A stretch of DNA of 64,000 nucleotides, from the NCBI GenBank assembly GCA_947502145.1, contig CANMYO010000002.1, positions 62,001-126,000 of the forward strand, in the 5' to 3' direction. The first letter of the stretch is position 1. Each line of letters starts with the position of its first letter. Below are positions 1 to 64,000 of this stretch, in pieces. The position numbers and the translations under genes were made by a program. The notes below the pieces were generated by a model, which was not told where the DNA came from, did not search any database, and saw nothing but the letters and a program-made list of their open reading frames with translations. Source of the DNA: an uncultured Paracoccaceae bacterium. Its GTDB lineage: Bacteria; Pseudomonadota; Alphaproteobacteria; Rhodobacterales; Rhodobacteraceae.

Positions 1-15
1 TTGCCACGCAGGTAG

Positions 16-246
16 TCAAAGACCAACGCCATTTCCGCACCAAAACCGAGCCGCATTGCCGCTGTCAACTGGGCAATCTGCACATCCCGCGGCGCGCTGA
101 TCGGTTTCTTGATTCCCGTCATCATGACGTTGCTGTTCGTCTGTTATCATATCCCGGCGCTGGATGCCCATCTGGCTGCGCGATACGGCGCGGCGTTCAC
201 GCGCTATGCCGCGAAGACCGCGAAGTTCGTGCCGTTCATCTATTGA
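16..246 (+). pseudogene. C-terminal remnant of an isoprenylcysteine-methyltransferase-like membrane protein
   Basis: The plus-strand frame ending at TGA 244-246 encodes a hydrophobic helix (residues like ALIGFLIPVIMTLLFVCYH) followed by the tail PALDAHLAARYGAAFTRYA and a terminal FVPFIY. This helix-plus-tail pattern is typical of the C-terminus of small ICMT/methyltransferase-family membrane proteins. The same frame has a TAG at 13-15, so it cannot continue intact to the left. Either there is a frameshift close to the window edge or only a fragment survives. The upstream residues (about 16-100) do not look convincingly coding. Family assignment is by eye and tentative. Confidence 0.35.
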
Positions 247-267
247 GGCCATTGTCCGTGACGTCGC

Positions 268-1026
268 CTAGCTTGCAGCGAGGGCAAAGCTTGCCCGATA
301 TCGTGTCGGGGTCATGTCAGTCAGCTCGCGGAAAGCCGCGTTAAAGCCGGAGAGTGACTGAAACCCTACGGCATGGGCGATTTCGGTCACGGAGACTTCG
401 CTGGTTGCCAGCAGTTCGATGGCACGGATAATGCGCATCCGCGTCAATGTCTGGCGCCAGGTCATGCCCATTTCATCCGAGAACCGCCGGGCGAGGGCGC
501 GGGGTGATTGACCGGCATGGCGGGCGATTTCGTCAAAGGTCGGGTCTTGGTCAAACTGATCCTCTGTCAGGGCCAATGCCTTGGCCAGACCCGGTGTTTT
601 TGGGGCCGGCAACACGCACTTGCTGGGATTTTCGGCAAGTCGGGTCACGACCTGCGCCAAGGTGCCGAAAATGTTGCGGGCGTAGTCGGGCAGGGGGTGC
701 GCTTCAATGCCCCAGTCGCGACATTCGTGCACCAGCGCGCGGGCCAGTGGTGTCATGTCAAAGACGCTGAGCGGTGCGCGCGGTGCTGCCATGACGTTGG
801 TCGGAAACAGGACCGAAGCGGATGTCAGTTGTGACAACACGGAAATGGTGATCGGATAGCCCGCGGCAATCAGGGCGGCACGGGCAGGGGGCAGCGTCCA
901 GCGTCGCCCCTGTGCCTCCAGTCGCAGCGTGCCCGCCACCGCATAAAGAAAATAATGCTGCTCGGTCTGAAACTCAGACGGGCCGGCGGGTTGAAATTGT
1001 TTATGAAAACAAAAGGCATCCTGCAT
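268..1026 (-). CDS. AraC/XylS-family transcriptional regulator
   Basis: 252 residues. The N-terminal ~130 residues form a cupin-like effector half (starting MQDAFCFHKQFQPAG). The C-terminal ~100 residues carry the double helix-turn-helix of AraC proteins: a first helix pair near SPRALARRFSDEMGMTWRQ and the conserved second element VTEIAHAVGFQSLSGFNAAF followed by TPTRYR. ATG start at 1024-1026. The gene lies directly downstream of, and co-directional with, a small monooxygenase gene (gap 6 nt), so the two are probably co-transcribed. The effector is unknown. A repressor or activator of this small minus-strand cluster is a reasonable inference, not shown. Confidence 0.88.
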   Translation of the reverse strand: MQDAFCFHKQFQPAGPSEFQTEQHYFLYAVAGTLRLEAQGRRWTLPPARAALIAAGYPITISVLSQLTSASVLFPTNVMAAPRAPLSVFDMTPLARALVHECRDWGIEAHPLPDYARNIFGTLAQVVTRLAENPSKCVLPAPKTPGLAKALALTEDQFDQDPTFDEIARHAGQSPRALARRFSDEMGMTWRQTLTRMRIIRAIELLATSEVSVTEIAHAVGFQSLSGFNAAFRELTDMTPTRYRASFALAAS

Positions 1027-1032
1027 ATCGCG

Positions 1033-1335
1033 TCAATTTACGCTGTCCAATAGCCTGGCGTCAAAGCGATCGCTGATTGGCGGTTCAAGCATCAACGGGC
1101 GCAGGGTTTGCCCCACCTGCGCGAAGGCCGCAGAGGCGGCATAACCACGAAAATTGTCAGCGGAATCCCATTCATGTATGACGCCGATGTTTTGCGCATC
1201 AGTGCCATCCTGAAAGGGGACAAACTTGATGCAGCCAGGCATGGCGCGCACAGTTGCGGCCTCTTTGGTCAGCGCCTCCAGGGCGGCCTTTGCATTTTCT
1301 GGCGCAACGCGGAATGTAACATGGGCGATCAACAT
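1033..1335 (-). CDS. antibiotic biosynthesis monooxygenase (ABM)/YgiN-like small protein
   Basis: 100 residues, a single dimeric alpha/beta-barrel ABM domain. It starts MLIAHVTFRVAPENAKAALE, has the typical central stretch with a Pro-Gly-Cys turn (MPGCIKF) and the family pattern IHEWDSADNFRGYAASAAF. Proteins of this family are cofactor-free quinol/aromatic oxygenases or simply stress-related dimers of unknown substrate. It is followed 6 nt later by the AraC regulator gene and preceded by a methyltransferase gene in the same direction, suggesting one transcription unit. No catalytic residue can be assigned with confidence. Confidence 0.82.
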   Translation of the reverse strand: MLIAHVTFRVAPENAKAALEALTKEAATVRAMPGCIKFVPFQDGTDAQNIGVIHEWDSADNFRGYAASAAFAQVGQTLRPLMLEPPISDRFDARLLDSVN

Positions 1336-1347
1336 GGGGTGTCCTTT

Positions 1348-1944
1348 TCATTTTTGGCAAAATACATATCCCAGGCTGGTGCGGGCCGGTGGACCGGCGG
1401 CAAAGCGATGGGTTTCGATTGTCGTCAGACCCGCGGCATCAGCCCAATCCCTGACCACATGGGGGGCAAACCAACGGTGTCGGAAGCGCAGCCAGATCAA
1501 CCAATTGCACCAATGCGGTTTTGAGATGACCAGTATGATCCTGCCACCGGGCAACAGCTGGCTGGCCAATTCGCGCAGTGCCGCAGCGGGGTCGGCGCAA
1601 TGTTCAATCGCATGAGCCGCTAGAATGGTTTGGAAACAATTGCTTGCGCGGTAATCTTCAAGTCCGACGTTCAGAGTGTTGACCGCAATATTCATGGCGT
1701 CAAATCGGGCCCGCGCTGCGTTGAGCATTACAGTTGAGGGATCCATCAAAGTAAGGTCGCAACTGCCACCGGCGGACATCCATTCCTGCGCGAAGAGGCC
1801 GGTTCCCGTCCCGACATCCAGCACCGGCCCAATGCCGGTGACATGGGGCCGCAGAAACCGTTGATAGGCGTGGTGATAGCCCAGACGCTGGACCGATTTG
1901 TCCCAGGTTCCGGCTGCGCGGTCATATGTGCTGATGGTATCCAT
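1348..1944 (-). CDS. class I SAM-dependent methyltransferase
   Basis: 198 residues. Motif I of the Rossmann-type methyltransferase fold is clear (VLDVGTGTGLFAQEW, about residues 41-55), followed by an acidic motif II region (LTLMDPS) and a post-motif segment ILAAHAIEHCADPAAALREL typical of UbiE/Methyltransf_11-like enzymes. The substrate cannot be told from sequence. ATG at 1942-1944. It lies 12 nt upstream of the ABM gene, all in the same orientation, so probably the first gene of that small operon. Confidence 0.85.
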   Translation of the reverse strand: MDTISTYDRAAGTWDKSVQRLGYHHAYQRFLRPHVTGIGPVLDVGTGTGLFAQEWMSAGGSCDLTLMDPSTVMLNAARARFDAMNIAVNTLNVGLEDYRASNCFQTILAAHAIEHCADPAAALRELASQLLPGGRIILVISKPHWCNWLIWLRFRHRWFAPHVVRDWADAAGLTTIETHRFAAGPPARTSLGYVFCQK

Positions 1945-2037
1945 GCCCCTTCCTAGATGAAGGCGTGGGGCGTTGGCTTGCGTCAGTTTGCCAGAATTGC
2001 GCTGTGAACTGCCAAATCCCGGGATGTTGGGATCGGG

Positions 2038-2640
2038 TCAGGGACGTTTGAAACTGGCCCGCGCCGTTTCTGCAGTGCCGCGCATGACACACCCTTCGGC
2101 GTGATCGTTGATCAACCCCATCGCCTGCATAAAGGCAAACATTGTTGTGGGGCCAACAAAGCGCCAGCCCCTGCGCTTGAGTTCTTTGGACAGTGCAGTG
2201 GATTGCGGGCTGGTGGTTTGGGACTGCGGCGCGGCAAGATCTTGCGGTGCCGGTTCATAGCGCCAAAAGAATGTGGCCAGTGATCCTTCGGCGGCGACCA
2301 TTTCAACCGCGCGGGCAGCGTTGTTGATGGTGGCGGCAATCTTGCCGCGATGGCGCACAATTCGGGAATCTACCAGCAACCGGGCCTGATCGTCAGCGTC
2401 AAACCGGGCAACCTTGTGAAAATCAAAACCGGCAAAAGCGTCACGGAATGCCTCGCGCTTGTTGAGGATCGTGCGCCAGCTTAGCCCGCATTGAAAACTT
2501 TCCAGACAGAGTTTTTCAAACAGCCGGATGTCATCGGCAACGGGATAGCCCCATTCGCGGTCGTGGTAATCAAGGAATTCGGGGGCGCTGCCACACCAGC
2601 CGCAGCGCGGCTGGCCGTCGGGGCCAATGAACCCGGTCAC
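2038..2640 (-). CDS. tag: DNA-3-methyladenine glycosylase I
   Basis: 200 residues, the normal length for Tag. It excises 3-methyladenine from alkylated DNA as the first step of base excision repair. The diagnostic N-terminal zinc-snap cysteine (RCGWCG), the HDREWGYP motif, the helix-hairpin region LSWRTILNKREAFRDAF and the C-terminal His/Cys zinc ligands (MGLINDHAEGC) are all present. The start is a GTG at 2640 whose GTGA overlaps the stop of the upstream YciI gene, implying translational coupling. An Ala/Gln/Ser/Thr-rich linker (QSQTTSPQSTAL) replaces the usual compact surface loop, a small oddity. Confidence 0.93.
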   Translation of the reverse strand: MTGFIGPDGQPRCGWCGSAPEFLDYHDREWGYPVADDIRLFEKLCLESFQCGLSWRTILNKREAFRDAFAGFDFHKVARFDADDQARLLVDSRIVRHRGKIAATINNAARAVEMVAAEGSLATFFWRYEPAPQDLAAPQSQTTSPQSTALSKELKRRGWRFVGPTTMFAFMQAMGLINDHAEGCVMRGTAETARASFKRP

Positions 2641-2933
2641 GCCGCCGCCCCAGTCAAGATCGCCAGACTGGCGTCCGCGCGGGCAGGCGTGACCTGCTGG
2701 ATATGCGCCTTGGCGAAGCCGTTGGCCACAAACGGGTCGTCGTGCACGCGCGCCGTGATGGCCTGCATGTCATCACCCCGGGCCAGGATTGCACCTCCGC
2801 CCTGTGGTGCCAGACTTCCGACAAGCACAAAGACGCCATCGTCAAAACCCTGCGCAATCCAAACGTTATGGGCGTCCATATGTGCCTTTGCCTGCGGTGC
2901 AAGTTCCGTGAGTGTGAGCGTGATGATAAACAT
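2637..2933 (-). CDS. YciI family protein
   Basis: 98 residues with a ferredoxin-like YCII fold. It begins MFIITLTLTELAPQAKAHMD and carries the characteristic G-S-L-A-P-Q-G-G-G-A-I turn and the downstream DDPFVANGFAKAHIQQV segment, where the Asp is the conserved putative active residue of the family. Biochemical role is generally unknown. Its stop codon overlaps the GTG start of tag, and it lies just downstream of the TetR gene, so TetR-yciI-tag likely form one operon under the two palindromes at 3550-3591. Confidence 0.85.
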   Translation of the reverse strand: MFIITLTLTELAPQAKAHMDAHNVWIAQGFDDGVFVLVGSLAPQGGGAILARGDDMQAITARVHDDPFVANGFAKAHIQQVTPARADASLAILTGAAA

Positions 2934-2942
2934 GTGAAAGGC

Positions 2943-3527
2943 CTATGGCGTTTGTGCGTGCTGCGCGGCAATGGCATCCAGCCATGCCAGCATCTGTGCA
3001 ACTTCGGTTTCAAGAAAGGGTTCATCGGGGTAGGCGTTGGCAAGGGTGGCAACCCCTTGGCTGCGGGCCAGAACGTGCATGGCAAGCTGGTCGGCGTCCG
3101 CTCCACATCCCAGATCTTCAAAACGGTGGCGCAACCATTGCCGAAACAGATCAAAAAGCGCGCGTGCGGCCGGTTCGCCGGGATGGTCGCGCTTGCTGAG
3201 TTCGGTAAATAGCGTGCCAATCGGGCAGCCGTAGGCGCGAATTTTCTCGTTATTCATCAAAAGGATTCGGATAAATTTCCCGATTGAGTCCTTGGGCGAT
3301 TGGCCACAATCGACCCAGCTGCGCAACATGTCGTCACGGGACTTCATCCGGCGCGTGATCACCGCGTCAAGAATCGCGTCCTTGGTCTTGAAATGGTAGT
3401 AAAAGTTGCCCCGCGAAATGCCGACAACGGCTGCAACATCGGCAAATGATGTGGCCTCAAACCCGCGTGTGTAAAACAGCTCATCCGCGGCTGTCACAAT
3501 GCTGTCGCGTGTTGCTGAGGCGTTCAT
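2943..3527 (-). CDS. TetR/AcrR-family transcriptional regulator
   Basis: 194 residues. The N-terminal HTH (residues ~1-50) has the classic TetR pattern: ATRDSIVTAADELFYTRGFE, then SFADVAAVVGISRGNFYYHF followed by KTKDAILDAV. The C-terminal half resembles the YcdC/TetR_C type with a CPIGTLFTELSK segment. ATG at 3525-3527. Two near-identical 18-bp palindromes lie 23-64 nt upstream of the start, a strong sign of autoregulation. It is the first gene of a probable operon with yciI and tag. The inducer is unknown. Confidence 0.9.
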   Translation of the reverse strand: MNASATRDSIVTAADELFYTRGFEATSFADVAAVVGISRGNFYYHFKTKDAILDAVITRRMKSRDDMLRSWVDCGQSPKDSIGKFIRILLMNNEKIRAYGCPIGTLFTELSKRDHPGEPAARALFDLFRQWLRHRFEDLGCGADADQLAMHVLARSQGVATLANAYPDEPFLETEVAQMLAWLDAIAAQHAQTP

Positions 3528-3549
3528 CTTACCCGGCCTGTTCCAAATG

Positions 3550-3591
3550 TTAGGTCACTTGTCCTAATCGTTTTTAGGTCATTTGTCCTAA
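3550..3591 (-). promoter_or_regulatory. tandem palindromic TetR operators
   Basis: Two copies of the palindrome TTAGGnCAnnTGnCCTAA occur at 3550-3567 (TTAGGTCACTTGTCCTAA) and 3574-3591 (TTAGGTCATTTGTCCTAA). They differ at one inner base and are spaced 24 bp centre to centre. They lie directly upstream of the TetR start codon (3527). The dyad size and position fit a TetR dimer site; binding of this particular regulator is inferred. Confidence 0.75.
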
Positions 3592-3832
3592 TTCGTCAAT
3601 CCGGAGATTGACCAGCGTAAATCGCATCTTGCTTTCACGCGCATCGGGATGTCGGTTGGTTGCGGCGGGGGCGTGTCAGCGGGCCGAGTACGGTATTCCA
3701 GACTAACAATTGCAGCGGATTCGTCACAGAATTGGCGCATGGTCGGCAGCCATTATTTCGGTTGCCTGCCCCAAGATAGTCAATTTCTGACGCATGCGAT
3801 TTTTTGATTTTAAGCAATAATAGAGGTGAACC

Positions 3833-6800
3833 ATGTCTCGTATGACATCGCTACAAGTATTTGTTACGGACCGTGACGCAAAAACAGTGACCAAGGCGCA
3901 GGTCTTCTTGGAAGGGCCAGAGCAGGAGCTTGAGCTGAAGTTGAACGCCCATGACGCGTTTGAGGCGACAGAGATCAAGCCCGGATCCTACACGCTGACG
4001 GTCAAACCTGACAGCACGACATTGCAACCCGATAGCCGCAGCCTTTCCTTGCGCACGGGGCCCAATTCGGCTGTGGTTTCGGTGGGGCGCAAAACCGATC
4101 CGTCCTACCCGAGCGCCGATGGACCGATGCATTTTCGCGGGCGGGATGATGCCATTCTGGCCACTGTGCGCCAGGGGGATGACAGCAAGATCAAGCTGGA
4201 TGAAACCCTGGAAGAGTTTGGCTTGAAGCGCCTGCCGCTGGAGATGACCGACAGCGCGGGGCAGCCGCTAGAGAGCGATTTCGTCATGATCGAAACGCCC
4301 AATGGCGTCCGTGAGGCCGCGCAGGCGCTTGCCGGTTTTGCACAGCAGTTGGCGCGGCGTGATGCGACAGTGATCTTTGGTGCGGTTGTCGAACGGGGCA
4401 AGGAAAATCCGGTTCAAGGCCTGACAAACGAGATGGTCGTGCGCTTTGGCAGTGACGTCGGTGACGACGTGGCCAAAAAGATCCTGCGCGAATTCGGGCT
4501 GCGTATTCAACGTACTGTGTCCTATGCGGGCAACGCCTATATGGTCGAGCGGGCAGGGATGCCCGATTATGAGCTGCTGGCAGTGGCCGAAAGGCTTAAC
4601 TCCATGAAAGAGGTCGACTACGCCGAGCCGCAGATCCTTTACGTGATCGAAAACGACGCCTTTACGCCAAATGACACGCTTTATCCGCAGCAAAGTCATC
4701 TGCCTTTGATTAACGCCGACGATGCCTGGGACACGATGGATGATGTCGCGGTCAACTTGCGTGGCGGCAGTCCGGATATCTGCATTGCGGTGTTTGACGT
4801 GAATGGCGTGACCCCGAACCACCCCGATCTGACAGCGAACCTGACGGATGGCGGATCAAAAATGCTGACGTCGTTCAATTTCAACAACCTCACCACGCAG
4901 ACCGTGGCCGGTCTGAGCGGCACCCATGGCACCCAGACCTCGGGCACTGCAACGGCCGCGTTCAGCAATAATCTTGGGGTGGTTGGGGTTGCCCCGAATT
5001 GCCGTCTGATTGGCGGTCGCATCCCCAGTCCCGCCACCGGGATCGAAATGGCGGATGCCTTTATCTGGGCAGCGGGTTTCAACACCGGCAACACGAATGT
5101 CGCCTTTCCGGCAGTGCCAAGTCAGCCTGCGGACGTTATCGCGAATTCCTGGGGTGTCACCAATGGCGCGTTGACAAATGCATTGCGCGACTGCTTTGAT
5201 TTCCTGACTGTCTATGGTCGGAACGGACGCGGATGTCTGGTTACCTTTTCCACCGGTAACCTGGGGTACGTGCAATTCACCAACGTGCGGCGCTTTGCCT
5301 CTTATGAGCGGACCGTGGCGGTGGGTGCAAGTATTGGCGCGAATCCGACCAATCCCACCAACAGCTCTGGCCCGGATCCAAGCGGCGCAACCACAAACAT
5401 CGCCGCAATCACCGATCAGCGGGCGCTCTATAACCCCTTTGGTCCGGAGATGGATATCGTGGCACCTTCGCATACCGCCTATGACAGCGGTCTGGTCGAC
5501 CCGACAACAACGACTGTGAATGTCGGCACCGGGACACTGAACGGCGCTGTGCCCCCGGCTACGGCCAATGATTATGCTGCCAACTTTGGTGGCACAAGCC
5601 ATGCATCGCCAACAATTGCGGGGGCGGCGGCGCTGGTGATGTCGATGGATCCGTCGCTCAACTGGATTCAGGTGCGCAACATCCTGCGTACAACAGCCGT
5701 GCGCATTCATGCCGGAAATACCGATCCGACCGGAGCCTATGTCGACAACGACGGTGATGGAACGGCAGAGTTCTCACAATGGTACGGCTATGGCCGGGTT
5801 GATGTGGATGCCGCCGTAATCGCTGCCCGTGATGGTGCTTTTGCCTCAGACGTTGTGGTCCGCGAGAACCAGAGCGACACCGGCGCGGTGCCGTCACCGG
5901 GCTGGCATGCACATAGCCCCGACATCTGGGTGCGGGCCACAAATGACCCGATTCCGGCGCTGGCCTATGGTGCCAACCCACCACATCAGAACGCAGTGCG
6001 CGGACAGGACAACTTTGTCTTTGCAAGGGTGCGCAATACCGGGATCGCGACGGCCACCGAAGTCTATGTGCGTGCGATGATCTGCCATTATCCGGGGTTT
6101 GAATTCCGCTACCCGCAAGAGTTCATCCCCTCGATCCGGCCGGGTGATCCAGTACCAAACCCATTGGTCCCCGGAACCTATTTGGTTGATGAGGTGCGGA
6201 TTGATGACCTGCTGCCTGGTGAGGATCGCATTATCAAGATGACCTGGCCGGCAAACCTGATTCCGCCGGCAACCGTTGTTGTCGGGGGCACAACCGTGAA
6301 CTGGCATCCCTGCCTGTTGCTTGAGGCATCGCCGCATGATGGACCGGTTGCCCCCACCGGCAGTGCGATCGACATCCGGCGGCATAACAATATCTGCCAA
6401 CGCAACATCACCATCGACGACGCGACGGATTCAGACGCTGATCTGACGGCGATCATTGGCGGGTTCATCTCGGGCGGACGGACACGGTCGTTGATCATTG
6501 ATGCCAGTCGGTTCCGGCAGAACGAAAGGATCATCCTGTGTCTTGGCAATGAAAAGTTGATGGCGCATCTGCTTGAAGCCGTGAAAGGTGGTGAGGTTAA
6601 GACCGATCTGCCGCCCCTTGGCACGGATGAAAAAGCGCCGGACGTTCCAAGTCTCGCAGAGCGGAACCGCGACTTCATGGGCGGGATCACGTTCCGGACT
6701 GAGGCGCTGATGGAGGTGGAGCTTGTTGACCGGCGGCGGTTGGAATTGCTGGTGTCGCCACAGACGCGGTTCCGGTTGCGCGACCCGTTTGAACGGCGCC

Positions 6801-7012
6801 GCAGCCCGGCCACGATCAGCAAGCACCGTGGCAAACCTGTTGTCGAACTGCGCGGCGGATCGGTCTATGAACTGCCACTGATCGCAGGCGAAGGACAGTT
6901 GTTCCCGGTGCTGGTCGGATCGCCAGAGGCGCGCGGATCGGGCGCCGAACTGCGCATGACCCAGCGTCGCAGTGATGGTGAATTTGCCGCAGGTTACACC
7001 ATCCAATATTGA
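3833..7012 (+). CDS. S8 family serine peptidase (subtilase), large multidomain
   Basis: 1059 residues. The catalytic triad is visible: Asp322 in AVFDVNG, His365 in GTHGTQTSG, Ser589 in GGTSHASPT, with the oxyanion Asn438 in ANSWG. An N-terminal beta-rich domain (residues ~5-75, carboxypeptidase-regulatory-like) and a pro-region-like stretch to ~300 precede the catalytic domain (~310-650). After it come ~170 residues with CARDB/Ig-like character (IWVRATNDP, VFARVRNTG) and a C-terminal region of unknown fold. No signal peptide is visible at the N-terminus. ATG at 3833 has a good ribosome site (GAGGTGAACC). It is a solitary gene ending in a strong hairpin. Similar proteins occur as stand-alone bacterial subtilases; the substrate is unknown. 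Confidence 0.9.
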   Translation: MSRMTSLQVFVTDRDAKTVTKAQVFLEGPEQELELKLNAHDAFEATEIKPGSYTLTVKPDSTTLQPDSRSLSLRTGPNSAVVSVGRKTDPSYPSADGPMHFRGRDDAILATVRQGDDSKIKLDETLEEFGLKRLPLEMTDSAGQPLESDFVMIETPNGVREAAQALAGFAQQLARRDATVIFGAVVERGKENPVQGLTNEMVVRFGSDVGDDVAKKILREFGLRIQRTVSYAGNAYMVERAGMPDYELLAVAERLNSMKEVDYAEPQILYVIENDAFTPNDTLYPQQSHLPLINADDAWDTMDDVAVNLRGGSPDICIAVFDVNGVTPNHPDLTANLTDGGSKMLTSFNFNNLTTQTVAGLSGTHGTQTSGTATAAFSNNLGVVGVAPNCRLIGGRIPSPATGIEMADAFIWAAGFNTGNTNVAFPAVPSQPADVIANSWGVTNGALTNALRDCFDFLTVYGRNGRGCLVTFSTGNLGYVQFTNVRRFASYERTVAVGASIGANPTNPTNSSGPDPSGATTNIAAITDQRALYNPFGPEMDIVAPSHTAYDSGLVDPTTTTVNVGTGTLNGAVPPATANDYAANFGGTSHASPTIAGAAALVMSMDPSLNWIQVRNILRTTAVRIHAGNTDPTGAYVDNDGDGTAEFSQWYGYGRVDVDAAVIAARDGAFASDVVVRENQSDTGAVPSPGWHAHSPDIWVRATNDPIPALAYGANPPHQNAVRGQDNFVFARVRNTGIATATEVYVRAMICHYPGFEFRYPQEFIPSIRPGDPVPNPLVPGTYLVDEVRIDDLLPGEDRIIKMTWPANLIPPATVVVGGTTVNWHPCLLLEASPHDGPVAPTGSAIDIRRHNNICQRNITIDDATDSDADLTAIIGGFISGGRTRSLIIDASRFRQNERIILCLGNEKLMAHLLEAVKGGEVKTDLPPLGTDEKAPDVPSLAERNRDFMGGITFRTEALMEVELVDRRRLELLVSPQTRFRLRDPFERRRSPATISKHRGKPVVELRGGSVYELPLIAGEGQLFPVLVGSPEARGSGAELRMTQRRSDGEFAAGYTIQY

Positions 7013-7029
7013 TCAGCCCAAAGCATGAA

Positions 7030-7057
7030 GGGCAGCCGCAGAGGTCTGTGGCTGCCC
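7030..7057. terminator. hairpin between convergent peptidase and hydrolase genes
   Basis: A 12-bp stem (GGGCAGCCGCAG pairing with CTGTGGCTGCCC, one G-T wobble) with an AGGT loop sits 18 nt after the peptidase stop and 23 nt beyond the stop of the opposing hydrolase gene. There is no strong T-run, but position and stability suit a bidirectional terminator. Confidence 0.65.
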
Positions 7058-7080
7058 AAGCGTTTGCATCTACTGCACCA

Positions 7081-8271
7081 TCAGCGCAGGTTGGCAATAA
7101 TCCAGGATGACGCGATTGCCTCGCGGTGATCATGCGGCGGGCAGTGCCCCGGCAGATCAAAGACGACGCGATCTGGATTCGCCGCCCGGGCCAGCAGCCG
7201 GTCCATATCCTCTAACGGTGCGGCCGGGTCATCATTCGTGTTGATCGCCAGAATTGGCGTCTCAATCATGTCGCCGTCAAAGGCATCCACGGAGTCGATC
7301 GACAGAATCCGCACGCTGTCGGCAAAGGTGTCGAGATCGGTTTCTGTCGGCAGGCCAAGGCGGGTCTTTACGCCATCAATGGTGAACTTGGGAAAAAACT
7401 CATAAGCCTCAGGCGGGGCCAAAAAGGGGGCATGCAACGGGCCACATATATAAACAATGCCTGCAAGGTCGAGGTCCTCATGTTCGGTAAAGAGACGCGC
7501 GCTGGTATGCCCGGTAAAGCTGACACCCTGCATGAAGATGTTGTCATTATCGAGCCGCGCTTCACCTTTGGCCCAATTGATCGTGGCGACGTGCAGCTTT
7601 TCAGTTTCACCGTCAGAGACATCATACGCCGCACTGCGTCCCATGCCCGGTGTGTCTAGGGTGAGGAATGCAATGCCCTTGGGCATCAGGTTGTCGATGT
7701 AATAGCGCAGGGATATGACACTGGACATGTCTGACCCGTTTGACATTACCAGTACCGGGAACGGGCCATCGCCTGCTGGAAGATGCAGATGCGCGGTAAA
7801 GCTGGCGCCGTCATGTGCGATCTGGATCTCTTCGAACGTGCCGATGTCCTGCATGGCCTGCGCATAGACCATGCGGGCCTTTTCAAGGGCCGCATCCTGT
7901 CCCGGTGCCCCGACGTGTGGCGCAGCAGCGGTATGATAATAGGTGATTGCAGCGATCAGGTCACCACGCGCGGCGGCGGCGTCTCCGGCGGCGGCAAATT
8001 CATAGGCCCAGTTGCCGGGACCGTATTCCATGATCGTGTCGGGTTGGTCGGGGTTTGATCGGGTGCCGGTGGCTTCGGCAATACGGGTCAACGTCTGGTA
8101 TAATTCCTGTTCATGTCCGCCAGCAGTGACAAGCGCATCGATCTCGACCGGGTGATACCAGTCGCCCTCGGCCGCATCGCGGAACTTGGTGCCGTCAATC
8201 TCTTGGGCGAAGGCCCCGGTGGTGGCCAACAGGGTCAGGGCTGTTGTGGTGATCATCATACTTAGTCGCAT
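7081..8271 (-). CDS. secreted alpha/beta hydrolase (FrsA/DUF1100-like esterase)
   Basis: 396 residues with a Sec signal peptide (MRLSMMITTTALTLLATTGAFA, cleavage near residue 22). The hydrolase core shows GPFPVLVMSNGSD for the oxyanion strand and LDTPGMGRS characteristic of FrsA-like esterases. A nucleophile elbow is FMQGVSFTGH (G-x-S-x-T), a late acid loop is LAINTNDDPAAPLEDM, and the His is in DLPGHCPPHDH. It is the last gene of a minus-strand set with cytochrome b561 and a 60-residue membrane protein, downstream of a two-component system. Substrate unknown; an ester or small acyl compound in the periplasm is likely. Confidence 0.82.
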   Translation of the reverse strand: MRLSMMITTTALTLLATTGAFAQEIDGTKFRDAAEGDWYHPVEIDALVTAGGHEQELYQTLTRIAEATGTRSNPDQPDTIMEYGPGNWAYEFAAAGDAAAARGDLIAAITYYHTAAAPHVGAPGQDAALEKARMVYAQAMQDIGTFEEIQIAHDGASFTAHLHLPAGDGPFPVLVMSNGSDMSSVISLRYYIDNLMPKGIAFLTLDTPGMGRSAAYDVSDGETEKLHVATINWAKGEARLDNDNIFMQGVSFTGHTSARLFTEHEDLDLAGIVYICGPLHAPFLAPPEAYEFFPKFTIDGVKTRLGLPTETDLDTFADSVRILSIDSVDAFDGDMIETPILAINTNDDPAAPLEDMDRLLARAANPDRVVFDLPGHCPPHDHREAIASSWIIANLR

Positions 8272-8301
8272 TTGGATATCCTTTTGCGGTCTGGGTGGGG
8301 G

Positions 8302-8484
8302 TTAAAGGTTGATGGTGTTTGCCTGCGATTTGCGCAGTTGCCAGGCAGTCAGGGCTGTCCCAAGGACGATGGCCGCGGCAGAGGCACCGATCGCGGCAAG
8401 GCCAAGCCAGACAAAGACCGGCAGGAGAACGATGGCGAGGACAACGCCAAGTGCCGCGCGCGCGATGAATTTGAGGGTTTCCAT
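8302..8484 (-). CDS. 60-residue two-helix membrane protein
   Basis: The ATG at 8482-8484 is preceded by AAAGGAAATTGAAT, a good ribosome site, and starts two nt beyond the cytochrome b561 stop. The product (METLKFIARAALG...) has two predicted transmembrane helices separated by a short Ala/Gly hinge and a basic C-terminal tail (WQLRKSQ). I do not recognise a family. Its tight position between cytochrome b561 and the secreted hydrolase suggests co-translation and perhaps a small subunit or chaperone-like role for the cytochrome; this is inference. Confidence 0.6.
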   Translation of the reverse strand: METLKFIARAALGVVLAIVLLPVFVWLGLAAIGASAAAIVLGTALTAWQLRKSQANTINL

Positions 8485-8486
8485 AT

Positions 8487-9044
8487 TCAATTTCCTTTCG
8501 AGGTGAAGTTTCGGATCGCAAGATTGGGGAGCCGGCCTGTCATGCTTTCCATGACGCCATCGTGGCGCACAAATCGGTGCCAGAGCGCCCCGGCGACATG
8601 CACCAGCAACAGCAGCGGCATCGCCGACAGCGCAAATTCGTGAAGGCCGATCATGATCGTGATCAACAGGCTGGTCGGTGCGGTAGACACATAACCAAGG
8701 GCGATCCCAAAACCCGACAGCACTATCAGAAAAACACTGGCGTACAGCCCCTTGTGCACTGCGCGGGATGCGAGGTGTTCCCACTGTGGCGCCTCTGGCG
8801 GCAGGCGCGATGGTTCGCCCCGTGATCTGACCCAGATCAGGCGCACCGCAAAGGCCGCGCCCAATGTGGCGGCAAACAGGACCTCGGTCAGAAGTTTGCC
8901 GGGATGTGCCAGTTGTGAAATCCCCTCGAGCCCTTTGAGATACCCAAAGGCAAGCATCGCCGCGCAAAGCCAATGCAGGCTTTTGGTCACAAAGCCGTGG
9001 GGTTGCGCGACGTGTGTCGATGCGGTGCTGCTGCTGCGGTTCAT
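8487..9044 (-). CDS. cytochrome b561-type di-heme membrane protein
   Basis: 185 residues from the ATG at 9042-9044. An upstream in-frame TTG at 9080 would add 12 residues but has no ribosome site and lies close to the likely promoter. Four transmembrane segments carry the b561 pattern: SLHWLCAAMLAFGYLKGLEG with its heme His, the second helix near TEVLFAATLGAAFAVRLIW, a third near LYASVFLIVLSGFGIALGY, and LLLLVHVAGALWHRFVRHDG with two more heme-ligand His. These proteins move electrons between quinol and periplasmic acceptors. It is the first gene of the unit preceded by the 16-bp palindrome at 9118-9133. Confidence 0.88.
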   Translation of the reverse strand: MNRSSSTASTHVAQPHGFVTKSLHWLCAAMLAFGYLKGLEGISQLAHPGKLLTEVLFAATLGAAFAVRLIWVRSRGEPSRLPPEAPQWEHLASRAVHKGLYASVFLIVLSGFGIALGYVSTAPTSLLITIMIGLHEFALSAMPLLLLVHVAGALWHRFVRHDGVMESMTGRLPNLAIRNFTSKGN

Positions 9045-9117
9045 GATCAGGGCTCGCTTTGCTTCTGTGTGATGAAACAAAGCTAGCGACCGGGTCTCAC
9101 AGGCGCCTGACCGCAGA

Positions 9118-9133
9118 CTTACATTTTTGTAAG
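9118..9133. promoter_or_regulatory. perfect 16-bp palindrome, probable response-regulator site
   Basis: CTTACATTTTTGTAAG is a perfect inverted repeat (6-bp arms, TTTT spacer) between the histidine kinase stop codon and the cytochrome b561 gene. Ten bases of it (TTTTTGTAAG) recur exactly at 11314-11323 upstream of the response regulator gene. The shared motif upstream of both units suggests the site of the adjacent OmpR-type regulator. Confidence 0.5.
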
Positions 9134-10462
9134 CTAGTTGGCTGCCAAGGCAGGAAAGCGCACCCGGACGGTCAGCCCCCCGCCCGATGCCGCATCTGAC
9201 AGGGCCAGATCTGCACCGTGGAGGTCACATATGGCGCGCACCATTGACAGGCCAAGGCCAAAACCATCGTCTTGACGGGTGTTTTCGAGCTGAAACAGCG
9301 GTTGCAGTACCTGCGTGCGCTGGGCCAGCGGAATGCCGGGCCCCGCATCGCTGATGGACAGCGTGGACCCATCGACGGTCATCGCGATGGTCTGCCCTGC
9401 AGGCCCATAGCGCAGCGCGTTCTGGATCAGGTTGGCGGTCAGTTGCACAACAAGGTCGTAGTCGCCGTTAATCCTGGCGGGGGCATTCACCTCAACATGC
9501 AGCGATTGACCGGCATCTTCGATCACCGGACCAAAGGTTTCGGTGACATGATCGGCAAGGCGCGCGAGATCAAAGGTGGCAAATGCGGATTTGCCAGCGC
9601 CGCTTTCAATCCGTGCCAGCCGCAGCAGCGCATTGAACGTCCCGGTGATCCTGTCGATCTGCTCCAGCGCGGCGCCAAGGTCGTCAACGCTGACGGCGCG
9701 ACCCTGTTCACTGAGCGCAAGCAGGTCACTTTCGATTTGGGCCCGTAACCGGGCAAGGGGGGTGCGCAGGTCATGGGCAATATTTGATGATTGCACCCGC
9801 ATTTGGGCCACGACCTGGTCGAGCCGCGCGGTGGTCGTGTTGATCCGGTCAGCCAGCAGGCTCAGATCGTCGGGGCGACCAGGCAGCGTGATGCGGGTGT
9901 CCAGCCGGCCCTGCGCAACTTTTGCCAGGCTCGCGCTGATCGTGTCCAGCCGCCGCTGACTACGCCAAGCGAGCCAGAGCCCTGCCAAGAGGCCAGTAAA
10001 GAGTGTGACAACCAAAGAGGCCAACATCCCTCCGCCCAGAATGCCGCGCAGTTCCTCCTGCCGCTCTGTTGCTTCGGCCACGATGATCTGGTCACCATCG
10101 CTGTGCGCCACCAGATAGCGAAACTCTGGCAAATCGCGTTCACTGGGATCAAAGCGATGAATGCCGTCAGTCGCTTCCTGCGGGGAAAAGGGCAGGGTGC
10201 CATGTTGCCCGGCGGCATTCGCAACGGAAATGCGTTGCCCAAATCCGGGTTGTGGCAGCGGCCCGTCGGTATCGCGCGCCGCAAGCGTGAGAGCCATCAA
10301 CGTTTGCAGCCGCGCGTCGACTAGGCGGTTCATTTCGCGTTGCACCAGCAAATAGGTCGCAGCCCAGGCCACCAGCGTCACCACCGCAAAGACCAGCAAC
10401 AGGCTGAGCGTCAGGCGCACCGCGGAGAGACGACGAAACGCGCTAAGCCGGGTCAAAGACAT
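9134..10462 (-). CDS. sensor histidine kinase (QseC/EnvZ-like)
   Basis: 442 residues. An N-terminal transmembrane helix (LSLLLVFAVVTLVAWAATYLL) and a second near residue 150 (LASLVVTLFTGLLAGLWLAW) enclose a short periplasmic sensor loop. A HAMP linker follows, then the HisKA box with the phospho-His (SNIAHDLRTPLARL), an N box (LTANLIQNALRYG), G1 (ISDAGPGIP) and G2 (DGFGLGLSMVRAI). It overlaps the response regulator gene by 20 nt, as expected for a translationally coupled pair. The signal is unknown; the downstream cytochrome b561/hydrolase genes are the likely regulon. Confidence 0.93.
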   Translation of the reverse strand: MSLTRLSAFRRLSAVRLTLSLLLVFAVVTLVAWAATYLLVQREMNRLVDARLQTLMALTLAARDTDGPLPQPGFGQRISVANAAGQHGTLPFSPQEATDGIHRFDPSERDLPEFRYLVAHSDGDQIIVAEATERQEELRGILGGGMLASLVVTLFTGLLAGLWLAWRSQRRLDTISASLAKVAQGRLDTRITLPGRPDDLSLLADRINTTTARLDQVVAQMRVQSSNIAHDLRTPLARLRAQIESDLLALSEQGRAVSVDDLGAALEQIDRITGTFNALLRLARIESGAGKSAFATFDLARLADHVTETFGPVIEDAGQSLHVEVNAPARINGDYDLVVQLTANLIQNALRYGPAGQTIAMTVDGSTLSISDAGPGIPLAQRTQVLQPLFQLENTRQDDGFGLGLSMVRAICDLHGADLALSDAASGGGLTVRVRFPALAAN

Positions 10463-11120
10463 AGCCAGCGCCCCTGATTGAGCGGATCAACTTGTCCCCA
10501 AACGGTTTTTCGATCTTACCTCGCAATCGGCTTATATGGGTCTCAACGACGCTGGTTGTGGGGTCGAAATGCATGTCCCAGACCCGTTCCAGCAGCATCG
10601 TGCGCGTCTGTACCCGTCCGTTTGAGCGCATGAATACTTCCAACAGCTGAAATTCCTTTGGGTTGAGGTCAATGTCCTGCCCCCGCCGCGTGCAGCTGCG
10701 TTTGTGCAGATCAATCGTGATATCGCCTGCGACAAGCTGCGCGGATTGTTCCTGCGGGACGCCCTGACGGCGCACCAACACGTCAATGCGGGCCAGCAAC
10801 TCGCTGAAGGCAAAAGGCTTGACCAGATAATCGTCCCCGCCGGCCTGCAGCCCCTCGACCCGGTCTTCAACCTCGCCCAGGGCTGTCAGGAAGATGGCCG
10901 GTGCCGTGACCTTTGCTTGTCGCAGGGACTTCAGCACCGACAACCCATCAAGACCAGGCACCATCCGGTCAAGCACTAGCACATCGTAGTCCTGCGTCGT
11001 CGCTGCAATCAGCGCATCCTTGCCGTCAGCGACCAAGTCGACAACGTGACCGGCCTCGCGCAGACCGCGTTCAATCCAGGGCGCAAGGGTCTTGTCATCT
11101 TCAAGAACAAGCAGGCGCAT
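10443..11120 (-). CDS. OmpR/PhoB-family response regulator
   Basis: 225 residues from the ATG at 11118-11120 (MRLLVLEDDK), chosen because AGGAAG lies 5 nt upstream and the receiver domain begins right at that Met; a longer frame to 11216 lacks support. The receiver has the acidic pair EDD, phospho-acceptor Asp in DVLVLDRMVPGLDG, Thr in FLTALG and Lys in DDYLVKPF. The C-terminal winged helix has the usual LNPKEFQLLEVFMRSNG and VETHISRLRGKIE recognition region. Pairs with the overlapping histidine kinase. Confidence 0.94.
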   Translation of the reverse strand: MRLLVLEDDKTLAPWIERGLREAGHVVDLVADGKDALIAATTQDYDVLVLDRMVPGLDGLSVLKSLRQAKVTAPAIFLTALGEVEDRVEGLQAGGDDYLVKPFAFSELLARIDVLVRRQGVPQEQSAQLVAGDITIDLHKRSCTRRGQDIDLNPKEFQLLEVFMRSNGRVQTRTMLLERVWDMHFDPTTSVVETHISRLRGKIEKPFGDKLIRSIRGAGYVFDPA

Positions 11121-11711
11121 GAAACTTCCTTGCAGGTGGGCTGCAATCGCCCCGGTTGAACACAAACAGGTTTGCCGCCAACGCCCTGATCGGTCAATCC
11201 GAAAGCATGTGGGCATGGGCCGGTCTGGATGGTGGGGCAGGGCGTTTGCGGACCTTGGCCGTGCGCTGTGGGATAGCCTGCCGGGTTCACATCCGCCTGT
11301 CGCGGGGTATACGTTTTTGTAAGGTTTCGCCCGTTTATACGACTGTCAGAGCGGTGATTTCTGCAGAACCGGCGAATATCGCCGTCTTGCACACTGCGTT
11401 GTGGTCGGGCGCACTTGCGCATCTGGCGTGGCACGCGCCCCGAATCAGCCGGTCAATTCACCGTTTGCGGATGCAGGTAAGGCGGCCGATTTGGCCGTGG
11501 GGATTTGGCAGTCAGGGCATCGCGCAGGCCTTCGACCCCGCAGAGCCGCTGCAGATCGCATGAGAATTTTGACTTTAATCACTTTAAAAATCAGTGCCTT
11601 ACCGTGTAATATCTTTTCTACTAAAGATTTAGTTTGACAGATTGGCGTCCTGCCGCTCACATTATCGTGTCGGCAAAAACCGGCTCAATAAATCTCAAGG
11701 GAGGAGACGAG
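11121..11711. other. 591-bp intergenic region between response regulator and glpV
   Basis: No convincing gene is visible: the open frames here lack ribosome sites and family resemblance. The segment holds the regulator-type motif at 11308-11323 and an AT-rich tract at 11565-11635. A possible sigma-70 -35 box TTGACA sits at 11634-11639, with only a weak -10 candidate (TCACAT, 11657-11662, 17-bp spacing). The strong ribosome site GGGAGGAGACGAG precedes the glpV ATG. The size and AT-richness suggest the regulatory region of the ABC importer. Confidence 0.5.
11308..11323. promoter_or_regulatory. second copy of the CTTACAAAAA motif
   Basis: TATACGTTTTTGTAAG matches the 9118-9133 palindrome at 12 of 16 positions, with TTTTTGTAAG identical. 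It lies about 190 bp upstream of the response regulator start, so it could serve autoregulation; it could also act on the divergent glpV operon. Confidence 0.35.
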
Positions 11712-13448
11712 ATGCGTAAGTATCTGCTCTCCGCGGTTGCAGTGTCTGCTGTGATTGCGGGGCCCAATATCGCTTTGGCTGATGAAGCCGCAGCGCAACG
11801 TTGGATTGAACAAGAATTCCAGCCATCGTCATTGTCCAAGGACGAACAGATGGCCGAAATGCAGTGGTTTATCAATGCTGCCCAACCCTATGCCGGACTG
11901 GAAATCAACGTCCTGTCAGAAGGCATTCCGACCCATTCCTATGAAAGCGAAGTGCTGACCAAGGCCTTTGAGGAAATCACCGGCATCAAGGTCAACCACC
12001 AGATTCTGGGTGAAGGTGAAGTCGTGCAGGCGGTGCAAACCCAAATGCAGACCAACCGGAACCTTTATGACGGTTATGTCAACGACAGTGACTTGATCGG
12101 CACCCACTCGCGTCTTCAGCAGGCCTATAACCTGACCGAGATGATGGCGGGTGACTGGGCGGAGACAACTTCGCCGACGCTTGATTTGGACGACTTCATG
12201 GGGATCCAGTTCACAACAGGACCGGATGGTAACCTGTACCAATTGCCCGACCAGCAGTTTGCGAACCTCTATTGGTTCCGCAAGGACTGGTTTGACAACG
12301 AAGAATACAAGGCCGCGTTTGAAGCCAAATACGGCTATCCGCTTGGTGTGCCGGTCAACTGGTCCGCTTATGAGGATATCGCGCAGTTCTTCAGCGAAGA
12401 TGTCAAGGAAATCGACGGCGTGGCCATCTACGGTCACATGGACTACGGCAAGCGTGCACCCGATCTGGGCTGGCGCATGACCGATGCCTGGCTGTCGATG
12501 GCCGGTGCCGGGTCAAAGGGTGAGCCTAACGGCGTGCCAATTGATGAATGGGGCATCCGGATGGAGGCGGGCAGCTGTAACCCGGTTGGGGCTTCGGTCA
12601 CCCGGGGTGGTGCCGCCAATGGTCCTGCGGCCGTCTATGCGATCCGCAAGTGGGACGAGTGGCTGCGTGCTTATGCACCTCCAGGCGCGGCGTCTTATGA
12701 CTTTTATCAGTCGCTGCCCGCATTGGCGCAAGGCAACGTGGCCCAGCAAATCTTCTGGTACACAGCCTTTACCGCCGACATGGTCGCACCGCGGTCCGCT
12801 GGCAACAACACGGTGGACGAAGAGGGCACACCGCTTTGGCGCATGGCACCAAGCCCACATGGCCCATATTGGGAAGAAGGCCAGAAGGTCGGCTATCAGG
12901 ACGTGGGAAGCTGGACGTTCCTGAACTCAACCCCATCCGATCGTGCTCAGGCTGCATGGCTCTATGCGCAGTTCGTCACGTCCAAGACGGTTGATGTCAA
13001 GAAATCCCACGTGGGTCTGACGTTCATCCGCGACAGCTCGGTCAATCACGAAAGCTTCTCTGAGCGTGCACCGCAGCTGGGTGGTCTGGTCGAATTCTAC
13101 CGTTCGCCTGATCGCGTGGCCTGGTCGCCTACAGGGATCAACGTGCCTGACTATCCCAAGCTGGCACAGATCTGGTGGCAGCAGATTGGTGACGTGAACT
13201 CTGGCGCGTTTACCCCGCAAGAGGCCATGGATCGCCTTGCTGAGGAGATGGATATCACAATGTCCCGGATGCAGGCCGCTGACGAAGCCGCCAACATCTA
13301 TGGCGGGTGCGGTCCACGTCTGAACGAAGAGCAGTCAGCGGAATACTGGTACGCAAATGGCGGCGCCAAGCCCCCACTTGAGAACGAGAAACCGCAGGGC
13401 CAAACCGTCAACTACGACGAGTTGGTTGCCCGCTGGGCGGCTGAATAA
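11712..13448 (+). CDS. glpV: ABC transporter substrate-binding protein, glycerol type
   Basis: 578 residues, unusually large for an ABC binding protein and the size of the GlpV class of alphaproteobacterial glycerol importers. Signal peptide MRKYLLSAVAVSAVIAGPNIALA, cleavage before DEAA. The start is the ATG at 11712 behind a perfect GGGAGGAGA ribosome site. The body contains the family features FTGPDGNLYQLPDQQFANLY and a C-terminal NVPDYPKLAQIWWQQIGDV. It is the first gene of the glpV-S-T-P-Q-U operon; a strong hairpin follows it (13478-13507), likely setting a high binding-protein to transporter ratio. Glycerol as substrate is inferred from the whole gene set including DUF2160. Confidence 0.82.
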   Translation: MRKYLLSAVAVSAVIAGPNIALADEAAAQRWIEQEFQPSSLSKDEQMAEMQWFINAAQPYAGLEINVLSEGIPTHSYESEVLTKAFEEITGIKVNHQILGEGEVVQAVQTQMQTNRNLYDGYVNDSDLIGTHSRLQQAYNLTEMMAGDWAETTSPTLDLDDFMGIQFTTGPDGNLYQLPDQQFANLYWFRKDWFDNEEYKAAFEAKYGYPLGVPVNWSAYEDIAQFFSEDVKEIDGVAIYGHMDYGKRAPDLGWRMTDAWLSMAGAGSKGEPNGVPIDEWGIRMEAGSCNPVGASVTRGGAANGPAAVYAIRKWDEWLRAYAPPGAASYDFYQSLPALAQGNVAQQIFWYTAFTADMVAPRSAGNNTVDEEGTPLWRMAPSPHGPYWEEGQKVGYQDVGSWTFLNSTPSDRAQAAWLYAQFVTSKTVDVKKSHVGLTFIRDSSVNHESFSERAPQLGGLVEFYRSPDRVAWSPTGINVPDYPKLAQIWWQQIGDVNSGAFTPQEAMDRLAEEMDITMSRMQAADEAANIYGGCGPRLNEEQSAEYWYANGGAKPPLENEKPQGQTVNYDELVARWAAE

Positions 13449-13477
13449 TCCTCCCTGTCTGGCAATCGCCTGACAAC

Positions 13478-13507
13478 GGCCGAGGCTCTTTTTCGGGAGC
13501 CTCGGCC
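13478..13507 (+). terminator. intercistronic hairpin after glpV
   Basis: A perfect 11-bp stem (GGCCGAGGCTC / GAGCCTCGGCC) with an 8-nt loop lies 30 nt after the glpV stop and 33 nt before glpS. No T-run follows, so partial attenuation or 3'-end stabilisation of the glpV message is more likely than full termination. Confidence 0.7.
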
Positions 13508-13539
13508 ACCTTTCACACATCAGAGCGGCAAGGGCCGAT

Positions 13540-14613
13540 ATGACACTTCAAGTAGAGAAAATCACCAAAGTGGTTGAGGGGCAGGTCCACATCAAACCTA
13601 CGTCGCTGACGCTGGAGACCGGCCATTTCAACGTCATTCTGGGCAAGACTGGCGCAGGCAAGACATCGCTGATCAAGATGATGGCGGGGCTCGATCCGAT
13701 CGCGGGCGGCCGAATCCTGATGGATGGGCAAGACGTCACAAAGCTGACTACGCAAAAGCGCAATATCAGCCTCGTGCATCAGTTCTTTGTCAATTATCCC
13801 CACATGAGCGTTTACGACAATATTGCCTCGCCGCTGAAAGTGGCAGGGATGGCAAAGTCCGAAATTCAAGGTCGGGTTGAAGAAGCTGCAGACATCCTGC
13901 AACTGCGCCCGATGTTGCACCGCAGGCCGCACGAACTGTCCGGTGGCCAGCAACAGCGGACCGCACTCGCCCGTGCGATCGCCAAGGAAAGCCGCGCGGT
14001 ATTTCTGGACGAACCTCTGGCGAACCTGGATTACAAACTGCGCGAAGAACTGCGCGAACAATTGCCGGAACTTTTTGCCGGACGTGGCGCGGTGGTGGTC
14101 TATGCGACCTCGGAACCGGAAGAGGCGCTTTTGCTGGGCGGGTACACCGGCCTGATGGACGACGGTCATGTTGTGCAGTTTGGCCGCACCGCCGACATCT
14201 ACCGCACGCCGGGTTCACTAATGGCCGCATCGGTGTTTTCTGACCCGCCGATCAATGTCGCTGAAGTCGTCAAAACCGGCGACTCGATTGCGCTGGGCAA
14301 AGCATCATGGATCGCGACGGGGGCCGCCCAGGGCTTGCGCGATGGCACCTATCTTGCCGCGGTGCGTCCGCATCATGTCGTGCCAATGCAAACCGCAAGC
14401 AACAGCGTCGCGTTGACTGGAAAGGTTCTGGTGACCGAATTGTCCGGATCAGAAAGCTCCGCCCATTTTCAGATGCCAAGCGCCGACTGGGTCTCATTGG
14501 CCCATGGGGTGCATCCTTATGAAATTGGCGCTGATCATCAATTCTACCTCGACCCGTCGGCGGTCTTCTATTTCGCGCCAGATGGTTCACCAGTCACGGG
14601 AGAGGCTGCGTAA
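13540..14613 (+). CDS. glpS: ABC transporter ATP-binding protein, GlpS-like
   Basis: 357 residues: ABC domain (~1-230) plus C-terminal OB-type regulatory domain. Walker A GKTGAGKT (35-42), signature LSGGQ (133-137) and Walker B with Asp157/Glu158 are intact. The switch (H-loop) histidine, normally in a THD context, is replaced by Ser191 (VVYATSEPEEAL). The Q-loop region reads VHQFFVNYPHMS. It is cotranscribed with glpT (TAATG overlap) and most likely forms a heterodimer with it. The missing H-loop matters because the partner lacks a proper signature motif, so the two defects meet in the same composite site. Confidence 0.85.
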   Translation: MTLQVEKITKVVEGQVHIKPTSLTLETGHFNVILGKTGAGKTSLIKMMAGLDPIAGGRILMDGQDVTKLTTQKRNISLVHQFFVNYPHMSVYDNIASPLKVAGMAKSEIQGRVEEAADILQLRPMLHRRPHELSGGQQQRTALARAIAKESRAVFLDEPLANLDYKLREELREQLPELFAGRGAVVVYATSEPEEALLLGGYTGLMDDGHVVQFGRTADIYRTPGSLMAASVFSDPPINVAEVVKTGDSIALGKASWIATGAAQGLRDGTYLAAVRPHHVVPMQTASNSVALTGKVLVTELSGSESSAHFQMPSADWVSLAHGVHPYEIGADHQFYLDPSAVFYFAPDGSPVTGEAA

Positions 14614-15689
14614 TGGCCAAAATCACCCTATCCAAGCTGCGCCATAGCTACATGCCGCATCCCAAAAGTGCGGAGGATTACGCACTGAAGGAAATTGACC
14701 TCGATTGGTCCGATGGTGGCGCATATGCATTGCTGGGGCCGTCCGGCTGCGGCAAGTCGACATTGCTCAACATCATTTCGGGGCTTTTGCAGCCGTCCGA
14801 AGGGCAGATCCTGTTTGATGGCACCGATGTGACGGCGCTGCCGCCGGATCAGCGTAATATTGCGCAAGTGTTCCAGTTCCCGGTGATCTACGACACGATG
14901 AGCGTGTTTGACAATTTGGCGTTTCCGCTGCGCAATCGCGGCGTGCCAGAGGCGAAGGTCAACGACCGCGTGGCCGAAATTGCCGCGATGCTTGAAGTCA
15001 CGCAGATGCTGGATGCCAAGGCTGCCGGCCTGTCGCCGGACAACAAGCAGAAGATTTCGATGGGGCGCGGCCTTGTACGTGATGACGTGAATGTCGTGAT
15101 GTTTGATGAACCACTGACCGTGATCGACCCACATCTGAAATGGAAGCTGCGCAGCAAGCTCAAGGAGCTGCATCAGCGGGTCAAGGCGACGATGATCTAT
15201 GTCACCCATGACCAGACAGAGGCGCTGACATTTGCTGATCAGGTTGTTGTGATGCAAGACGGGGAGGTGGTCCAGATCGGGACTCCTGTCGCGCTGTTTG
15301 AACGGCCAGAACATACTTTCGTCGGCCATTTCATCGGCTCCCCGGGGATGAACGTTCTTCCCGCAGAGCTGCGCGATGGCGGCGCGTTCTTGCAAGGACA
15401 CAACGTCCTTTTGGAGGGGGCGATCACCGGCGGTGAGGGCACGCCCCAGATCGGTATCCGACCGGAATTTGTGTCGCTTGGCGAAACCGGGCTGCCTGCA
15501 ACCGTGCGCAAAGTGTCCGATATCGGGCGGCACAACGTCGTTGAGGCGATGATCGGGGAGGTGTCCGTCAAGGCGGTGACCGAAGGTGTCCCACCCGCGC
15601 CGGGCAGCAACGTTCATTTGAATTTTCGGCAAGATCAGACCCGGCTTTACCGCGATGGCTGGCTTGCAACGACAGGGGAAAAAACATGA
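14613..15689 (+). CDS. glpT: ABC transporter ATP-binding protein, GlpT-like
   Basis: 358 residues with an ABC domain and C-terminal regulatory domain. Walker A GPSGCGKST (42-50), Walker B Asp165/Glu166 and switch His199 (VTHDQTEAL) are present, but the signature motif reads LSPDN (140-144) in place of LSGGQ and the D-loop is TVID. The start ATG overlaps the glpS stop. Its ATP site would be completed by the intact LSGGQ of GlpS, giving one competent site in the heterodimer. The symbol is by analogy with the rhizobial glycerol importer and is unrelated to the E. coli glycerol-3-phosphate antiporter GlpT. Confidence 0.84.
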   Translation: MAKITLSKLRHSYMPHPKSAEDYALKEIDLDWSDGGAYALLGPSGCGKSTLLNIISGLLQPSEGQILFDGTDVTALPPDQRNIAQVFQFPVIYDTMSVFDNLAFPLRNRGVPEAKVNDRVAEIAAMLEVTQMLDAKAAGLSPDNKQKISMGRGLVRDDVNVVMFDEPLTVIDPHLKWKLRSKLKELHQRVKATMIYVTHDQTEALTFADQVVVMQDGEVVQIGTPVALFERPEHTFVGHFIGSPGMNVLPAELRDGGAFLQGHNVLLEGAITGGEGTPQIGIRPEFVSLGETGLPATVRKVSDIGRHNVVEAMIGEVSVKAVTEGVPPAPGSNVHLNFRQDQTRLYRDGWLATTGEKT

Positions 15690-16549
15690 AAACCGAAAAC
15701 CAAAAAGCCTGGTTCTTTGTGGCCCCCGTCCTTGTTCTCGTGGCGTTCAATGCGCTGATCCCGATGATGACAGTAGTGAATTATTCGGTGCAGGAAACCT
15801 TTGGCAACAATGTCTTTTTCTGGGAAGGTCTGCGCTGGTTCGAAGAACTTCTGGCCTCTGAACGCTTTCACGCAGCCCTTGGCCGCCAGTTCCTGTTTAC
15901 CGGCATCATCCTCGCCATTGAAATCCCGCTGGGCATCGTGATTGCGCTGGCAATGCCCCGCAAGGGGCCATGGGTGCCGGTCTGTCTGGTGCTGATGGCG
16001 CTGCCGATGTTGATACCGTGGAACGTTGTCGGAGCAATGTGGAATATTTTTGCGCTGCCCGACATTGGCCTGCTTGGATATTTGATGAACACGACCCTCG
16101 GCATTGACTACGACATGACGCAAAGCCCGTTTGCGGCCTGGGCAACCATTATCACGATGGATGTCTGGCACTGGACCTCACTTGTCGTGCTGCTGAGCTA
16201 TGCGGGGCTCGTCTCGATCCCGGATGCCTATTATCAGGCGGCAAAGATTGATGGCGCATCCCCGTTCAAGGTGTTCCGCTATATTCAGTTGCCAAAGATG
16301 AAACAGGTGCTAACCATCGCAATCCTGCTGCGGTTCATGGACAGTTTCAACATCTACACCGAACCGTTTGTCCTGACCGGAGGCGGGCCCGGCAATGCGA
16401 CGACGCTCTTGTCGATTGACCTTGTCAAAATCGCGCTTGGCCAGTTTGACCTTGGTCCCGCAGCGGCCATGTCGTTGATCTATTTTGCGATCACTTTGCT
16501 GGTCAGCTGGCTGTTTTACACTCTTATGACGAAGGATGACGCGAAATGA
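15686..16549 (+). CDS. glpP: ABC transporter permease, GlpP-like
   Basis: 287 residues, six predicted transmembrane helices starting with WFFVAPVLVLVAFNALIPMM. The EAA loop that contacts the ATPase is AAKIDGASPFKVFRYIQLPKM (shortened here in mention). Belongs to the MalF/MalG-type permease family. Start ATG overlaps the glpT stop by 4 nt, and its stop overlaps glpQ the same way. Expected to form the translocation pore with GlpQ. Confidence 0.86.
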   Translation: MKTENQKAWFFVAPVLVLVAFNALIPMMTVVNYSVQETFGNNVFFWEGLRWFEELLASERFHAALGRQFLFTGIILAIEIPLGIVIALAMPRKGPWVPVCLVLMALPMLIPWNVVGAMWNIFALPDIGLLGYLMNTTLGIDYDMTQSPFAAWATIITMDVWHWTSLVVLLSYAGLVSIPDAYYQAAKIDGASPFKVFRYIQLPKMKQVLTIAILLRFMDSFNIYTEPFVLTGGGPGNATTLLSIDLVKIALGQFDLGPAAAMSLIYFAITLLVSWLFYTLMTKDDAK

Positions 16550-17343
16550 GAAAGCGTAGCCTGATCCCGATCATCTACATTCTGTTCCTGCTGCTGCCGA
16601 TCTATTGGCTGGTCGCAATGAGCTTCAAAACAACAAATGAAATCCTTGCCGGCTTCAGCCTGTTTCCGCAGACCTTCACGCTGGATAACTACACCACAAT
16701 CTTTACCGACCCGACGTGGTACTGGGGCTATATCAACTCGATCATCTATGTGTCGCTGAACACGGTGATCAGCCTCGCCGTGGCGCTGCCTGCAGCCTAT
16801 GCTTTCAGTCGCTATCGGTTCTTGGGGGACAAAACGCTGTTCTTCTGGCTGCTGACCAACCGGATGGCGCCTGCTGCGGTGTTTGCGCTGCCCTTCTTCC
16901 AGCTTTATTCGGCGGTGGGGCTGTTTGACACCCATATCGCGGTGGCGCTGGCGCATTGTCTGTTCAATATTCCGCTCGCGGTCTGGATCCTCGAAGGGTT
17001 CATGGGCGGTGTGCCCAAAGAACTGGACGAAACGGCCTATGTTGACGGGTATTCCTTTCCCCGGTTTTTCCTCACCATCTTCCTGCCGGCGATCAAGGCC
17101 GGGGTTGGGGTCGCGGCATTCTTTTGCTTCATGTTCTCCTGGGTTGAATTGCTGCTGGCAAAGACACTGACCGCGGTCGAGGCAAAACCAATTGCCGCAA
17201 CAATGACCAAGACCGCCTCTTCGGCTGGTTATGAGTTGGGATTGCTGGCGGCGGCCGGGACGCTCACCATCATTCCCGGCGCGATCGTGATCTATTTTGT
17301 GCGCAATTACATTGCCAAGGGCTTTGCCCTGGGGAGGGTTTGA
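16546..17343 (+). CDS. glpQ: ABC transporter permease, GlpQ-like
   Basis: 265 residues with six hydrophobic segments, beginning IPIIYILFLLLPIYWLVAMS, typical of MalG-type inner-membrane permeases. The EAA-type loop is DETAYVDGYSFPRFFLTIFL, just upstream of the last two helices. ATGA overlap with glpP. The symbol follows the rhizobial importer naming and does not denote the glycerophosphodiester phosphodiesterase. Confidence 0.86.
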   Translation: MRKRSLIPIIYILFLLLPIYWLVAMSFKTTNEILAGFSLFPQTFTLDNYTTIFTDPTWYWGYINSIIYVSLNTVISLAVALPAAYAFSRYRFLGDKTLFFWLLTNRMAPAAVFALPFFQLYSAVGLFDTHIAVALAHCLFNIPLAVWILEGFMGGVPKELDETAYVDGYSFPRFFLTIFLPAIKAGVGVAAFFCFMFSWVELLLAKTLTAVEAKPIAATMTKTASSAGYELGLLAAAGTLTIIPGAIVIYFVRNYIAKGFALGRV

Positions 17344-17344
17344 T

Positions 17345-17623
17345 ATGTTGGGTTGGATGGCTTGGACGTGGCCGACGGCGCTTTTCTTCATCGGTCTGTT
17401 TGTCACAATGGGAATCATCACGATGATTGAAATCAAAAAACCCGGCACATCAGAGCGCAAGGGCGTCCTAGGGTTGACCACGACGCGCGGCGACCGGCTG
17501 TTTCTGTCGCTACTGGGCACTGCCTATATCTTTCTGGCATGGTTGTTCTTCTTTGGCATGCCGCTCTGGGGGCCACTGGCGCTCAGCATCTGCTGGGGAT
17601 TGTTCTGCTTTTGGAAGGTCTGA
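17345..17623 (+). CDS. glpU: DUF2160 small membrane protein of the glycerol importer
   Basis: 92 residues starting at ATG 17345, one nt after the glpQ stop, so an upstream in-frame start inside glpQ is not needed. Two transmembrane helices (PTALFFIGLFVTMGIITMIE and LLGTAYIFLAWLFFFGMPLW) flank a basic loop with the DUF2160 pattern RKGVLGLTTTRGDRLFLSLL. This small protein is a hallmark of GlpSTPQUV-type operons and supports glycerol or a glycerol-like polyol as the substrate. Its function in transport is not known. Confidence 0.85.
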   Translation: MLGWMAWTWPTALFFIGLFVTMGIITMIEIKKPGTSERKGVLGLTTTRGDRLFLSLLGTAYIFLAWLFFFGMPLWGPLALSICWGLFCFWKV

Positions 17624-17637
17624 TGCGCTAGCCAAAT

Positions 17638-17660
17638 GCTTGGGGTATTTCGCCCCAAGC
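17638..17660 (+). terminator. hairpin after glpU
   Basis: GCTTGGGG and CCCCAAGC form a perfect 8-bp stem around a 7-nt loop, 14 nt after the glpU stop. There is no T-run. A second hairpin (see 17688-17712) follows; together they probably end the glp transcript. Confidence 0.55.
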
Positions 17661-17687
17661 GCGAGGCCGCGCAGCCCGATTTCCCGG

Positions 17688-17712
17688 CTTACCCCTGTTT
17701 TATCAGGGTAAG
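17688..17712 (+). terminator. second hairpin in the glpU-blaI gap
   Basis: CTTACCCCTG pairs with CAGGGTAAG (one bulged C) around a T-rich loop. It lies between the first hairpin and the promoter of the BlaI-like gene, and would insulate the two units. Confidence 0.4.
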
Positions 17713-17737
17713 GGCCGGGTGTTCTGCACAAAATGTT

Positions 17738-17765
17738 TTGAAATACGATAGTCTTAGTATTTAAT
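17738..17765 (+). promoter_or_regulatory. promoter overlapped by a BlaI-type dyad
   Basis: A sigma-70-like -35 TTGAAA (17738-17743) and -10 TTTAAT (17760-17765) are 16 bp apart. An inverted repeat AAATAC-N10-GTATTT (17741-17762) spans the spacer. The TAC...GTA core and its position over the promoter fit autorepression by the BlaI-like protein starting at 17793. Confidence 0.6.
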
Positions 17766-17792
17766 GCCACTTGGGATAGTGACGGAACAATA

Positions 17793-18188
17793 ATGCGGCA
17801 AAAGAAGAAAAACGAGTTTTTAACTGAGGTCGAGCTTGAGTTCATGTCCGAGCTTTGGGCATTGGGCGCGGGAACAGTACGCGATGTGCTTGACCGTCTG
17901 GCACCGGAACGAAACCTCGCCTACACGTCAGCCGCGACGATCCTGCGGATCATGGAGCAGAAGGAATTTGTCACCAGCGAAAAGCAGGGCAAAACCTTTG
18001 TTTACAAGCCAGCACTGGCCAAAGACGCCTATCAGGCAAAGACGCTGCGCGATCTGTCAAACAAGCTGTTTGATGGTACGCCCGCGTCAATGGTGGCGCG
18101 GCTGGTTGATGATCAGGGCATGTCGGAAGAAGCGCTGGCAGAGATACGGGCATTATTGGACAGGAGGTTGACTGACAATGACGGCTGA
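17793..18188 (+). CDS. BlaI/MecI/CopY-family repressor
   Basis: 131 residues. The N-terminal winged helix shows the family pattern TEVELEFMSELWALGAGTVR, a recognition helix around SAATILRIMEQKEFV and the wing KTFVYKPAL. The C-terminal ~50 residues form the dimerisation tail that M56 peptidases cleave in BlaI/MecI. It overlaps the M56 peptidase gene by 11 nt. No beta-lactamase or copper pump is next to it, so its target is open; autoregulation through the dyad at 17741-17762 is likely. Confidence 0.87.
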   Translation: MRQKKKNEFLTEVELEFMSELWALGAGTVRDVLDRLAPERNLAYTSAATILRIMEQKEFVTSEKQGKTFVYKPALAKDAYQAKTLRDLSNKLFDGTPASMVARLVDDQGMSEEALAEIRALLDRRLTDNDG

Positions 18189-19290
18189 ACATCTGCTAAG
18201 TGCCTATATTGATACGCATATTGTCCTGGTAATCGTGGCTGTTGTCTGGTTTGTGACCAAGCAAGTGATCTGCCGCACGCGGTTGCGGGCGGCCTATTTG
18301 ACACAGCTTCACCTTCTCTATGGGCTGATTGCGATGGTCGTGTTGTCGCCGCTCTTGTTGTTCGTTGTCGATAAGGGGCAGCAGTGGGGCTATATGGCCT
18401 CGGGCCCGCACCTGAGCTTTTCGGACTTTCTGATCGCGCAGTACCTGCATGGCAATATTGCGATGGCCCCGACAACGTTTGAAAGCCTGTTGATGCTGCG
18501 CGGCGAGATTACGCATGATATTGTCAGCCTGAGAAGCTGGGTAGGCTATGCTGTGCTGGGCGGCCTTGCAGTGGGTGTGCTGGGTGTCGTACTGCGCAAC
18601 TTGCGCAATACGTGGCTTCTGACCGGGATGATCCGCCGCAGTTTCATCCTGCGCCGGATCGGCAAGCTCGATATCCGATTCACCCACGAGACAAACCTGC
18701 CGTTTTCAACGCGGGGGCTGTTTCGGCATTATATTGTGCTGCCCACCGGGCTCTTGGCGCAAAGCAATGATGTGCGTATCGCCGTCAGTCACGAAATCCA
18801 GCATGTTCGCCAGCGTGATCTGACGTGGGAGGTGCTTTTGGAACTGGTGCGCCCACTGTTCTTTTGGAACCCGGCCTTTGCCTTTTGCAAGCGTGATGTG
18901 GAGCGGATTCGCGAATTGGCCTGCGATCAGGAGGTTCTAGGCCGCAATACCCATCCTGTTCGGGATTATTGCGAGTGCCTGCTGCGGGTTTGCCATGCCA
19001 GCCTGAAAGGCGCTGGGCGCAATCAGATCATCACGCCCAGCGTGCCATTTGTGCATATCGACAATCGCGTCAGTTCCAACCACTCCAGCCTGTTTCTGCG
19101 CCAGCGCATCCTATCGATGCTGGACGGGGCCTCCGTCGCGGGAAGCCGCCGGCTGTGGACGGGCCTGATGCTGGTGTTATGTGCGGTTGTGTTTTCTGCA
19201 ACCGTCGCGTTGCGCCCGGCAAATGACTGGAGCCACGACCGCCTGATGTTATCCGCGATTGTGAACCTTGAGCGGTTGAACAGTCGATAG
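18178..19290 (+). CDS. M56-family membrane metallopeptidase (BlaR1-like, short)
   Basis: 370 residues. Several N-terminal transmembrane helices are followed by the zinc motif HEIQH (205-209, SHEIQHVRQRDLTWE) and a downstream RELACDQEVL with a candidate third ligand. A final helix lies near residue 330 (LWTGLMLVLCAVVFSATVAL). BlaR1 proper is about 585-600 residues with a C-terminal penicillin-binding sensor; that domain is absent here, only ~40 residues following the last helix. Ribosome site CAGGAGG precedes the ATG. Expected to cleave the partner repressor in response to an unknown signal. Confidence 0.84.
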   Translation: MTAEHLLSAYIDTHIVLVIVAVVWFVTKQVICRTRLRAAYLTQLHLLYGLIAMVVLSPLLLFVVDKGQQWGYMASGPHLSFSDFLIAQYLHGNIAMAPTTFESLLMLRGEITHDIVSLRSWVGYAVLGGLAVGVLGVVLRNLRNTWLLTGMIRRSFILRRIGKLDIRFTHETNLPFSTRGLFRHYIVLPTGLLAQSNDVRIAVSHEIQHVRQRDLTWEVLLELVRPLFFWNPAFAFCKRDVERIRELACDQEVLGRNTHPVRDYCECLLRVCHASLKGAGRNQIITPSVPFVHIDNRVSSNHSSLFLRQRILSMLDGASVAGSRRLWTGLMLVLCAVVFSATVALRPANDWSHDRLMLSAIVNLERLNSR

Positions 19291-19400
19291 ACCTAGGTCG
19301 CCCGACCACATTGGACTGATTGCGCCGAACCTCAGGCTGCGTCCGCAGGTATATTTGATCCGGTCAGACGGGGTCCGGCATCTGCCGCAATGTGGTGCAG

Positions 19401-20147
19401 TCAGCCAAGATCCTTGACAAGGCGCATCCCCAGATGCGCCGGAGGAGATCCGACAGCGCAGCCACCGCGGGCCGGGTCTCGGATCAGGAAAGACATTGCG
19501 GCAATGTGTTCTCCCGCAACGTAAAACGCAGGACATCGCGCGGGGTCGATATCTGTGCTGCCAGCATAGCAATCCTGTGTCCATTCCCAGACGCTGCCGT
19601 CCAGATCGACAATCCCGTCGGCGGTGGTGGAAAACGCGCCCTGCGGACGCAACGCGCGCGAGGTCTGATCCTCAAGCAGATAGCTGGACGCCCATGTCAG
19701 GTCGGGGTCGGTAAATATCGGGTCAGGCGTATCTGGCATGACGGGGGCCGCGATATGTTCCCATTCAGCTAATGTCGGCAGCCTGAATCTTCCCTGTGTC
19801 GTGGCATTTATCCAAGCGACGTATTGGCCCACGTCAACATAGCTCAGCCCCGTCGCCGGGGTTAGGGCGGCGACCTTATCGGGGCGCGCGTGGAGTTCCA
19901 GCTGGCAGGATCCCGCGTTAAAACACCGGTTCCATTCTGCGATTGTGACTTCGTATTTCATCACCTGAAACGGCGTTCCGCCGGGTAGGGCAATAGGCGT
20001 GGCGGCAAGTTCCGGCAGAATTGTCGTGTCAGGACCGGGGCCGCGCTGCATGAGCGCGGCCCCTAGCAAAAGCGCTGCTGTCAGACCAAGACCAGCCATC
20101 CAAAAGAGGGACCTGTCAGGCAGTCGGACGTGGTTGACGGCAGGCAT
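19401..20147 (-). CDS. nirV: NirV-like formylglycine-generating-enzyme domain protein
   Basis: 248 residues. An N-terminal membrane anchor (LFWMAGLGLTAALLLGAALM) precedes an FGE-sulfatase/SUMF1 fold: PFQVMKYEVTIAEWNRCFNA, a central RFRLPTLAEWEHIA motif, a DLDGSVWEWTQDCY motif and a final HLGMRLVKD. Located 18 nt downstream of nirK in the same direction, which is the classical place of nirV in alphaproteobacteria. The function of NirV is not established; it is thought to be an accessory for the copper nitrite reductase. Confidence 0.85.
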   Translation of the reverse strand: MPAVNHVRLPDRSLFWMAGLGLTAALLLGAALMQRGPGPDTTILPELAATPIALPGGTPFQVMKYEVTIAEWNRCFNAGSCQLELHARPDKVAALTPATGLSYVDVGQYVAWINATTQGRFRLPTLAEWEHIAAPVMPDTPDPIFTDPDLTWASSYLLEDQTSRALRPQGAFSTTADGIVDLDGSVWEWTQDCYAGSTDIDPARCPAFYVAGEHIAAMSFLIRDPARGGCAVGSPPAHLGMRLVKDLG

Positions 20148-20165
20148 TTGATGCGCCTTTCTGTT

Positions 20166-21389
20166 TTAGGTTTCAGTGGCCCGGGGCGCGACGACCTGTT
20201 CCATCAGGGCATTGTTCCATTCGCCTTCAACAACAAAGTGTGCCGTTGCACCCAGCAGGACCGCTTCAATCAGGTTGTGGTTCACATAGGCGTAAACACC
20301 GGGTTGCTCGAAGGTATACATCGCGGCCATGGCGCTGCCGCCGCGGACAAACCAGCTTTCGATGCCAGTCAGCGGGGCGTCGGTGAACGACCCGGTTTCC
20401 CAGACATAGTTGCCGTGACCGCCAATCAGGTGCGGACGACTGTCCCGGTTCGCCTGGTTATGGATCATCAGGACCGTTTCGCCGACCTTTGCGCGCAGGG
20501 CGTTGTCACCCGTCAAGGCTCCGACGGCACCGTTAAACACCGAATGGGTCGGCACCAAGGTCCGCATCGCGTCCATGCTGTCGGCATAATCATCGCCCGC
20601 CACTTCATAGGACTTGTAAGCCCCGTTCTCGTCCATCGGCAGGTAGTAGTCCTGCTCACCGATGTAGGCGATGCTGTCGTATTGCAGCAGGTTACCCTGT
20701 GGGTCTTTCAGGCCGTCACGAGGCAAGACCATGATTGCGCCGTTCATGCCATGGGTGACGTGATAGGGGATCATCGCACCGCCAGGGGCACAATGGTAGG
20801 TGAAGCAGCCGGCCTTTGTCGCCTTCCAGCGCAGAACGGTTTCTTCACCCGGATAGACGTGGGTCAGCCCACCGCCACCAAGGGCCCCGGTCGAGGCGTG
20901 AAAGTCGATGTTGTGTTCCATCTGGCTGTCGGCAGGGTTTTTCAGCGTTAGTTCAACATAATCGCCTTCGTGCACGATGATCAGCGGGCCGGGAACAGAG
21001 CCATTATAGGTCAGCGCCCAGATGCTCGCGCCGGTGTCTTCATCAACGACCATCAGGCGTTCTTCGGTGATCAACTCGATTTCGACGATCTTGGGCGCAC
21101 CTGTTGCGACCTGTTCATGTGCGGGGGCGAAGGGTGGTGCGACAAGCTCTTGTTTGACCCGCTCATAGCCTGAAAGGTCAACTGGCGCGGCCTCCGCCTG
21201 GGCCTGCGCCTCGGCCTGAAGAAATTGCGGCGATGCGCCGCGCAGCGGTGGCGTCGGCACACGGCGTGGACCGGATGCAGCACTGGTCGCAAAAGCGCCG
21301 GTCATTGCGGCAGCCCCGGCCAGAACAGAGCCGCGCAGCACGTTGCGGCGATTTGTCGGCATCAGGCCCGGATTGATGAATTTGGTCAT
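20166..21389 (-). CDS. nirK: copper-containing nitrite reductase
   Basis: 407 residues. Reduces nitrite to nitric oxide in the periplasm. The N-terminus has a twin-arginine-like signal ([20 protein letters not shown]). Type 1 copper ligands His159, Cys200, His210 and Met215 and type 2 ligands His164, His199 and His371 (YVNHNLIEA) can be placed; the catalytic Asp162 (HNIDFH) and His325 ([11 protein letters not shown]) are present. An Ala/Gln-rich linker (residues 58-70) after the signal is a local peculiarity. It is transcribed after the pseudoazurin gene and before nirV, under the NnrR-type site at 21930-21943. Confidence 0.97.
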
Positions 21390-21437
21390 GGTCTTCTCCT
21401 CTTGGGAAGTGGCGGCAACGCAGTGCTGCCGTCAAAA

Positions 21438-21869
21438 TCAGAAAGCGGCGAGTTGATTTTCGAAACGTTCCTTGGTGCGGCGCGGCATGCGCCCTTCCAG
21501 AAAGTCATCGGGCGCGGTGTCGCCATCGCCCACGGCAATCACCATCACCATGCCCATGGCAAAGTGCGGTTTGCATTTGATGCCGTAGAACCCTTCAGTG
21601 GCGAATGTGACTTCGATTTCCTCGTTAATTTTCCCGACAAAGCCGGCCGCCCCTTCGGGCAGCATCCCTTCGACGGTTTCGGCGTTGTGTCCGCGATCTG
21701 CGGCCACAAACTTGACCGAGTCGCCGGGGGCGATACGCAGGCTGGATGGTTCAAACACCATTGTGCCTTCGTCGCCCCGGTTCAGCATCTGAACCTCAAA
21801 GCTTTCCGCGATTGCGGTGCCTCCCACAGCAATCAGAATTGCAGCAGCGGATGTGATATTACGTAGCAT
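21438..21869 (-). CDS. pseudoazurin
   Basis: 143 residues with a Sec signal (MLRNITSAAAILIAVGGTAIA). Blue-copper ligands are His61 (DRGHNAE), Cys99, His102 and Met107 in YGIKCKPHFAMGM, exactly the pseudoazurin spacing. It is the periplasmic electron donor to NirK, whose gene starts 48 nt downstream. The C-terminal extension APDDFLEGRMPRRTKERFEN is usual for the group. Ribosome site AAGGGAAC before the ATG. Confidence 0.95.
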   Translation of the reverse strand: MLRNITSAAAILIAVGGTAIAESFEVQMLNRGDEGTMVFEPSSLRIAPGDSVKFVAADRGHNAETVEGMLPEGAAGFVGKINEEIEVTFATEGFYGIKCKPHFAMGMVMVIAVGDGDTAPDDFLEGRMPRRTKERFENQLAAF

Positions 21870-21929
21870 TTCGTTCCCTTTTCATGTGCGTGTTGTGGCA
21901 AAGATTAATGAATGCTGAAGACGCAAACG

Positions 21930-21943
21930 TTGCGGAGGGACAA
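21930..21943 (-). promoter_or_regulatory. NnrR/FNR-type box upstream of pseudoazurin-nirK
   Basis: TTGCGGAGGGACAA has the TTG-N8-CAA frame of FNR/NNR sites. Its centre is about 67 nt upstream of the pseudoazurin ATG, so activation from about -41.5 would put the transcript start near 21895. The intergenic region separates the pseudoazurin-nirK-nirV unit from nnrR. Confidence 0.5.
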
Positions 21944-22008
21944 ACTTCTGCGAAAGGGGATGCGCGCAGGTGTCGTGGTGACGCGCCTGAAATACTTGCT
22001 ATAAGGCT

Positions 22009-22728
22009 TTGACTCTTCCTCTGTTTCGGACGCGACGCTTGACCAATCTTGATGAAAGCCTGCTGCGCCACATCCCGCCATTTTCCAGATTGGCAGGCGC
22101 AGAGATTCGTACGATTCTGTTGCAGGCCACAAGCCGACGGTATGAGGCCGGCGTCGCCATCTTTGACGAGGGCGATCCGGCAAGGCATTTCTATCTGCTC
22201 CTGGATGGAACGATCCGGGTGGTACGCATCACCGAAGAGGGTGAGCAGGTCACCTCGCATTATATTCCTGCCGGTCAATTGTTCGGAATCGCCAAGGCGC
22301 TGGGGCGCACGACCTATCCGGCAACCGCGATAACCGCGTCAGAGACGCTGGTTCTGTCCTGGCCGACCCAGCTATGGGATGGATTCATTGCGAATTACGA
22401 TGGGTTTGCGACCGAAACCTACAAGACCATCGGCGCGCGTGTTTCGGATATGAACAACAGGGTTGTTGAAATGTCGACGCAGCATGTTGAACAACGGGTT
22501 GCGCGGGCGCTGCTGCGATTGGTGAACCAATCGGGCAAAAAGGTTGATGACGGGATTGAAATCGGCTTTCCGATCACGCGACAGGATGTCTCTGAGATGA
22601 CTGGCACCACATTACATACAGTCAGCCGTTTGTTGAGCGCATGGGAAAAGGACGGCTTGGTGCGTAGCAAGCGAAAACAGATCGTGGTCTGCGATCCACA
22701 CCGCATGGTTGTTCTAGGCGGGACGTGA
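22009..22728 (+). CDS. nnrR: Crp/Fnr-family regulator of denitrification, NnrR-like
   Basis: 239 residues from a TTG at 22009 (TAAGG upstream); a second TTG at 22039 is an alternative start. A cyclic-nucleotide-binding-type beta-roll (residues ~25-140, FDEGDPARHFYLLLDGTIRV) is followed by a dimer helix and a Crp-type HTH with recognition helix TTLHTVSRLLSAWEKDG, the NnrR/DNR signature. The N-terminal cysteines that hold the FNR Fe-S cluster are absent, consistent with a nitric-oxide-sensing NnrR. Flanked by nirK and nor units that carry candidate sites. Confidence 0.88.
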   Translation: MTLPLFRTRRLTNLDESLLRHIPPFSRLAGAEIRTILLQATSRRYEAGVAIFDEGDPARHFYLLLDGTIRVVRITEEGEQVTSHYIPAGQLFGIAKALGRTTYPATAITASETLVLSWPTQLWDGFIANYDGFATETYKTIGARVSDMNNRVVEMSTQHVEQRVARALLRLVNQSGKKVDDGIEIGFPITRQDVSEMTGTTLHTVSRLLSAWEKDGLVRSKRKQIVVCDPHRMVVLGGT

Positions 22729-22947
22729 TCCTGCGCAGCGGGCACTGACCGCCCGATGCAATTGTGCGCGAAATTCATCCTCGTCCAGATGGTATTCGTT
22801 GCAGGCGTCAATCACTGTATGAAACGGGCAAATCATGCAGCCAACGCATAGCATGTGGTGTTGGATGAACACGCTGATCGTTTCCGGCCAATTATTCATC
22901 AGTACATCAAGTGTAAGATCGGGATCATCCAGTATTGGCGTCTGCAT
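22714..22947 (-). CDS. DUF1858-type small cysteine protein
   Basis: 77 residues from the ATG at 22945-22947, preceded by AGAGG at suitable spacing. The whole product is a DUF1858 domain: PDLTLDVLMNNWPETISVF followed by the CVGCMICPFH cysteine motif and IDACNEYHLDEDEF. It overlaps the end of nnrR by 15 nt tail to tail and diverges from norC across the NnrR-type site at 23002-23015. DUF1858 domains accompany hybrid-cluster and Ric/ScdA-like nitrosative stress proteins; a role in NO or Fe-S metabolism is inferred. Confidence 0.85.
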   Translation of the reverse strand: MQTPILDDPDLTLDVLMNNWPETISVFIQHHMLCVGCMICPFHTVIDACNEYHLDEDEFRAQLHRAVSARCAGSRPA

Positions 22948-23001
22948 GGGGTGGCCTCTTCTTACGTGCCACAACATTAGGCGCGCCATTTTGCGCAAAC
23001 G

Positions 23002-23015
23002 TTGTGCTGGCGCAA
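23002..23015. promoter_or_regulatory. NnrR/FNR-type box between DUF1858 gene and norC
   Basis: TTGTGCTGGCGCAA matches the TTG-N8-CAA frame and the TTGNG-N4-CNCAA preference of NNR sites. It lies 65 nt upstream of norC and 55 nt upstream of the divergent DUF1858 gene, so it could serve both. Confidence 0.6.
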
Positions 23016-23079
23016 ACTCGGCCCGGTGACACCACGCTATCAGGACTGGCAATAGCAACCGCCAGAAGGGGGCCGCGCG

Positions 23080-23532
23080 ATGGCCGAAATCCTGACCAAG
23101 TCACGGGCGCGCAATATTTTCTACGGAGGATCAATATTCTTCGTGGTGATCTTTATTGCCATGACCGTGCACAGCCACCGTTACGTGGTGAATACATCAA
23201 CCGCGGGGATGCCGCTGACCGAAGAGGTTGCCCGGGGCAAACATGTCTGGGAACGGCATTCCTGCATCAACTGCCACACATTGCATGGTGAGGGCGCATA
23301 TTTTGCCCCAGAAGTTGGCAATGTCATGACCCGATGGGGTGTGCAGGACGATCCGCAAGCCGCGTTCGAAATTCTGCAAGGCTGGATTGAAAGTCAGCCC
23401 AGCGGGATCGAAGGACGGCGGCAAATGCCATTCTTTGAGTTGACCGAGGAAGAAACCCGCGCCTTGGCGGAATTTCTGCGCTGGGCCGATCAGACCGATA
23501 CACAGGGCTGGCCGCCCAATGACGCAGGTTAG
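23080..23532 (+). CDS. norC: nitric oxide reductase subunit C (cytochrome c)
   Basis: 150 residues. A single N-terminal membrane anchor (YGGSIFFVVIFIAMTVHS) and one c-type heme site CINCH (62-66, RHSCINCHTLHGEGAYFAPE), the exact NorC pattern. The axial Met is expected in GRRQMPFFELTEEE. It accepts periplasmic electrons and passes them to NorB. First gene of norCBQD. Confidence 0.96.
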   Translation: MAEILTKSRARNIFYGGSIFFVVIFIAMTVHSHRYVVNTSTAGMPLTEEVARGKHVWERHSCINCHTLHGEGAYFAPEVGNVMTRWGVQDDPQAAFEILQGWIESQPSGIEGRRQMPFFELTEEETRALAEFLRWADQTDTQGWPPNDAG

Positions 23533-23544
23533 GGGAGCGTTCAC

Positions 23545-24891
23545 ATGAAATATCAATCTCAGAAAGTTGCCTTGGCCTATATCGTCTGTGCCTTGGCGTT
23601 GTTTGGCATTCAGGTGCTGGGCGGTTTGTTGGCCGGGTGGGTTTATGTCTCACCCAATTTCCTGGCTGAGCTTCTGCCTTTCAACATCATCCGCATGATC
23701 CACACCAACGCGTTGATTGTCTGGCTTTTGCTGGGTTTCTTTGGTGCGGCCTATTTTCTGGTGCCCGAGGAATCAGAGCGCGAGCTCTATTCGGTCAAAC
23801 TGGCCTATGTGCAGCTCATCCTGTTGATGGTCGGGACACTGGGCGCGGTAGGCAGTTACCTGGTTGGCATCCACGGCGGGCGCGAGTTTCTTGAACAACC
23901 GCTTTGGGTCAAGCTGGGTATACTTGTTGCCGCGCTGATCTTCCTGTTCAACATCACGATGACGGTGTTGGCGGGCAAGAAGACTGCGATCACCAGCGTG
24001 CTGTTGGTCGGGCTTTGGCTTTTGTCACTGCTGTGGATCTTCGCCTTTATCAACCCTGACAACCTGTCGCTGGACAAAATGTACTGGTGGTTTGTCGTCC
24101 ACCTTTGGGTCGAGGCCACCTGGGAACTTGTCATGGCGGCAATTCTCGCCTTCCTGTTGCTCAAGCTGACAGGCGTTGATCGCGAGGTGGTGGAAAAGTG
24201 GCTTTACGTCATTGTCGCCACGGCCTTGTTTTCGGGCATTCTTGGAACCGGGCACCATTTCTACTGGATCGGATTGCCGGGCTATTGGCAGTGGGTCGGG
24301 TCGATCTTTTCGACCTTCGAAGTCATCCCGTTCTTCCTGATGATGTCCTTTGCCTTCGTGATGGTCTGGAAGGGGCGCAAGAACCACCCCAACAAGGCGG
24401 CCTTGCTCTGGTCGCTGGGGTCCAGCACCGTGGCCTTTTTTGGCGCGGGCGTCTGGGGCTTCCTGCACACGCTGCATGGGGTGAACTTCTACAGCCATGG
24501 CACCCAGATCACCGCAGCACACGGGCACCTTGCCTTTTACGGGGCTTATGTGGCGCTGAACCTTGCCATCTTTACCTACGCGGTGCCGATGCTGCGGGGG
24601 CGGGCACCCTACAACCAGGTGCTGAACATGGCCAGCTTTTGGTTGATGACGGGCGGCATGGCCTTCATGACTTTCGTGCTGACCTTCGCAGGCACGATCC
24701 AGACCCATATGCAGCGGGTGCTGGGCGATTACTACATGACGGTTCAGGAAGATCTCGGGATCTTTTACTTGATGCGCTTTGGCGCCGGTGCGGCGGTGGT
24801 CATCGGGGCGCTGCTGTTCATTTACTCGCTGCTGGTCGTGCGCAAGGACGAGGTGATTGCACCGGGTCAAGCCGCAGTACCGGGAGAATGA
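23545..24891 (+). CDS. norB: nitric oxide reductase subunit B
   Basis: 448 residues with 12 predicted helices, the length of cNOR NorB. Heme-copper-oxidase-type signatures include RMIHTNALIVWLLLGFFGA for one low-spin heme His, WVEATWELVMAAILAFLLL with the conserved Glu residues near FeB, GTGHHFYWIGLPGYWQ for the FeB His pair, and HGHLAFYGAYVALNLAIF for the catalytic heme. Catalyses 2 NO to N2O. Located 12 nt after norC and 1 nt before norQ. Confidence 0.97.
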   Translation: MKYQSQKVALAYIVCALALFGIQVLGGLLAGWVYVSPNFLAELLPFNIIRMIHTNALIVWLLLGFFGAAYFLVPEESERELYSVKLAYVQLILLMVGTLGAVGSYLVGIHGGREFLEQPLWVKLGILVAALIFLFNITMTVLAGKKTAITSVLLVGLWLLSLLWIFAFINPDNLSLDKMYWWFVVHLWVEATWELVMAAILAFLLLKLTGVDREVVEKWLYVIVATALFSGILGTGHHFYWIGLPGYWQWVGSIFSTFEVIPFFLMMSFAFVMVWKGRKNHPNKAALLWSLGSSTVAFFGAGVWGFLHTLHGVNFYSHGTQITAAHGHLAFYGAYVALNLAIFTYAVPMLRGRAPYNQVLNMASFWLMTGGMAFMTFVLTFAGTIQTHMQRVLGDYYMTVQEDLGIFYLMRFGAGAAVVIGALLFIYSLLVVRKDEVIAPGQAAVPGE

Positions 24892-24892
24892 C

Positions 24893-25687
24893 ATGAACAT
24901 GCAATCCACCCCGACGGTTCCCTATTATCAAGAGACAGCGCGCGAATGTGCGCTGTTTCAGACCGCACATCAACTGGGAATGCCGCTCTTGCTCAAAGGC
25001 CCCACGGGCTGTGGCAAAACGCGGTTCGTTGAACATATGGCCGCGCGGCTGGGCAAGCCGCTTTACACGGTGGCTTGCCATGACGATTTGTCAGCGGCGG
25101 ATCTGATTGGCCGATACCTGTTGAAGGGCGGAGAAACAGTCTGGGTTGACGGTCCGTTGACCCGCGCGGTGCGCGAAGGCGGCATCTGTTATCTTGATGA
25201 GGTGATCGAGGCCCGCAAGGACGTCACCGTTGTGCTGCACCCTTTAACCGATAATCGGCGCAGGCTGATGATTGATCGCACCGGGGAGGACCTCGTTGCG
25301 CCCAAGGATTTCATGTTGGTGGCCTCATACAATCCGGGCTATCAAAACGTGCTCAAGCGGCTCAAGCCATCAACCCGGCAGCGGTTTCTGTCGGTGACCT
25401 TCGACTTTCCCGAACCCGCAGTTGAAACGGCGGTCATCGCTGCAGAAAGCGGGCTGGATCCGGCCCGAGTGCAACCGCTCGTCCGGGTCGCCGGTCATAT
25501 CAGGGCATTGTCGGGCATTGATCTTGAAGAGGGCGTCTCGACGCGGCTGCTCATCTATGCTGCCAGCCTGATGGCCGGTGGCATGGCGGTCGATCCAGCG
25601 CTTGAGGCCGCCATCATCGAACCGCTGAGTGATGAACCGGACGTGCAGCAAGCGCTGCGCGATCTGATCGCCACGGTCTACGGCTAA
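24893..25687 (+). CDS. norQ: NorQ, MoxR-type AAA+ ATPase
   Basis: 264 residues from the ATG at 24893, one nt after the norB stop; a longer frame inside norB is not needed. Walker A GPTGCGKTRF, Walker B GICYLDEVIEARKD, and the sensor region LVASYNPGYQNVLKRLKPSTRQRF are clear. Works with NorD to insert the non-heme iron and activate NorCB. Confidence 0.94.
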   Translation: MNMQSTPTVPYYQETARECALFQTAHQLGMPLLLKGPTGCGKTRFVEHMAARLGKPLYTVACHDDLSAADLIGRYLLKGGETVWVDGPLTRAVREGGICYLDEVIEARKDVTVVLHPLTDNRRRLMIDRTGEDLVAPKDFMLVASYNPGYQNVLKRLKPSTRQRFLSVTFDFPEPAVETAVIAAESGLDPARVQPLVRVAGHIRALSGIDLEEGVSTRLLIYAASLMAGGMAVDPALEAAIIEPLSDEPDVQQALRDLIATVYG

Positions 25688-25691
25688 CCCG

Positions 25692-27512
25692 ATGAAACTG
25701 CGCGACCTCATGGAGCCGGAAGAGACCATCGGCAATATCTGGCACGACATGGCCAGCGGCCTCGGGGTGCCGGTGCAGCACCCTGAGGCGGCATGTTCGC
25801 TGCAGGACATCCGCGTTAGCCTGTCGGTCCTGTTTCGCGCCCTTGGAGGAGCGCCCGGCGTAGAGTGTGTCGCGGCACCCGCGACCAGAACGCGCCATCA
25901 GCGCAATCTGCGGCAACGCATTGCGTCAGAGCGTGATCTGGAGTGGGTGGCCAGCTTTGATGGAGAGCGTCTGTCCCTGCCGCCGGTGATTGCGGTTTTC
26001 GCGCAGCCCCACCTGAACCGCGATGTCTACTTCTGGCTGGCTGCCATGGCAGCGGTCACACCGGCCGGTTTCTCAGACTTGCCCGCCGCCGGCAGCCGGG
26101 ACAACGACATCGCTCAGATCGTTACAAATTCCCAAAGCGCGGCGACGGTGGCGGCAGTTTGCCCCGGTCTGCGCGACAGTTTTCAGCGTATGACCAATGC
26201 CTGCGCGGGACTGATCCCTGACGCCGCAACCCTCCCGGCAGAGGGGCGAGCCTATGTGCCATTTGCACCTGTGCCATTCTGGCTCCGCTTTCTAGTGCCG
26301 GGCAGTGGCGGCGCGCCGGCGCAGGATCAGGTTGAAACCCCTGGGCCCACACCGGTCGCGGCCACCAGCAATCGCAAGCTGGGTGAGCGCAAGGATCAGG
26401 ATGAAACCCGCCGCAAGGACAGCTTTATCATTCACAGGTTTGAATCGATCCTGTCCTGGGTGGAATCGATGAACATCAACCGCAGTGTAGATGACAATGA
26501 CACCAAAAATGCCCAGAAGGCGGCAGATGATCAGGACGTGATCAGCCTTTCGAAACATCATCGCCGCGCAGCGACACGGCTGCGATTACACCTTGATCTG
26601 TCACCAGCGGACGCTGATCACGAGGCGCTTGCAGGGTCGTTTACCTACCCGGAATGGAACCACCGTGCGCGCAGCTACATGGCCGATCATTGCCGCGTGC
26701 TGGACGCACCCGTGCGCCCAGAGTCAGATGCCGTGTTCACACCGAATGCGCGTCAGATACGGGCTGTCCGGCGGCAATTCGAAGCCCTGCGTCCGCGTCG
26801 CATAATTCAGTCGCGCCAGATCGACGGGGCGGAACTGGATCTTGATGCCTTGATCACGGCCAAAGCCAATCTGGCTGCAACCGGGCAGGGCAGTGATCGG
26901 ATATGGCAAAACGCGCGGCAGATCGAACGCGACCTGTCCGTGGCCTTTCTGATTGACACCTCGCGTTCCACCGAGGCGGCCATCGGAGATACCAGCGTGA
27001 TCGAGGTCGCACGCGAAACCATGGCCGCGTTGGCTGTCGGCATTGATGTCGCTGGTGACCGGTTGGGGATCTGGGGGTTCTCGTCGCTGCGACGCGACCG
27101 CGTATTTGTCAGGTGTTGCAAGCGGTTTGCTGACCCAATGGGGCCAGATGTGACGGCAAATATCGGTGCGTTGCGGCCAGGGCACTACACCCGCCTTGGG
27201 GCCGCAATTCGCCATGTCAGCGCGCAATTGGCGCAGGAACCCTCATCGCGTAAGCTGTTGATTGTCCTGACAGATGGCAAACCCAACGATCTGGACCATT
27301 ACGAAGGCCAATATGGGATAGAAGACAGTCACATGGCGGTCAAAGAGGCCCGTCGCACCGGGCAAAGCCTACATGGCATCATCATTGATGAAGACGGGCA
27401 GGATTGGTTTGCTCGCATTTTCGGGCGCGGCGGCTTTTCGCTTTTGCCAAGTCCACAACGGATGACCCGGGCCTTACCCGATATTTACCGCAGTCTGACA
27501 CAGGAGACATGA
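25692..27512 (+). CDS. norD: NorD, VWA-domain nitric oxide reductase activator
   Basis: 606 residues. The C-terminal von Willebrand factor A domain (from ~410) holds the MIDAS motif DTSRSTEA, a middle region with conserved Thr (GHYTRLGAAIRH) and the terminal TDGKPNDLDHYEGQYGIEDS. The N-terminal two thirds are the divergent NorD-specific region. Partner of NorQ in NOR maturation; starts 4 nt after norQ. Confidence 0.94.
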   Translation: MKLRDLMEPEETIGNIWHDMASGLGVPVQHPEAACSLQDIRVSLSVLFRALGGAPGVECVAAPATRTRHQRNLRQRIASERDLEWVASFDGERLSLPPVIAVFAQPHLNRDVYFWLAAMAAVTPAGFSDLPAAGSRDNDIAQIVTNSQSAATVAAVCPGLRDSFQRMTNACAGLIPDAATLPAEGRAYVPFAPVPFWLRFLVPGSGGAPAQDQVETPGPTPVAATSNRKLGERKDQDETRRKDSFIIHRFESILSWVESMNINRSVDDNDTKNAQKAADDQDVISLSKHHRRAATRLRLHLDLSPADADHEALAGSFTYPEWNHRARSYMADHCRVLDAPVRPESDAVFTPNARQIRAVRRQFEALRPRRIIQSRQIDGAELDLDALITAKANLAATGQGSDRIWQNARQIERDLSVAFLIDTSRSTEAAIGDTSVIEVARETMAALAVGIDVAGDRLGIWGFSSLRRDRVFVRCCKRFADPMGPDVTANIGALRPGHYTRLGAAIRHVSAQLAQEPSSRKLLIVLTDGKPNDLDHYEGQYGIEDSHMAVKEARRTGQSLHGIIIDEDGQDWFARIFGRGGFSLLPSPQRMTRALPDIYRSLTQET

Positions 27513-27513
27513 T

Positions 27514-27690
27514 ATGCGAATCCTTGCACCCTTGACGGCAATGTTGATCACCACATCCGCGCAGGCCGAAGGATTTGACCGACCGATCCCACAGGCGCAA
27601 TCGGCCACGGCGGAATTCTGGTTCTCAATCGCCTGCGTTGCTTTGATCGTTGCGCTGATCGCAGTGCAACGGCTTGTTGCGCGGTCATGA
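27514..27690 (+). CDS. 58-residue membrane protein of the nor operon
   Basis: ATG at 27514, one nt after the norD stop, reads to TGA 27688-27690. The product has a signal-like N-terminus ending SAQA, a Pro/Gln-rich linker (FDRPIPQAQSATAEF) and one transmembrane helix (WFSIACVALIVALIAVQRLV). Its stop overlaps the start of the next small gene by ATGA, so the coupling from norD onward is continuous. No family recognised; in some Rhodobacter nor clusters a small gene named nnrT sits here, but I cannot confirm homology. Confidence 0.65.
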   Translation: MRILAPLTAMLITTSAQAEGFDRPIPQAQSATAEFWFSIACVALIVALIAVQRLVARS

Positions 27691-27923
27691 ATGGGGACGG
27701 CTGGAGCAGGCGAAAGATCGCGCTGGTCCTTTATCCCTTTGGTGCTGGTGCGATGGCGGTCAATGTCTTTTTCGCCTCGCTGATCGCAAGTTGGGTCGGC
27801 GGGCCAGTGTTGTTCACCGGTTGGTCGCTGGTGATCGGCGCAGTGATCGGTGTGCCTGCGACATATGTCTTTGCGGGCCACATCCGCACATTGATGGACG
27901 GGGCCCGCAACGACGTGGATTGA
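27687..27923 (+). CDS. 78-residue two-helix membrane protein of the nor operon
   Basis: ATG at 27687 overlaps the preceding stop. The product has two hydrophobic segments (LVLYPFGAGAMAVNVFFASL and a GWSLVIGAVIGVPATYVFAG segment) and an acidic C-terminus (DGARNDVD). Last gene of norCBQD plus two; a membrane accessory of NOR assembly or electron delivery is plausible by position only. The family was not recognised. Confidence 0.7.
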   Translation: MNGDGWSRRKIALVLYPFGAGAMAVNVFFASLIASWVGGPVLFTGWSLVIGAVIGVPATYVFAGHIRTLMDGARNDVD

Positions 27924-27935
27924 TCCGCGCGTCTG

Positions 27936-28355
27936 TCAGGCAGCCGCTTGGGTCTTTGGACCGGGTATCAGGATCAAGAGTTGTAAAACGGCAAAGATGA
28001 TCTCTGGCACCAGGAACGCCCAGATCAGCGGCGTCAATCCGGCCAGCAGCGCGTTGATCATCGCAATCGAAAACAGGACGCGCCCGGCTCCGTCAAACAG
28101 GGCCAGACGTATATCGTTGAGGTACAGCCGCACGATCGCCCAGATCACGACGACAGAGCCGAAGAAGTTCGCAAACAGGACCGCATGTGGGTCCAGCGTG
28201 GGTAGGGCAGGCAGACCGAGCGCGCCATGCAGGGGAATAAGGATGCCGCCCCAGAACAGCCCAAGGGTAATTGGCAGCGCAAAGGGCCAGGTGACGCATA
28301 AATCGTACCAGGCCGAGACGCGGAATATCCTGTTTGCGGTGTGGGGTGAATACAT
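27936..28355 (-). CDS. four-helix integral membrane protein
   Basis: 139 residues with four hydrophobic segments, e.g. WPFALPITLGLFWGGILIPL, AVLFANFFGSVVVIWAIVRL, and two near the C-terminus. No characterised family recognised. The ATG at 28353-28355 has an AAAGGA ribosome site. It is convergent with the nor operon (13-nt gap) and divergent from a MerR-family gene, with a MerR-type promoter in between (28387-28417), so it is the likely regulated target of that regulator. Confidence 0.8.
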   Translation of the reverse strand: MYSPHTANRIFRVSAWYDLCVTWPFALPITLGLFWGGILIPLHGALGLPALPTLDPHAVLFANFFGSVVVIWAIVRLYLNDIRLALFDGAGRVLFSIAMINALLAGLTPLIWAFLVPEIIFAVLQLLILIPGPKTQAAA

Positions 28356-28386
28356 GGTTTGTCCTTTCCTCTATGGTCAGGACGGG

Positions 28387-28417
28387 TCATAAACCTTTGA
28401 GCATAGTCAAAGGTCAA
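28387..28417 (-). promoter_or_regulatory. MerR-type promoter with 19-bp spacer and perfect dyad
   Basis: On the minus strand, -35 TTGACC (28412-28417) and -10 TTATGA (28387-28392) are exactly 19 bp apart. The spacer region contains a perfect inverted repeat CCTTTGA-N6-TCAAAGG (28394-28413). Over-long spacers with a central dyad are the hallmark of promoters that MerR regulators untwist. The transcript would start near 28380 and read the membrane protein gene. Confidence 0.75.
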
Positions 28418-28429
28418 GGCAAAAACCGC

Positions 28430-28780
28430 ATGAGGATTGGTGAACTCGCCGCCCGCACGGATGTCAGTACGGATACATTGCGTTTGTATGAAAAACGCGG
28501 GCTGATTGCCTCTGTGCGGCGGGTCAATGGTTATCGCGATTTTGACGTGGCCATGGTGCGCCTCGTCCGGCTCGTGCGGTTGGGGCAACGCTTGGGGTTC
28601 AAGCTGCGCGAGATGGAAGACCTTGTCGGGGCGGTCTCTGCCGGTGCGCTGGACGAGACGGAAACCGCCGCACTTTTGCACGACAAGCTCAGCGAAGTGG
28701 ATGCCAAGATCGGAGAACTCTCGCAATTGCGCGGGCTCTTGTCAGATATTTTGGGGCAGGCCTGCCCATTGCAAACCTGA
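28430..28780 (+). CDS. MerR-family transcriptional regulator
   Basis: 116 residues from the ATG at 28430 (MRIGELAARTDVSTDTLRLYEKRG); the frame extends further upstream but the HTH begins exactly here and the extension would run through the divergent promoter. The N-terminal winged HTH is canonical, the RVNGYRDF wing present. A coiled coil follows (LLHDKLSEVDAKIGELSQL) and a short tail with a single Cys (GQACPLQT). No metal-binding Cys pair, so not an obvious metal sensor. Diverges from the four-helix membrane protein. Confidence 0.9.
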   Translation: MRIGELAARTDVSTDTLRLYEKRGLIASVRRVNGYRDFDVAMVRLVRLVRLGQRLGFKLREMEDLVGAVSAGALDETETAALLHDKLSEVDAKIGELSQLRGLLSDILGQACPLQT

Positions 28781-28795
28781 TCTGGGTGTGGCGGT

Positions 28796-30097
28796 TCACA
28801 GATACCGATTAACCAGATTTTCCAGCCGTTCCTGTTGGCCCGAACGCGGTTTTGGATCAAGTTTGGCGTTGCGCACCATGGCCTCGATACTGGTCAGATC
28901 AGAATCCAGCATCGCGGTTGCAGCGGGGGTGTCCCAGCCCGCATAGCGGTCTTTCCGGGCGGCCTCGAGCTTGCCATCCTGCAACATGGCAGCAGCGGCC
29001 TTCAGCCCGGCGGCGCAGGCATCCATACCCCCGACATGCGCAAGGATGAGATCAGCAGGGTCAAGCGATTGGCGGCGCAGTTTCGCGTCAAAGTTGGTGC
29101 CTCCGGTCTTGAATCCACCGGCGCGCAGAACTTCGTAATAGGCCAATGTCATCTCTGGCACGTTGTTGGGAAACTGATCGGTGTCCCAGCCGGATTGATA
29201 ATCATTGCGGTTCATGTCGATCGAGCCAAAGATTCCCAACTCGCGTGCGAGCGCAAGTTCGTGTTCGAACGTATGTCCTGCAAGGATTGCGTGACCCTGC
29301 TCGATGTTGACCTGCACCTCACCTTCAAGCCCGAAATCCTTAAGGAACCCATAGACCGTGGCCACGTCATAATCGTATTGATGCTTGGTTGGTTCCTGCG
29401 GCTTGGGTTCGATCAGGATTGCGCCTTTGAACCCGGTCTTGTGCTTGTAGTCGACGACCATCTGCAGCATCGCACCGGCCTGTTTGCGTTCGCGGCCCAT
29501 GTCGGTGTTCAGCAGTGTTTCATAGCCCTCGCGCCCGCCCCAAAGCACGTAGTTTTCGCCACCCAGCCTCATCGTCGCGTCCATGCAGGTTTTGATGGTT
29601 GCGGCGGAGTAGGCGAAAACGTCCGGGTCAGGATTGGTCGCTGCACCCGCCATAAAGCGGCGATGCGAAAACAGGTTGGCGGTGCCCCAAAGCAACTTTA
29701 TCCCTGTCTCATCCATCTTTTGTGCAAAATAGTCGACAATCTCTTCAAGGTTGCGCGTCGCTTCGGCAAAGCTGGACCCTTCCGGGCGGACGTCAGCATC
29801 GTGAAAGCAGAAGTAGGGCACGCCAAGGCGTTGGAACATGTCAAAGGCCACGTCTGCCTTTAGCCGTGCATGTTCCATACTGTCGCCAAACCATGGGCGT
29901 TCAAAGGTTTGCCCGCCAAAAGGATCACCCCCGGGCCAGGCAAAGGAATGCCAGTAGGCGCAAGCAAATCGCAGGTGGTCGCGCATTGATTTGCCCAAAA
30001 CCACTTCGTCCGGGTTGTAGTGGCGAAAGGCAAATTCATTGTCCGTTTCGGGACCTTCATAGGACAGGGCAGGAACGCCATTGAAGAAATCAGTCAT
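28796..30097 (-). CDS. xylA: xylose isomerase
   Basis: 433 residues, normal for class II enzymes. Interconverts D-xylose and D-xylulose in the cytoplasm. Catalytic/metal motifs: [13 protein letters not shown] (catalytic His and Asp), [33 protein letters not shown] (metal Glu and Lys), [18 protein letters not shown] and GSIDMNRND. Last gene of the xylFHGBA operon, 3 nt after xylB. Confidence 0.97.
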
Positions 30098-30100
30098 GGG

Positions 30101-31534
30101 TCAGAGGTCCTTTAGAACAGCATAGGAATGTTGGTAGCGGGCGTGTCCTGCGCGCAGCGCCTGGGCAAGTTTTGGATCAGGGTCAATGGTGCGGGCAAGC
30201 GGTGGTTGTGTGGCGATCTCAGTGCCTGCTCCGGTCGCGGCCATCATGCCAAGCCGGGCTGCGCCTAGGGCCGCACCAAAGTCACCGTCCTTTGGCACAT
30301 CAAGCGCAATGTTCAGGGTACTGGCCAGCATGTGCACCCAATGGTCTGATTTGGCGCCACCGCCGAGCACCAGCGCACGGGTCAATGTGGTGCCCGTCTG
30401 GGCCAGCGCCGATTTTGAATCGGCAAAGGCGTAGCTGACCCCCTGCAAAACGGCGCGCGCGGCGGCACGGGCATCAGTCGCGTGATCAAGGTGCAGGAAT
30501 TGGCCGCGGATGGTGGCGTCGTTGTGCGGGGTGCGCTCTCCGCCAAGATAGGGCAGGAACAGGGTCTTGCCGGGGGCCGTGACGGGGCCAAGGTCCTGGG
30601 TGAGCGCTGCGGCCGATTGACCGGTCAGTCGGGCCAGCCATTCCAGCGCGTCCGTTGCCGCAAGGATAACGCCCATCTGGTGCCAGGTTCCCGGACAGGC
30701 ATGGCAAAAAGTATGCACAGCCGATTCCGGATCAGGCCGATAGCCGTCATTTGCAGCAAACAGCACGCCTGAGGTGCCAAGCGACAGAAACGCGCTGCCT
30801 TCGCCCACAACGCCGGCACCCATCGCGGCAGCCGCGTTATCGCCCGCGCCGCCTGCCACAATCGCGGGGGGCAGACCCATTTCATTGGCTATGTCGGCCC
30901 GCAAACGTCCTGAGGGCGACGACCCTTCGACAAGTCGTGGCATGTGATTGCGGGTCAAATGGCAGGCCGCTAACAGATCATCAGACCAATCGCGTGCGCC
31001 GGTGTCGAACCATGCGGTGCCCGCCGCATCTGACATTTCCGAGCCGTATTCCCCAGTCAGAAACAGGCGCAGATAGTCCTTGGGCAACAAGATTTTGGCG
31101 GTTATGGCGAAAATTTCCGGTTCAGCTGTGCGGACCCATTCCACTTTGGGTGCGGTAAATCCGGGAAATACGATATTGCCGGTTACGGCGCGAAACGCCG
31201 GGTCAGCATCCATCGCGGCGGCCTCTTGGTGGCTGCGCGTGTCGTTCCATAAAATGCAGGGGCGCACCGGCCTGTCATCTGTTCCGATCAGCGTGGCCCC
31301 ATGCATGTGACCTGAAAGGCCAATGCCGCGGACGGCGCTGCAATCCGCCCGCGCAGCGAGGGCGGCAAGTGCCGTCATGGCGGCGTCACACCAGCTTTGC
31401 GGGTCCTGTTCGGACCAGCCATCCTGCGGGCGCTGCACGCTCAGCGGCACGACATGTTCAGCAATAATTGTCTGGCTCGCATCCATCAGGATCGCCTTGA
31501 GCGAAGAGGTGCCCAGATCAAGCCCGATGAACAT
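30101..31534 (-). CDS. xylB: xylulokinase
   Basis: 477 residues, FGGY kinase. Phosphorylates D-xylulose to xylulose 5-phosphate. N-terminal IGLDLGTSSLKAILMD phosphate loop, GIGLSGHMHGATLIG, the FGGY-type segment SLGTSGVLFAAN and the C-terminal GGGAKSDHWVHMLASTL. The ATG is shared with the stop of the upstream ATPase gene (TAATG). Confidence 0.96.
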   Translation of the reverse strand: MFIGLDLGTSSLKAILMDASQTIIAEHVVPLSVQRPQDGWSEQDPQSWCDAAMTALAALAARADCSAVRGIGLSGHMHGATLIGTDDRPVRPCILWNDTRSHQEAAAMDADPAFRAVTGNIVFPGFTAPKVEWVRTAEPEIFAITAKILLPKDYLRLFLTGEYGSEMSDAAGTAWFDTGARDWSDDLLAACHLTRNHMPRLVEGSSPSGRLRADIANEMGLPPAIVAGGAGDNAAAAMGAGVVGEGSAFLSLGTSGVLFAANDGYRPDPESAVHTFCHACPGTWHQMGVILAATDALEWLARLTGQSAAALTQDLGPVTAPGKTLFLPYLGGERTPHNDATIRGQFLHLDHATDARAAARAVLQGVSYAFADSKSALAQTGTTLTRALVLGGGAKSDHWVHMLASTLNIALDVPKDGDFGAALGAARLGMMAATGAGTEIATQPPLARTIDPDPKLAQALRAGHARYQHSYAVLKDL

Positions 31535-32280
31535 TATGCTGCGGCCTTCGGGTTCTTGCCAAGGATGATCATTGACAGGATATCATCCTCGGTCACGTCC
31601 TCGACCCGTTCATTGCCGACCATCTGGCCGTTCTTCATCACCGAAACACGATCGCAAAGCGCCATCATTTCACGGGTGTCGTGGCTGATCAGGAAGATGC
31701 CAAGCCCCTGTTTCTTGAGCTCTTGGATAAGTTCCGCCACCATCGCGGTTTCGTGCACGCCAAGCGCGGCGGTTGGTTCATCCATGATCAGGATCTTGGC
31801 GTTGAAATAGACGGCGCGGGCGATGGCTACGGATTGGCGTTGCCCCCCGGACAGGGCAGAAACCGGCTCTTTCAGTTTTTTGAAATTGGGGTTGAGCCGG
31901 GCCATGATCTTGCGGGTTTCGGCCTCCATCCGATCATCATCGACAAACCCCAAAGCGGTGGTCAGTTCCCGCCCCAGAAACAGGTTCGCGGCAGCGTCCA
32001 GATTGTCCGCGAGGGCGAGCGTTTGATAGATTGTTTCGATATTGTGATTGCGCGCGTCGCGAGGCGTGGTGATCTGCACCTGTTGCCCGTTGATCCAGAT
32101 TTCACCCTCGTCCATCTGATACGCACCCGACAGGATCTTGATCAGCGTCGATTTGCCCGCGCCGTTGTGGCCCAGCAGCCCAACCACTTCGCCGGGGTTC
32201 AGGCTGATGCTGACATTGTCGACCGCCTGCACGCCACCAAAGGCGATCGAGACATTCTTCATTTCCACCAGGGGTGTCAT
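31534..32280 (-). CDS. xylG: sugar ABC transporter ATPase, single-domain (XylG/FrcA type)
   Basis: 248 residues, one ABC domain. Walker [10 protein letters not shown], signature [14 protein letters not shown], Walker [13 protein letters not shown] and H-loop ISHDTREMM are all intact. E. coli XylG has two fused domains; this short form matches the FrcA-type arrangement common in alphaproteobacteria and should act as a homodimer. Abuts the permease gene (stop-start adjacent). Confidence 0.9.
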
Positions 32281-33579
32281 CTATTTGCCTCCCACACGTT
32301 TGCGGTATTGGATGTCGATCCAGACGGCAAAGACAAGCACTGCGCCCACGACCATATTCTGCAAGGGCGCATCAACGCCAATCATGGCCATGCCTGATTG
32401 CAGTGATTGCATGATCAAAGCCCCAAGGATCGCGCCGTAAACCGTGCCGATACCTCCTGACAGCGCAGTTCCCCCAATGACGGCGGCGGCAATCACGCGC
32501 AGTTCGTCCAGCGTGCCCAGGTCATTGGAATGGTTGGCCAATCGGGATGAGGCGACAACAGCGGCGATTGCACAAAGAACGCCCATCAGCATGAAGATTT
32601 TCAGTGTCAGCATCCGTGTGTTGATGCCTGACAGCTGCGCTGCATCTGGATTGCCGCCGGTGGCAAAGACATAACGGCCAAAGCGGGTCTTGCGGGCGAT
32701 AACAGTCATGATCGCGGCAATCGCGATCAACAACAGCACTGAAACCGGCAAACCATAGACCGGTGCGCAGCCCTCGGCGGCCTCACAGCCAAACCGGCCG
32801 GGGTCACGGGCAACAACCCGTTCGGGCACCCGGTAACTGGTCAGCACGCCGATAAAGCCTGCGATGGCGCCTGTCGCGATTGCGGCAAGCGAAAATTCGG
32901 CCCACAGGGGTTTGACCATGAAACCATGCGCCAGCTTGGTGCGGCGGGCGTTGAAGATCGCGAATATGACAAACAGGATGGCAAGACCGCCGATGATCCA
33001 GCTCAGCGTGCCACCCAGCGTACCATTGATGCCACCAAAAGACATGAAGGTTTTATCCAGTGGACCAATAGTCTGTCCGCCGGTCTGATACCATCCGACA
33101 TTGCGCCAGATCAAAAAGCCGCCCAGCGTGACAATGAAAGCCGGAATGCCCTGATAACCGACGAGCCAGCCATTCACCGCCCCGATCAATGCGCCAAGCG
33201 CCAGACCCGCGGCAATGGTGATCCAAGGGATCGCCCAATGGCCAATCTCAAGCCCCACGGGGCCAGGCAGGAACCGGACCTGCGTCATGGCCATCAGCGC
33301 CGAAGTTGCGGCCAGTACGGCCCCGACGGACAGGTCGATGTGGCGCGTGACAATCACGAACACCATGCCCGTCGCCATGATCGCGACGCTGACCGTCTGG
33401 ATCGTCAGATTGAAGATGTTGCGCGGTGTCAGAAACCGACCGTCGGTCAGCACGTTAAAGACCAAGGCGACAAGCACAAAGGCTCCGATCATGCCCAGCA
33501 AGCGGGTATCCAGTTCAAGCGTCTGGAAAAAGTTACGATTGGTCTGCGACCGGCGCGCGTCTGTCGTGGATTGGGACAT
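32281..33579 (-). CDS. xylH: sugar ABC transporter permease (XylH type)
   Basis: 432 residues from the ATG at 33577-33579 behind GGAG; the frame extends to 33690 but without ribosome site. About ten to twelve hydrophobic segments, with the family motif RHIDLSVGAVLAATSALMAM and the late GINTRMLTLKIF/GGTALSGGIGTVYGAILG region. Longer than RbsC-type permeases (~320), as XylH normally is. Works with XylF and XylG. Confidence 0.9.
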   Translation of the reverse strand: MSQSTTDARRSQTNRNFFQTLELDTRLLGMIGAFVLVALVFNVLTDGRFLTPRNIFNLTIQTVSVAIMATGMVFVIVTRHIDLSVGAVLAATSALMAMTQVRFLPGPVGLEIGHWAIPWITIAAGLALGALIGAVNGWLVGYQGIPAFIVTLGGFLIWRNVGWYQTGGQTIGPLDKTFMSFGGINGTLGGTLSWIIGGLAILFVIFAIFNARRTKLAHGFMVKPLWAEFSLAAIATGAIAGFIGVLTSYRVPERVVARDPGRFGCEAAEGCAPVYGLPVSVLLLIAIAAIMTVIARKTRFGRYVFATGGNPDAAQLSGINTRMLTLKIFMLMGVLCAIAAVVASSRLANHSNDLGTLDELRVIAAAVIGGTALSGGIGTVYGAILGALIMQSLQSGMAMIGVDAPLQNMVVGAVLVFAVWIDIQYRKRVGGK

Positions 33580-33699
33580 TCGAAAACTCCTGCCGCCATC
33601 AGCCACTTGGGCTGGGTGCAATAAACGATAGACAGATTTGTCGGAAAAGCGAGGGGCCCCGGCCCGCATGTTGGCTGCGGACCAGAGCAATGGGTCACC

Positions 33700-34734
33700 C
33701 TAGTTGCAGGGGGCAGGGCCGTCGGTCACGCCCTGGCAAAGTGCCTCTTTCGTGATCCAGCCCGCATCAACAACAACAGACAGGTTGTCAGCGGTGACCG
33801 GCACGGGGGCAAGGAACATCGCCGTCATCTCGGTTCCAGCGGGCGAGGTCCACATCTGATGATCGTCGACCTTCATCATGTCGCCGTCATTTTCAGCCAG
33901 CGACACAGCGATTTCACCAGCGGCCTTGCCCAAAGCACGGGCATCTTTCCAGACCGACACGGTTTGCGTGCCAAGCGCAACACGGTTCAGCGCGGCGTGA
34001 TCGCCGTCCTGACCGGACACGGGGATACCTTCCATGCCCTGCGCCGTCAGCGCTGCCACGACGCCGCCCGCGGTGCCGTCATTTGAGGCCACAACCGCAT
34101 CAACACCGTTGTCATTCGCGGTCAGGATCTGCTCCATGTTGCGCTGGGCATTCGCAGGCAGCCATCCATCAGTATAGGCTTCGTCCACGATGGTGATCGC
34201 GCCACTGTCGATAGCCGCTTGCAGGATCTCTTGCTGACCCCCACGCAGGAAATCCGCGTTGGGATCAGTGGGTGAACCTTTGATCATGACATAGCGACCC
34301 TCTGGCTGCGCTTCAAACACTGCGCGGGCCTGCATCCGGCCAACTTCGACATTGTCAAATGTCAAGTAGAATGCGCGGTCGTCTTCGATCAGGCGGTCAT
34401 AGCCGACCACGGGAATGCCCTCAGCGGCGGCCGCTTCGATCGCGGGACCAATCGCGGCGCTGTCCTGCGCCAGAATGATCAGCGCATCCACGCCCTGTGC
34501 GATCAGGCTTTCGACATCGGCAAGCTGTTTTGCGGATGAAGATTGCGCGTCAGCTGACAGATATGCCGCGCCAGCAGCATCCAATGCGCCCTTGATCGCG
34601 GCTTCGTCCGTTTTCCAGCGTTCTTCCTGGAAATTGGACCAGCTTACACCAACGGTCAGTCCGTGGCCTTCGGCTGATACGGTCGTGCCGAGTGCGGTGG
34701 CCGACAACGCGGCGGCCAAAAGTAGTTTTTTCAT
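33700..34734 (-). CDS. xylF: D-xylose ABC transporter substrate-binding protein
   Basis: 344 residues, RbsB/XylF-type. Signal peptide MKKLLLAAALSATALGTTVSA. The XylF pattern is visible in GVSWSNFQEERWKTDE, PVVGYDRLIEDDRAFYLTFD and VVASNDGTAGGVVAALTAQG. ATG preceded by GGGAGGAAAT. First gene of the operon xylF-xylH-xylG-xylB-xylA, regulated from the 213-bp region shared with the divergent ROK regulator. Confidence 0.93.
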   Translation of the reverse strand: MKKLLLAAALSATALGTTVSAEGHGLTVGVSWSNFQEERWKTDEAAIKGALDAAGAAYLSADAQSSSAKQLADVESLIAQGVDALIILAQDSAAIGPAIEAAAAEGIPVVGYDRLIEDDRAFYLTFDNVEVGRMQARAVFEAQPEGRYVMIKGSPTDPNADFLRGGQQEILQAAIDSGAITIVDEAYTDGWLPANAQRNMEQILTANDNGVDAVVASNDGTAGGVVAALTAQGMEGIPVSGQDGDHAALNRVALGTQTVSVWKDARALGKAAGEIAVSLAENDGDMMKVDDHQMWTSPAGTEMTAMFLAPVPVTADNLSVVVDAGWITKEALCQGVTDGPAPCN

Positions 34735-34810
34735 GATTTCCTCCCAGAAATGCCGGCGCAGTGATTGCGACGGCGTCAGCCTTCCGACTCACCGCGCTAG
34801 GGTCGCTCAA

Positions 34811-34833
34811 TTTATTTTAGCTGTCAAAATAAA
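34811..34833. promoter_or_regulatory. candidate ROK (XylR) operator
   Basis: TTTATTTT-N7-AAAATAAA is a perfect inverted repeat 77 bp upstream of xylF and 115 bp upstream of the ROK gene. AT-rich TTATTTT/AAAATAA dyads resemble NagC/Mlc-type ROK sites; binding here is inferred from position. The rest of the 213-bp gap shows no gene. Confidence 0.5.
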
Positions 34834-34947
34834 AATGACGGATCAATGCCAGGAAATACTCGCCAAAGGCTGAATTTGTCCGTAAACTTATGATTATGGC
34901 CGCTGATTTGGTGAATATCCGGCTTATTTAATTCTGGGAGGGAATTA

Positions 34948-36210
34948 ATGCACAAAGCGGCGACCCGCGTCCAATCTGCTGACACCGAAGGGTGCGGCCC
35001 CTTGTTGCCGTCTGCCCGCGAAACAGCACAATCTCTGCGCCAACAGGTGTTTGAACATGTGCGCGGCGCCGGACGCGCGGCGCGGGCGGACATAACAGCT
35101 GCGCTGGATATCAGTGCAGGCTCAGCGACAACGCTGACGGCTGAGCTGATCGCATCCGGCTACCTGCGCGAAGTTGAAGGCACCCCGCGCGAGGCTGGAC
35201 GGGGGCGGCCGCGCGTTTCGCTTGAGGTTGTCCCAGAGGCCGCGTTTGTAATCGGGATCAAGTTGGCCTTCAACCGCCACACCGCGGTGCTCAGCGATTT
35301 TGCGGGCAACGTGGTAGCTGACGTCGATTTTCCCTCGACGGATGGTCGCCGCGAAATGACGCAGCTGCTTGATGAAACCGAGGAACTGATCGCGCGGCTG
35401 CTGGCCCGCAGTGGCAAGACCCGGTCGGATGTGCGCGGTGTCGGGGTTGGCTTGCCGGGGATCATTGATCATGCGCGGGGCATTGTAGCCTGGTCGTCGC
35501 TGCTGCTTAGTCGCGAAGTCGACATGGCTGCGGCCTTTGATGCGCGCTTTGACTTTCCTCTGTTCCTCGACAATGACGCCAACATGCTGACCCTGGCAGA
35601 GCTTTGGTTCGGACAGGGACGCGACATGGCGGACTTTGCCGTCGTGACGATCGAAAGCGGCGTAGGCATGGGGTTGGTGCTGGGCAATCAGCTTTATCGT
35701 GGCGCCAATGGCATGGGGCTGGAAATAGGCCATACCAAGGTGCAATTGGACGGTGCGCTGTGCCGGTGTGGCCAGCGTGGTTGCCTTGAGGCCTATATTG
35801 CAGACTATGCCCTCACGCGCGAAGCGGCGACGGCGCTTGATCACAGGTTTCACCCCAGCGATAGCCCTGAAACCGTCCTGAATACCTTGTTCCAAAAGGC
35901 GAAATCCGGGCACACATCGGCCGAGACGATCTTTCGGCGCGCAGCGCGGTTCCTGTCCCTGGGTCTGTCCAACGTGGTGCAGCTATTTGACCCGGCGCTG
36001 ATCATTCTGTCTGGCGAGCGGATGCAATACGATTATTTCTATGCCCGAAACGTGCTGGATGAGATGCAGAAGATGACGCTGAATGAGGGCCGCCAACCTT
36101 GCAAGGTGGCCATCAACGCATGGGGCGATCTGGTCTGGGCGCGCGGGGCTTCGGCGCTGGCGCTGTCGCAGGTCACCGAGGCCCTGATCGGCGGTGAGGG
36201 CCGCAGCTGA
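34948..36210 (+). CDS. xylR: ROK-family transcriptional regulator, probable xylose repressor
   Basis: 420 residues. N-terminal winged HTH (AARADITAALDISAGSATTL) followed by a ROK sugar-binding/kinase-like domain with the DxGxG-like start, FLDNDANMLTLAELWFGQG, and the zinc motif CRCGQRGCLEAY. ATG at 34948 behind GGGAGGGAA. Divergent from xylF, so it most likely represses the xylose operon and is released by xylose. Its stop overlaps the next gene by ATGA-type coupling. Confidence 0.88.
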   Translation: MHKAATRVQSADTEGCGPLLPSARETAQSLRQQVFEHVRGAGRAARADITAALDISAGSATTLTAELIASGYLREVEGTPREAGRGRPRVSLEVVPEAAFVIGIKLAFNRHTAVLSDFAGNVVADVDFPSTDGRREMTQLLDETEELIARLLARSGKTRSDVRGVGVGLPGIIDHARGIVAWSSLLLSREVDMAAAFDARFDFPLFLDNDANMLTLAELWFGQGRDMADFAVVTIESGVGMGLVLGNQLYRGANGMGLEIGHTKVQLDGALCRCGQRGCLEAYIADYALTREAATALDHRFHPSDSPETVLNTLFQKAKSGHTSAETIFRRAARFLSLGLSNVVQLFDPALIILSGERMQYDYFYARNVLDEMQKMTLNEGRQPCKVAINAWGDLVWARGASALALSQVTEALIGGEGRS

Positions 36211-37694
36211 TGCGCTGGGTCTACGGCCTCGCCCTGATTTGGGCACCTGTCGTCTTAGCAGAACCGGCGTTCGAGGATTACACCGCCGCCTTGCCAGAAC
36301 ATATCTATGACGGCGGGTGGGAACATTTTGTTGGCGGTGGTATTGCGGTGTTTGACTGCAACGAAGACGGGCGGCCCGACCTGTTTGCCGCAGGCGGCGA
36401 AAACCCCGCCCGGCTGATCGTCAATACCGGGGATTTCACCTTTCAAGATGCCGGTCTGCCGGAATTGACGGGTGTCACCGGAGCCTATCCACTCGATGTT
36501 GATGCAGACGGGCATCGCGATCTTTTCGTGATGCGGGTTGGGCCGAATGTCCTGCTGCGGGGCACGGGGGATTGCGCGTTTGCGGAGGCCACCACCACAT
36601 GGGGCCTGCCGCAACACGACGACTGGACAACCGCCTTTAGCGCCTGGTGGTCGGCGGATGATAGCCGCCCCAGCATGGCCATAGGCAATTATGTCGACCG
36701 CAAGGATCCAGATGGGCCGTTTGAGGCATGCGCGGACAACATGCTGCTGACCCCGACTGCGGCGGGCTATGACGTAGCCCCGCTACGGCCGGGATTCTGC
36801 CCCTTGTCGATGTTGGCGGCAACTGATGCCCGCGGCCGCGCCACACTGCGGATATCAAATGACCGACACTATTACGTAAGCGGCGGATACGAACAGATGT
36901 GGGACTTGCAGGCCGGCCGCTTTCTGACGGCTGATGACGGGTGGCGCAGGGTATCGCTTTGGGGCATGGGGATCGCCAGCCGCGATCTGAATGGCGATCA
37001 ACGCGATGAGGTCATGTTGACCTCGATGGGGGATCAACTGCTGCAGATCGCCCAACCTGACGGCACCTATCAAGCGGCGGATTATGCGATTGGCACCTAT
37101 GCGCAGCGCCCGCATGTGGGTGATGACGGACGACCTTCAACAGGATGGCACGCCGAATTTGGCGATGTGAACAACGATGGACTTGCCGATCTGTTCATTT
37201 CCAAGGGCAATGTTGACCAAATGCCCGGCATGGCCACACGGGATCCCAACAATCTGCTGATGCAGCGCCGCGACGGCACATTTCAAGAGGCCGCAGCCAG
37301 CGCCGGGGTGGCTGATGTTGCGCGGTCACGCGGGGCGGCGCTTGCGGATTTTGATGGTGATGGCAGACTTGATCTCGTGGTTGTGAACCGCCGCGCTCCG
37401 ATGACAATCTATCGCAATGTGACCGCTGGGGTCGGGCATTGGCTGGCGGTTGATCTGGTGCAGAACAATGCCAATCGCGATGCCGTAGGCGCGCGCATCA
37501 CCGTGCGCACGGGTGCGGGTCTGCAATCAGTGCAGCGGGTTGTAGGCGGCGGCCATGCAGGTGGGCAGTTGCTGGCGCATCATTTTGGGCTTGGCGCGGC
37601 GCGCACCGCCGAAGTGACCGTCACCTGGCCGGATGGATCGACACAGGTTCGCCAGGCTAGTGCTGGCACTCTCCTTGTGTTGCGAAAACCCTAG
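36210..37694 (+). CDS. CRTAC1-like FG-GAP beta-propeller protein with ASPIC/UnbV domain
   Basis: 494 residues with a signal peptide (MRWVYGLALIWAPVVLA). Repeated calcium-binding FG-GAP/VCBS blades appear as FDCNEDGRPDLFAAGG, DVDADGHRDLFVMR, DLNGDQRDEVMLTSMG, DVNNDGLADLFISKG and DFDGDGRLDLVVVN. The C-terminus is an ASPIC/UnbV domain (VGARITVRTG ... HFGLGAARTAEVTVTWPDG). Its ATG lies on the stop of the ROK gene. The gene is convergent with a di-heme cytochrome gene (4-nt overlap). Extracellular or periplasmic; function unknown. Confidence 0.88.
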   Translation: MRWVYGLALIWAPVVLAEPAFEDYTAALPEHIYDGGWEHFVGGGIAVFDCNEDGRPDLFAAGGENPARLIVNTGDFTFQDAGLPELTGVTGAYPLDVDADGHRDLFVMRVGPNVLLRGTGDCAFAEATTTWGLPQHDDWTTAFSAWWSADDSRPSMAIGNYVDRKDPDGPFEACADNMLLTPTAAGYDVAPLRPGFCPLSMLAATDARGRATLRISNDRHYYVSGGYEQMWDLQAGRFLTADDGWRRVSLWGMGIASRDLNGDQRDEVMLTSMGDQLLQIAQPDGTYQAADYAIGTYAQRPHVGDDGRPSTGWHAEFGDVNNDGLADLFISKGNVDQMPGMATRDPNNLLMQRRDGTFQEAAASAGVADVARSRGAALADFDGDGRLDLVVVNRRAPMTIYRNVTAGVGHWLAVDLVQNNANRDAVGARITVRTGAGLQSVQRVVGGGHAGGQLLAHHFGLGAARTAEVTVTWPDGSTQVRQASAGTLLVLRKP

Positions 37695-39007
37695 GGCAGG
37701 GGCAGTCCGCTGGGCAGACTTTCGGGGACACCCAATCGGGTGGTCGGGCTAACGTCATCTGTCAGGCTGTGCAGAAATGCGACCAACGCGGCGATGTCCT
37801 GTCCAGATAGCGAGATCGGCGCAGCGGTGACTGCGGCAGTTATGGCTGCCACCTCGTCTGGAGTGTCCATCACGCCGAAATCTTCGGTTGAAAATGCGGG
37901 CAAGATGGCTTGATTGCGGTCATAGCTGTGCAGCCCGGCCACCGGATCGGCGTGAGACTTCAGGAACGCGGCAAGATCACGGTGGCTGCCGGCATGGCCA
38001 TAGGGGGCTGTCAGGGCGACGTTGCGCAGGGACGGCGTGCGAAACGCATAAAGGTCAGCGGGGTTGCCGGTGACGCGGAACCGCCCTTCGTCGCGCTGGT
38101 GATCTTCAAAAGTTGCCGCCTTGCCCGGCCCAATTTGCGGCGCGGCCATGGCGTGAAACCCGTGGTCGGTCTGAAAGGCTCCGCTATGGCAGGTCGCGCA
38201 GCCCGCATCGCCATAAAACAGGATCATCCCCTGATGCGCCTGCCCCGTCAGGGGGGCGATTCCACGCAGATGATCGTCAAAGGGTGATCGGTCAGCGCGC
38301 CATTCATACGCGATAAAGGCGGCTATCGCGTTGGCAATATCGGTAAACCCGATCTGCTCTGCCCGGGTGATATGCGGGTATATCGCAACGAACCCGTCCG
38401 CATAGGCGTCAATCGCCGCCACTCGTCGGCCAAGCTGGTCCCATGCGCCACCAGGGCCGGTTATGCGGCCCTGCCTGACTGCACGCGCAATGTCATTTTC
38501 ACGGTGCGACCCGGCCATTTCATCGCGGCTGAGCACGGGAAACATCGCTTGGGCGGCGAGGGCGGAGTCAAATCCGACGATCATATCCGCGTCCATTGGG
38601 CTGCGCAGGCCACCGGGATGTGCGGCAGAGGCTTCCAGCCGCCCATCGTGGAACATGACCGTGAATTCCTTTGCGCCGAGGTTGAACAGGGCAGGGGCAT
38701 TGCGCGGAATGCGCTGTTCGGGCGGGCGATCCGGATCTGCACGGCGCGCGCGACCAAGCCCGACGCCGCCGTTACCAAACGATAGCGACACTCCGTCGCT
38801 GGTGCCAAAGTCAGGGTGATGGCAAGTTGCGCAGGCCACGTTGCGATTGCCCGAAAGGATCGGATCGTAAAACAGCAATTGGCCCAGCCTTGCCGCATCA
38901 ATGTCAACGGGCGCATATTGCGCATCGGTAATCGGGGCAGGCAGCTCCTGGGCGCGTCCGGGCAGTGCAAGGAGACATAGGAGAGCTGCGATTTTCAGTG
39001 TGTTCAT
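37691..39007 (-). CDS. MauG/cytochrome c peroxidase-type di-heme protein
   Basis: 438 residues from the ATG at 39005-39007; a TTG two codons upstream is unlikely to be used. Signal peptide MNTLKIAALLCLLALPGRA. Two c-type heme sites, CATCH in NVACATCHHPDFG and CATCH in DAGCATCHSGAFQ, with a PQIGPGK segment and TPSLRNVALTAPYGHAGSHRD typical of the peroxidase/MauG family. Longer than bacterial CcpA (~330), closer to MauG-related proteins. Faces the CRTAC1 gene tail to tail with overlapping ends, suggesting a functional pair. Confidence 0.88.
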   Translation of the reverse strand: MNTLKIAALLCLLALPGRAQELPAPITDAQYAPVDIDAARLGQLLFYDPILSGNRNVACATCHHPDFGTSDGVSLSFGNGGVGLGRARRADPDRPPEQRIPRNAPALFNLGAKEFTVMFHDGRLEASAAHPGGLRSPMDADMIVGFDSALAAQAMFPVLSRDEMAGSHRENDIARAVRQGRITGPGGAWDQLGRRVAAIDAYADGFVAIYPHITRAEQIGFTDIANAIAAFIAYEWRADRSPFDDHLRGIAPLTGQAHQGMILFYGDAGCATCHSGAFQTDHGFHAMAAPQIGPGKAATFEDHQRDEGRFRVTGNPADLYAFRTPSLRNVALTAPYGHAGSHRDLAAFLKSHADPVAGLHSYDRNQAILPAFSTEDFGVMDTPDEVAAITAAVTAAPISLSGQDIAALVAFLHSLTDDVSPTTRLGVPESLPSGLPLP

Positions 39008-39034
39008 GGGCAATCTCTGACCGTGGCTGCTAAG

Positions 39035-39916
39035 TCAGCCAACATGCAAGTTGCCCTGCCTTTGTAAATGACGCAGTCCACCGGTGCCGCCAACAGCTTG
39101 CACAGTGGCCGCACCGCAGGCATGTCCCCGGGCCAAACAATCGGTCATTGGTGCACCGGAAAGCCATCCCGACAGGAACCCGCCGTTAAAGGCATCGCCA
39201 GCACCAGTTGCATCAACGACATCAACTGGGGTTGCTGCCAGCGCTGTCCAGTCGTTCTGTCCGCGTTTGCGCGCTCTTGCGCCGTCGCGACCGTTCTTGA
39301 TCACGGTCAACCGGGCGCAATCGTCCGGAAACCCGGCGTCTTTCAGCGCCGCGTACTCTCTTGCGTTTGGCAAAAAGACATCCACTTCGGCGACCAGCGC
39401 GGCAATGTCGGGGTCAAATTCGTCCTGCCAGCCACAATCAAGCGATGTGGTCAGCCCGGCAGATCTGGCGGATTCCAACAGGGTCGGATTATCGGCCAAC
39501 GTGCTGAGTTCGCCAATATGAAGATGGCCAAACGGTGCCAGATCACTGGCCCGGCAAGGAGGCACGGCAGGACCGTCACTGCGGGTCAGGAAAGCCCGGT
39601 CACCCGCGTCGGCAATGGCAACTGTGATTTGCGGATCAAGGCCACGCGGGGCAAGTTCACACAAGGTTGCCGTAACGTCAAACGCGGCCAGATCATGCAT
39701 CACAATCTGATCAAATGGCGGCGCAGGGATCACAGACATCTGGCTGGCGCGATGCCCCAAGGCGGCCAGCGTTGCGGCGGTGATAAATGCGCCGCCGCCC
39801 CCCAGCAATTGCAACCCTCCGGCAAAAACCTCGGTCCCCGGCGTCGGCATCCGCGGTACGCCGGAAAAGACCACGTCGCAATAAAGCCGCCCGGCACAGA
39901 GGATCGGTTTGCTCAC
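39035..39916 (-). CDS. PfkB-family carbohydrate kinase
   Basis: 293 residues. PfkB signatures: N-terminal GG-containing LQLLGGGGAFITAATLAALG and C-terminal DVVDATGAGDAFNGGFLSGW with the catalytic Asp in GAGDAF. It starts with GTG (39914-39916) overlapping the upstream ATPase stop by GTGA. Last gene of the binding protein-permease-permease-ArgH-ATPase-kinase operon; presumably phosphorylates the imported sugar or its breakdown product. Substrate unknown. Confidence 0.9.
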   Translation of the reverse strand: MSKPILCAGRLYCDVVFSGVPRMPTPGTEVFAGGLQLLGGGGAFITAATLAALGHRASQMSVIPAPPFDQIVMHDLAAFDVTATLCELAPRGLDPQITVAIADAGDRAFLTRSDGPAVPPCRASDLAPFGHLHIGELSTLADNPTLLESARSAGLTTSLDCGWQDEFDPDIAALVAEVDVFLPNAREYAALKDAGFPDDCARLTVIKNGRDGARARKRGQNDWTALAATPVDVVDATGAGDAFNGGFLSGWLSGAPMTDCLARGHACGAATVQAVGGTGGLRHLQRQGNLHVG

Positions 39917-40965
39917 GTCAGGGCCTGCTGGGTTTGCGCATCGAAGACATGCAGGTTTTCCATCGCGGCCCCCAGATTGACCGTTTCCCCAACCTGCGGC
40001 GGGGTCCGCCCATCCGCCTTTGCGATCACTTCGCCACTGGGGGTCTCCACATAAATTAGTGTTTCCGATCCCAGCGGTTCGCGCACTGTGACTTTGCCCG
40101 ACAGGATCGGATTTGCTTCGTCAGGGTGCAGATCGTCAGGTCGCACGCCCAGCAGGACATCGCTTGCCGGGGCTTGCAGGGGGTGCGGAACGATTCGCCC
40201 ACCGGCAAGCGTGATCCCGCCCGCATCAAGTTGGCCTGGCAACAGGTTCATCGATGGTGCGCCGATAAAGCCTGCCACAAAGGTGTTGGCGGGCCTGTGA
40301 AACACCTCTTCGGGGGTGCCGACCTGTTGAATATGACCGTCCTTCATGATCACGATCCTGTCGGCCATTGTCATCGCTTCAACCTGATCATGGGTCACGA
40401 AAATGATCGTATTACCGACCCGCTGGTGCAGTTTCTTGATCTCAAGCCGCATCTGGGTACGCAGTTGCGCGTCGAGATTGGACAACGGCTCGTCAAACAG
40501 GAACACCGCGGGGTCGCGCACCATCGCGCGCCCAATGGCGACGCGCTGACGCTGACCGCCGGACAATTGTGATGGCTTGCGCTCAAGCAGATCGACCATG
40601 TCAAGGATGCCGGCAACGTCGAGAATTCGTTTTTCCTTGTCCGGTTTTGGCATCTTCGATGAACGCAGGCCAAACGCAATGTTCTTCTTGACCGACATAT
40701 GCGGGTAGATCGCGTAATTCTGGAACACCATGGCGATGTCGCGTTCTTTGGGTTCAAGGTTGTTCACTTCGCGCCCGCCGATTTCGATGATGCCGCTTGT
40801 GGTTTCCTCAAGACCCGCAATCATCCGCAGTGTTGTGGACTTGCCGCAACCCGAGGGGCCGACAAAGACAACAAATTCACCATCATCCACGGCCAGCGAG
40901 ATGCCATGCAGCACTTCTGTATTGCCATATGATTTGGTCAGGTTGTGCAGGGCAAGATTGGCCAA
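39913..40965 (-). CDS. sugar ABC transporter ATPase, MsmK/UgpC type
   Basis: 350 residues. Intact motifs: Walker A GPSGCGKST, signature LSGGQRQRVAIGRAM, Walker B VFLFDEPLSNLD, H-loop VTHDQVEAM. C-terminal TOBE-type regulatory domain with HPLQAPASDVLLGVRPDDLH. Start is TTG (40963-40965), followed by the family-typical ANLALHNLTKSYGN. Lies 3 nt after the ArgH-like gene. Energises the two MalF/MalG-type permeases of this operon. Confidence 0.9.
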   Translation of the reverse strand: MANLALHNLTKSYGNTEVLHGISLAVDDGEFVVFVGPSGCGKSTTLRMIAGLEETTSGIIEIGGREVNNLEPKERDIAMVFQNYAIYPHMSVKKNIAFGLRSSKMPKPDKEKRILDVAGILDMVDLLERKPSQLSGGQRQRVAIGRAMVRDPAVFLFDEPLSNLDAQLRTQMRLEIKKLHQRVGNTIIFVTHDQVEAMTMADRIVIMKDGHIQQVGTPEEVFHRPANTFVAGFIGAPSMNLLPGQLDAGGITLAGGRIVPHPLQAPASDVLLGVRPDDLHPDEANPILSGKVTVREPLGSETLIYVETPSGEVIAKADGRTPPQVGETVNLGAAMENLHVFDAQTQQALT

Positions 40966-40968
40966 GAC

Positions 40969-42447
40969 TCAGGTCTCCAACAAATTAAGGAAGGCGGTGT
41001 CGCGTGCAGATGTTGCCTTTGCAATGCGGTCACGGCGGGCCGTGCCATCCTGCTGGAGCATGCTGGTGGTCTGCGCGTATTCCGAAAGCGCCGCTTCAAG
41101 TGCGGCGGGGGCGGGGCCGCCGATGCGATCACGTCGGGCAACAAAGGTCTCGGGGGCCACGGCTGTGGCAAAGCCTGCCTTGTCCAGCGTCGGCTGATGC
41201 CCGACTGCTGCAGCGAAGGCAGCCACAAAAGCGTCGTAACCGGAGGACAGCGGCTGACCGTCCAAGGTCCGTGCGACGATTGCGGCGACCTCATGCGCCT
41301 GACGAAAGGTCAGCGCCTCGTCACGGACCAGCGTATCGGCCAGTTCGGTGATGGTGATGCTTGCCGCGTCCGCATTGCGTCGCACTTTGTTGGCATTGAT
41401 TGCGCAGGCCGGCAAAAACGTGGTGAGCAGGTCCAGCACCCGGCCGCCGCTGTCAAAGGCGGCATATCCGGCCTGCTGCACTTCACCTTCGCTGTCATTC
41501 ATATCGGTGAACGGGGTGTTGTGCATCGTATTGACGATCATGTCGCAGCGTCCGCAAGTCACGGATGCAAGATGACGCATATGTTCGATGGGCACAGGGT
41601 TACGCTTTTGCGGCATGATCGAGCTGATTTGCACAAGGGCGTTTGGCACATAGAGCTGTCCCACTTCAAACGAGGACCAGAACGCCAGATCCTGCACAAG
41701 CCGGCCGAGATGCAGGAATACCAGTTTGATCGCGGAATACAGTCCGGTGACATAATCGACCGATGCAATGCAGCCGTAGGAATTGATCAGCGGCGCGTCA
41801 AAGCCCAACAGCTCTGCCATGCGGTGTCGGTCAATCGGAAAGCCAGATGTGGTAATTGCCGCAGCCCCCATCGGGCAGTGCCCCAGATTGTTGATGGCGG
41901 CTGAAAGGCGCGCGGTGTCTCGGTTCAGCACTTCGATCGCAGCACCCAGGTAATGGCCAAACGTGGTCGGCTGTGCCGGTTGCCCATGGGTATAAGCCAC
42001 GATCAAAGTTTCCGCCTCTGCTTTGGCCTTGACGGTCAGGGCAGAGGTCAGCTCGGTCATCTGGGTCATCATGTCTTCGGCACGATCCCGCAACGCCATC
42101 TTGAACAGTGTGTGATCCATGTCGTTACGCGACCGGGCCGTGTGCAGGGCCCCACCCAGATCACCCAACCGGTCCCGCAATGCGGCTTCGACATAAAAAA
42201 AGTAATCCTCGTGCTCGCCCGTATAGGTCAAAGCGGCGACATCCGTGTCGAGGTCGATCTCGTGTAGCGCTGCGGCAAGTTTCTGGCCGTCCGATTCCGA
42301 CAGGATTCCGGTTTCGACCAGCATCACCAGATGTGCGCGATTGATCGCGGCCATGTGGCCCGCGTAATGGGTTTTCACCCCCTCAAAGAGTGGCGCAAGC
42401 ACCGTTTCCTTATACGTAGGATCGGGAAAGGTGGAATGATCTGTCAT
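40969..42447 (-). CDS. argininosuccinate lyase-like enzyme of a sugar operon
   Basis: 492 residues, fumarase/aspartase superfamily closest to ArgH. Conserved boxes: GGALHTARSRNDMDHT (102-109 core), the catalytic THGQPAQP (Thr153-His154) and the flexible Ser loop SSIMPQKRNP (275-284). In ArgH the first box continues NDQ and the second is THLQ; here NDM and THGQ. The N-terminus lacks the usual ArgH start (WGGRF). Located inside an ABC sugar operon with GTGA/ATGA coupling. A catabolic lyase releasing fumarate from an imported compound is more likely than arginine synthesis; inference. Confidence 0.8.
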   Translation of the reverse strand: MTDHSTFPDPTYKETVLAPLFEGVKTHYAGHMAAINRAHLVMLVETGILSESDGQKLAAALHEIDLDTDVAALTYTGEHEDYFFYVEAALRDRLGDLGGALHTARSRNDMDHTLFKMALRDRAEDMMTQMTELTSALTVKAKAEAETLIVAYTHGQPAQPTTFGHYLGAAIEVLNRDTARLSAAINNLGHCPMGAAAITTSGFPIDRHRMAELLGFDAPLINSYGCIASVDYVTGLYSAIKLVFLHLGRLVQDLAFWSSFEVGQLYVPNALVQISSIMPQKRNPVPIEHMRHLASVTCGRCDMIVNTMHNTPFTDMNDSEGEVQQAGYAAFDSGGRVLDLLTTFLPACAINANKVRRNADAASITITELADTLVRDEALTFRQAHEVAAIVARTLDGQPLSSGYDAFVAAFAAAVGHQPTLDKAGFATAVAPETFVARRDRIGGPAPAALEAALSEYAQTTSMLQQDGTARRDRIAKATSARDTAFLNLLET

Positions 42448-43331
42448 CCCTTCAGCCCCGCCATGACAACACCGCGGATAATGAACCGCTGAAAGATCAG
42501 GAAGACGATCAGCGTCGGGATTGTGCTGATCGCGGCGCCGGTCATGATCAGCTCCCAGGCGACGTCGGCTTCATCGCCGAAACCCGACAGCCCAACCGGG
42601 ATGGTGTACATATCAACCGAATTGGTGACGATCAGCGGCCACAGAAACGCGGTCCAATTGCCCAAAAAGACGAAAATGGCCAGGGCGGCGAGCGCGGGTT
42701 TGACCAATGGCATTGCAACGGTCCACCAGATCTGCAGCTCGTTCAGCCCGTCGATCCGCGCAGCTTCGATAAAGTCGTCCGGGACGCTTTCAAAGAACTG
42801 CTTCATCAGGAAGGTGCCAAAAGCGGTCATCATACCCGGGAACATGATCCCCCAGTAACTGTCCAGCCAGCCAAAACTCTGGCTCATCAGATACCACGGG
42901 ATAACCAGCATTTCTGTGGGGATCATCAAGGTAGAAAGGATCGCGATAAAGATGATCGTGCGCCCGGGAAACCGAAATTTGCACAAAGTATATCCCACCA
43001 GACTATCAAACAGCAGGTTTGAAATTGTGGTGATCGTGGCGATGATGATGGAATTGACGAACCACATGTAAAACCGTCCGTCCTCAAGGACATAGGTGTA
43101 GTTCTCAATGGTGGGTTCTTCGGGGATCAGATTGACGTTGTAGACCTCGTGCGGCCATTTCAGCGAGGTGGAGATCATGTAGGCAATTGGCATGATCATC
43201 AGCACGCCGCCAATGAACAGCAGCAGCCAGCGTATGATCTGCCCCATGTTGGGCGGGCGCTTGTCGGGTTTACTCGACAATAGTGCAGCGCTGCTTGCGC
43301 GGGGAATATCGGGCGTTGCAACCATGCTCAA
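42444..43331 (-). CDS. carbohydrate ABC transporter permease (MalG type)
   Basis: 295 residues if the TTG at 43331 overlapping the upstream stop is used; an ATG at 43325 gives 293. Six helices, beginning LLLFIGGVLMIMPIAYMIST, and the EAA loop EAARIDGLNELQIWWTVAMP. Partner of the MalF-type permease immediately upstream. Stop overlaps the ArgH-like ATG by 4 nt. Confidence 0.9.
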   Translation of the reverse strand: MSMVATPDIPRASSAALLSSKPDKRPPNMGQIIRWLLLFIGGVLMIMPIAYMISTSLKWPHEVYNVNLIPEEPTIENYTYVLEDGRFYMWFVNSIIIATITTISNLLFDSLVGYTLCKFRFPGRTIIFIAILSTLMIPTEMLVIPWYLMSQSFGWLDSYWGIMFPGMMTAFGTFLMKQFFESVPDDFIEAARIDGLNELQIWWTVAMPLVKPALAALAIFVFLGNWTAFLWPLIVTNSVDMYTIPVGLSGFGDEADVAWELIMTGAAISTIPTLIVFLIFQRFIIRGVVMAGLKG

Positions 43332-44215
43332 TCGCTCCGTAACAGACGCAGCTGGATCAGCGAGACGATCAGCAGAATGGTGAAAAGCACGACAGTTTGG
43401 GCCGCTGCATAACCCATGTCAAAGCCGTTGAACGCGGTGTCATAGATCATCAGCACAAGCGGTTTTGTCGCGTTAAGTGGCCCGCCGGGATTGTTCGTCG
43501 TCATGTTAAAGACGTGATCAAAAATGCGCAGGAACCCGATCGAGGAGAACACTACGATAAATACGATCGTAGGGCGCAGCAGCGGCAGCGTGATCTGGGT
43601 CAGCACTGTCCACCAGCCAACCCCGTCGATTTTGGCGGCTTCGTAATAGCTTGTCGGGATCGCCCGCAGACCAGCCATGAAAATGATCACCTGAAACCCA
43701 AGCCCGGCCCAGACAGCCGGGGCAAGCACCGCAGGCAGCGCGTTGGTCGTTGAGTTCAGAAACTCGATCTGGCTGATCCCGACACTGGCCAGCAAGTTGT
43801 TGAACAGGCCAATCGGGACACCCTGATAGAACCAGCGCCAGACCCAGGCCATCGCAACCGCGCTCGTCATGAATGGCAGGAAATACAGCATCCTCAGAAA
43901 GCCGTGCATGAACCGCAGCTTATCCAGGTGATAGGCGATCACAAATGACAGGATCAGGCTGATTGGGGTGCCGATCAGAAGGTAGAGAAATGTGTTGGCA
44001 AAAACCTTCCAGAACACCGGATCGTTCCAGAGCTTCTGATAGTTTTCCAGCCCCGCCCACGTGCGGTCGCCCAATAGGTTCCAGTTCTGAAAGCTGATCA
44101 GAATGGCGTTCCCGGTCGGATAAAACCGGATCACGCCATAAAACAGAACGGGCAGGGCCAGAAAGGCCCAGGCCCAGACGATCTGCTTTTGGCGGATGGT
44201 CAGATTGCGATACAT
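43328..44215 (-). CDS. carbohydrate ABC transporter permease (MalF type)
   Basis: 295 residues, six helices, first AWAFLALPVLFYGVIRFYP. EAA loop YEAAKIDGVGWWTVLTQITL. The FNMTTNNPGGPLNATKPLVL segment before the last helices is typical of CUT1 permeases. ATG at 44213-44215; a hairpin lies between it and the binding-protein gene. Confidence 0.9.
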   Translation of the reverse strand: MYRNLTIRQKQIVWAWAFLALPVLFYGVIRFYPTGNAILISFQNWNLLGDRTWAGLENYQKLWNDPVFWKVFANTFLYLLIGTPISLILSFVIAYHLDKLRFMHGFLRMLYFLPFMTSAVAMAWVWRWFYQGVPIGLFNNLLASVGISQIEFLNSTTNALPAVLAPAVWAGLGFQVIIFMAGLRAIPTSYYEAAKIDGVGWWTVLTQITLPLLRPTIVFIVVFSSIGFLRIFDHVFNMTTNNPGGPLNATKPLVLMIYDTAFNGFDMGYAAAQTVVLFTILLIVSLIQLRLLRSD

Positions 44216-44240
44216 GCGGCGGCCTTGTGTGGATGAAAAG

Positions 44241-44271
44241 GACCGCCCTGGTCGGGAGACCCAAGGCGGTC
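44241..44271 (-). terminator. intercistronic hairpin after the solute-binding protein gene
   Basis: GACCGCC and GGCGGTC form a 7-bp stem that can extend by TTGG/CCAG pairs, 8 nt beyond the binding-protein stop and 25 nt before the permease start. Equivalent in place to the hairpins at 13478-13507 and 59272-59297. Confidence 0.55.
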
Positions 44272-44278
44272 AGTTGCC

Positions 44279-45538
44279 TTAGTCGGCGTAATATTCGTCC
44301 AACAGCGCCTGTTCTGCTTGTGCAGCAATGGCGATGCTGTCGGCCGCACTCATGCCTTCCAGCTGCATGCGCTCAACCATTTCAACCAACAACTGGCGCT
44401 GGGCGCTTTCATTGGCAAACTTCGTTGTATTGGCGTAGGAAAGGCCCCTGATGAACGGTCCAAAGATTTCGTCATTTGCATTCGCCTCGGTCATGCCGAC
44501 TGAGGGCTTTGCAGGCAATTCTCCAACGACATCCAGCCAGATCTGCATTGCTTCGTCCGAAGTGATATATTCCATGAACTTGACTGCGGCATCGTACTTT
44601 TCGCCCTCGGCCTTGGTTGTCACGGCATTCACCCAGTAAGAGGAGTAATTCGACTGCACACCGTCGGCGGTTGCGGGCAGTTCGGCAACGCCCCACTTCA
44701 GGCCGCGGGTATTGTCAAGCGACCCGATCCGGAATGAACCGTCAATGTGCATCCCGGCGCGGCCCGCCTTAAAGGCCGCCTGTGGTTCATCCATGAACCC
44801 GATTGCTGTCACCGGATTTTCGCCCATGAACATGTTTGTGTAGAACTCCAGCGCTGCAATGCCCGCCTCGGTGTTGTAATTGACGGTCTGATAGTCGTCG
44901 GTGTAGGGCTCGCCGCCAAACTGGCGCACGAGACCCTCGCGGAACCAGTGGTGATCCTGCGCTGTCATGCCGGCGGTGATGCCGACCTGTGTGATATTGC
45001 CAGCGGAGTCTGTCTTGGTCAGCGCAGCAGCCGTTTCCATCAACTCATCCAGCGTGGCTGGAGGGCCGTCAATCCCGGCTTCTTCAAACAGGCGTTCGTT
45101 ATAGAACAGGGCCAGACTGCGAACTGCGGTCGGCAGCGCCCAATATGCGTCACCATCCTTCATGGCCTGCACCATGGGGAAGAATTCTTCGTCGATTTTG
45201 GCGGCGGGGAATGTATCTGCGGGCAAGGGCTGGATCAGCTCTGCCTCAACGTAGTCATTCAGCCAGCCATAAAACAATTGCACGACATCGGGGCCCTCAC
45301 CGGCTGGAATTGCCGCGGCAACCTTGGTGCGGTAATCGGCATATGGAAAATGCGTCATGGTAACGGTGATGTCAGGATTCGCGGCTTCGAAATTTTCGAT
45401 CAACTGTTCCATCGCTTCGACGCGGGCATCAAAGAAATACTGCCAGTATTCGATCTCAACTGCGCTGGCGGCGTTGGCAAACAGCGCAGCGGCTGACGTC
45501 AGACCAGCCAGTGCAAAGCCTTTCAAATGCGTCTTCAT
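44279..45538 (-). CDS. carbohydrate ABC transporter substrate-binding protein (CUT1)
   Basis: 419 residues, signal peptide MKTHLKGFALAGLTSAAALFANAASA. MalE/UgpB-type with FYNERLFEEAGIDGPPATLD, a ligand-contact region FKAGRAGMHIDGSFRIGS, and C-terminal AQRQLLVEMVERMQLEGMSA. First gene of the operon whose later genes are two permeases, ArgH-like lyase, ATPase and PfkB kinase. Promoter lies in the 103-bp gap that holds the large palindrome at 45593-45632. Confidence 0.9.
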   Translation of the reverse strand: MKTHLKGFALAGLTSAAALFANAASAVEIEYWQYFFDARVEAMEQLIENFEAANPDITVTMTHFPYADYRTKVAAAIPAGEGPDVVQLFYGWLNDYVEAELIQPLPADTFPAAKIDEEFFPMVQAMKDGDAYWALPTAVRSLALFYNERLFEEAGIDGPPATLDELMETAAALTKTDSAGNITQVGITAGMTAQDHHWFREGLVRQFGGEPYTDDYQTVNYNTEAGIAALEFYTNMFMGENPVTAIGFMDEPQAAFKAGRAGMHIDGSFRIGSLDNTRGLKWGVAELPATADGVQSNYSSYWVNAVTTKAEGEKYDAAVKFMEYITSDEAMQIWLDVVGELPAKPSVGMTEANANDEIFGPFIRGLSYANTTKFANESAQRQLLVEMVERMQLEGMSAADSIAIAAQAEQALLDEYYAD

Positions 45539-45592
45539 CTTAATTCTCCCTTGGTGGCAACTCCGGTCCTTGCGGACTCGATATCTACCGGG

Positions 45593-45632
45593 TTAACTCA
45601 ATTGGATTGATAATTCAAATTGTTTGAGTTAA
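45593..45632. promoter_or_regulatory. 40-bp palindromic operator between SBP and ROK genes
   Basis: Perfect outer arms TTAACTCAA (45593-45601) and TTGAGTTAA (45624-45632) surround an inner TTGA-N4-TCAA pair (45607-45618), all around one axis at 45612.5. It lies 10 nt before the ROK start codon and 55 nt before the binding-protein start, so binding would control both divergent units. Confidence 0.65.
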
Positions 45633-45641
45633 TCCCGAAGC

Positions 45642-46802
45642 ATGTCAAGCCAAACACGCCACAAAGGCAGCAATGCAGAACGGTCACGCCACCGGAACAG
45701 GCAGGCGGTTCTGGGTGAAATCCATCGCGCCGGAGCGATCGGGCGGGCCGAGATTGCCCGCGCCTTGGCGCTGACGACGCAGACTGTCAGTAATATCATC
45801 TCTGAGCTTTGCGCTGACCGGATGTTGTTGGAGGTCGGGCGGCGTACCGTCGGGCGCGGTCTGCCTGCCATGCAATATGCTCTGAACCCCGAAGGTGGGT
45901 ACGCACTGGGGATCGAGGTGCGTCCTGACGCCGTCTTTGCCGCGCTTCTGGACATGCATGGTGCCCCGGTCACAACGGCCCGTGTTGCCCTGACGGATAC
46001 TCATCCGGACGCCGTCATGGGGCAGGTGGCGGGGCTATACCGCGACGCGCTGACGCAGGTCCCTGCGGCACGGTCACGGATGCTGGGCGCCGGAATTGTC
46101 ATGCCGGGCCCGTTTGGTGTGACCGGCATTTCAGATCAGGAGTCCGATCTGTCCGGCTGGCAAGAGGTTGATCCCAAAACGATTTTTGAAGAGGCGATCA
46201 AACTGCCGATTGTGCTGTCCAATGACGCAAACGCGGCCGCAATGGCAGAGCGCATCAATGGCGTCGCTCAGGACATCAATACGTTTGCCTACCTCTATTT
46301 TGGCGCAGGTCTGGGCCTTGGCATGGTGCAGGGCGGACAATTGATCAAAGGCGCATTTGGCAACGCCGGAGAGATTGGCCATATCCCGATCCCGGGGGGC
46401 AAGCTGGAAAGCGCACTCAGCCGCCTGTCGGTCCAGCAACATTTGCAGGCCGCAGGCAAACCCGTCAGTGATATTGAAACGCTGGAAGCTCTATTTGAAG
46501 CGCGCGATCCTGATCTGATGATCTGGCTTGATGTTGCGGTTGCAGCGCTGGGCCATGCGATAGGGATCGTCGAGAACCTGCTCGATCCGGAAACGGTCGT
46601 GTTGGGCGGTGCAATGCCGGACAATCTGCTGGATTACATGATTGCCCATGTGCCCTTGCCTGAACAATCGGTAGCCAATCGGCCAGACAATGATCGCCCA
46701 AGGGTCCAACGGGGCACATCCGGGCGCATGACGGCGACCTTGGGTGCAGCCGCTCTGGTGCTGAATTCTGCGCTGACCTCACATATTTCCCCCGCACTTT
46801 AG
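45642..46802 (+). CDS. ROK-family transcriptional regulator
   Basis: 386 residues. N-terminal HTH (AGAIGRAEIARALALTTQTV, then SNIISELCADRML with wing GRRTVGRGLPAMQY) and a ROK domain with VLSNDANAAAMAERING, a glycine-rich YFGAGLGLGMVQGGQLIKG and GNAGEIGHIPI. The CxCGxxGC zinc motif found in the xylose-linked ROK at 34948 is missing; the sequence after EIGH reads IPIPGGKLESALSRLS. Divergent from the binding protein gene and upstream of the PIG-L deacetylase gene, so likely the local repressor. Confidence 0.88.
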   Translation: MSSQTRHKGSNAERSRHRNRQAVLGEIHRAGAIGRAEIARALALTTQTVSNIISELCADRMLLEVGRRTVGRGLPAMQYALNPEGGYALGIEVRPDAVFAALLDMHGAPVTTARVALTDTHPDAVMGQVAGLYRDALTQVPAARSRMLGAGIVMPGPFGVTGISDQESDLSGWQEVDPKTIFEEAIKLPIVLSNDANAAAMAERINGVAQDINTFAYLYFGAGLGLGMVQGGQLIKGAFGNAGEIGHIPIPGGKLESALSRLSVQQHLQAAGKPVSDIETLEALFEARDPDLMIWLDVAVAALGHAIGIVENLLDPETVVLGGAMPDNLLDYMIAHVPLPEQSVANRPDNDRPRVQRGTSGRMTATLGAAALVLNSALTSHISPAL

Positions 46803-46820
46803 CTAAGACGGAGCCCGTAG

Positions 46821-49172
46821 ATGCCGCTAACTGATCAGGACCGGATCGCGACAGAGCGGCAGAAACCACGGATCGTCATGCTTTGGCGGGCTTTGACGGC
46901 GCTGCGCTCGACCGTGTCGTTCATGAACACAGGCGCCCATCCTGATGATGAAATGTCTGACCTTCTTGCGGCTTTGCGGTTTCGCGACGGTATCGACATA
47001 TCCTATGCCTGTTCAACCCGGGGTGAGGGCGGCCAGAACGATATCGGCACCGAAACGACAGAGGCGCTCGGCACCTTGCGGACCGCAGAGATGGAGGCCG
47101 CCTGTGACCGTCTGGACCTGCGGATGTATTGGCTTTCGCAAACCCCGACAGATTCGATCTTTGATTTCGGTTTCTCCAAATCAGGTAAGGAAACATTGGA
47201 AAAATGGTCACGCGACAGAACGTTAGCGCGTTTTGTTGATGTGATCAGAACCGAGCGGCCAGACATCATCTGCCCAACATTTCTGGATGTCCCGGGGCAA
47301 CATGGACATCACCGCGCAATGACAGAGGCGGCCCATGAGGTCATGTCGCTGGCCGCTGATCCGGGTTACACGGGCAGTGATCTGCCGCCTTGGCAGATTA
47401 AGAAACTTTATCTGCCTGCGTGGTCTGGTGCGGGGCAGGCGTATGACGACGATTTGCCGCCACCGGATGCGACGCTGACCGTTGCCGGGCGCGATCATGA
47501 CCCGGTCACCGGCTGGAGTTTTGCCCATATCGGCCAACAAAGTCGCGCCATGCATGCGACACAGGCAATGGGCCGCTGGGTGGCGCCGGGGGCAGAGCGG
47601 GATTTTCCGCTGCACCTTGCCGCAACCCGCACCGACGGGCCGGACCTGACGCTCTTTTCCGGTCTGGCTCACACATTGCGCGATCTTGACGCCCCTGCAA
47701 TCGCAAGCCACCTGCATGCCGCGCAGGATGCTTGCGACGCGGCCATCAGCAGCTTTCCCAGCTTTGACGAGGTTTTGATACACGCGGCAGATGCGCTCAA
47801 AGCGGTGCAACTGGCCATCGCGGGCTGTCCGGCAGAAAGGCGCGATGCCATAGCGCACAAGCTCAGGCGCAAGGAACAACAGCTGGGGCATGTCATCGCC
47901 CTCGCCGCCGGCGTGAGCTATCGCGCGCAGATCAGTCACGATATGGTTTATCAAGACACAACAATAACTTACGCAGAAGAATTGGTGCCAGGCGCTGCGC
48001 AAGTTCACACCACACCGCTTTTGCCCGCAGGCTGGGACGTCACGGCGCAGGGCTTGCGGATCACGGCTGATGCGGGGCTCAGCGATCCTTATCCCGCAAT
48101 CTATCTGCCGGGCTCACCGGACGCGCCCTGCATGGCGCTGGACATGACGGTGCATGGGGTATCGACAACCCTGCGGCAGGCCTTCGAAACACCACCACTG
48201 GTGTTGCCCCGACATGCGGTCAGCATCACGCCGCAAGCGGATGTGTTGAACCTGGCCGCGCCGCGCCGGCAGGTGTCGGTCAAGGTCAGCGATATCTCTC
48301 CACCGGGTGCCGCCATCGGTGTCAAAGTGCCAAATGGCTGGCAGGTCGACGTGCAGGGGGATGTCGTAACAATCACCGCCCCTGAAGACGTGGCCGCCGG
48401 GCTATATGAATTGCCGCTGACGCTAGACGGGGCCGCTGCGCAACAGGTTCAAGTCATACACGAGCGCCACACGCAGCCGCGTGCATGGTGTCGACCCGCT
48501 GCCCTGCAGCTTCGCGTGGTGCAGGCCATCTTGCCCGAGACTCGCGTCGGCTATGTGGGCGGCGGCAACGACCGGGTGGGACATTGGCTGGAAAGGATGG
48601 GTGTACCCCTGCATGATTTGTCCGATGCGCCTCTCAATGCCCAAAGACTCGCGGAAATTGATACGCTGGTAATTGGCATTTTTGCGATGAAATTTCGCAA
48701 AGGCCTGGCCGCAGCGATGCCGCAAATCCACGACTGGGTCCGGGAGGGCGGCACTCTGGTCACGCTTTATCACCGACCTTGGGATAACTGGGACCCCGAT
48801 ACAACCCCGCCGCACCGCATCGAGATCGGGCAACCCTCGTTGCGATGGCGGGTCACGGATCCGGCGGCCAATGTTGATCTGCGCGCACCCGATCATCCGC
48901 TGTTGCATCAGCCCAACACGATTGGCCCCGCCGATTGGACCGGCTGGCACAAGGAACGCGGGCTGTATTTTGCCAAGGATTGGGACGCCGCCTATACCCC
49001 GTTGATCGCCATGAATGATAAGGGAGAGCCACCGCTATCGGGCAGCTGGCTCGTCGCGGATGTGGGGCGCGGACGTCATGTGCATACCGCCTTGATCCTG
49101 CACCACCAGATGGAAAAACTGACCCCCGGCGCCTTTCGCATTATGGCCAACCTGCTTGCAAAGCGCGGTTGA
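46821..49172 (+). CDS. PIG-L family deacetylase, large multidomain
   Basis: 783 residues, about three times a single PIG-L domain. The N-terminal PIG-L/LmbE domain (residues ~28-270) has the zinc motif GAHPDDE (38-44) and GQHGHHRAMTEA (159-170). A middle beta-rich region and a C-terminal ~200 residues resembling a ThuA/GATase-like or beta-galactosidase-trimerisation flavodoxin fold (TLVIGIFAMKFRKGL, WVREGGTLVTLYHRPW) follow. No signal peptide, so cytoplasmic. Follows the ROK gene by 18 nt with a GGAG site. PIG-L enzymes remove N-acetyl groups from amino sugars and their conjugates; an imported N-acetylated glycoside is the probable substrate. Confidence 0.85.
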   Translation: MPLTDQDRIATERQKPRIVMLWRALTALRSTVSFMNTGAHPDDEMSDLLAALRFRDGIDISYACSTRGEGGQNDIGTETTEALGTLRTAEMEAACDRLDLRMYWLSQTPTDSIFDFGFSKSGKETLEKWSRDRTLARFVDVIRTERPDIICPTFLDVPGQHGHHRAMTEAAHEVMSLAADPGYTGSDLPPWQIKKLYLPAWSGAGQAYDDDLPPPDATLTVAGRDHDPVTGWSFAHIGQQSRAMHATQAMGRWVAPGAERDFPLHLAATRTDGPDLTLFSGLAHTLRDLDAPAIASHLHAAQDACDAAISSFPSFDEVLIHAADALKAVQLAIAGCPAERRDAIAHKLRRKEQQLGHVIALAAGVSYRAQISHDMVYQDTTITYAEELVPGAAQVHTTPLLPAGWDVTAQGLRITADAGLSDPYPAIYLPGSPDAPCMALDMTVHGVSTTLRQAFETPPLVLPRHAVSITPQADVLNLAAPRRQVSVKVSDISPPGAAIGVKVPNGWQVDVQGDVVTITAPEDVAAGLYELPLTLDGAAAQQVQVIHERHTQPRAWCRPAALQLRVVQAILPETRVGYVGGGNDRVGHWLERMGVPLHDLSDAPLNAQRLAEIDTLVIGIFAMKFRKGLAAAMPQIHDWVREGGTLVTLYHRPWDNWDPDTTPPHRIEIGQPSLRWRVTDPAANVDLRAPDHPLLHQPNTIGPADWTGWHKERGLYFAKDWDAAYTPLIAMNDKGEPPLSGSWLVADVGRGRHVHTALILHHQMEKLTPGAFRIMANLLAKRG

Positions 49173-50025
49173 TCAACCACGCAACCTGACCGCCGGTGCG
49201 TGGTTGCTGACGGACATGGCGCTGAACATCTGGGCGCTGTCGATTGTAAAGGCACTGGGCTTGGGCGTGCCTGCCTTTCAGCTTGTCCTTTTGCGTGCTG
49301 CTGTTGGTCTTGTGCTGATGTTGCCTTGGATACTGCGACAGCGGCGCTGCTTTGTCGGTGTGGCGGACCTGCGCCTGCATGCGTTGCGCGTCGGGTTCTC
49401 CGCGATGGCGCTGACGGCCAGTTTTTTCGCCATCGCAAGGCTGCCCTTGGCATTGTTCACGGCCATCGGCTTTACCCGGCCAATCCTGACCATGATCATG
49501 GCGGCATGGCTGCTGCGCGAGCCGATCTCAAACGCGCGCTGGCTTGCGGCGGCTATCGGGTTTGGCGGGGTGATCATTGCGGTTGACCCGTCACAGATAA
49601 CCGGGGGATGGGGGGTGGCGGCGCAATTGCTGACCGTTTGTGCGGCAACCGGGGCGGTGATCACCACCCGCAAACTGGTGTGCGCACCGGTCGTTGTGAT
49701 GATGACCTTCTATACCGCCGGTCTGACCCTGATCGCAGCGCCCATTGCGCTGCTGAACTGGCAGACCGTACCCGCCGAACAATGGCCGGCGCTTCTTGCG
49801 ATTGGGTGCTTTGCGCAATCAGCACAGTTCTGTTTCCTGCAGGCGCATAAATTTGGGCAGGCCGCGTTTCTGGCGATCCTGTCCTATGCCAGCTTGGTGT
49901 TTTCGACCGGCGTTGGCTATTTCGTCTTTGACGAGTTGCCAAAGCCGGGTTTCTGGTTGGGGGCAGGGATGATTGTCGCGGCAACGCTGTGGATTACCCA
50001 GCGGGCAGCGCGCCGGACGTCGTGA
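49156..50025 (+). CDS. DMT/EamA-family transporter
   Basis: 289 residues if the TTG at 49156, inside the PIG-L 3' end, is the start; the N-terminal ~20 residues are therefore uncertain and an ATG at 49216 is possible but would cut the first helix. Ten predicted helices with two EamA repeats, e.g. ALTASFFAIARLPLALFTAI, RPILTMIMAAWLLREPISNA and the second repeat SAQFCFLQAHKFGQAAFLAI. Probably coupled to the PIG-L gene; might export a by-product of the pathway. Confidence 0.82.
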   Translation: MQSAVDQPRNLTAGAWLLTDMALNIWALSIVKALGLGVPAFQLVLLRAAVGLVLMLPWILRQRRCFVGVADLRLHALRVGFSAMALTASFFAIARLPLALFTAIGFTRPILTMIMAAWLLREPISNARWLAAAIGFGGVIIAVDPSQITGGWGVAAQLLTVCAATGAVITTRKLVCAPVVVMMTFYTAGLTLIAAPIALLNWQTVPAEQWPALLAIGCFAQSAQFCFLQAHKFGQAAFLAILSYASLVFSTGVGYFVFDELPKPGFWLGAGMIVAATLWITQRAARRTS

Positions 50026-50042
50026 CCGGGTAGTCAGGCGGA

Positions 50043-51053
50043 TCATTCTTCGGGCAGATTTTCGCGAAAGATGATCTGCACCCGCGGCGGGACCATGCGA
50101 TAGCTTTTGCCACGCGCGGCCTGGGCCAGCGTCTGCAGGGCTTCGCGCACCTGTAGCCGGGCATTCTGATCAATGATCGCATCCAATGTGCCTTCCAACA
50201 GCAGTGATTCATTCCCCGCGGTCGCATCATGGGCGACAAAGATGATGTCGGGATAGGCGGCGAGTTCCGCGCCAATGCCTGCGGTTGCGCCGCCCGCGTT
50301 GTAGATGCCCGCAAGGTCAGGATGCGCCGCAAGCAGGGCCGATACACGCGCGCGGGCTTTGGCGCGATCTTCGTGCACATCAGCGATCTCGACAAGTTCC
50401 AGATGCGGGAATTCCTCGGTCAGGATCTGGCGAAAGCCCATTTCACGTTCCTGATGCCCGCGGTAGGACAGAGACCCGGCGAATGCGGCAATCTTGCAGG
50501 GCTGTCCCTTTGGCAGCAGGCGTCCCAGGATATAGCCTGCCAGCCGCCCCGCCTGCGCATTATTAAGTCCGATGTAGCCCAGGTGAGGCAAGGAAGGAAT
50601 GTCCGAGGCGATCGTGACCACGTGAACGCCGCTGACGATCAGGTGACGTATCGCATCGCGCACGGCGGGGTGATCAATGGCGACGATGGCGATGCCATCA
50701 ACCTTGCCCTTCAGCCCCCTAAGCGATTGCGCCAGCAGCAACGGTTTCATGCGCGGTATCTCATGCACAAACGCGGTGACACCCGGCATGGTGCTGGCCT
50801 GATCGGCAACATGTTGGCCAAGTTCGTGGATAAACGCATTTGTGCCTTTGGGCAGGGCAAAGGCCAGTCGCACCGGGCGGTCCGCTTGCGCGACAGGCGA
50901 AGGCGTGTCGCGATAGCCAAGCGTTGCCGCAGCCTCAAGCACGCGGGCGCGGCTGCGGGCAGAGGTGCTGCCACGGCCATTCATGACGCGGTCCACTGTC
51001 GCCAGCGAGACACCGGATGCAGCAGCGATATCGGTCAGCGTGGGGAGTGGCAT
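50043..51053 (-). CDS. LacI-family transcriptional regulator
   Basis: 336 residues from the ATG at 51051-51053 (MPLPTLTDIAAASGVSLATV), placed where the HTH begins; the frame runs on to 51170 but that part overlaps the divergent promoter region. HTH TLTDIAAASGVSLATVDRVM with the hinge helix SARSRARVLEAAATLGY. The effector domain is of the periplasmic-binding-protein type (GYIGLNNAQAGRLAGYILG, VFVAHDAT-like FVAHDATAGNESLLLEG). Divergent from the long moc-like operon, hence its likely regulator with a sugar or cyclitol effector. Confidence 0.88.
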   Translation of the reverse strand: MPLPTLTDIAAASGVSLATVDRVMNGRGSTSARSRARVLEAAATLGYRDTPSPVAQADRPVRLAFALPKGTNAFIHELGQHVADQASTMPGVTAFVHEIPRMKPLLLAQSLRGLKGKVDGIAIVAIDHPAVRDAIRHLIVSGVHVVTIASDIPSLPHLGYIGLNNAQAGRLAGYILGRLLPKGQPCKIAAFAGSLSYRGHQEREMGFRQILTEEFPHLELVEIADVHEDRAKARARVSALLAAHPDLAGIYNAGGATAGIGAELAAYPDIIFVAHDATAGNESLLLEGTLDAIIDQNARLQVREALQTLAQAARGKSYRMVPPRVQIIFRENLPEE

Positions 51054-51065
51054 CAGCAATCCAAA

Positions 51066-51085
51066 TTTGAGGTGTTTTGAGGTGT
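51066..51085. repeat. tandem 10-bp direct repeat before the LacI gene
   Basis: TTTGAGGTGT occurs twice head to tail, one helical turn apart, 13 bp upstream of the LacI-family start. It could be a regulator site or a chance duplication. Confidence 0.35.
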
Positions 51086-51177
51086 TATAGATTTCATATG
51101 CTGCCCTGACCAGTGGTAAAATCTTCGAAAAACTTATGTATTGGGCGCGGCAAACATCAAAACGCATCAAGATTCTG

Positions 51178-51207
51178 TTGACAGGCGCGGGCCCCTGCCG
51201 CGATCAT
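51178..51207 (+). promoter_or_regulatory. candidate promoter of the moc-like operon
   Basis: A consensus -35 TTGACA (51178-51183) is followed after 18 bp by GATCAT (51202-51207), a fair -10. The start would fall about 25 nt before the DUF4432 ATG at 51237. The rest of this 183-bp divergent gap shows only the direct repeat and a short ACCA-N-TGGT dyad near 51111. Confidence 0.4.
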
Positions 51208-51236
51208 TCGGGGATGGAATCGCCCCGGGGGGAGGC

Positions 51237-52418
51237 ATGACCCAGCTTTATGGCACGTCCCATGACCAGCAGTCCCTGGCCGCCCACACCGGGCGACTGT
51301 CGCAATGTGCTGGCGTGCGGTTGGTAACACTGGCTGACGGGGCCGGGCGCGGCGTGCGCCTGCTGGAGTTTGAGACAGGCAGCGGGCTGCGGTTTGACGT
51401 GGCGCTGGACCGGGCGATGGATATCGCAACGATGTCCCACAATGGCCGCGCCATTGGCTGGCAGTCGCCCGTCGGGATCAAACATCCAGCATTTGTGGAT
51501 CATGAGGGCGAAGACGGGCTGGGATGGACCCGTGGTTTCAGCGGTATGCTGTCAACCTGCGGGCTGGACCATATCCTTGGCCCGGAAGAGGTTTCCGCCG
51601 AAAGCTATAATTACCCCCGTAAGGCCCGCATGCGGCATGGTCTGCACGGGCGGATTGCGATGGCACCAGCGCAATTGAAGGGTTACGGCTGCGATTGGCA
51701 GGAAGACAAATGCATCCTTTGGGCCGCGGGCCTGATCGAACAGACCACCGTCTTTGGCGAGGTGTTGCACCTGCATCGCCGGATCGAGGCGGATCTGGGT
51801 GGCAATACCCTGCGTCTCGCAGATCGCGTTGAAAACGCCGGCTTTTCAACGACGCCGCACATGATGATGTACCATTTTAATCTGGGATACCCGGTGGTCG
51901 ATGCTGCCGCGCGTTATCTGGCGCCGATTGGTGATGTGGTCTGGGCCGCACATGATCTGCGCGCGCAGCAGGTTGGATATCGGACCTGCCCGGCTCCGGT
52001 GGTGAGGTTTGGCGAACAGGTCTGGCAACATCAGATGATCAGCGACGCAGCAGGGCAGGTCCCCGTTGCGGTGGTCAATGACCGTATCGGTCTTGGTGTC
52101 GAGATCACAAGCGACGCGGCGCAACTGCCTTGTGCGTTTCAATGGCAGAATTTCCAGGCCGGGCATTATGTCATGGGGGTCGAACCTTCGACGCACCACA
52201 TCAAGGGCAACCAGTTTGCCCGCGACCGGGACGAAATGATCTGGCTGCGGGCAGGCGAGGATCGTCGCTATGACCTGCAAGTGCAGGTGCTGGATGGCGC
52301 GGACGAAATTGCAGGCGCGGAAGCACGAATTCAGGCGATTGCAAGCCAACCCGATACCGATTTCCCGACGCCTTCCGGCGACTTTGTTGCGTTGCATCAG
52401 GGTGCAAGGGCAGAATGA
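51237..52418 (+). CDS. DUF4432 aldose-epimerase-like protein
   Basis: 393 residues from the ATG at 51237, directly after GGGGGGAGGC. DUF4432 proteins have a galactose mutarotase-like beta-sandwich. Visible features: FDVALDRAMDIATMSHNGRAIGW, YNYPRKARMRHGLHGRIAMAP with His residues, and MMMYHFNLGYPVVDAAARYL; late HYVMGVEPSTHHIKGN. Predicted to bind or epimerise a sugar hemiacetal. First gene of the moc-like operon, overlapping the oxygenase gene by ATGA. Confidence 0.85.
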   Translation: MTQLYGTSHDQQSLAAHTGRLSQCAGVRLVTLADGAGRGVRLLEFETGSGLRFDVALDRAMDIATMSHNGRAIGWQSPVGIKHPAFVDHEGEDGLGWTRGFSGMLSTCGLDHILGPEEVSAESYNYPRKARMRHGLHGRIAMAPAQLKGYGCDWQEDKCILWAAGLIEQTTVFGEVLHLHRRIEADLGGNTLRLADRVENAGFSTTPHMMMYHFNLGYPVVDAAARYLAPIGDVVWAAHDLRAQQVGYRTCPAPVVRFGEQVWQHQMISDAAGQVPVAVVNDRIGLGVEITSDAAQLPCAFQWQNFQAGHYVMGVEPSTHHIKGNQFARDRDEMIWLRAGEDRRYDLQVQVLDGADEIAGAEARIQAIASQPDTDFPTPSGDFVALHQGARAE

Positions 52419-53512
52419 ACATTGCAGCAAACCACACCGCTAAACGGGATTACAGCCTGACCGGGCCTGAAAGCGCCCATGCCGTCGCGGCGGGGCTGGC
52501 ATCGGCGGACTGGTATCACTCTGACCTGCCGCGAAAAGAAATGAAGGCTTTGATGCGCCGCTCTGACCAGCAGGCCGACCGCGATACGGTATTGTGGTTT
52601 GCGCTGCTGATCCTGACGGGCGGGGCCGGTGCCTTTCTTTGGGGCTCCTGGGCGGCTGTCCCGTTCTTTCTGGCCTATGGCGTCCTTTATGGTTCGGTCT
52701 GTGACAGCCGTTGGCATGAATGCGGTCATGGGACGGCGTTCAAGACGACATGGAAGAATGACGTGGTCTATCACATCGCCAGCTTCATGGTCATGCGCAA
52801 TCCGATCGCGTGGCGGTGGAGCCATGCCCGCCATCACACGGATACGATCATCGTGGGGCGGGACCCGGAAATCGCTGTCATGCGGCCACCCGAAATGGCG
52901 CTGCTAGCGCTGAAGTTTTTCGGGCTGCCGAGTGCGGTCTACGATCTGCGCGCGCTGTTGCGTAATGCGTGGGGGCGATTGTCAGACGACGAAGGCGATT
53001 TCATCCCCGAAGCAGAACAGGGCAAGGCTGTATTCTGGGCCCGCGTGCATATGGCGATCTATTGTGGTGCGGTGCTCTGGGCCGTGCTGGCCTGGTCGAT
53101 CCTGCCGCTGATGCTCATTGGTGGCCCGCGTCTTTATGGCTGTTGGCATATGGTGATGATGGGGCTGATCCAGCATGGCGGTTTGGCCGAAGACGTGCTG
53201 GATCATCGATTGAACAGCCGGACTGTCTATATCAATCCGATAAGTCGCTGGCTTTACTGGAACATGAATTACCATGTGGAACATCACATGTTTCCCATGG
53301 TGCCCTATCACGCGCTGCCCGCCCTTCACGCACGGATCAAGGATGACCTGCCAGCGCCAAACAGGTCGATAGCCGATGCCTATCGCGACATGATTGGCGC
53401 ATTGCTACGCCAACGCAAGGAGCCGGGCTATGCAATTCGCCCCGTGCTACCTAGCACCGCACGACCTTACCGCGAAGAATTACACGATGTTGATATTGCA
53501 AGGGAAAGTTAG
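52415..53512 (+). CDS. fatty acid desaturase-type diiron oxygenase, MocD-like
   Basis: 365 residues, membrane-bound with hydrophobic pairs at ~60-95 and ~212-240. Three His boxes place the diiron site: HECGHGTAF (101-109), SHARHHTDT (136-144) and NYHVEHHMFP (286-295), plus His254 in IQHGG. The Rieske ferredoxin gene follows directly (start at the next base after the stop). In rhizobial rhizopine catabolism MocD with ferredoxin MocE is proposed to remove an O-methyl group oxidatively; the same reaction on an O-methyl sugar or cyclitol is inferred. No mocF-type reductase is in the window. Confidence 0.82.
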   Translation: MNIAANHTAKRDYSLTGPESAHAVAAGLASADWYHSDLPRKEMKALMRRSDQQADRDTVLWFALLILTGGAGAFLWGSWAAVPFFLAYGVLYGSVCDSRWHECGHGTAFKTTWKNDVVYHIASFMVMRNPIAWRWSHARHHTDTIIVGRDPEIAVMRPPEMALLALKFFGLPSAVYDLRALLRNAWGRLSDDEGDFIPEAEQGKAVFWARVHMAIYCGAVLWAVLAWSILPLMLIGGPRLYGCWHMVMMGLIQHGGLAEDVLDHRLNSRTVYINPISRWLYWNMNYHVEHHMFPMVPYHALPALHARIKDDLPAPNRSIADAYRDMIGALLRQRKEPGYAIRPVLPSTARPYREELHDVDIARES

Positions 53513-53824
53513 ATGGCCTGGATTGACGTGTGTGACGCAGAAGATATCGAATTGGAGGACGTGATCCGCTTTGACCACGCCGGGCGTACTTTTGCGATCT
53601 ACCGCGATCTGGAAGGTCAGGTCTTTGCCACCGACGGGCTTTGCACCCACGAACAGGTGCATCTGGCTGATGGGCTGGTGATGGATGATACAATTGAATG
53701 CCCCAAGCATAACGGGCGGTTCAACTATCAGACCGGAGAAGCCCTGCGGGCACCGGTCTGCGTCAATCTGGCAACCTATCCGGCCCGCCTGAATGGCGCG
53801 CGCATCGAAATTGAGGTCTCCTAG
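53513..53824 (+). CDS. MocE-type Rieske [2Fe-2S] ferredoxin
   Basis: 103 residues. Rieske cluster ligands are Cys44-His46 in GLCTHEQVHLADG and Cys63-His66 in IECPKHNGRFN, the C-x-H ... C-x-x-H pattern of soluble bacterial Rieske ferredoxins. It lies immediately after the diiron oxygenase gene and one base before the PanB-like gene. Electron donor to the oxygenase by context. Confidence 0.9.
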   Translation: MAWIDVCDAEDIELEDVIRFDHAGRTFAIYRDLEGQVFATDGLCTHEQVHLADGLVMDDTIECPKHNGRFNYQTGEALRAPVCVNLATYPARLNGARIEIEVS

Positions 53825-54616
53825 ATGGAGCGGCGCTTACCTTCGGTTGCAGATCTACGGGCGCGTAAGGGCGAGCAGCTGACTATGCTGCGTTTCTTCA
53901 CGATGGCAGAGGCCCACGCAGCAGAGGCGGCCGCCATCGATATTGCGTCGGTCCCGCCTGATCTTGTCGCCAACCCCGATTATCGAAAGGCCGCGCCGGG
54001 CATATTCACCATGACCGGCAAGACCCATCTCGAATATGGCGCGCCCGAAGAATATCTGCGCGACGCGGGGCAGATGATCCTGAATGGGGCTGATGCCGTC
54101 TATTGCTCTGGCAGTCTGGATACCGTGGCCCGGCTTGCCCGCGAATATATTCCGGTTGTCGGCCATGTCGGGCTGGTGCCGGCGCGGGCCACCTGGACGG
54201 GCGGATTCAGTGCCGTTGGCAAAACCGCGAAAGAGGCGCTGCAGCTTTATGCGGCCTGCAAGGCCTATCGGGATGCCGGCGCATTTGCGGTCGAGATAGA
54301 GGTTGTCCCGGTTGAAGTCGCCAGCGCCATCAGCGCCCGACTTGATCTGCTGTTGTGGTCAATGGGGGCGGGCGCAGGCTGTGATGCGCAATACCTTTTT
54401 GCCGAAGATATCCTGGGCGAAAACCGCGGCCATGTTCCGCGCCACGCAAAGGTCTATCGCGACTTTGCAGCGGAATACGACCGATTGCAGGCAGAACGGG
54501 TGGCGGCGTTTTCGGAATTTCGTGCAGACGTGGTATCCGGGGCGTTTCCGCAAGCGCCACATCTCGTTCACATGGCACCGGCAGAGCTTGACGCCTTCCG
54601 AGAGGCGCTGGAATGA
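53825..54616 (+). CDS. PanB (ketopantoate hydroxymethyltransferase)-like protein lacking metal ligands
   Basis: 263 residues, PanB length. Family features: N-terminal VADLRARKGEQLTMLRFF, PVVGHVGLVPARATWTGGFSA, DAGAFAVEIEVVPVEVASAI with Glu159 at the place of the catalytic base, and MGAGAGCDAQYLFAEDILGE. By eye the three Mg2+ ligands of E. coli PanB (Asp45, Asp84, Glu114) are replaced: VPPD for VGDS, TGKT for ADLP, and YCSGS for KIEGG. So the enzyme probably does not make ketopantoate. It sits in the operon after the oxygenase-ferredoxin pair; a role in C1 or aldol chemistry of the pathway is speculative. Confidence 0.8.
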   Translation: MERRLPSVADLRARKGEQLTMLRFFTMAEAHAAEAAAIDIASVPPDLVANPDYRKAAPGIFTMTGKTHLEYGAPEEYLRDAGQMILNGADAVYCSGSLDTVARLAREYIPVVGHVGLVPARATWTGGFSAVGKTAKEALQLYAACKAYRDAGAFAVEIEVVPVEVASAISARLDLLLWSMGAGAGCDAQYLFAEDILGENRGHVPRHAKVYRDFAAEYDRLQAERVAAFSEFRADVVSGAFPQAPHLVHMAPAELDAFREALE

Positions 54617-55377
54617 AGCTTGAGCTAAGCGATAGGGTGGTCGTTGTCACCGGTGCCGCCAAGGGTATTGGTCTGGCGATTTCAAAGGCCGTGGCCGATG
54701 CGCAGCCTGCCGGGTTGCTGATGACCGACATGGACGCCGCCGTGTTGCAAGAGGCCAAGGCGCTGGATGCCACGGCGGTCGTCTCGGACCTGCTGGGCCG
54801 GACTGCGCCGGACACGATCATGACCACGGCAATCAACCGGTTTGGTCGCGTTGACGGGCTTGTGAATGCGGCCGGCCTGACGACGCGTGGATCGGTGCAA
54901 TCAGGCAGCGAAGAGCTCTGGGATGCGCTGTTTGCAATCAATGCAAAGGCGCCGTTCTTTTTGATGCAGAAGGTCATCAACGATCTGTCAGAGCGGGGCG
55001 CAGCGGGCAGCATCGTTAATGTGCTGTCGATCCATGCGCATGGTGGCGCGCCTGATCTGGGGATCTACGCAGGCAGCAAAGGCGCGCTCGCCACATTGAC
55101 CAAGAATGCTGCCAACGCCCATTTGCCGCAGCGCATTCGGATCAACGGCATCAACCTTGGCTGGGTTGCGACGCCATCGGAACACCACATGCAAGCCAAC
55201 ATCCTCGGCCAGGGCCCCGACTGGCAGGCCGCCGTCGCCAGCACCCGTCCGCTTGGCCGTCTGATTACCGCGCAGGAGGCGGCGAAACTTGCGCTGTTCT
55301 TGCTCTCGGACCTGTCCATCCCAATGACCGGTGCGCTGATCGATCTTGAACAACATGTCACGGGGGCGATCCATTGA
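54613..55377 (+). CDS. SDR-family oxidoreductase
   Basis: 254 residues. Classical SDR: cofactor motif TGAAKGIG, structural NAAG (NAAGLTTRG), catalytic Ser in NVLSIHAHGG, and YAGSK with Tyr and Lys. An acidic residue after beta-2 (MTDMDAAV) suggests NAD over NADP. ATGA overlap with the PanB-like gene. Likely oxidises a hydroxyl of the sugar or cyclitol after demethylation; substrate unknown. Confidence 0.92.
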   Translation: MKLELSDRVVVVTGAAKGIGLAISKAVADAQPAGLLMTDMDAAVLQEAKALDATAVVSDLLGRTAPDTIMTTAINRFGRVDGLVNAAGLTTRGSVQSGSEELWDALFAINAKAPFFLMQKVINDLSERGAAGSIVNVLSIHAHGGAPDLGIYAGSKGALATLTKNAANAHLPQRIRINGINLGWVATPSEHHMQANILGQGPDWQAAVASTRPLGRLITAQEAAKLALFLLSDLSIPMTGALIDLEQHVTGAIH

Positions 55378-56093
55378 ACGGCTTTGATTTCACCCGTCAC
55401 CGAGTCTGCATCATTGGCGCAAGCCAAGGCGGCATCGGCGCTGCAATGGCACATGAATTCGCCAGTGCTGGGGCAGAGGTGGTGATAACTGGTATCGAAG
55501 ATGCGCCGCTGCCCGCAGAACAGGCGGCATTTGCCTATCAGCAGCTTGACGTCACGGATGCGCATGCAATTGACGGTTTTGCGGCCGGGTTGGCCGGGCT
55601 GGATGTTCTGATCAACTGCGCTGCGATCACAGCGCGCGGGGCCGAGATGGATGATGCCTTCTTTGCCAAGGTGCTCGACGTCAACCTGCAGGGCAGCCTG
55701 CGCACCGCGCGAGCATTTCATCATCATTTGCGCAACCGGCAGGGCAGCGTGATCAATGTCGCGTCGATGTATGCCCAATTCGGGTCACCGCAAAACCCTG
55801 CCTATGGGGCCAGCAAGGCAGGGGTGCAGCAGCTGACCAAATCACTGGCGATCGCCTGGGCGGGTGATGGCATCCGGGTGAACGCAATCGCGCCCGGCTT
55901 TGTCGTGACGGCCCAGTCGGCAAAGTCGCGCGAGGATTCTCTGCATGTGGAAAACGTCACAAAACGTACCCCCCTTGGGCGCTGGGCCAATCCAGCTGAC
56001 ATCGCTGGCGCGGCGCTGTTTCTCGCGTCGCCTATGGCGGGTTTTATCACCGGCACCTGCATTCCTATTGACGGGGGATACTCAATTGCGTGA
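55374..56093 (+). CDS. SDR-family oxidoreductase
   Basis: 239 residues starting at TTG 55374, which overlaps the preceding stop (TTGA); no better start is in frame. Cofactor motif reads GASQGGIG, NCAA at the NNAG position, Ser in NVASMYAQFG and YGASK for the active site, GGYSIA at the end. Second dehydrogenase in tandem; the pair could act on successive carbons or opposite directions. Confidence 0.9.
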   Translation: MNGFDFTRHRVCIIGASQGGIGAAMAHEFASAGAEVVITGIEDAPLPAEQAAFAYQQLDVTDAHAIDGFAAGLAGLDVLINCAAITARGAEMDDAFFAKVLDVNLQGSLRTARAFHHHLRNRQGSVINVASMYAQFGSPQNPAYGASKAGVQQLTKSLAIAWAGDGIRVNAIAPGFVVTAQSAKSREDSLHVENVTKRTPLGRWANPADIAGAALFLASPMAGFITGTCIPIDGGYSIA

Positions 56094-56114
56094 GCCTGAT
56101 ACGAAGGAGGAACC

Positions 56115-57275
56115 ATGTCAGACCTGACGTCCATTACGGCCGCCGTCATTGGGACCGGGTTCATTGGGGGTGTCCATATAGGCGCGCTGCGTCGCCTTGG
56201 CCTGGATGTCAAAGGTGTACTTGGCTCAAGCGCGGCGCGCGGACGTGAAGGCGCGCTGGCCCATGGCGTTGCGCAGTCCTACGATGACCTTGATGCGCTG
56301 CTGTCTGATGATGCTGTCGACGTGGTGCATGTCACCTCTCCAAATTACGCCCATTACGATCAGGTGAAGGCGGTTCTTGCGGCGGGTAAGCATGTGATCT
56401 GCGAAAAGCCGCTCGCGATGACTGCGTCACAATCCGCCGAAATGGTGGCATTGGCGCGGGCATCGGGGCTGATCGCTGCGGTATGCTACAACATCCGGTT
56501 CTATCCACTGAACCAGCACGCGCGCGGCATGGTTGCCGAGGGCGCGATGGGGGATTTGCGTTTTATCACAGGTCATTACCATCAGGACTGGCTCGCCAAG
56601 CCAACGGACTGGAACTGGCGCCTTGAGGTCGAATCGGGCGGTGCGCTGCGGTCGGTGGGGGATATTGGGACACATTGGGTGGATCTGATGACCTTTGTCA
56701 CCGGACAGCGCGTGACTGAGGTGTTTGCCGATTTGACGACCTTCATTCCGCAACGCCAAAAACCGGTTGGCCCGGTTGAGACCTTTGGCAAGGGCACCTC
56801 GGGCGCGACGCAGACGCAGCAGATTCAGACCGACGACGCGGCGATGATCATGCTGCGATTTGATGGTGGGGCAAAAGGGGTGATGACAACCAGCCAGATC
56901 AATATTGGGCGCAAGAATTCGTTACAGTGGGAAATCGCCGGGTCCGCATGTTCCGCGGCATGGGACAGCGAAACACCCGACCATCTGTTTATCGGGCACC
57001 GCGATGCGCCCAACCAGATCCTGCAGCGGGATGCGGCGATGATGAACGCCACCGGCGCTGCGGCCGCGGCGATGCCCGGTGGCCATGTGGAAGGATTTGC
57101 AGACAGCTTCCGTGCCTTCTTTGCCCAGGTCTATGGTGACGTGTCTCGCGGAAGACGCTCCGCTGATGCCACCTGGGCCAGCTTTGCCGATGGGCATCAT
57201 GAAATGGAGTTCTGTGATGCGGTACTCGCAAGCCACGCCAGCGGTGGCTGGGTATCACTAGGGGGGACAAGCTGA
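56115..57275 (+). CDS. Gfo/Idh/MocA-family oxidoreductase (MocA-like)
   Basis: 386 residues. N-terminal Rossmann motif VIGTGFIGGVHIGAL, the EKP motif (VICEKPLAM) with catalytic Lys, and a C-terminal substrate domain with DWNWRLEVESGGALRSVGDI and HWVDL. Strong ribosome site AAGGAGG at 56103-56110, the best in this operon. In rhizopine loci MocA is such a dehydrogenase; here it adjoins the MocC-like isomerase with TGATG overlap. Confidence 0.92.
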   Translation: MSDLTSITAAVIGTGFIGGVHIGALRRLGLDVKGVLGSSAARGREGALAHGVAQSYDDLDALLSDDAVDVVHVTSPNYAHYDQVKAVLAAGKHVICEKPLAMTASQSAEMVALARASGLIAAVCYNIRFYPLNQHARGMVAEGAMGDLRFITGHYHQDWLAKPTDWNWRLEVESGGALRSVGDIGTHWVDLMTFVTGQRVTEVFADLTTFIPQRQKPVGPVETFGKGTSGATQTQQIQTDDAAMIMLRFDGGAKGVMTTSQINIGRKNSLQWEIAGSACSAAWDSETPDHLFIGHRDAPNQILQRDAAMMNATGAAAAAMPGGHVEGFADSFRAFFAQVYGDVSRGRRSADATWASFADGHHEMEFCDAVLASHASGGWVSLGGTS

Positions 57276-58186
57276 TGCAACTTGGATTACTGACTGCGCC
57301 GTTTGAGGACACCAACCTGATCGAGGTCGCTGACTGGACGGCAGCCAATGGCATGAGCGCACTTGAAATTGCCTGCTGGCCCGCCAGCGGTGGCGAAAAG
57401 CGCCGCTATGCGGGCACCAGCCACATCAATGTGGATGGGCTGACGCAGGCGCAGGGCGCAGACATCATTGCCGCGCTGGACGACAAGGGCATCACCGTGT
57501 CCGGGCTGGGCTATTATCCCAATCCGCTACATCGGGACGCCGATCATCGAGACGCGGTCATCGGCCACCTCAAAAAGGTGATCACCGCTGCGGGCCTGAT
57601 GGGCGTGCCTGTGGTGAATACCTTTGTCGGGGGGGATCGCGCGCTTGGCGTTGATGACAACTGGACCCGCGCAACGCAAATTTTCCCCGATATCGTGCGA
57701 CATGCGCAGGATGCGGGCGTGACGCTGGCCTTTGAGAACTGCCCGATGATCTTTTCGCAGGATGAATGGCCCGGCGGACACAATATCGCCTACAGTCCAC
57801 GTATCTGGCGCCGCATTCTTGAAACCTGGGATGGGGTTGGGATGAACTTCGACCCCAGTCACCTTGTCCTGCAAATGATTGATCAGGGTCGCTTCATCCG
57901 CGAATTTGGCAGCCATTTTGCCCATGTCCACGCCAAGGACCTGATGATCGACCGCGACGGGCTATACGAACGGGGTATCCTGTCCGCCGGGATGGGCTGG
58001 CAGGTGCCGCGGCTTTGCGGGCTTGGGGATGTCGACTGGGGCGACTTTTTTGGCCAGCTCTATCGGGTTGGCTATGACGGCGCAGTCATCATCGAACACG
58101 AAGACCGCGATTTTGAAGGCAGTGATGACAAGGTGAAACGGGGTTTCTGCCTTGCCCGCGATATTTTGAGCCCCTTCATCAAATAG
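57275..58186 (+). CDS. sugar phosphate isomerase/epimerase (AP endonuclease 2 fold, MocC-like)
   Basis: 303 residues, TIM-barrel of the xylose isomerase-like superfamily. Metal-site candidates: TLAFENCPMIFSQDEWPGGH (Glu), MNFDPSHLVLQMID (Asp, His), HVHAKDLMIDRDG (His) and VIIEHEDRDFEG (Glu). Start ATG overlaps the dehydrogenase stop. MocC of rhizopine loci belongs to this family. Followed by a 40-nt gap and the binding-protein gene. Confidence 0.88.
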   Translation: MQLGLLTAPFEDTNLIEVADWTAANGMSALEIACWPASGGEKRRYAGTSHINVDGLTQAQGADIIAALDDKGITVSGLGYYPNPLHRDADHRDAVIGHLKKVITAAGLMGVPVVNTFVGGDRALGVDDNWTRATQIFPDIVRHAQDAGVTLAFENCPMIFSQDEWPGGHNIAYSPRIWRRILETWDGVGMNFDPSHLVLQMIDQGRFIREFGSHFAHVHAKDLMIDRDGLYERGILSAGMGWQVPRLCGLGDVDWGDFFGQLYRVGYDGAVIIEHEDRDFEGSDDKVKRGFCLARDILSPFIK

Positions 58187-58226
58187 GGGCATGTAGGACG
58201 ACCAAAACCTTTAGGGAGGAAGATCA

Positions 58227-59264
58227 ATGAAAAGATTTATGTCAACCACAGCGGCGATTGCGATGCTGACCACCAGCCTGTCTGGTGCTGCATTTGCCGA
58301 GGGTCACGGTGGCTATACGCTGGGCATTTCAAACACGGTGCAGGGCAATGGCTGGCGCGAAGAAATGGTCTGCGCAATGAAGGCGCAGGCGCTGGTGTCG
58401 GGCAAGGTTGATGCGCTCAACATTGCGCACCGCAACACCGATGCGGCGGGCCAGCTTGAGGACATCCGCAATCTGATCGAAGCGGGTGTTGATGCGATTG
58501 TACTGAACCCCGCCAATTCAGAGGCTGTGAACTCGGCCATTGAAGAGGCAATTGCCGCAGGCATCGTTGTTGTCGCCGTGGATCAGGCAGTCACTGCCGA
58601 AGGGGCCTATGTGCTGTCTAACAATCAGGAAGAATACGCCTACCTCGGGGCGAAATGGCTGTTCGAAGAGCTCGGCGGGTCCGGTGATGTGGTCTATATG
58701 CGCGGCGCTGCCGGTGCTGGCGCTGACAATGACCGCGACACCGGCTTCAAACGCGCGCTGGCAGAATTCCCTGACATCAACGTCGCCCATGAGGTCTTTA
58801 CAGGTTGGCAGCAAGATCAGGGCAAGCAGCAGATCCTTGACTATCTGGCGACTGGTCTGCCCGTTGACGGTGTCTGGACCTCGGGCATCGACAATGTGAT
58901 CGTGGATGCCTTTGTGGAAAGTGACGTCCCACTTGTGCCCATCGTCGGTGCGGACAACGCCGGGTTTGTCGGCCAGCTGGCAAACATGGAAGGGTTCACC
59001 GGCGCGGCGGTCACCAATCCGGGCTCAATCGGCGGTGCCGGCGTGACACTGGCGCTGCAGGTTCTGGATGGTGAAATTCCCGACAGCAACACCGTGCATG
59101 TTGATCCTTCAATCTGGGCCAACAACGATCCCGCCGGCATGGAGCTGATTGCCGGCGCTCAGAACCCCAACCTTGACCCGGAATGGCCGGTCAGCGTGAT
59201 GATTCCGGGATGGACAGACTATTCCATGGAAGAAATCATCGCCTGTAAAGGTCCGGGCGAATAG
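58227..59264 (+). CDS. sugar ABC transporter substrate-binding protein (RbsB/MocB-like)
   Basis: 345 residues, signal peptide ending SGAAFAEGHG. Periplasmic binding protein type I with LGISNTVQGNGWREEMVCAM, IEAGVDAIVLNPANSEAVNS and VVAVDQAVTAEGAYVLSNNQ, the ribose/inositol-binding class. Ribosome site AGGGAGGAAGATCA. Downstream hairpin at 59272-59297 and then the ATPase gene. Probably binds the O-methylated compound or a related cyclitol. Confidence 0.9.
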   Translation: MKRFMSTTAAIAMLTTSLSGAAFAEGHGGYTLGISNTVQGNGWREEMVCAMKAQALVSGKVDALNIAHRNTDAAGQLEDIRNLIEAGVDAIVLNPANSEAVNSAIEEAIAAGIVVVAVDQAVTAEGAYVLSNNQEEYAYLGAKWLFEELGGSGDVVYMRGAAGAGADNDRDTGFKRALAEFPDINVAHEVFTGWQQDQGKQQILDYLATGLPVDGVWTSGIDNVIVDAFVESDVPLVPIVGADNAGFVGQLANMEGFTGAAVTNPGSIGGAGVTLALQVLDGEIPDSNTVHVDPSIWANNDPAGMELIAGAQNPNLDPEWPVSVMIPGWTDYSMEEIIACKGPGE

Positions 59265-59271
59265 GCAGACA

Positions 59272-59297
59272 ACGGCCCCGGCATCCGTCGGGGCCGT
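59272..59297 (+). terminator. intercistronic hairpin after the binding-protein gene
   Basis: ACGGCCCCG and CGGGGCCGT form a perfect 9-bp stem with an 8-nt loop starting 8 nt after the stop, then ACCTTCTTT. Probably partial attenuation that keeps binding protein in excess over the ATPase and permeases. Confidence 0.65.
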
Positions 59298-59323
59298 ACC
59301 TTCTTTGACGATTGGCTGATATC

Positions 59324-60811
59324 ATGACCAGCGACACGCCCCTGCTGCATGCCAGCGGGGTTTCCAAACGGTTTGGCGCGGTTGTGGCGCTGAAGGATGC
59401 TTCGCTCACCATCAAGAAGGGCGAAATCGTCGCCCTGATGGGTGCAAACGGTGCCGGCAAATCCACGTTTGTCAAAGTCCTGACCGGGGCGCTGAAACGT
59501 GACAACGGAACGGTGAAAATTCACGGCGCGGACCAGCATATCGGTTCACCGGGCGCGGCGCGGCGTGCCGGACTTGTGCCGGTCTATCAGGAGCCCTCGC
59601 TGATCCCCGATCTGGACGTTGCGGACAATCTGGCGCTGGGCAATACGCCGGTTGAACCATTCCTGCACTGGGTTGAGGCGCTTGGGATCAGCGGATTGCG
59701 GCTGGATGACATGATCGGCAACCTGCCGCTGGCGACCTTGCGCATTCTTGATCTCGCCCGCGCGCTGGCCAGCGAACCCGAGGTGCTCTTGCTGGACGAG
59801 ATGACAGCCGCCCTGCCCACCGATCTGGTAGAAAAGGTGCTCGCCGTCGTGCGCGGGCAGGCCGACAAGGGGCAGGCGGTCATCTATATTTCGCACCGGT
59901 TCACTGAAATCGCGGAAATCTGTGATCGTGCCACGGTGTTGCGTGATGGCGAGACCGTTGGCGATCTCGCCATCGCTGACGGGGTCGAAGACAAGGTGGT
60001 CGAACTGATGCTGGGGGCCGCTCTTGGCGCTGGTCCTGCCGTTGCGGAGGCAAGCGCCAGACCCACAGGCGTGCCACGCCTTGATGTGCACCAGCTGCGG
60101 GCGGGGACACGGCTGGCAGATGTCAGCCTGCAACTTTTTCCCGGCGAGGTGCTTGGCGTAGTCGCACTCGAAGGGCAGGGACAGGACGAATTGTTTGATG
60201 CCATCGCCGGGATGATCCGGCCCGATGGCGGCACCATGGCCGTCAATGGCAAGGAGGTGCGATTCCATCATCCTGCCGATGCGATTGCGCAGGGCCTGAC
60301 ATTTGTGCCCGGAGATCGCGCCGAAGGGCTGCTGATGCAGCGCAGCGTACATGAAAACATCGCCCTTCCGATGCTGGCACGGATGCGCAACTGGGGCGCG
60401 ATCAAGATGCGGCGCGAGGCGTCAAAGGTGCGGGATGCCGTCGCACGGATGCAGATCGACATTCGCGCCCAGGGCGAGGTGCAGCGCCTCTCGGGGGGCA
60501 ATCAGCAAAAGGTGACAATCGGGCGCTGGATCGCAACCGGTGTCGAGACACTTTTGCTGTTTGACCCCACGCGCGGGATTGATGTGCGCACCAAACGTCA
60601 AATCTACGGGTTGGTGCGTGAATTGGCGGATCAGGGTGCGGCGGTGCTCTATTACACCTCGGAACTGGCCGAGGTGCCAGCGGCCTGTGACCGCGCCGTC
60701 GTGATCTTTCAGGGGCGTGTCGTCGATGTGATCCCTGCGGACAGAGCGGACGAACAGACGTTAATGCGCGCTGCCTACGGGCTGACCAACGCGCATGAGG
60801 TGCCTGCATGA
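59324..60811 (+). CDS. sugar ABC transporter ATPase, two fused ABC domains (RbsA/MglA type)
   Basis: 495 residues from the ATG at 59324; an in-frame TTG at 59312 is less likely. Domain 1 has Walker A GANGAGKST (40-48), Walker B Asp158-Glu159 (followed by Met instead of Pro) and His191, but its signature reads LPLAT (134-138) instead of LSxGQ. Domain 2 has signature LSGGNQ (389-394) but a weak Walker A (EGQGQ, 283-287) and Walker B TLLLFDPTRG with Phe413-Asp414 for Asp-Glu. Domain 2 Walker A decay is usual in this family; loss of signature 1 is not. Stop overlaps the next permease. Confidence 0.88.
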   Translation: MTSDTPLLHASGVSKRFGAVVALKDASLTIKKGEIVALMGANGAGKSTFVKVLTGALKRDNGTVKIHGADQHIGSPGAARRAGLVPVYQEPSLIPDLDVADNLALGNTPVEPFLHWVEALGISGLRLDDMIGNLPLATLRILDLARALASEPEVLLLDEMTAALPTDLVEKVLAVVRGQADKGQAVIYISHRFTEIAEICDRATVLRDGETVGDLAIADGVEDKVVELMLGAALGAGPAVAEASARPTGVPRLDVHQLRAGTRLADVSLQLFPGEVLGVVALEGQGQDELFDAIAGMIRPDGGTMAVNGKEVRFHHPADAIAQGLTFVPGDRAEGLLMQRSVHENIALPMLARMRNWGAIKMRREASKVRDAVARMQIDIRAQGEVQRLSGGNQQKVTIGRWIATGVETLLLFDPTRGIDVRTKRQIYGLVRELADQGAAVLYYTSELAEVPAACDRAVVIFQGRVVDVIPADRADEQTLMRAAYGLTNAHEVPA

Positions 60812-61755
60812 CACGGTTGTTTGGCAAACATGGCTGGGTCATCGGGCTTGCTGCCCTTCTGGCGCTGCTGTTCTTGTTTACCCGTCTCATCCAGCCTGGG
60901 TTTGGCGCATCAGGGCTTGATTCACTGGCCCGCGCTACATTGCCCTTTGCCTTTGCCACCGCGGCGATGGCGGTTGTGGTGATCGCGGGCGGGATTGACC
61001 TGTCGGTGGCCTCCATGATGGCCGTCGCCGGCGTGACCGCTGCGGTCTTGATGGACGGGGCAGGCACCGGGTTTTCAGTTTTTGCAGTGGTGCTGGTGCT
61101 GGGACTTGGCCTTGTCATGGGGGCCATAAATGGCGCGCTGATCGTGGTTACGAAAGTGCCCGATATCGTGGTGACATTGGCGATGCTTTTTGTCTGGGAA
61201 GGGACCGCATTGTTGATCCTGAATGCGCCCGGCGGCGCGGCGGCGCCCTGGCTGCGCAACATCGTTGTCGGATCGGTGATTTTCCCATGGTTGCCAAAGG
61301 CTTTTGTTGTGTTGTTGATCTGTCTGGCCGTGGTCTGGGTGCCGTTACGCCGTTCAAAACTGGGGCTTTCGATCTACGCTATCGGCTCAAATGAACTCGC
61401 GGCGTACCGCTCTGGCGTGGCAATCGGGCGCACCCGGATCGCGGCCTACGCGCTATGCGGGCTGTTTGCGGCGATGGGCGGTCTGGCCCTGACCAGTGCA
61501 ACCGGCATCGGAGAACCGATCCCCGGCCCCTATCTGATGGCCAGTGTCGCAGCGGTTGTGCTGGGTGGCGTTGTGCTGGGCGGCGGCCGTGGGGCCCTGC
61601 TGGGGCCAATCGTGGCGGTGTTCATCCTGCGGCTGGTGCGGATGGATCTGACGCTGCTGTCGGTCGATCCCAACATCACGACAATCGTCGAAGGATCGAT
61701 CATGGTCGCCGTGGTGATGCTTGGCGGAATTCTGGCAGCAAGGGCAAGGTCATGA
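60808..61755 (+). CDS. sugar ABC transporter permease (RbsC type)
   Basis: 315 residues, 8-10 helices. The family motif GGIDLSVASMMAVAGVTAAV and the late GGVVLGGGRGALLGPIVAVF loop are present. Shares ATGA overlaps with the ATPase gene before and the second permease after. Heterodimeric permease with the next gene. Confidence 0.9.
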   Translation: MTRLFGKHGWVIGLAALLALLFLFTRLIQPGFGASGLDSLARATLPFAFATAAMAVVVIAGGIDLSVASMMAVAGVTAAVLMDGAGTGFSVFAVVLVLGLGLVMGAINGALIVVTKVPDIVVTLAMLFVWEGTALLILNAPGGAAAPWLRNIVVGSVIFPWLPKAFVVLLICLAVVWVPLRRSKLGLSIYAIGSNELAAYRSGVAIGRTRIAAYALCGLFAAMGGLALTSATGIGEPIPGPYLMASVAAVVLGGVVLGGGRGALLGPIVAVFILRLVRMDLTLLSVDPNITTIVEGSIMVAVVMLGGILAARARS

Positions 61756-62726
61756 GCGCGACAGAAAACATTCCCAGGCTGACCCGCATGGGTCGGTTCT
61801 TGCGCGACTATCCGATCATCCCGCTGATCATCCTGCTGATCTGTCTGATTGCAACGCTCGAATTCCTGCGCCCCGGTATCGTCAACGAACGCTGGATCGG
61901 AAACACGATCAAGTTCGCCATCCCGCTGGCCATGCTTGCGGCCTGTCAGACCTTGACCATGCTCACGGGCGGGATCGACCTGTCTGCCTCAGTCGCGGCA
62001 ACAATCAGCGCCTTTGTGATGGCTACGCAGGTGCCTATCGTCGGTGCACCGCTGGCGATCTGTATTGGTCTGGTCCCGGCGATCCTGATCGGGCTCGTCA
62101 ACGGATTTGGCGTTGCCGCCTGCCGGGTGCATCCGCTGATCATGACGCTTGGCACCGGGTTGATCGCGACCGGTTGTCTGCAGGTTTACCAGCGCTTTGT
62201 CATCGCAAGCGGCTCTGTCGTTCCCGAGGGGCTGGCGTGGCTGGGCACCGGGCGGACATGGGGGATGCCCAATGCGCTGCTGGTGTTTGTGCCCTTCGCA
62301 GTGCTGATCATCTGGGCGCAGCGGCGCACCGGTTTTGGCCGGTTGCTCTATGCCTTGGGCTCAAACGAGACAGCGGCCAGAATCTCCGGGGTACGCAGCT
62401 GGCAGGTCTACCTGGCGCTTTATGCCCTGTCGGGGTTGATCGCCGGCGTCGCCGGGCTGATCTACGTCGGCTTGATCAAGGCCCCATCGCTGTCGCTGGT
62501 CAATCCACTGTTGCTGCCTTCGGTCGCCGCCGCGGTGATCGGCGGGACATCAATCTTTGGCGGGCGCGGCGGCTATGCCGGGACAATCGTCGGGGCCTTG
62601 ATTCTGACCGTGCTGGGGACGCTCCTGACATTGATGCAGATCCCCGAGGGCGCACGGCGGATCTTTTTCGGGCTGATCATACTGGCCGTCACGACAGTTT
62701 ACATCAAGCTCACCGACCAAAGCTGA
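61752..62726 (+). CDS. sugar ABC transporter permease (RbsC type), second
   Basis: 324 residues from the ATG at 61752, overlapping the previous stop. Contains TGGIDLSASVAATISAFVMA and the GGTSIFGGRGGYAGTIVGAL loop. Longer in-frame extension into the first permease gene is not supported. Two different permeases with one two-domain ATPase is a common layout in alphaproteobacterial CUT2 importers. Confidence 0.9.
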   Translation: MSATENIPRLTRMGRFLRDYPIIPLIILLICLIATLEFLRPGIVNERWIGNTIKFAIPLAMLAACQTLTMLTGGIDLSASVAATISAFVMATQVPIVGAPLAICIGLVPAILIGLVNGFGVAACRVHPLIMTLGTGLIATGCLQVYQRFVIASGSVVPEGLAWLGTGRTWGMPNALLVFVPFAVLIIWAQRRTGFGRLLYALGSNETAARISGVRSWQVYLALYALSGLIAGVAGLIYVGLIKAPSLSLVNPLLLPSVAAAVIGGTSIFGGRGGYAGTIVGALILTVLGTLLTLMQIPEGARRIFFGLIILAVTTVYIKLTDQS

Positions 62727-62737
62727 GGGAGTTCATA

Positions 62738-63811
62738 ATGGCAAAGTGGAAAATCGCGGGCATTCGTTTCGACCACATGCACATGGGGGATTTGCTGCGA
62801 ATGGTCACCGATCATCCTGACGCCGAAATCTGCGGCATCTATGATCCCGACCCGCAAAAGATGGCGGCGGCCATCGCCGCATTTGGCATCCCGCCTGACC
62901 GGGTCTTCACTGATCTTGATGCCTGCATGGCCACCGGCCCGGACCTTGCGATCCTCTGCGCCACGACGGCCGATCATGCCGAATACACCGAACGGCTCGC
63001 GCCTCATGGTGTGCATGTCTTTGTCGAAAAACCCTTTGCGGCCAACGTCGCGGATGCGCGCCGGATGATCGCCGCGATGGCGGACACCGGCAAGTTGATG
63101 GCGATCAACTGGCCCCTGGCCTGGGTCGAAAGCCATGTCACGGCAAAGCGACTGATCGAGTCCGGCACGATTGGTGATCTTGTCGAAGTCCATTTCTATG
63201 ATGGCAATCGCGGCCCGCTCTATCATCTGGCCGACAAGGTTGAAGTTTCGCCAGCAGAGGTCGAGCGGCAGAAGCCGGATTCATGGTGGTACAAGAAGGC
63301 GGCAGGCGGAGGCAGCCTTCTTGATTACCTCGGTTACGGTGCGACGCTGGGCACATGGTACATGGATGGTGCCGCCCCGATTGAGGTGACTTGTGTGGTG
63401 GACGAGACTACCGGCATCGAAGTTGACCAGCATTCCATCACCGTATGTCGCTATGCGCAGGGCCTGTCCAAGATGGAAACCCGCTGGGGCACATTCACCG
63501 ATCCCTGGACGATTCAGCCACAGCCGACCTGCGGCTTTGTCTTTGTCGGGACGGATGGCACAATCGCAAGCGCAGATTATGCTGATCATGTCACCCTGCA
63601 GACCCGCGCCGTCCCTGATCTGACCAAAATACCGGTTGATCCGCTGCCCCCCGGCAGGCGCAATGGCATCGAATACGTACTGGACTGTTTGGGTAGTGGC
63701 ACTGCCATCGGCGGGCCGCTTGACCCCGCGCTCTGCCTGACCGCCCAACGGATCGTGGATACCGCTGCGGCCTCTGCCGCAGAAAAACGCACACTGGCGT
63801 TGCTGCCATGA
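62738..63811 (+). CDS. Gfo/Idh/MocA-family oxidoreductase with atypical Rossmann motif
   Basis: 357 residues from the ATG at 62738. The usual GxGxxG is replaced by AGIRFDHMHMGDLLRM, a variant that lacks the glycine triad. The EKP motif (VFVEKPFAANV) and the C-terminal domain with SWWYKKAAGGGSLLDYLGYG are clear. Whether it binds NAD the normal way is open. Stop overlaps the next dehydrogenase gene by ATGA. Confidence 0.87.
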   Translation: MAKWKIAGIRFDHMHMGDLLRMVTDHPDAEICGIYDPDPQKMAAAIAAFGIPPDRVFTDLDACMATGPDLAILCATTADHAEYTERLAPHGVHVFVEKPFAANVADARRMIAAMADTGKLMAINWPLAWVESHVTAKRLIESGTIGDLVEVHFYDGNRGPLYHLADKVEVSPAEVERQKPDSWWYKKAAGGGSLLDYLGYGATLGTWYMDGAAPIEVTCVVDETTGIEVDQHSITVCRYAQGLSKMETRWGTFTDPWTIQPQPTCGFVFVGTDGTIASADYADHVTLQTRAVPDLTKIPVDPLPPGRRNGIEYVLDCLGSGTAIGGPLDPALCLTAQRIVDTAAASAAEKRTLALLP

Positions 63812-64000
63812 CGGAAACCCCTGACGCTGATACTTATGCATTGCGCAGCAGGACTACTGCGCATGTGGATGCGCCCGACCTCCCGTATCAGCCTCCCATG
63901 CCAAAGGCCTATCGCCCGCGGATTGGGGTCATCGGGGCGGGCGGAATTGTGGATGCACATCTGGACGCCTATCGGGCCGCGGGATGGGACGTCGCAGTGA
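63808..64000 (+). CDS. Gfo/Idh/MocA-family oxidoreductase, 5' part (runs off the window)
   Basis: Starts at ATG 63808 overlapping the upstream stop. The visible 64 residues are a polar N-terminal extension (TETPDADTYALRSRTTAHVD, then PYQPPMPKAYRPR) and the beginning of a Rossmann domain with an intact motif, IGVIGAGGIVDAHLDAYRAA. Third dehydrogenase of this type in the operon. The rest lies beyond the right edge. Confidence 0.8.
   Translation, partial: MTETPDADTYALRSRTTAHVDAPDLPYQPPMPKAYRPRIGVIGAGGIVDAHLDAYRAAGWDVAV

Follow-up and report, generated by a model that had tools for sequence, protein, structure and literature searches.

A PanB-like protein accompanies MocD-type membrane diiron oxygenases in a LacI-linked operon that may serve O-methyl sugar or cyclitol catabolism

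The proposed role of mocDEF in rhizopine catabolism is demethylation. The available portion of PMC10107442 assigns mocDEF to this catabolism and describes one rhizopine as methylated. On plasmid pA of R. etli CIAT 652, mocD, mocEa, mocFa, and a gene annotated “ketopantoate hydroxymethyltransferase” lie side by side, and in S. meliloti, SMb20817 to SMb20820 are lacI, mocD, mocE, and mocF (PMC11387232). The accessible part of that paper treats genes of the S. meliloti locus as expression neighbors and gives them no function; no other open-access paper that we found names SMb20817 to SMb20822. The open-access literature found names MocD/MocE oxygenases without describing their chemistry, no paper found in it links a PanB homologue with mocD or mocE, and no matching gene set was seen in its listings on DUF4432, O-methyl sugars, and pinitol. 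A nicotine review, as far as its available text goes, has an ordinary panB, and a separate enzyme passes a methyl carbon to folate (PMC3891541). The levoglucosan 3-keto pathway consists of LgdA, LgdB1 to LgdB3, and LgdC in the available text of PMC10066097.

We analyzed a 64,000-nucleotide stretch of DNA from an uncultured Paracoccaceae bacterium (here called the window). Toward its right end, a LacI-family regulator gene on the minus strand (50043 to 51053; PF00356 and PF13407; longest open reading frame to 51170) diverges from a run of plus-strand genes. A first-pass annotation had counted at least 14 uninterrupted genes; because reading past 64000 completes one Gfo/Idh gene and adds another, the run comes to 15 genes plus LacI, with every gene of the original list present and its order and strands as described. 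Neighboring genes of the run mostly overlap or almost touch. A repeat search of the divergent promoter region found an imperfect palindrome (51117 to 51136, arms 77% complementary) that is a candidate LacI operator. The run opens with a DUF4432 protein of the aldose 1-epimerase superfamily (51237 to 52418, frame open from 51141; PF14486, 320 bits; PDB 3ty1, E = 9.9e-32), a MocD-type membrane diiron oxygenase (52415 to 53512; PF00487, 130.6 bits), a MocE-type Rieske [2Fe-2S] ferredoxin that belongs to TIGR02377 (53513 to 53824; 163.3 bits against a cutoff of 136.15), and a PanB-like protein (53825 to 54616; PF02548). Two short-chain dehydrogenases follow, SDR1 (54613 to 55377; NF004847, 279.5 bits against a cutoff of 240) and a second (55374 to 56093; PF13561, 189.7 bits). 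Next are a first Gfo/Idh/MocA dehydrogenase (56115 to 57275; PF01408), whose PDB relatives include 5ya8 (scyllo-inositol/L-glucose dehydrogenase) and the 6a3f group, and an AP_endonuc_2 TIM-barrel protein resembling isomerases or dehydratases (57275 to 58186; PF01261, 100 bits), with a weak match to 8ro4, a 2-hydroxy-3-keto-glucal hydratase (E = 2e-4).

The operon had been proposed to import an O-methyl sugar or cyclitol, and its importer components do all fall in sugar-type families: a periplasmic binding protein, Peripla_BP_4 (58227 to 59264; PF13407, 162 bits), a two-domain AraG/RbsA-type ATPase (59324 to 60811; best NCBIfam score 357.7 bits, below the cutoff of 689), an AraH/RbsC-like permease (60808 to 61755; below the model cutoff), and a second permease (61752 to 62726; PF02653). 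The widest intergenic gap of the run, between the binding protein and ATPase genes, contains an 11-pair stem-loop from a promoter/terminator scan (59272 to 59297, plus strand), a possible attenuator; the region has about as many such sites as expected from shuffled sequence. Three more Gfo/Idh dehydrogenases complete the run. The second of the four lies at 62738 to 63811 (PF01408 and PF22725), the third starts at 63808 and runs beyond the window end to about 64929, and the fourth lies in the genome beyond the window (about 64926 to 65942; L002:1926-2942). After the run comes a convergent transporter that we judged by eye to be a metal-type ABC system.

The window has in common with the rhizopine genes (mocDEF, mocBA, mocC, and mocR) a MocD-type oxygenase, MocE, Gfo/Idh and AP_endonuc_2 proteins, and a sugar-type binding protein, and such genes with a sugar ABC system are what a true rhizopine locus in a Roseobacter-type genome would carry. 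However, its regulator is of the LacI family in place of MocR, there is no mocF with mocD and mocE in the run, and its binding protein did not match the rhizopine model NF052284 at E = 1e-3 (the LacI protein alone matched, weakly, with 24.8 bits against a cutoff of 420). For these reasons we rejected identity with the moc locus and regard it as highly improbable; the description of the operon as rhizopine-like survives for the MocD/MocE-type genes and fails for MocR, mocF, and the binding protein. Relative to the rhizopine genes, the window also adds the PanB-like protein, DUF4432, two SDRs, and three more Gfo/Idh genes. In R. etli (L198) and S. meliloti (L003), a PanB-like gene lies beside LacI, MocD, and MocE, as in the window, but these loci have mocF and lack the attached SDR, Gfo/Idh, isomerase, and importer set. 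The levoglucosan pathway, in the available text of PMC10066097, shares with the window Gfo/Idh dehydrogenases, AP_endonuc_2 proteins, and an ABC sugar importer, whereas the window has in addition the oxygenase and ferredoxin. We rejected this pathway since the levoglucosan dehydrogenase equivalog NF052479 reached 173.1 bits in the window, below its cutoff of 650.

A reductase or iol genes had been thought worth seeking to the right of 64000, and neither was found: inspection by eye of 20 kb of sequence there revealed no ferredoxin reductase or iol gene, and genome-wide searches with the S. meliloti reductase and iolD placed no match in it. The best genome match to the S. meliloti mocF ferredoxin reductase (41% identity) lies on another contig, C1, which also holds an iolD above its curated cutoff, flanked by genes resembling iol genes. 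No protein of the run reaches the cutoff of any iol model (permease 2 was compared with Pfam only), so the apparent absence of iol genes holds for the run and not for the genome. Since iolD and its iol-looking neighbors lie elsewhere, the missing genes say little about the substrate, and we rejected the idea that they exclude a cyclitol. The genome also encodes a true PanB, a second, divergent MocD/PanB-like/MocE triad, and a glutathione-dependent formaldehyde dehydrogenase above cutoff, which could handle formaldehyde alone.

The His boxes of the oxygenase (HECGH, HARHH, and HVEHH) supply H101/H105, H137/H140/H141, and H287/H290/H291, all invariant in 21 aligned sequences, the window's included. 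In a tree with unsupported deep nodes and no characterized lipid desaturase, the oxygenase grouped with R. etli mocD (clade support 0.96), and four PF00487 paralogues from its own genome fell outside; three others were left out, two without a match and one without a locus. By sequence, the oxygenase is a member of the MocD clade of PF00487, apart from the four own-genome paralogues that could be placed. Enzymes of PF00487 and PF04116 mostly hydroxylate or desaturate C-H bonds. This favors an oxygenase that hydroxylates or desaturates a ring or side-chain carbon of an unmethylated substrate, and the PanB-like protein could in that case act on a C-hydroxymethyl product. However, the window enzyme lies in the clade of a named mocD, mocDEF belongs to rhizopine catabolism (PMC10107442, available portion), and curated lipid desaturase models gave 31 bits against a cutoff of 500. 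We consider an unmethylated substrate unlikely.

The PanB-like protein belongs to the KPHMT fold. The metal and keto-acid residues of PanB, the ketopantoate hydroxymethyltransferase, are presumably Asp45, Asp84, Lys112, and Glu114 (E. coli numbering). The Asp84, Lys112, and Glu114 columns, which our motif filter did not fix, were fixed in 23 of 23 true PanB sequences and in none of 15 PanB-like sequences, and the Asp45 column, within a gapped stretch, held Asp in 2 of the 15. The true PanB set represents 23 of 25 loci (L006 and L191 fell outside the filter, which required Gly-Asp-Ser and His-x-Gly-Leu type motifs and so fixed the Asp45/Ser46 columns by construction). In the PanB-like set, 14 of the 15 sequences are 34 to 70% identical to the window's; L096 was excluded for a stop codon within its range, and neither L095 nor L096 carries annotation. 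In place of the lost residues, Glu157, Ser179, and His207 are fixed in all 15 diverse members, with His207 present in at least 90%, not all, of 25 close relatives and falling in a low-confidence loop of the predicted structure. Two residues of the original site, His114 and Glu159, are retained. Scores against the curated PanB models were 117 bits for NF001452 (cutoff, 272) and 92.3 bits for TIGR00222 (cutoff, 207.55). On these residues and scores we rejected true PanB activity; of the “PanB-like” label, the family assignment stands and the PanB active site does not. Loss of the metal and keto-acid residues would fit a noncatalytic partner, such as a protein that regulates the oxygenase or serves as a scaffold for assembly or electron transfer, as would the finding below that the gene tracks the oxygenase and not the pathway. 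The retained His114 and Glu159 and the polar residues fixed in 15 sequences nevertheless resemble what an active site would look like, and we judge a noncatalytic role quite improbable.

An even draw of 398 genomes contained 26 PanB-like places in 19 genomes. A PF00487 MocD match lay within 5 kb of 18 of these places, while a PF04116-type oxygenase was adjacent at 2 and, at 2 more, headed the same-strand cluster from a distance of about 8 kb (scoring 285 and 288 bits against a PF04116 member). PF04116 was checked by Pfam for L089, L091, L092, and L153, and the other PF04116-type genes were named by similarity or annotation. The L091 run also includes an alcohol dehydrogenase family gene. No oxygenase was present at four places: G067, where the PanB-like gene adjoins genes resembling a TRAP transporter; G299; G004, at a contig start; and G059, a fragment. 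MocD, MocE, or PF04116-type genes were within about 1.5 kb at 21 of 26 PanB-like places versus 0 of 25 true PanB loci. The latter were the highest-scoring places in 40 drawn genomes, and this control led us to reject chance clustering. Recurrence of the oxygenase/MocE/PanB-like group in tens of species likewise argues against chance. Among loci fetched by the PanB-like sequence alone, 76 of 80 had a same-strand MocD gene no more than 6 kb away; these are the best 80 of at least 450 relatives, and 50 of them bear Mesorhizobium or Rhizobium names. These counts show PanB-like proteins of this type to be regular neighbors of predicted membrane diiron oxygenases of two families. The converse is weaker: a PanB-like gene lay within 5 kb of only 15 of the 35 strong MocD places in the draw, in a cross-count of 62 of 71 listed places (the nine omitted had the lowest scores and came from genomes that lack a PanB-like gene). 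The PanB-like protein is thus not required for MocD function.

The neighborhood itself proved to be conserved. L209, from a different genus within the family, carries the operon without DUF4432, MocE, and the PanB-like gene, and in both L209 and L163 what is largely the same catabolic operon lacks the PanB-like and DUF4432 genes. Oxygenases of the L209/L163 type nest in the tree among those that bear a PanB-like neighbor, as would be expected of an accessory protein and not of a step in the pathway. At L207, relatives of SDR1, the isomerase, the binding protein, the ATPase, and a permease occur with a PanB-like gene and a PF04116-type oxygenase in place of MocD, so that the two oxygenase types look interchangeable. 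By annotation, PanB-like genes also occur among mandelate- and proline-racemase family, ribokinase, amidase, and amino acid transport genes; no folate gene was noticed in the annotated clusters read, for which the PLSDB tables are incomplete. These comparisons show that the oxygenase and much of the predicted pathway persist whether or not the PanB-like gene is present. The first-pass annotation had taken the PanB-like and DUF4432 genes as signs of a different substrate. They need not be, because L209 and L163 lack both and the PanB-like gene accompanies the oxygenase in other catabolic contexts as well.

DUF4432 bears on whether the PanB-like protein is instead an ordinary catabolic enzyme (an aldolase, lyase, isomerase, or hydrolase) that works on the demethylated skeleton, perhaps with DUF4432, and has no one-carbon role. 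DUF4432 occurs in 4 of 16 drawn PanB-like loci with MocD (5 of 17 with the window) against none of the 20 strong MocD places in the draw that lack a PanB-like gene, three of which (L158, L160, and L165) were read over shorter stretches, and in 41 of the best 80 of at least 450 PanB-like relatives. The new conserved Glu, Ser, and His also suggest a rebuilt active site. However, the L209 and L163 operons manage without both genes, the PanB-like gene stands elsewhere among the quite different genes named above, and in one record (L200) DUF4432 accompanies MocD with no PanB-like gene present. We find an ordinary catabolic role somewhat unlikely.

The association of oxygenase and PanB-like protein is strong, and we infer the chemistry, including removal of a methyl group by the oxygenase and the compound that would carry it. 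Our preferred reading, tentative when taken as a whole, is a LacI-controlled operon that imports an O-methyl sugar or cyclitol and demethylates it oxidatively before breaking it down, the PanB-like protein handling the one-carbon product. Judging from its families, the ABC system is likely to import the substrate. It is somewhat probable that MocE would pass electrons from a ferredoxin reductase encoded elsewhere to the MocD-type oxygenase, which would hydroxylate the O-methyl carbon to give a hydroxymethyl ether that falls apart. More speculatively, the PanB-like protein, as a KPHMT descendant, may capture formaldehyde or the hydroxymethyl group, making the step safer or faster without being essential to it. 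Counting against this reading are the formaldehyde dehydrogenase of the genome, the folate genes not noticed in the annotated clusters read, the four PanB-like places with no oxygenase, and the strong MocD places that have no PanB-like gene nearby. DUF4432 would adjust the ring or anomeric form, and the Gfo/Idh, SDR, and AP_endonuc_2 enzymes would oxidize and rearrange the ring, either through 3-keto chemistry or into the separate iol pathway of the genome. A bolder version, in which the PanB-like protein is a new one-carbon enzyme that takes the C1 unit straight from PF00487 and PF04116 oxygenases for demethylation without free formaldehyde, seems to us unlikely as it stands.

Our results suggest that “panB”-type annotations next to such oxygenases are wrong. 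A PanB-like protein beside such oxygenases hints at an undescribed handling of the removed carbon. A recurring partner with a dismantled vitamin biosynthesis site, common to two oxygenase families, would offer a handle on sugar and cyclitol demethylation and on the fate of the toxic one-carbon product, and S. meliloti and R. etli are laboratory species that carry it.

The operon in the window (contig C2, positions 62001 to 126000, in a genome of 4.03 Mb) is under LacI control and is still running at the window's end. Translation and family searches identified LacI, DUF4432, a MocD-type oxygenase, the Rieske ferredoxin MocE, a PanB-like protein, two SDRs, Gfo/Idh and AP_endonuc_2 and, in the rest of the operon, a binding protein, a two-domain ATPase, two permeases, and Gfo/Idh genes, bearing out the gene content proposed in the first-pass annotation. 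That annotation had pointed to the DNA right of 64000 for a reductase or iol genes. In the 20 kb there (L002), the Gfo/Idh run does extend, with the third gene completed and a fourth added before what by eye is a convergent metal-type ABC system, but no ferredoxin reductase or iol gene was recognized. A genome-wide search with the S. meliloti mocF-type reductase gave its best hit on contig C1, at 41% identity. A strong stem-loop at 59272-59297 separates the binding-protein gene from the ATPase gene and is possibly a site damping expression of the transporter genes downstream. Upstream, the + strand at 45642-50025 carries genes resembling, by eye, a ROK-type regulator, a PIG-L type deacetylase, and a DMT-type transporter.

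In rhizopine catabolism, mocDEF is proposed to remove the methyl group. The rhizopine genes are given as mocDEF, mocR, mocBA, and mocC in one paper (PMC10107442), and S. meliloti SMb20817-20820 as LacI, mocD, mocE, and mocF in a network paper (PMC11387232). The window oxygenase matches PF00487, and its three His boxes are invariant across 21 aligned sequences, itself included. None of the curated lipid desaturase models was matched near cut-off, and a 55-sequence tree, which has weak deep nodes and holds no characterized lipid desaturase, clusters it with R. etli mocD (L198). The nine PF00487 places in its genome comprise two triad oxygenases, four paralogues placed apart from the window enzyme in the tree (L098, L100, L101, and L103), two without a match for the tree, and one without a locus. 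Two MocD genes in other loci (L135:8504-10413 and L161:6384-8281) have no MocE detected alongside; the ferredoxin for such genes is probably encoded elsewhere.

The operon's transporter is of the monosaccharide type, and the presence of DUF4432 is suggestive of a reducing sugar. No equivalog model was matched by the Gfo/Idh and AP_endonuc_2 proteins, though as a pair they resemble 3-keto routes like the one described for levoglucosan (PMC10066097). The absence of iol genes, earlier taken as a sign of a different substrate, loses weight, since iolD lies on contig C1 with neighbors that look iol-like by eye, and a cyclitol is thus a possible substrate. On a Rhizobium plasmid (L199), MocD and an annotated sterol-desaturase gene are adjacent, with iolE and iolD close by, so oxygenases of this kind can be found in the company of inositol genes. 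There, on this R. leguminosarum plasmid, an ABC importer, Gfo/Idh, an isomerase, the sterol-desaturase-family gene, and MocD form one run (2768-14984) with iolE and iolD on the opposite strand, possibly an O-methyl inositol locus employing both oxygenase types. Plasmid pUSP3 of Aminobacter sp. MSH1, from herbicide-treated soil, carries a MocD-like oxygenase, a ferredoxin, and a reductase (L201:8965-11620), with thiamine-diphosphate and Gfo/Idh genes a few kilobases away.

The PanB-like protein departs from true PanB at the active site. The residues equivalent to Asp84, Lys112, and Glu114 of the E. coli enzyme are fixed in 23 true PanB sequences and missing from all 15 PanB-like ones, which retain His114 and Glu159. 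At Glu157, Ser179, and His207, which the 15 have in common, true PanB carries different residues. When the window protein is aligned with 24 closer relatives, neither Glu157 nor Ser179 varies, and His207 is found in 90% or more of the sequences, though not in every one. The predicted structure (pLDDT, 80.8; pTM, 0.81) has low-confidence loops at 118-127 and 201-209, the latter containing His207, and its match to KPHMT came well ahead of all others, indicating a KPHMT fold.

Although we found no treatment of a PanB-like partner of mocD in the open-access literature, genome annotation already lists the two side by side in R. etli (L198). Besides true PanB on C1 and the window copy, the genome encodes a second, divergent PanB-like protein on C6; its neighbors are again a PF00487 oxygenase on one side and a Rieske-type ferredoxin on the other, and this triad (L097:9444-12458, L008:1042-3294) is preceded by a class II aldolase gene. 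Searching plasmids by tblastn, we found records from Rhizobium and S. meliloti in which PanB-like adjoins MocD and MocE. In others it adjoins PF04116-type oxygenases, in quite different settings, and some of these records further include a Rieske or Fer2 ferredoxin and an FAD reductase. On a Phaeobacter plasmid (L089:8343-10825), a gene annotated to the inositol oxygenase family directly precedes the PF04116 oxygenase and PanB-like.

The association was then counted. An even draw of 398 genomes from the phylum held 26 PanB-like places in 19 genomes (E threshold, 1e-40). A PF00487 MocD match lay within 5 kb of 18, and a PF04116-type gene adjoined 2; at L151 and L152 such a gene (285 and 288 bits) heads the cluster about 8 kb away, on the same strand and opposite a LacI gene. 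The four places without an oxygenase were in G067 (with TRAP-like transporter genes), G299, G004 (a contig start), and G059 (a fragment). MocD, MocE, or a PF04116-type gene lay within about 1.5 kb of 21/26 PanB-like places, whereas the same test gave 0/25 for true PanB. The proposed co-occurrence of oxygenase, ferredoxin, PanB-like, and DUF4432 was also counted, gene by gene, in loci fetched by PanB-like sequence alone: among the best 80 of at least 450 relatives, 76 had a same-strand MocD no more than 6 kb away, 64 had MocE, and 41 had DUF4432. An earlier pass without a distance rule found MocD in 82/84 PanB-like loci. In reverse, PanB-like was within 5 kb of only 15/35 strong MocD places, so MocD can work without it.

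PanB-like might handle the one-carbon product of the oxygenase or act on the sugar skeleton. Against the former, the annotated clusters read, whose tables are incomplete, showed no noticed folate gene, and the window's own genome encodes a glutathione-dependent formaldehyde dehydrogenase. The confinement of DUF4432 within the draw to loci with PanB-like (4/16 PanB-like loci with MocD versus 0/20 strong MocD places lacking PanB-like) also counts against it and would fit a possible skeleton role; however, a plasmid record (L200) carries DUF4432 with MocD and no PanB-like.

Related operons bear on the one-carbon role. L209 (G183) keeps the part of the window operon that begins with MocD and ends with the fourth Gfo/Idh gene, but lacks DUF4432 and PanB-like and has no detected MocE, and L163 (G208), as far as the stretch reads, has a window-type operon including MocE without DUF4432 and PanB-like. 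L207 (G274) has PanB-like with relatives of the window SDR1, isomerase, binding protein, ATPase, and permease, and a PF04116-type oxygenase where the window has MocD. In the 55-sequence tree, oxygenases without PanB-like (L156, L161, and L163; L157 to L160 and L162) are nested inside PanB-like-bearing groups, some joints being weakly supported. These operons and the nesting imply that PanB-like was repeatedly gained or lost while the oxygenase and catabolic genes stayed. A compact cluster seen in other lineages of the phylum (L168, L169, L170, L172, L173, L228, and L229) lacks PanB-like and consists of MocD, MocE, a ferredoxin reductase, and a divergent AP_endonuc_2-type protein, which may have a related partner role. 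Judged from gene content, PF00487 and PF04116-type oxygenases seem interchangeable in such operons. We infer that the oxygenase product is common to both settings and is what PanB-like deals with; should both oxygenase types remove methyl groups, that product would be the one-carbon unit.
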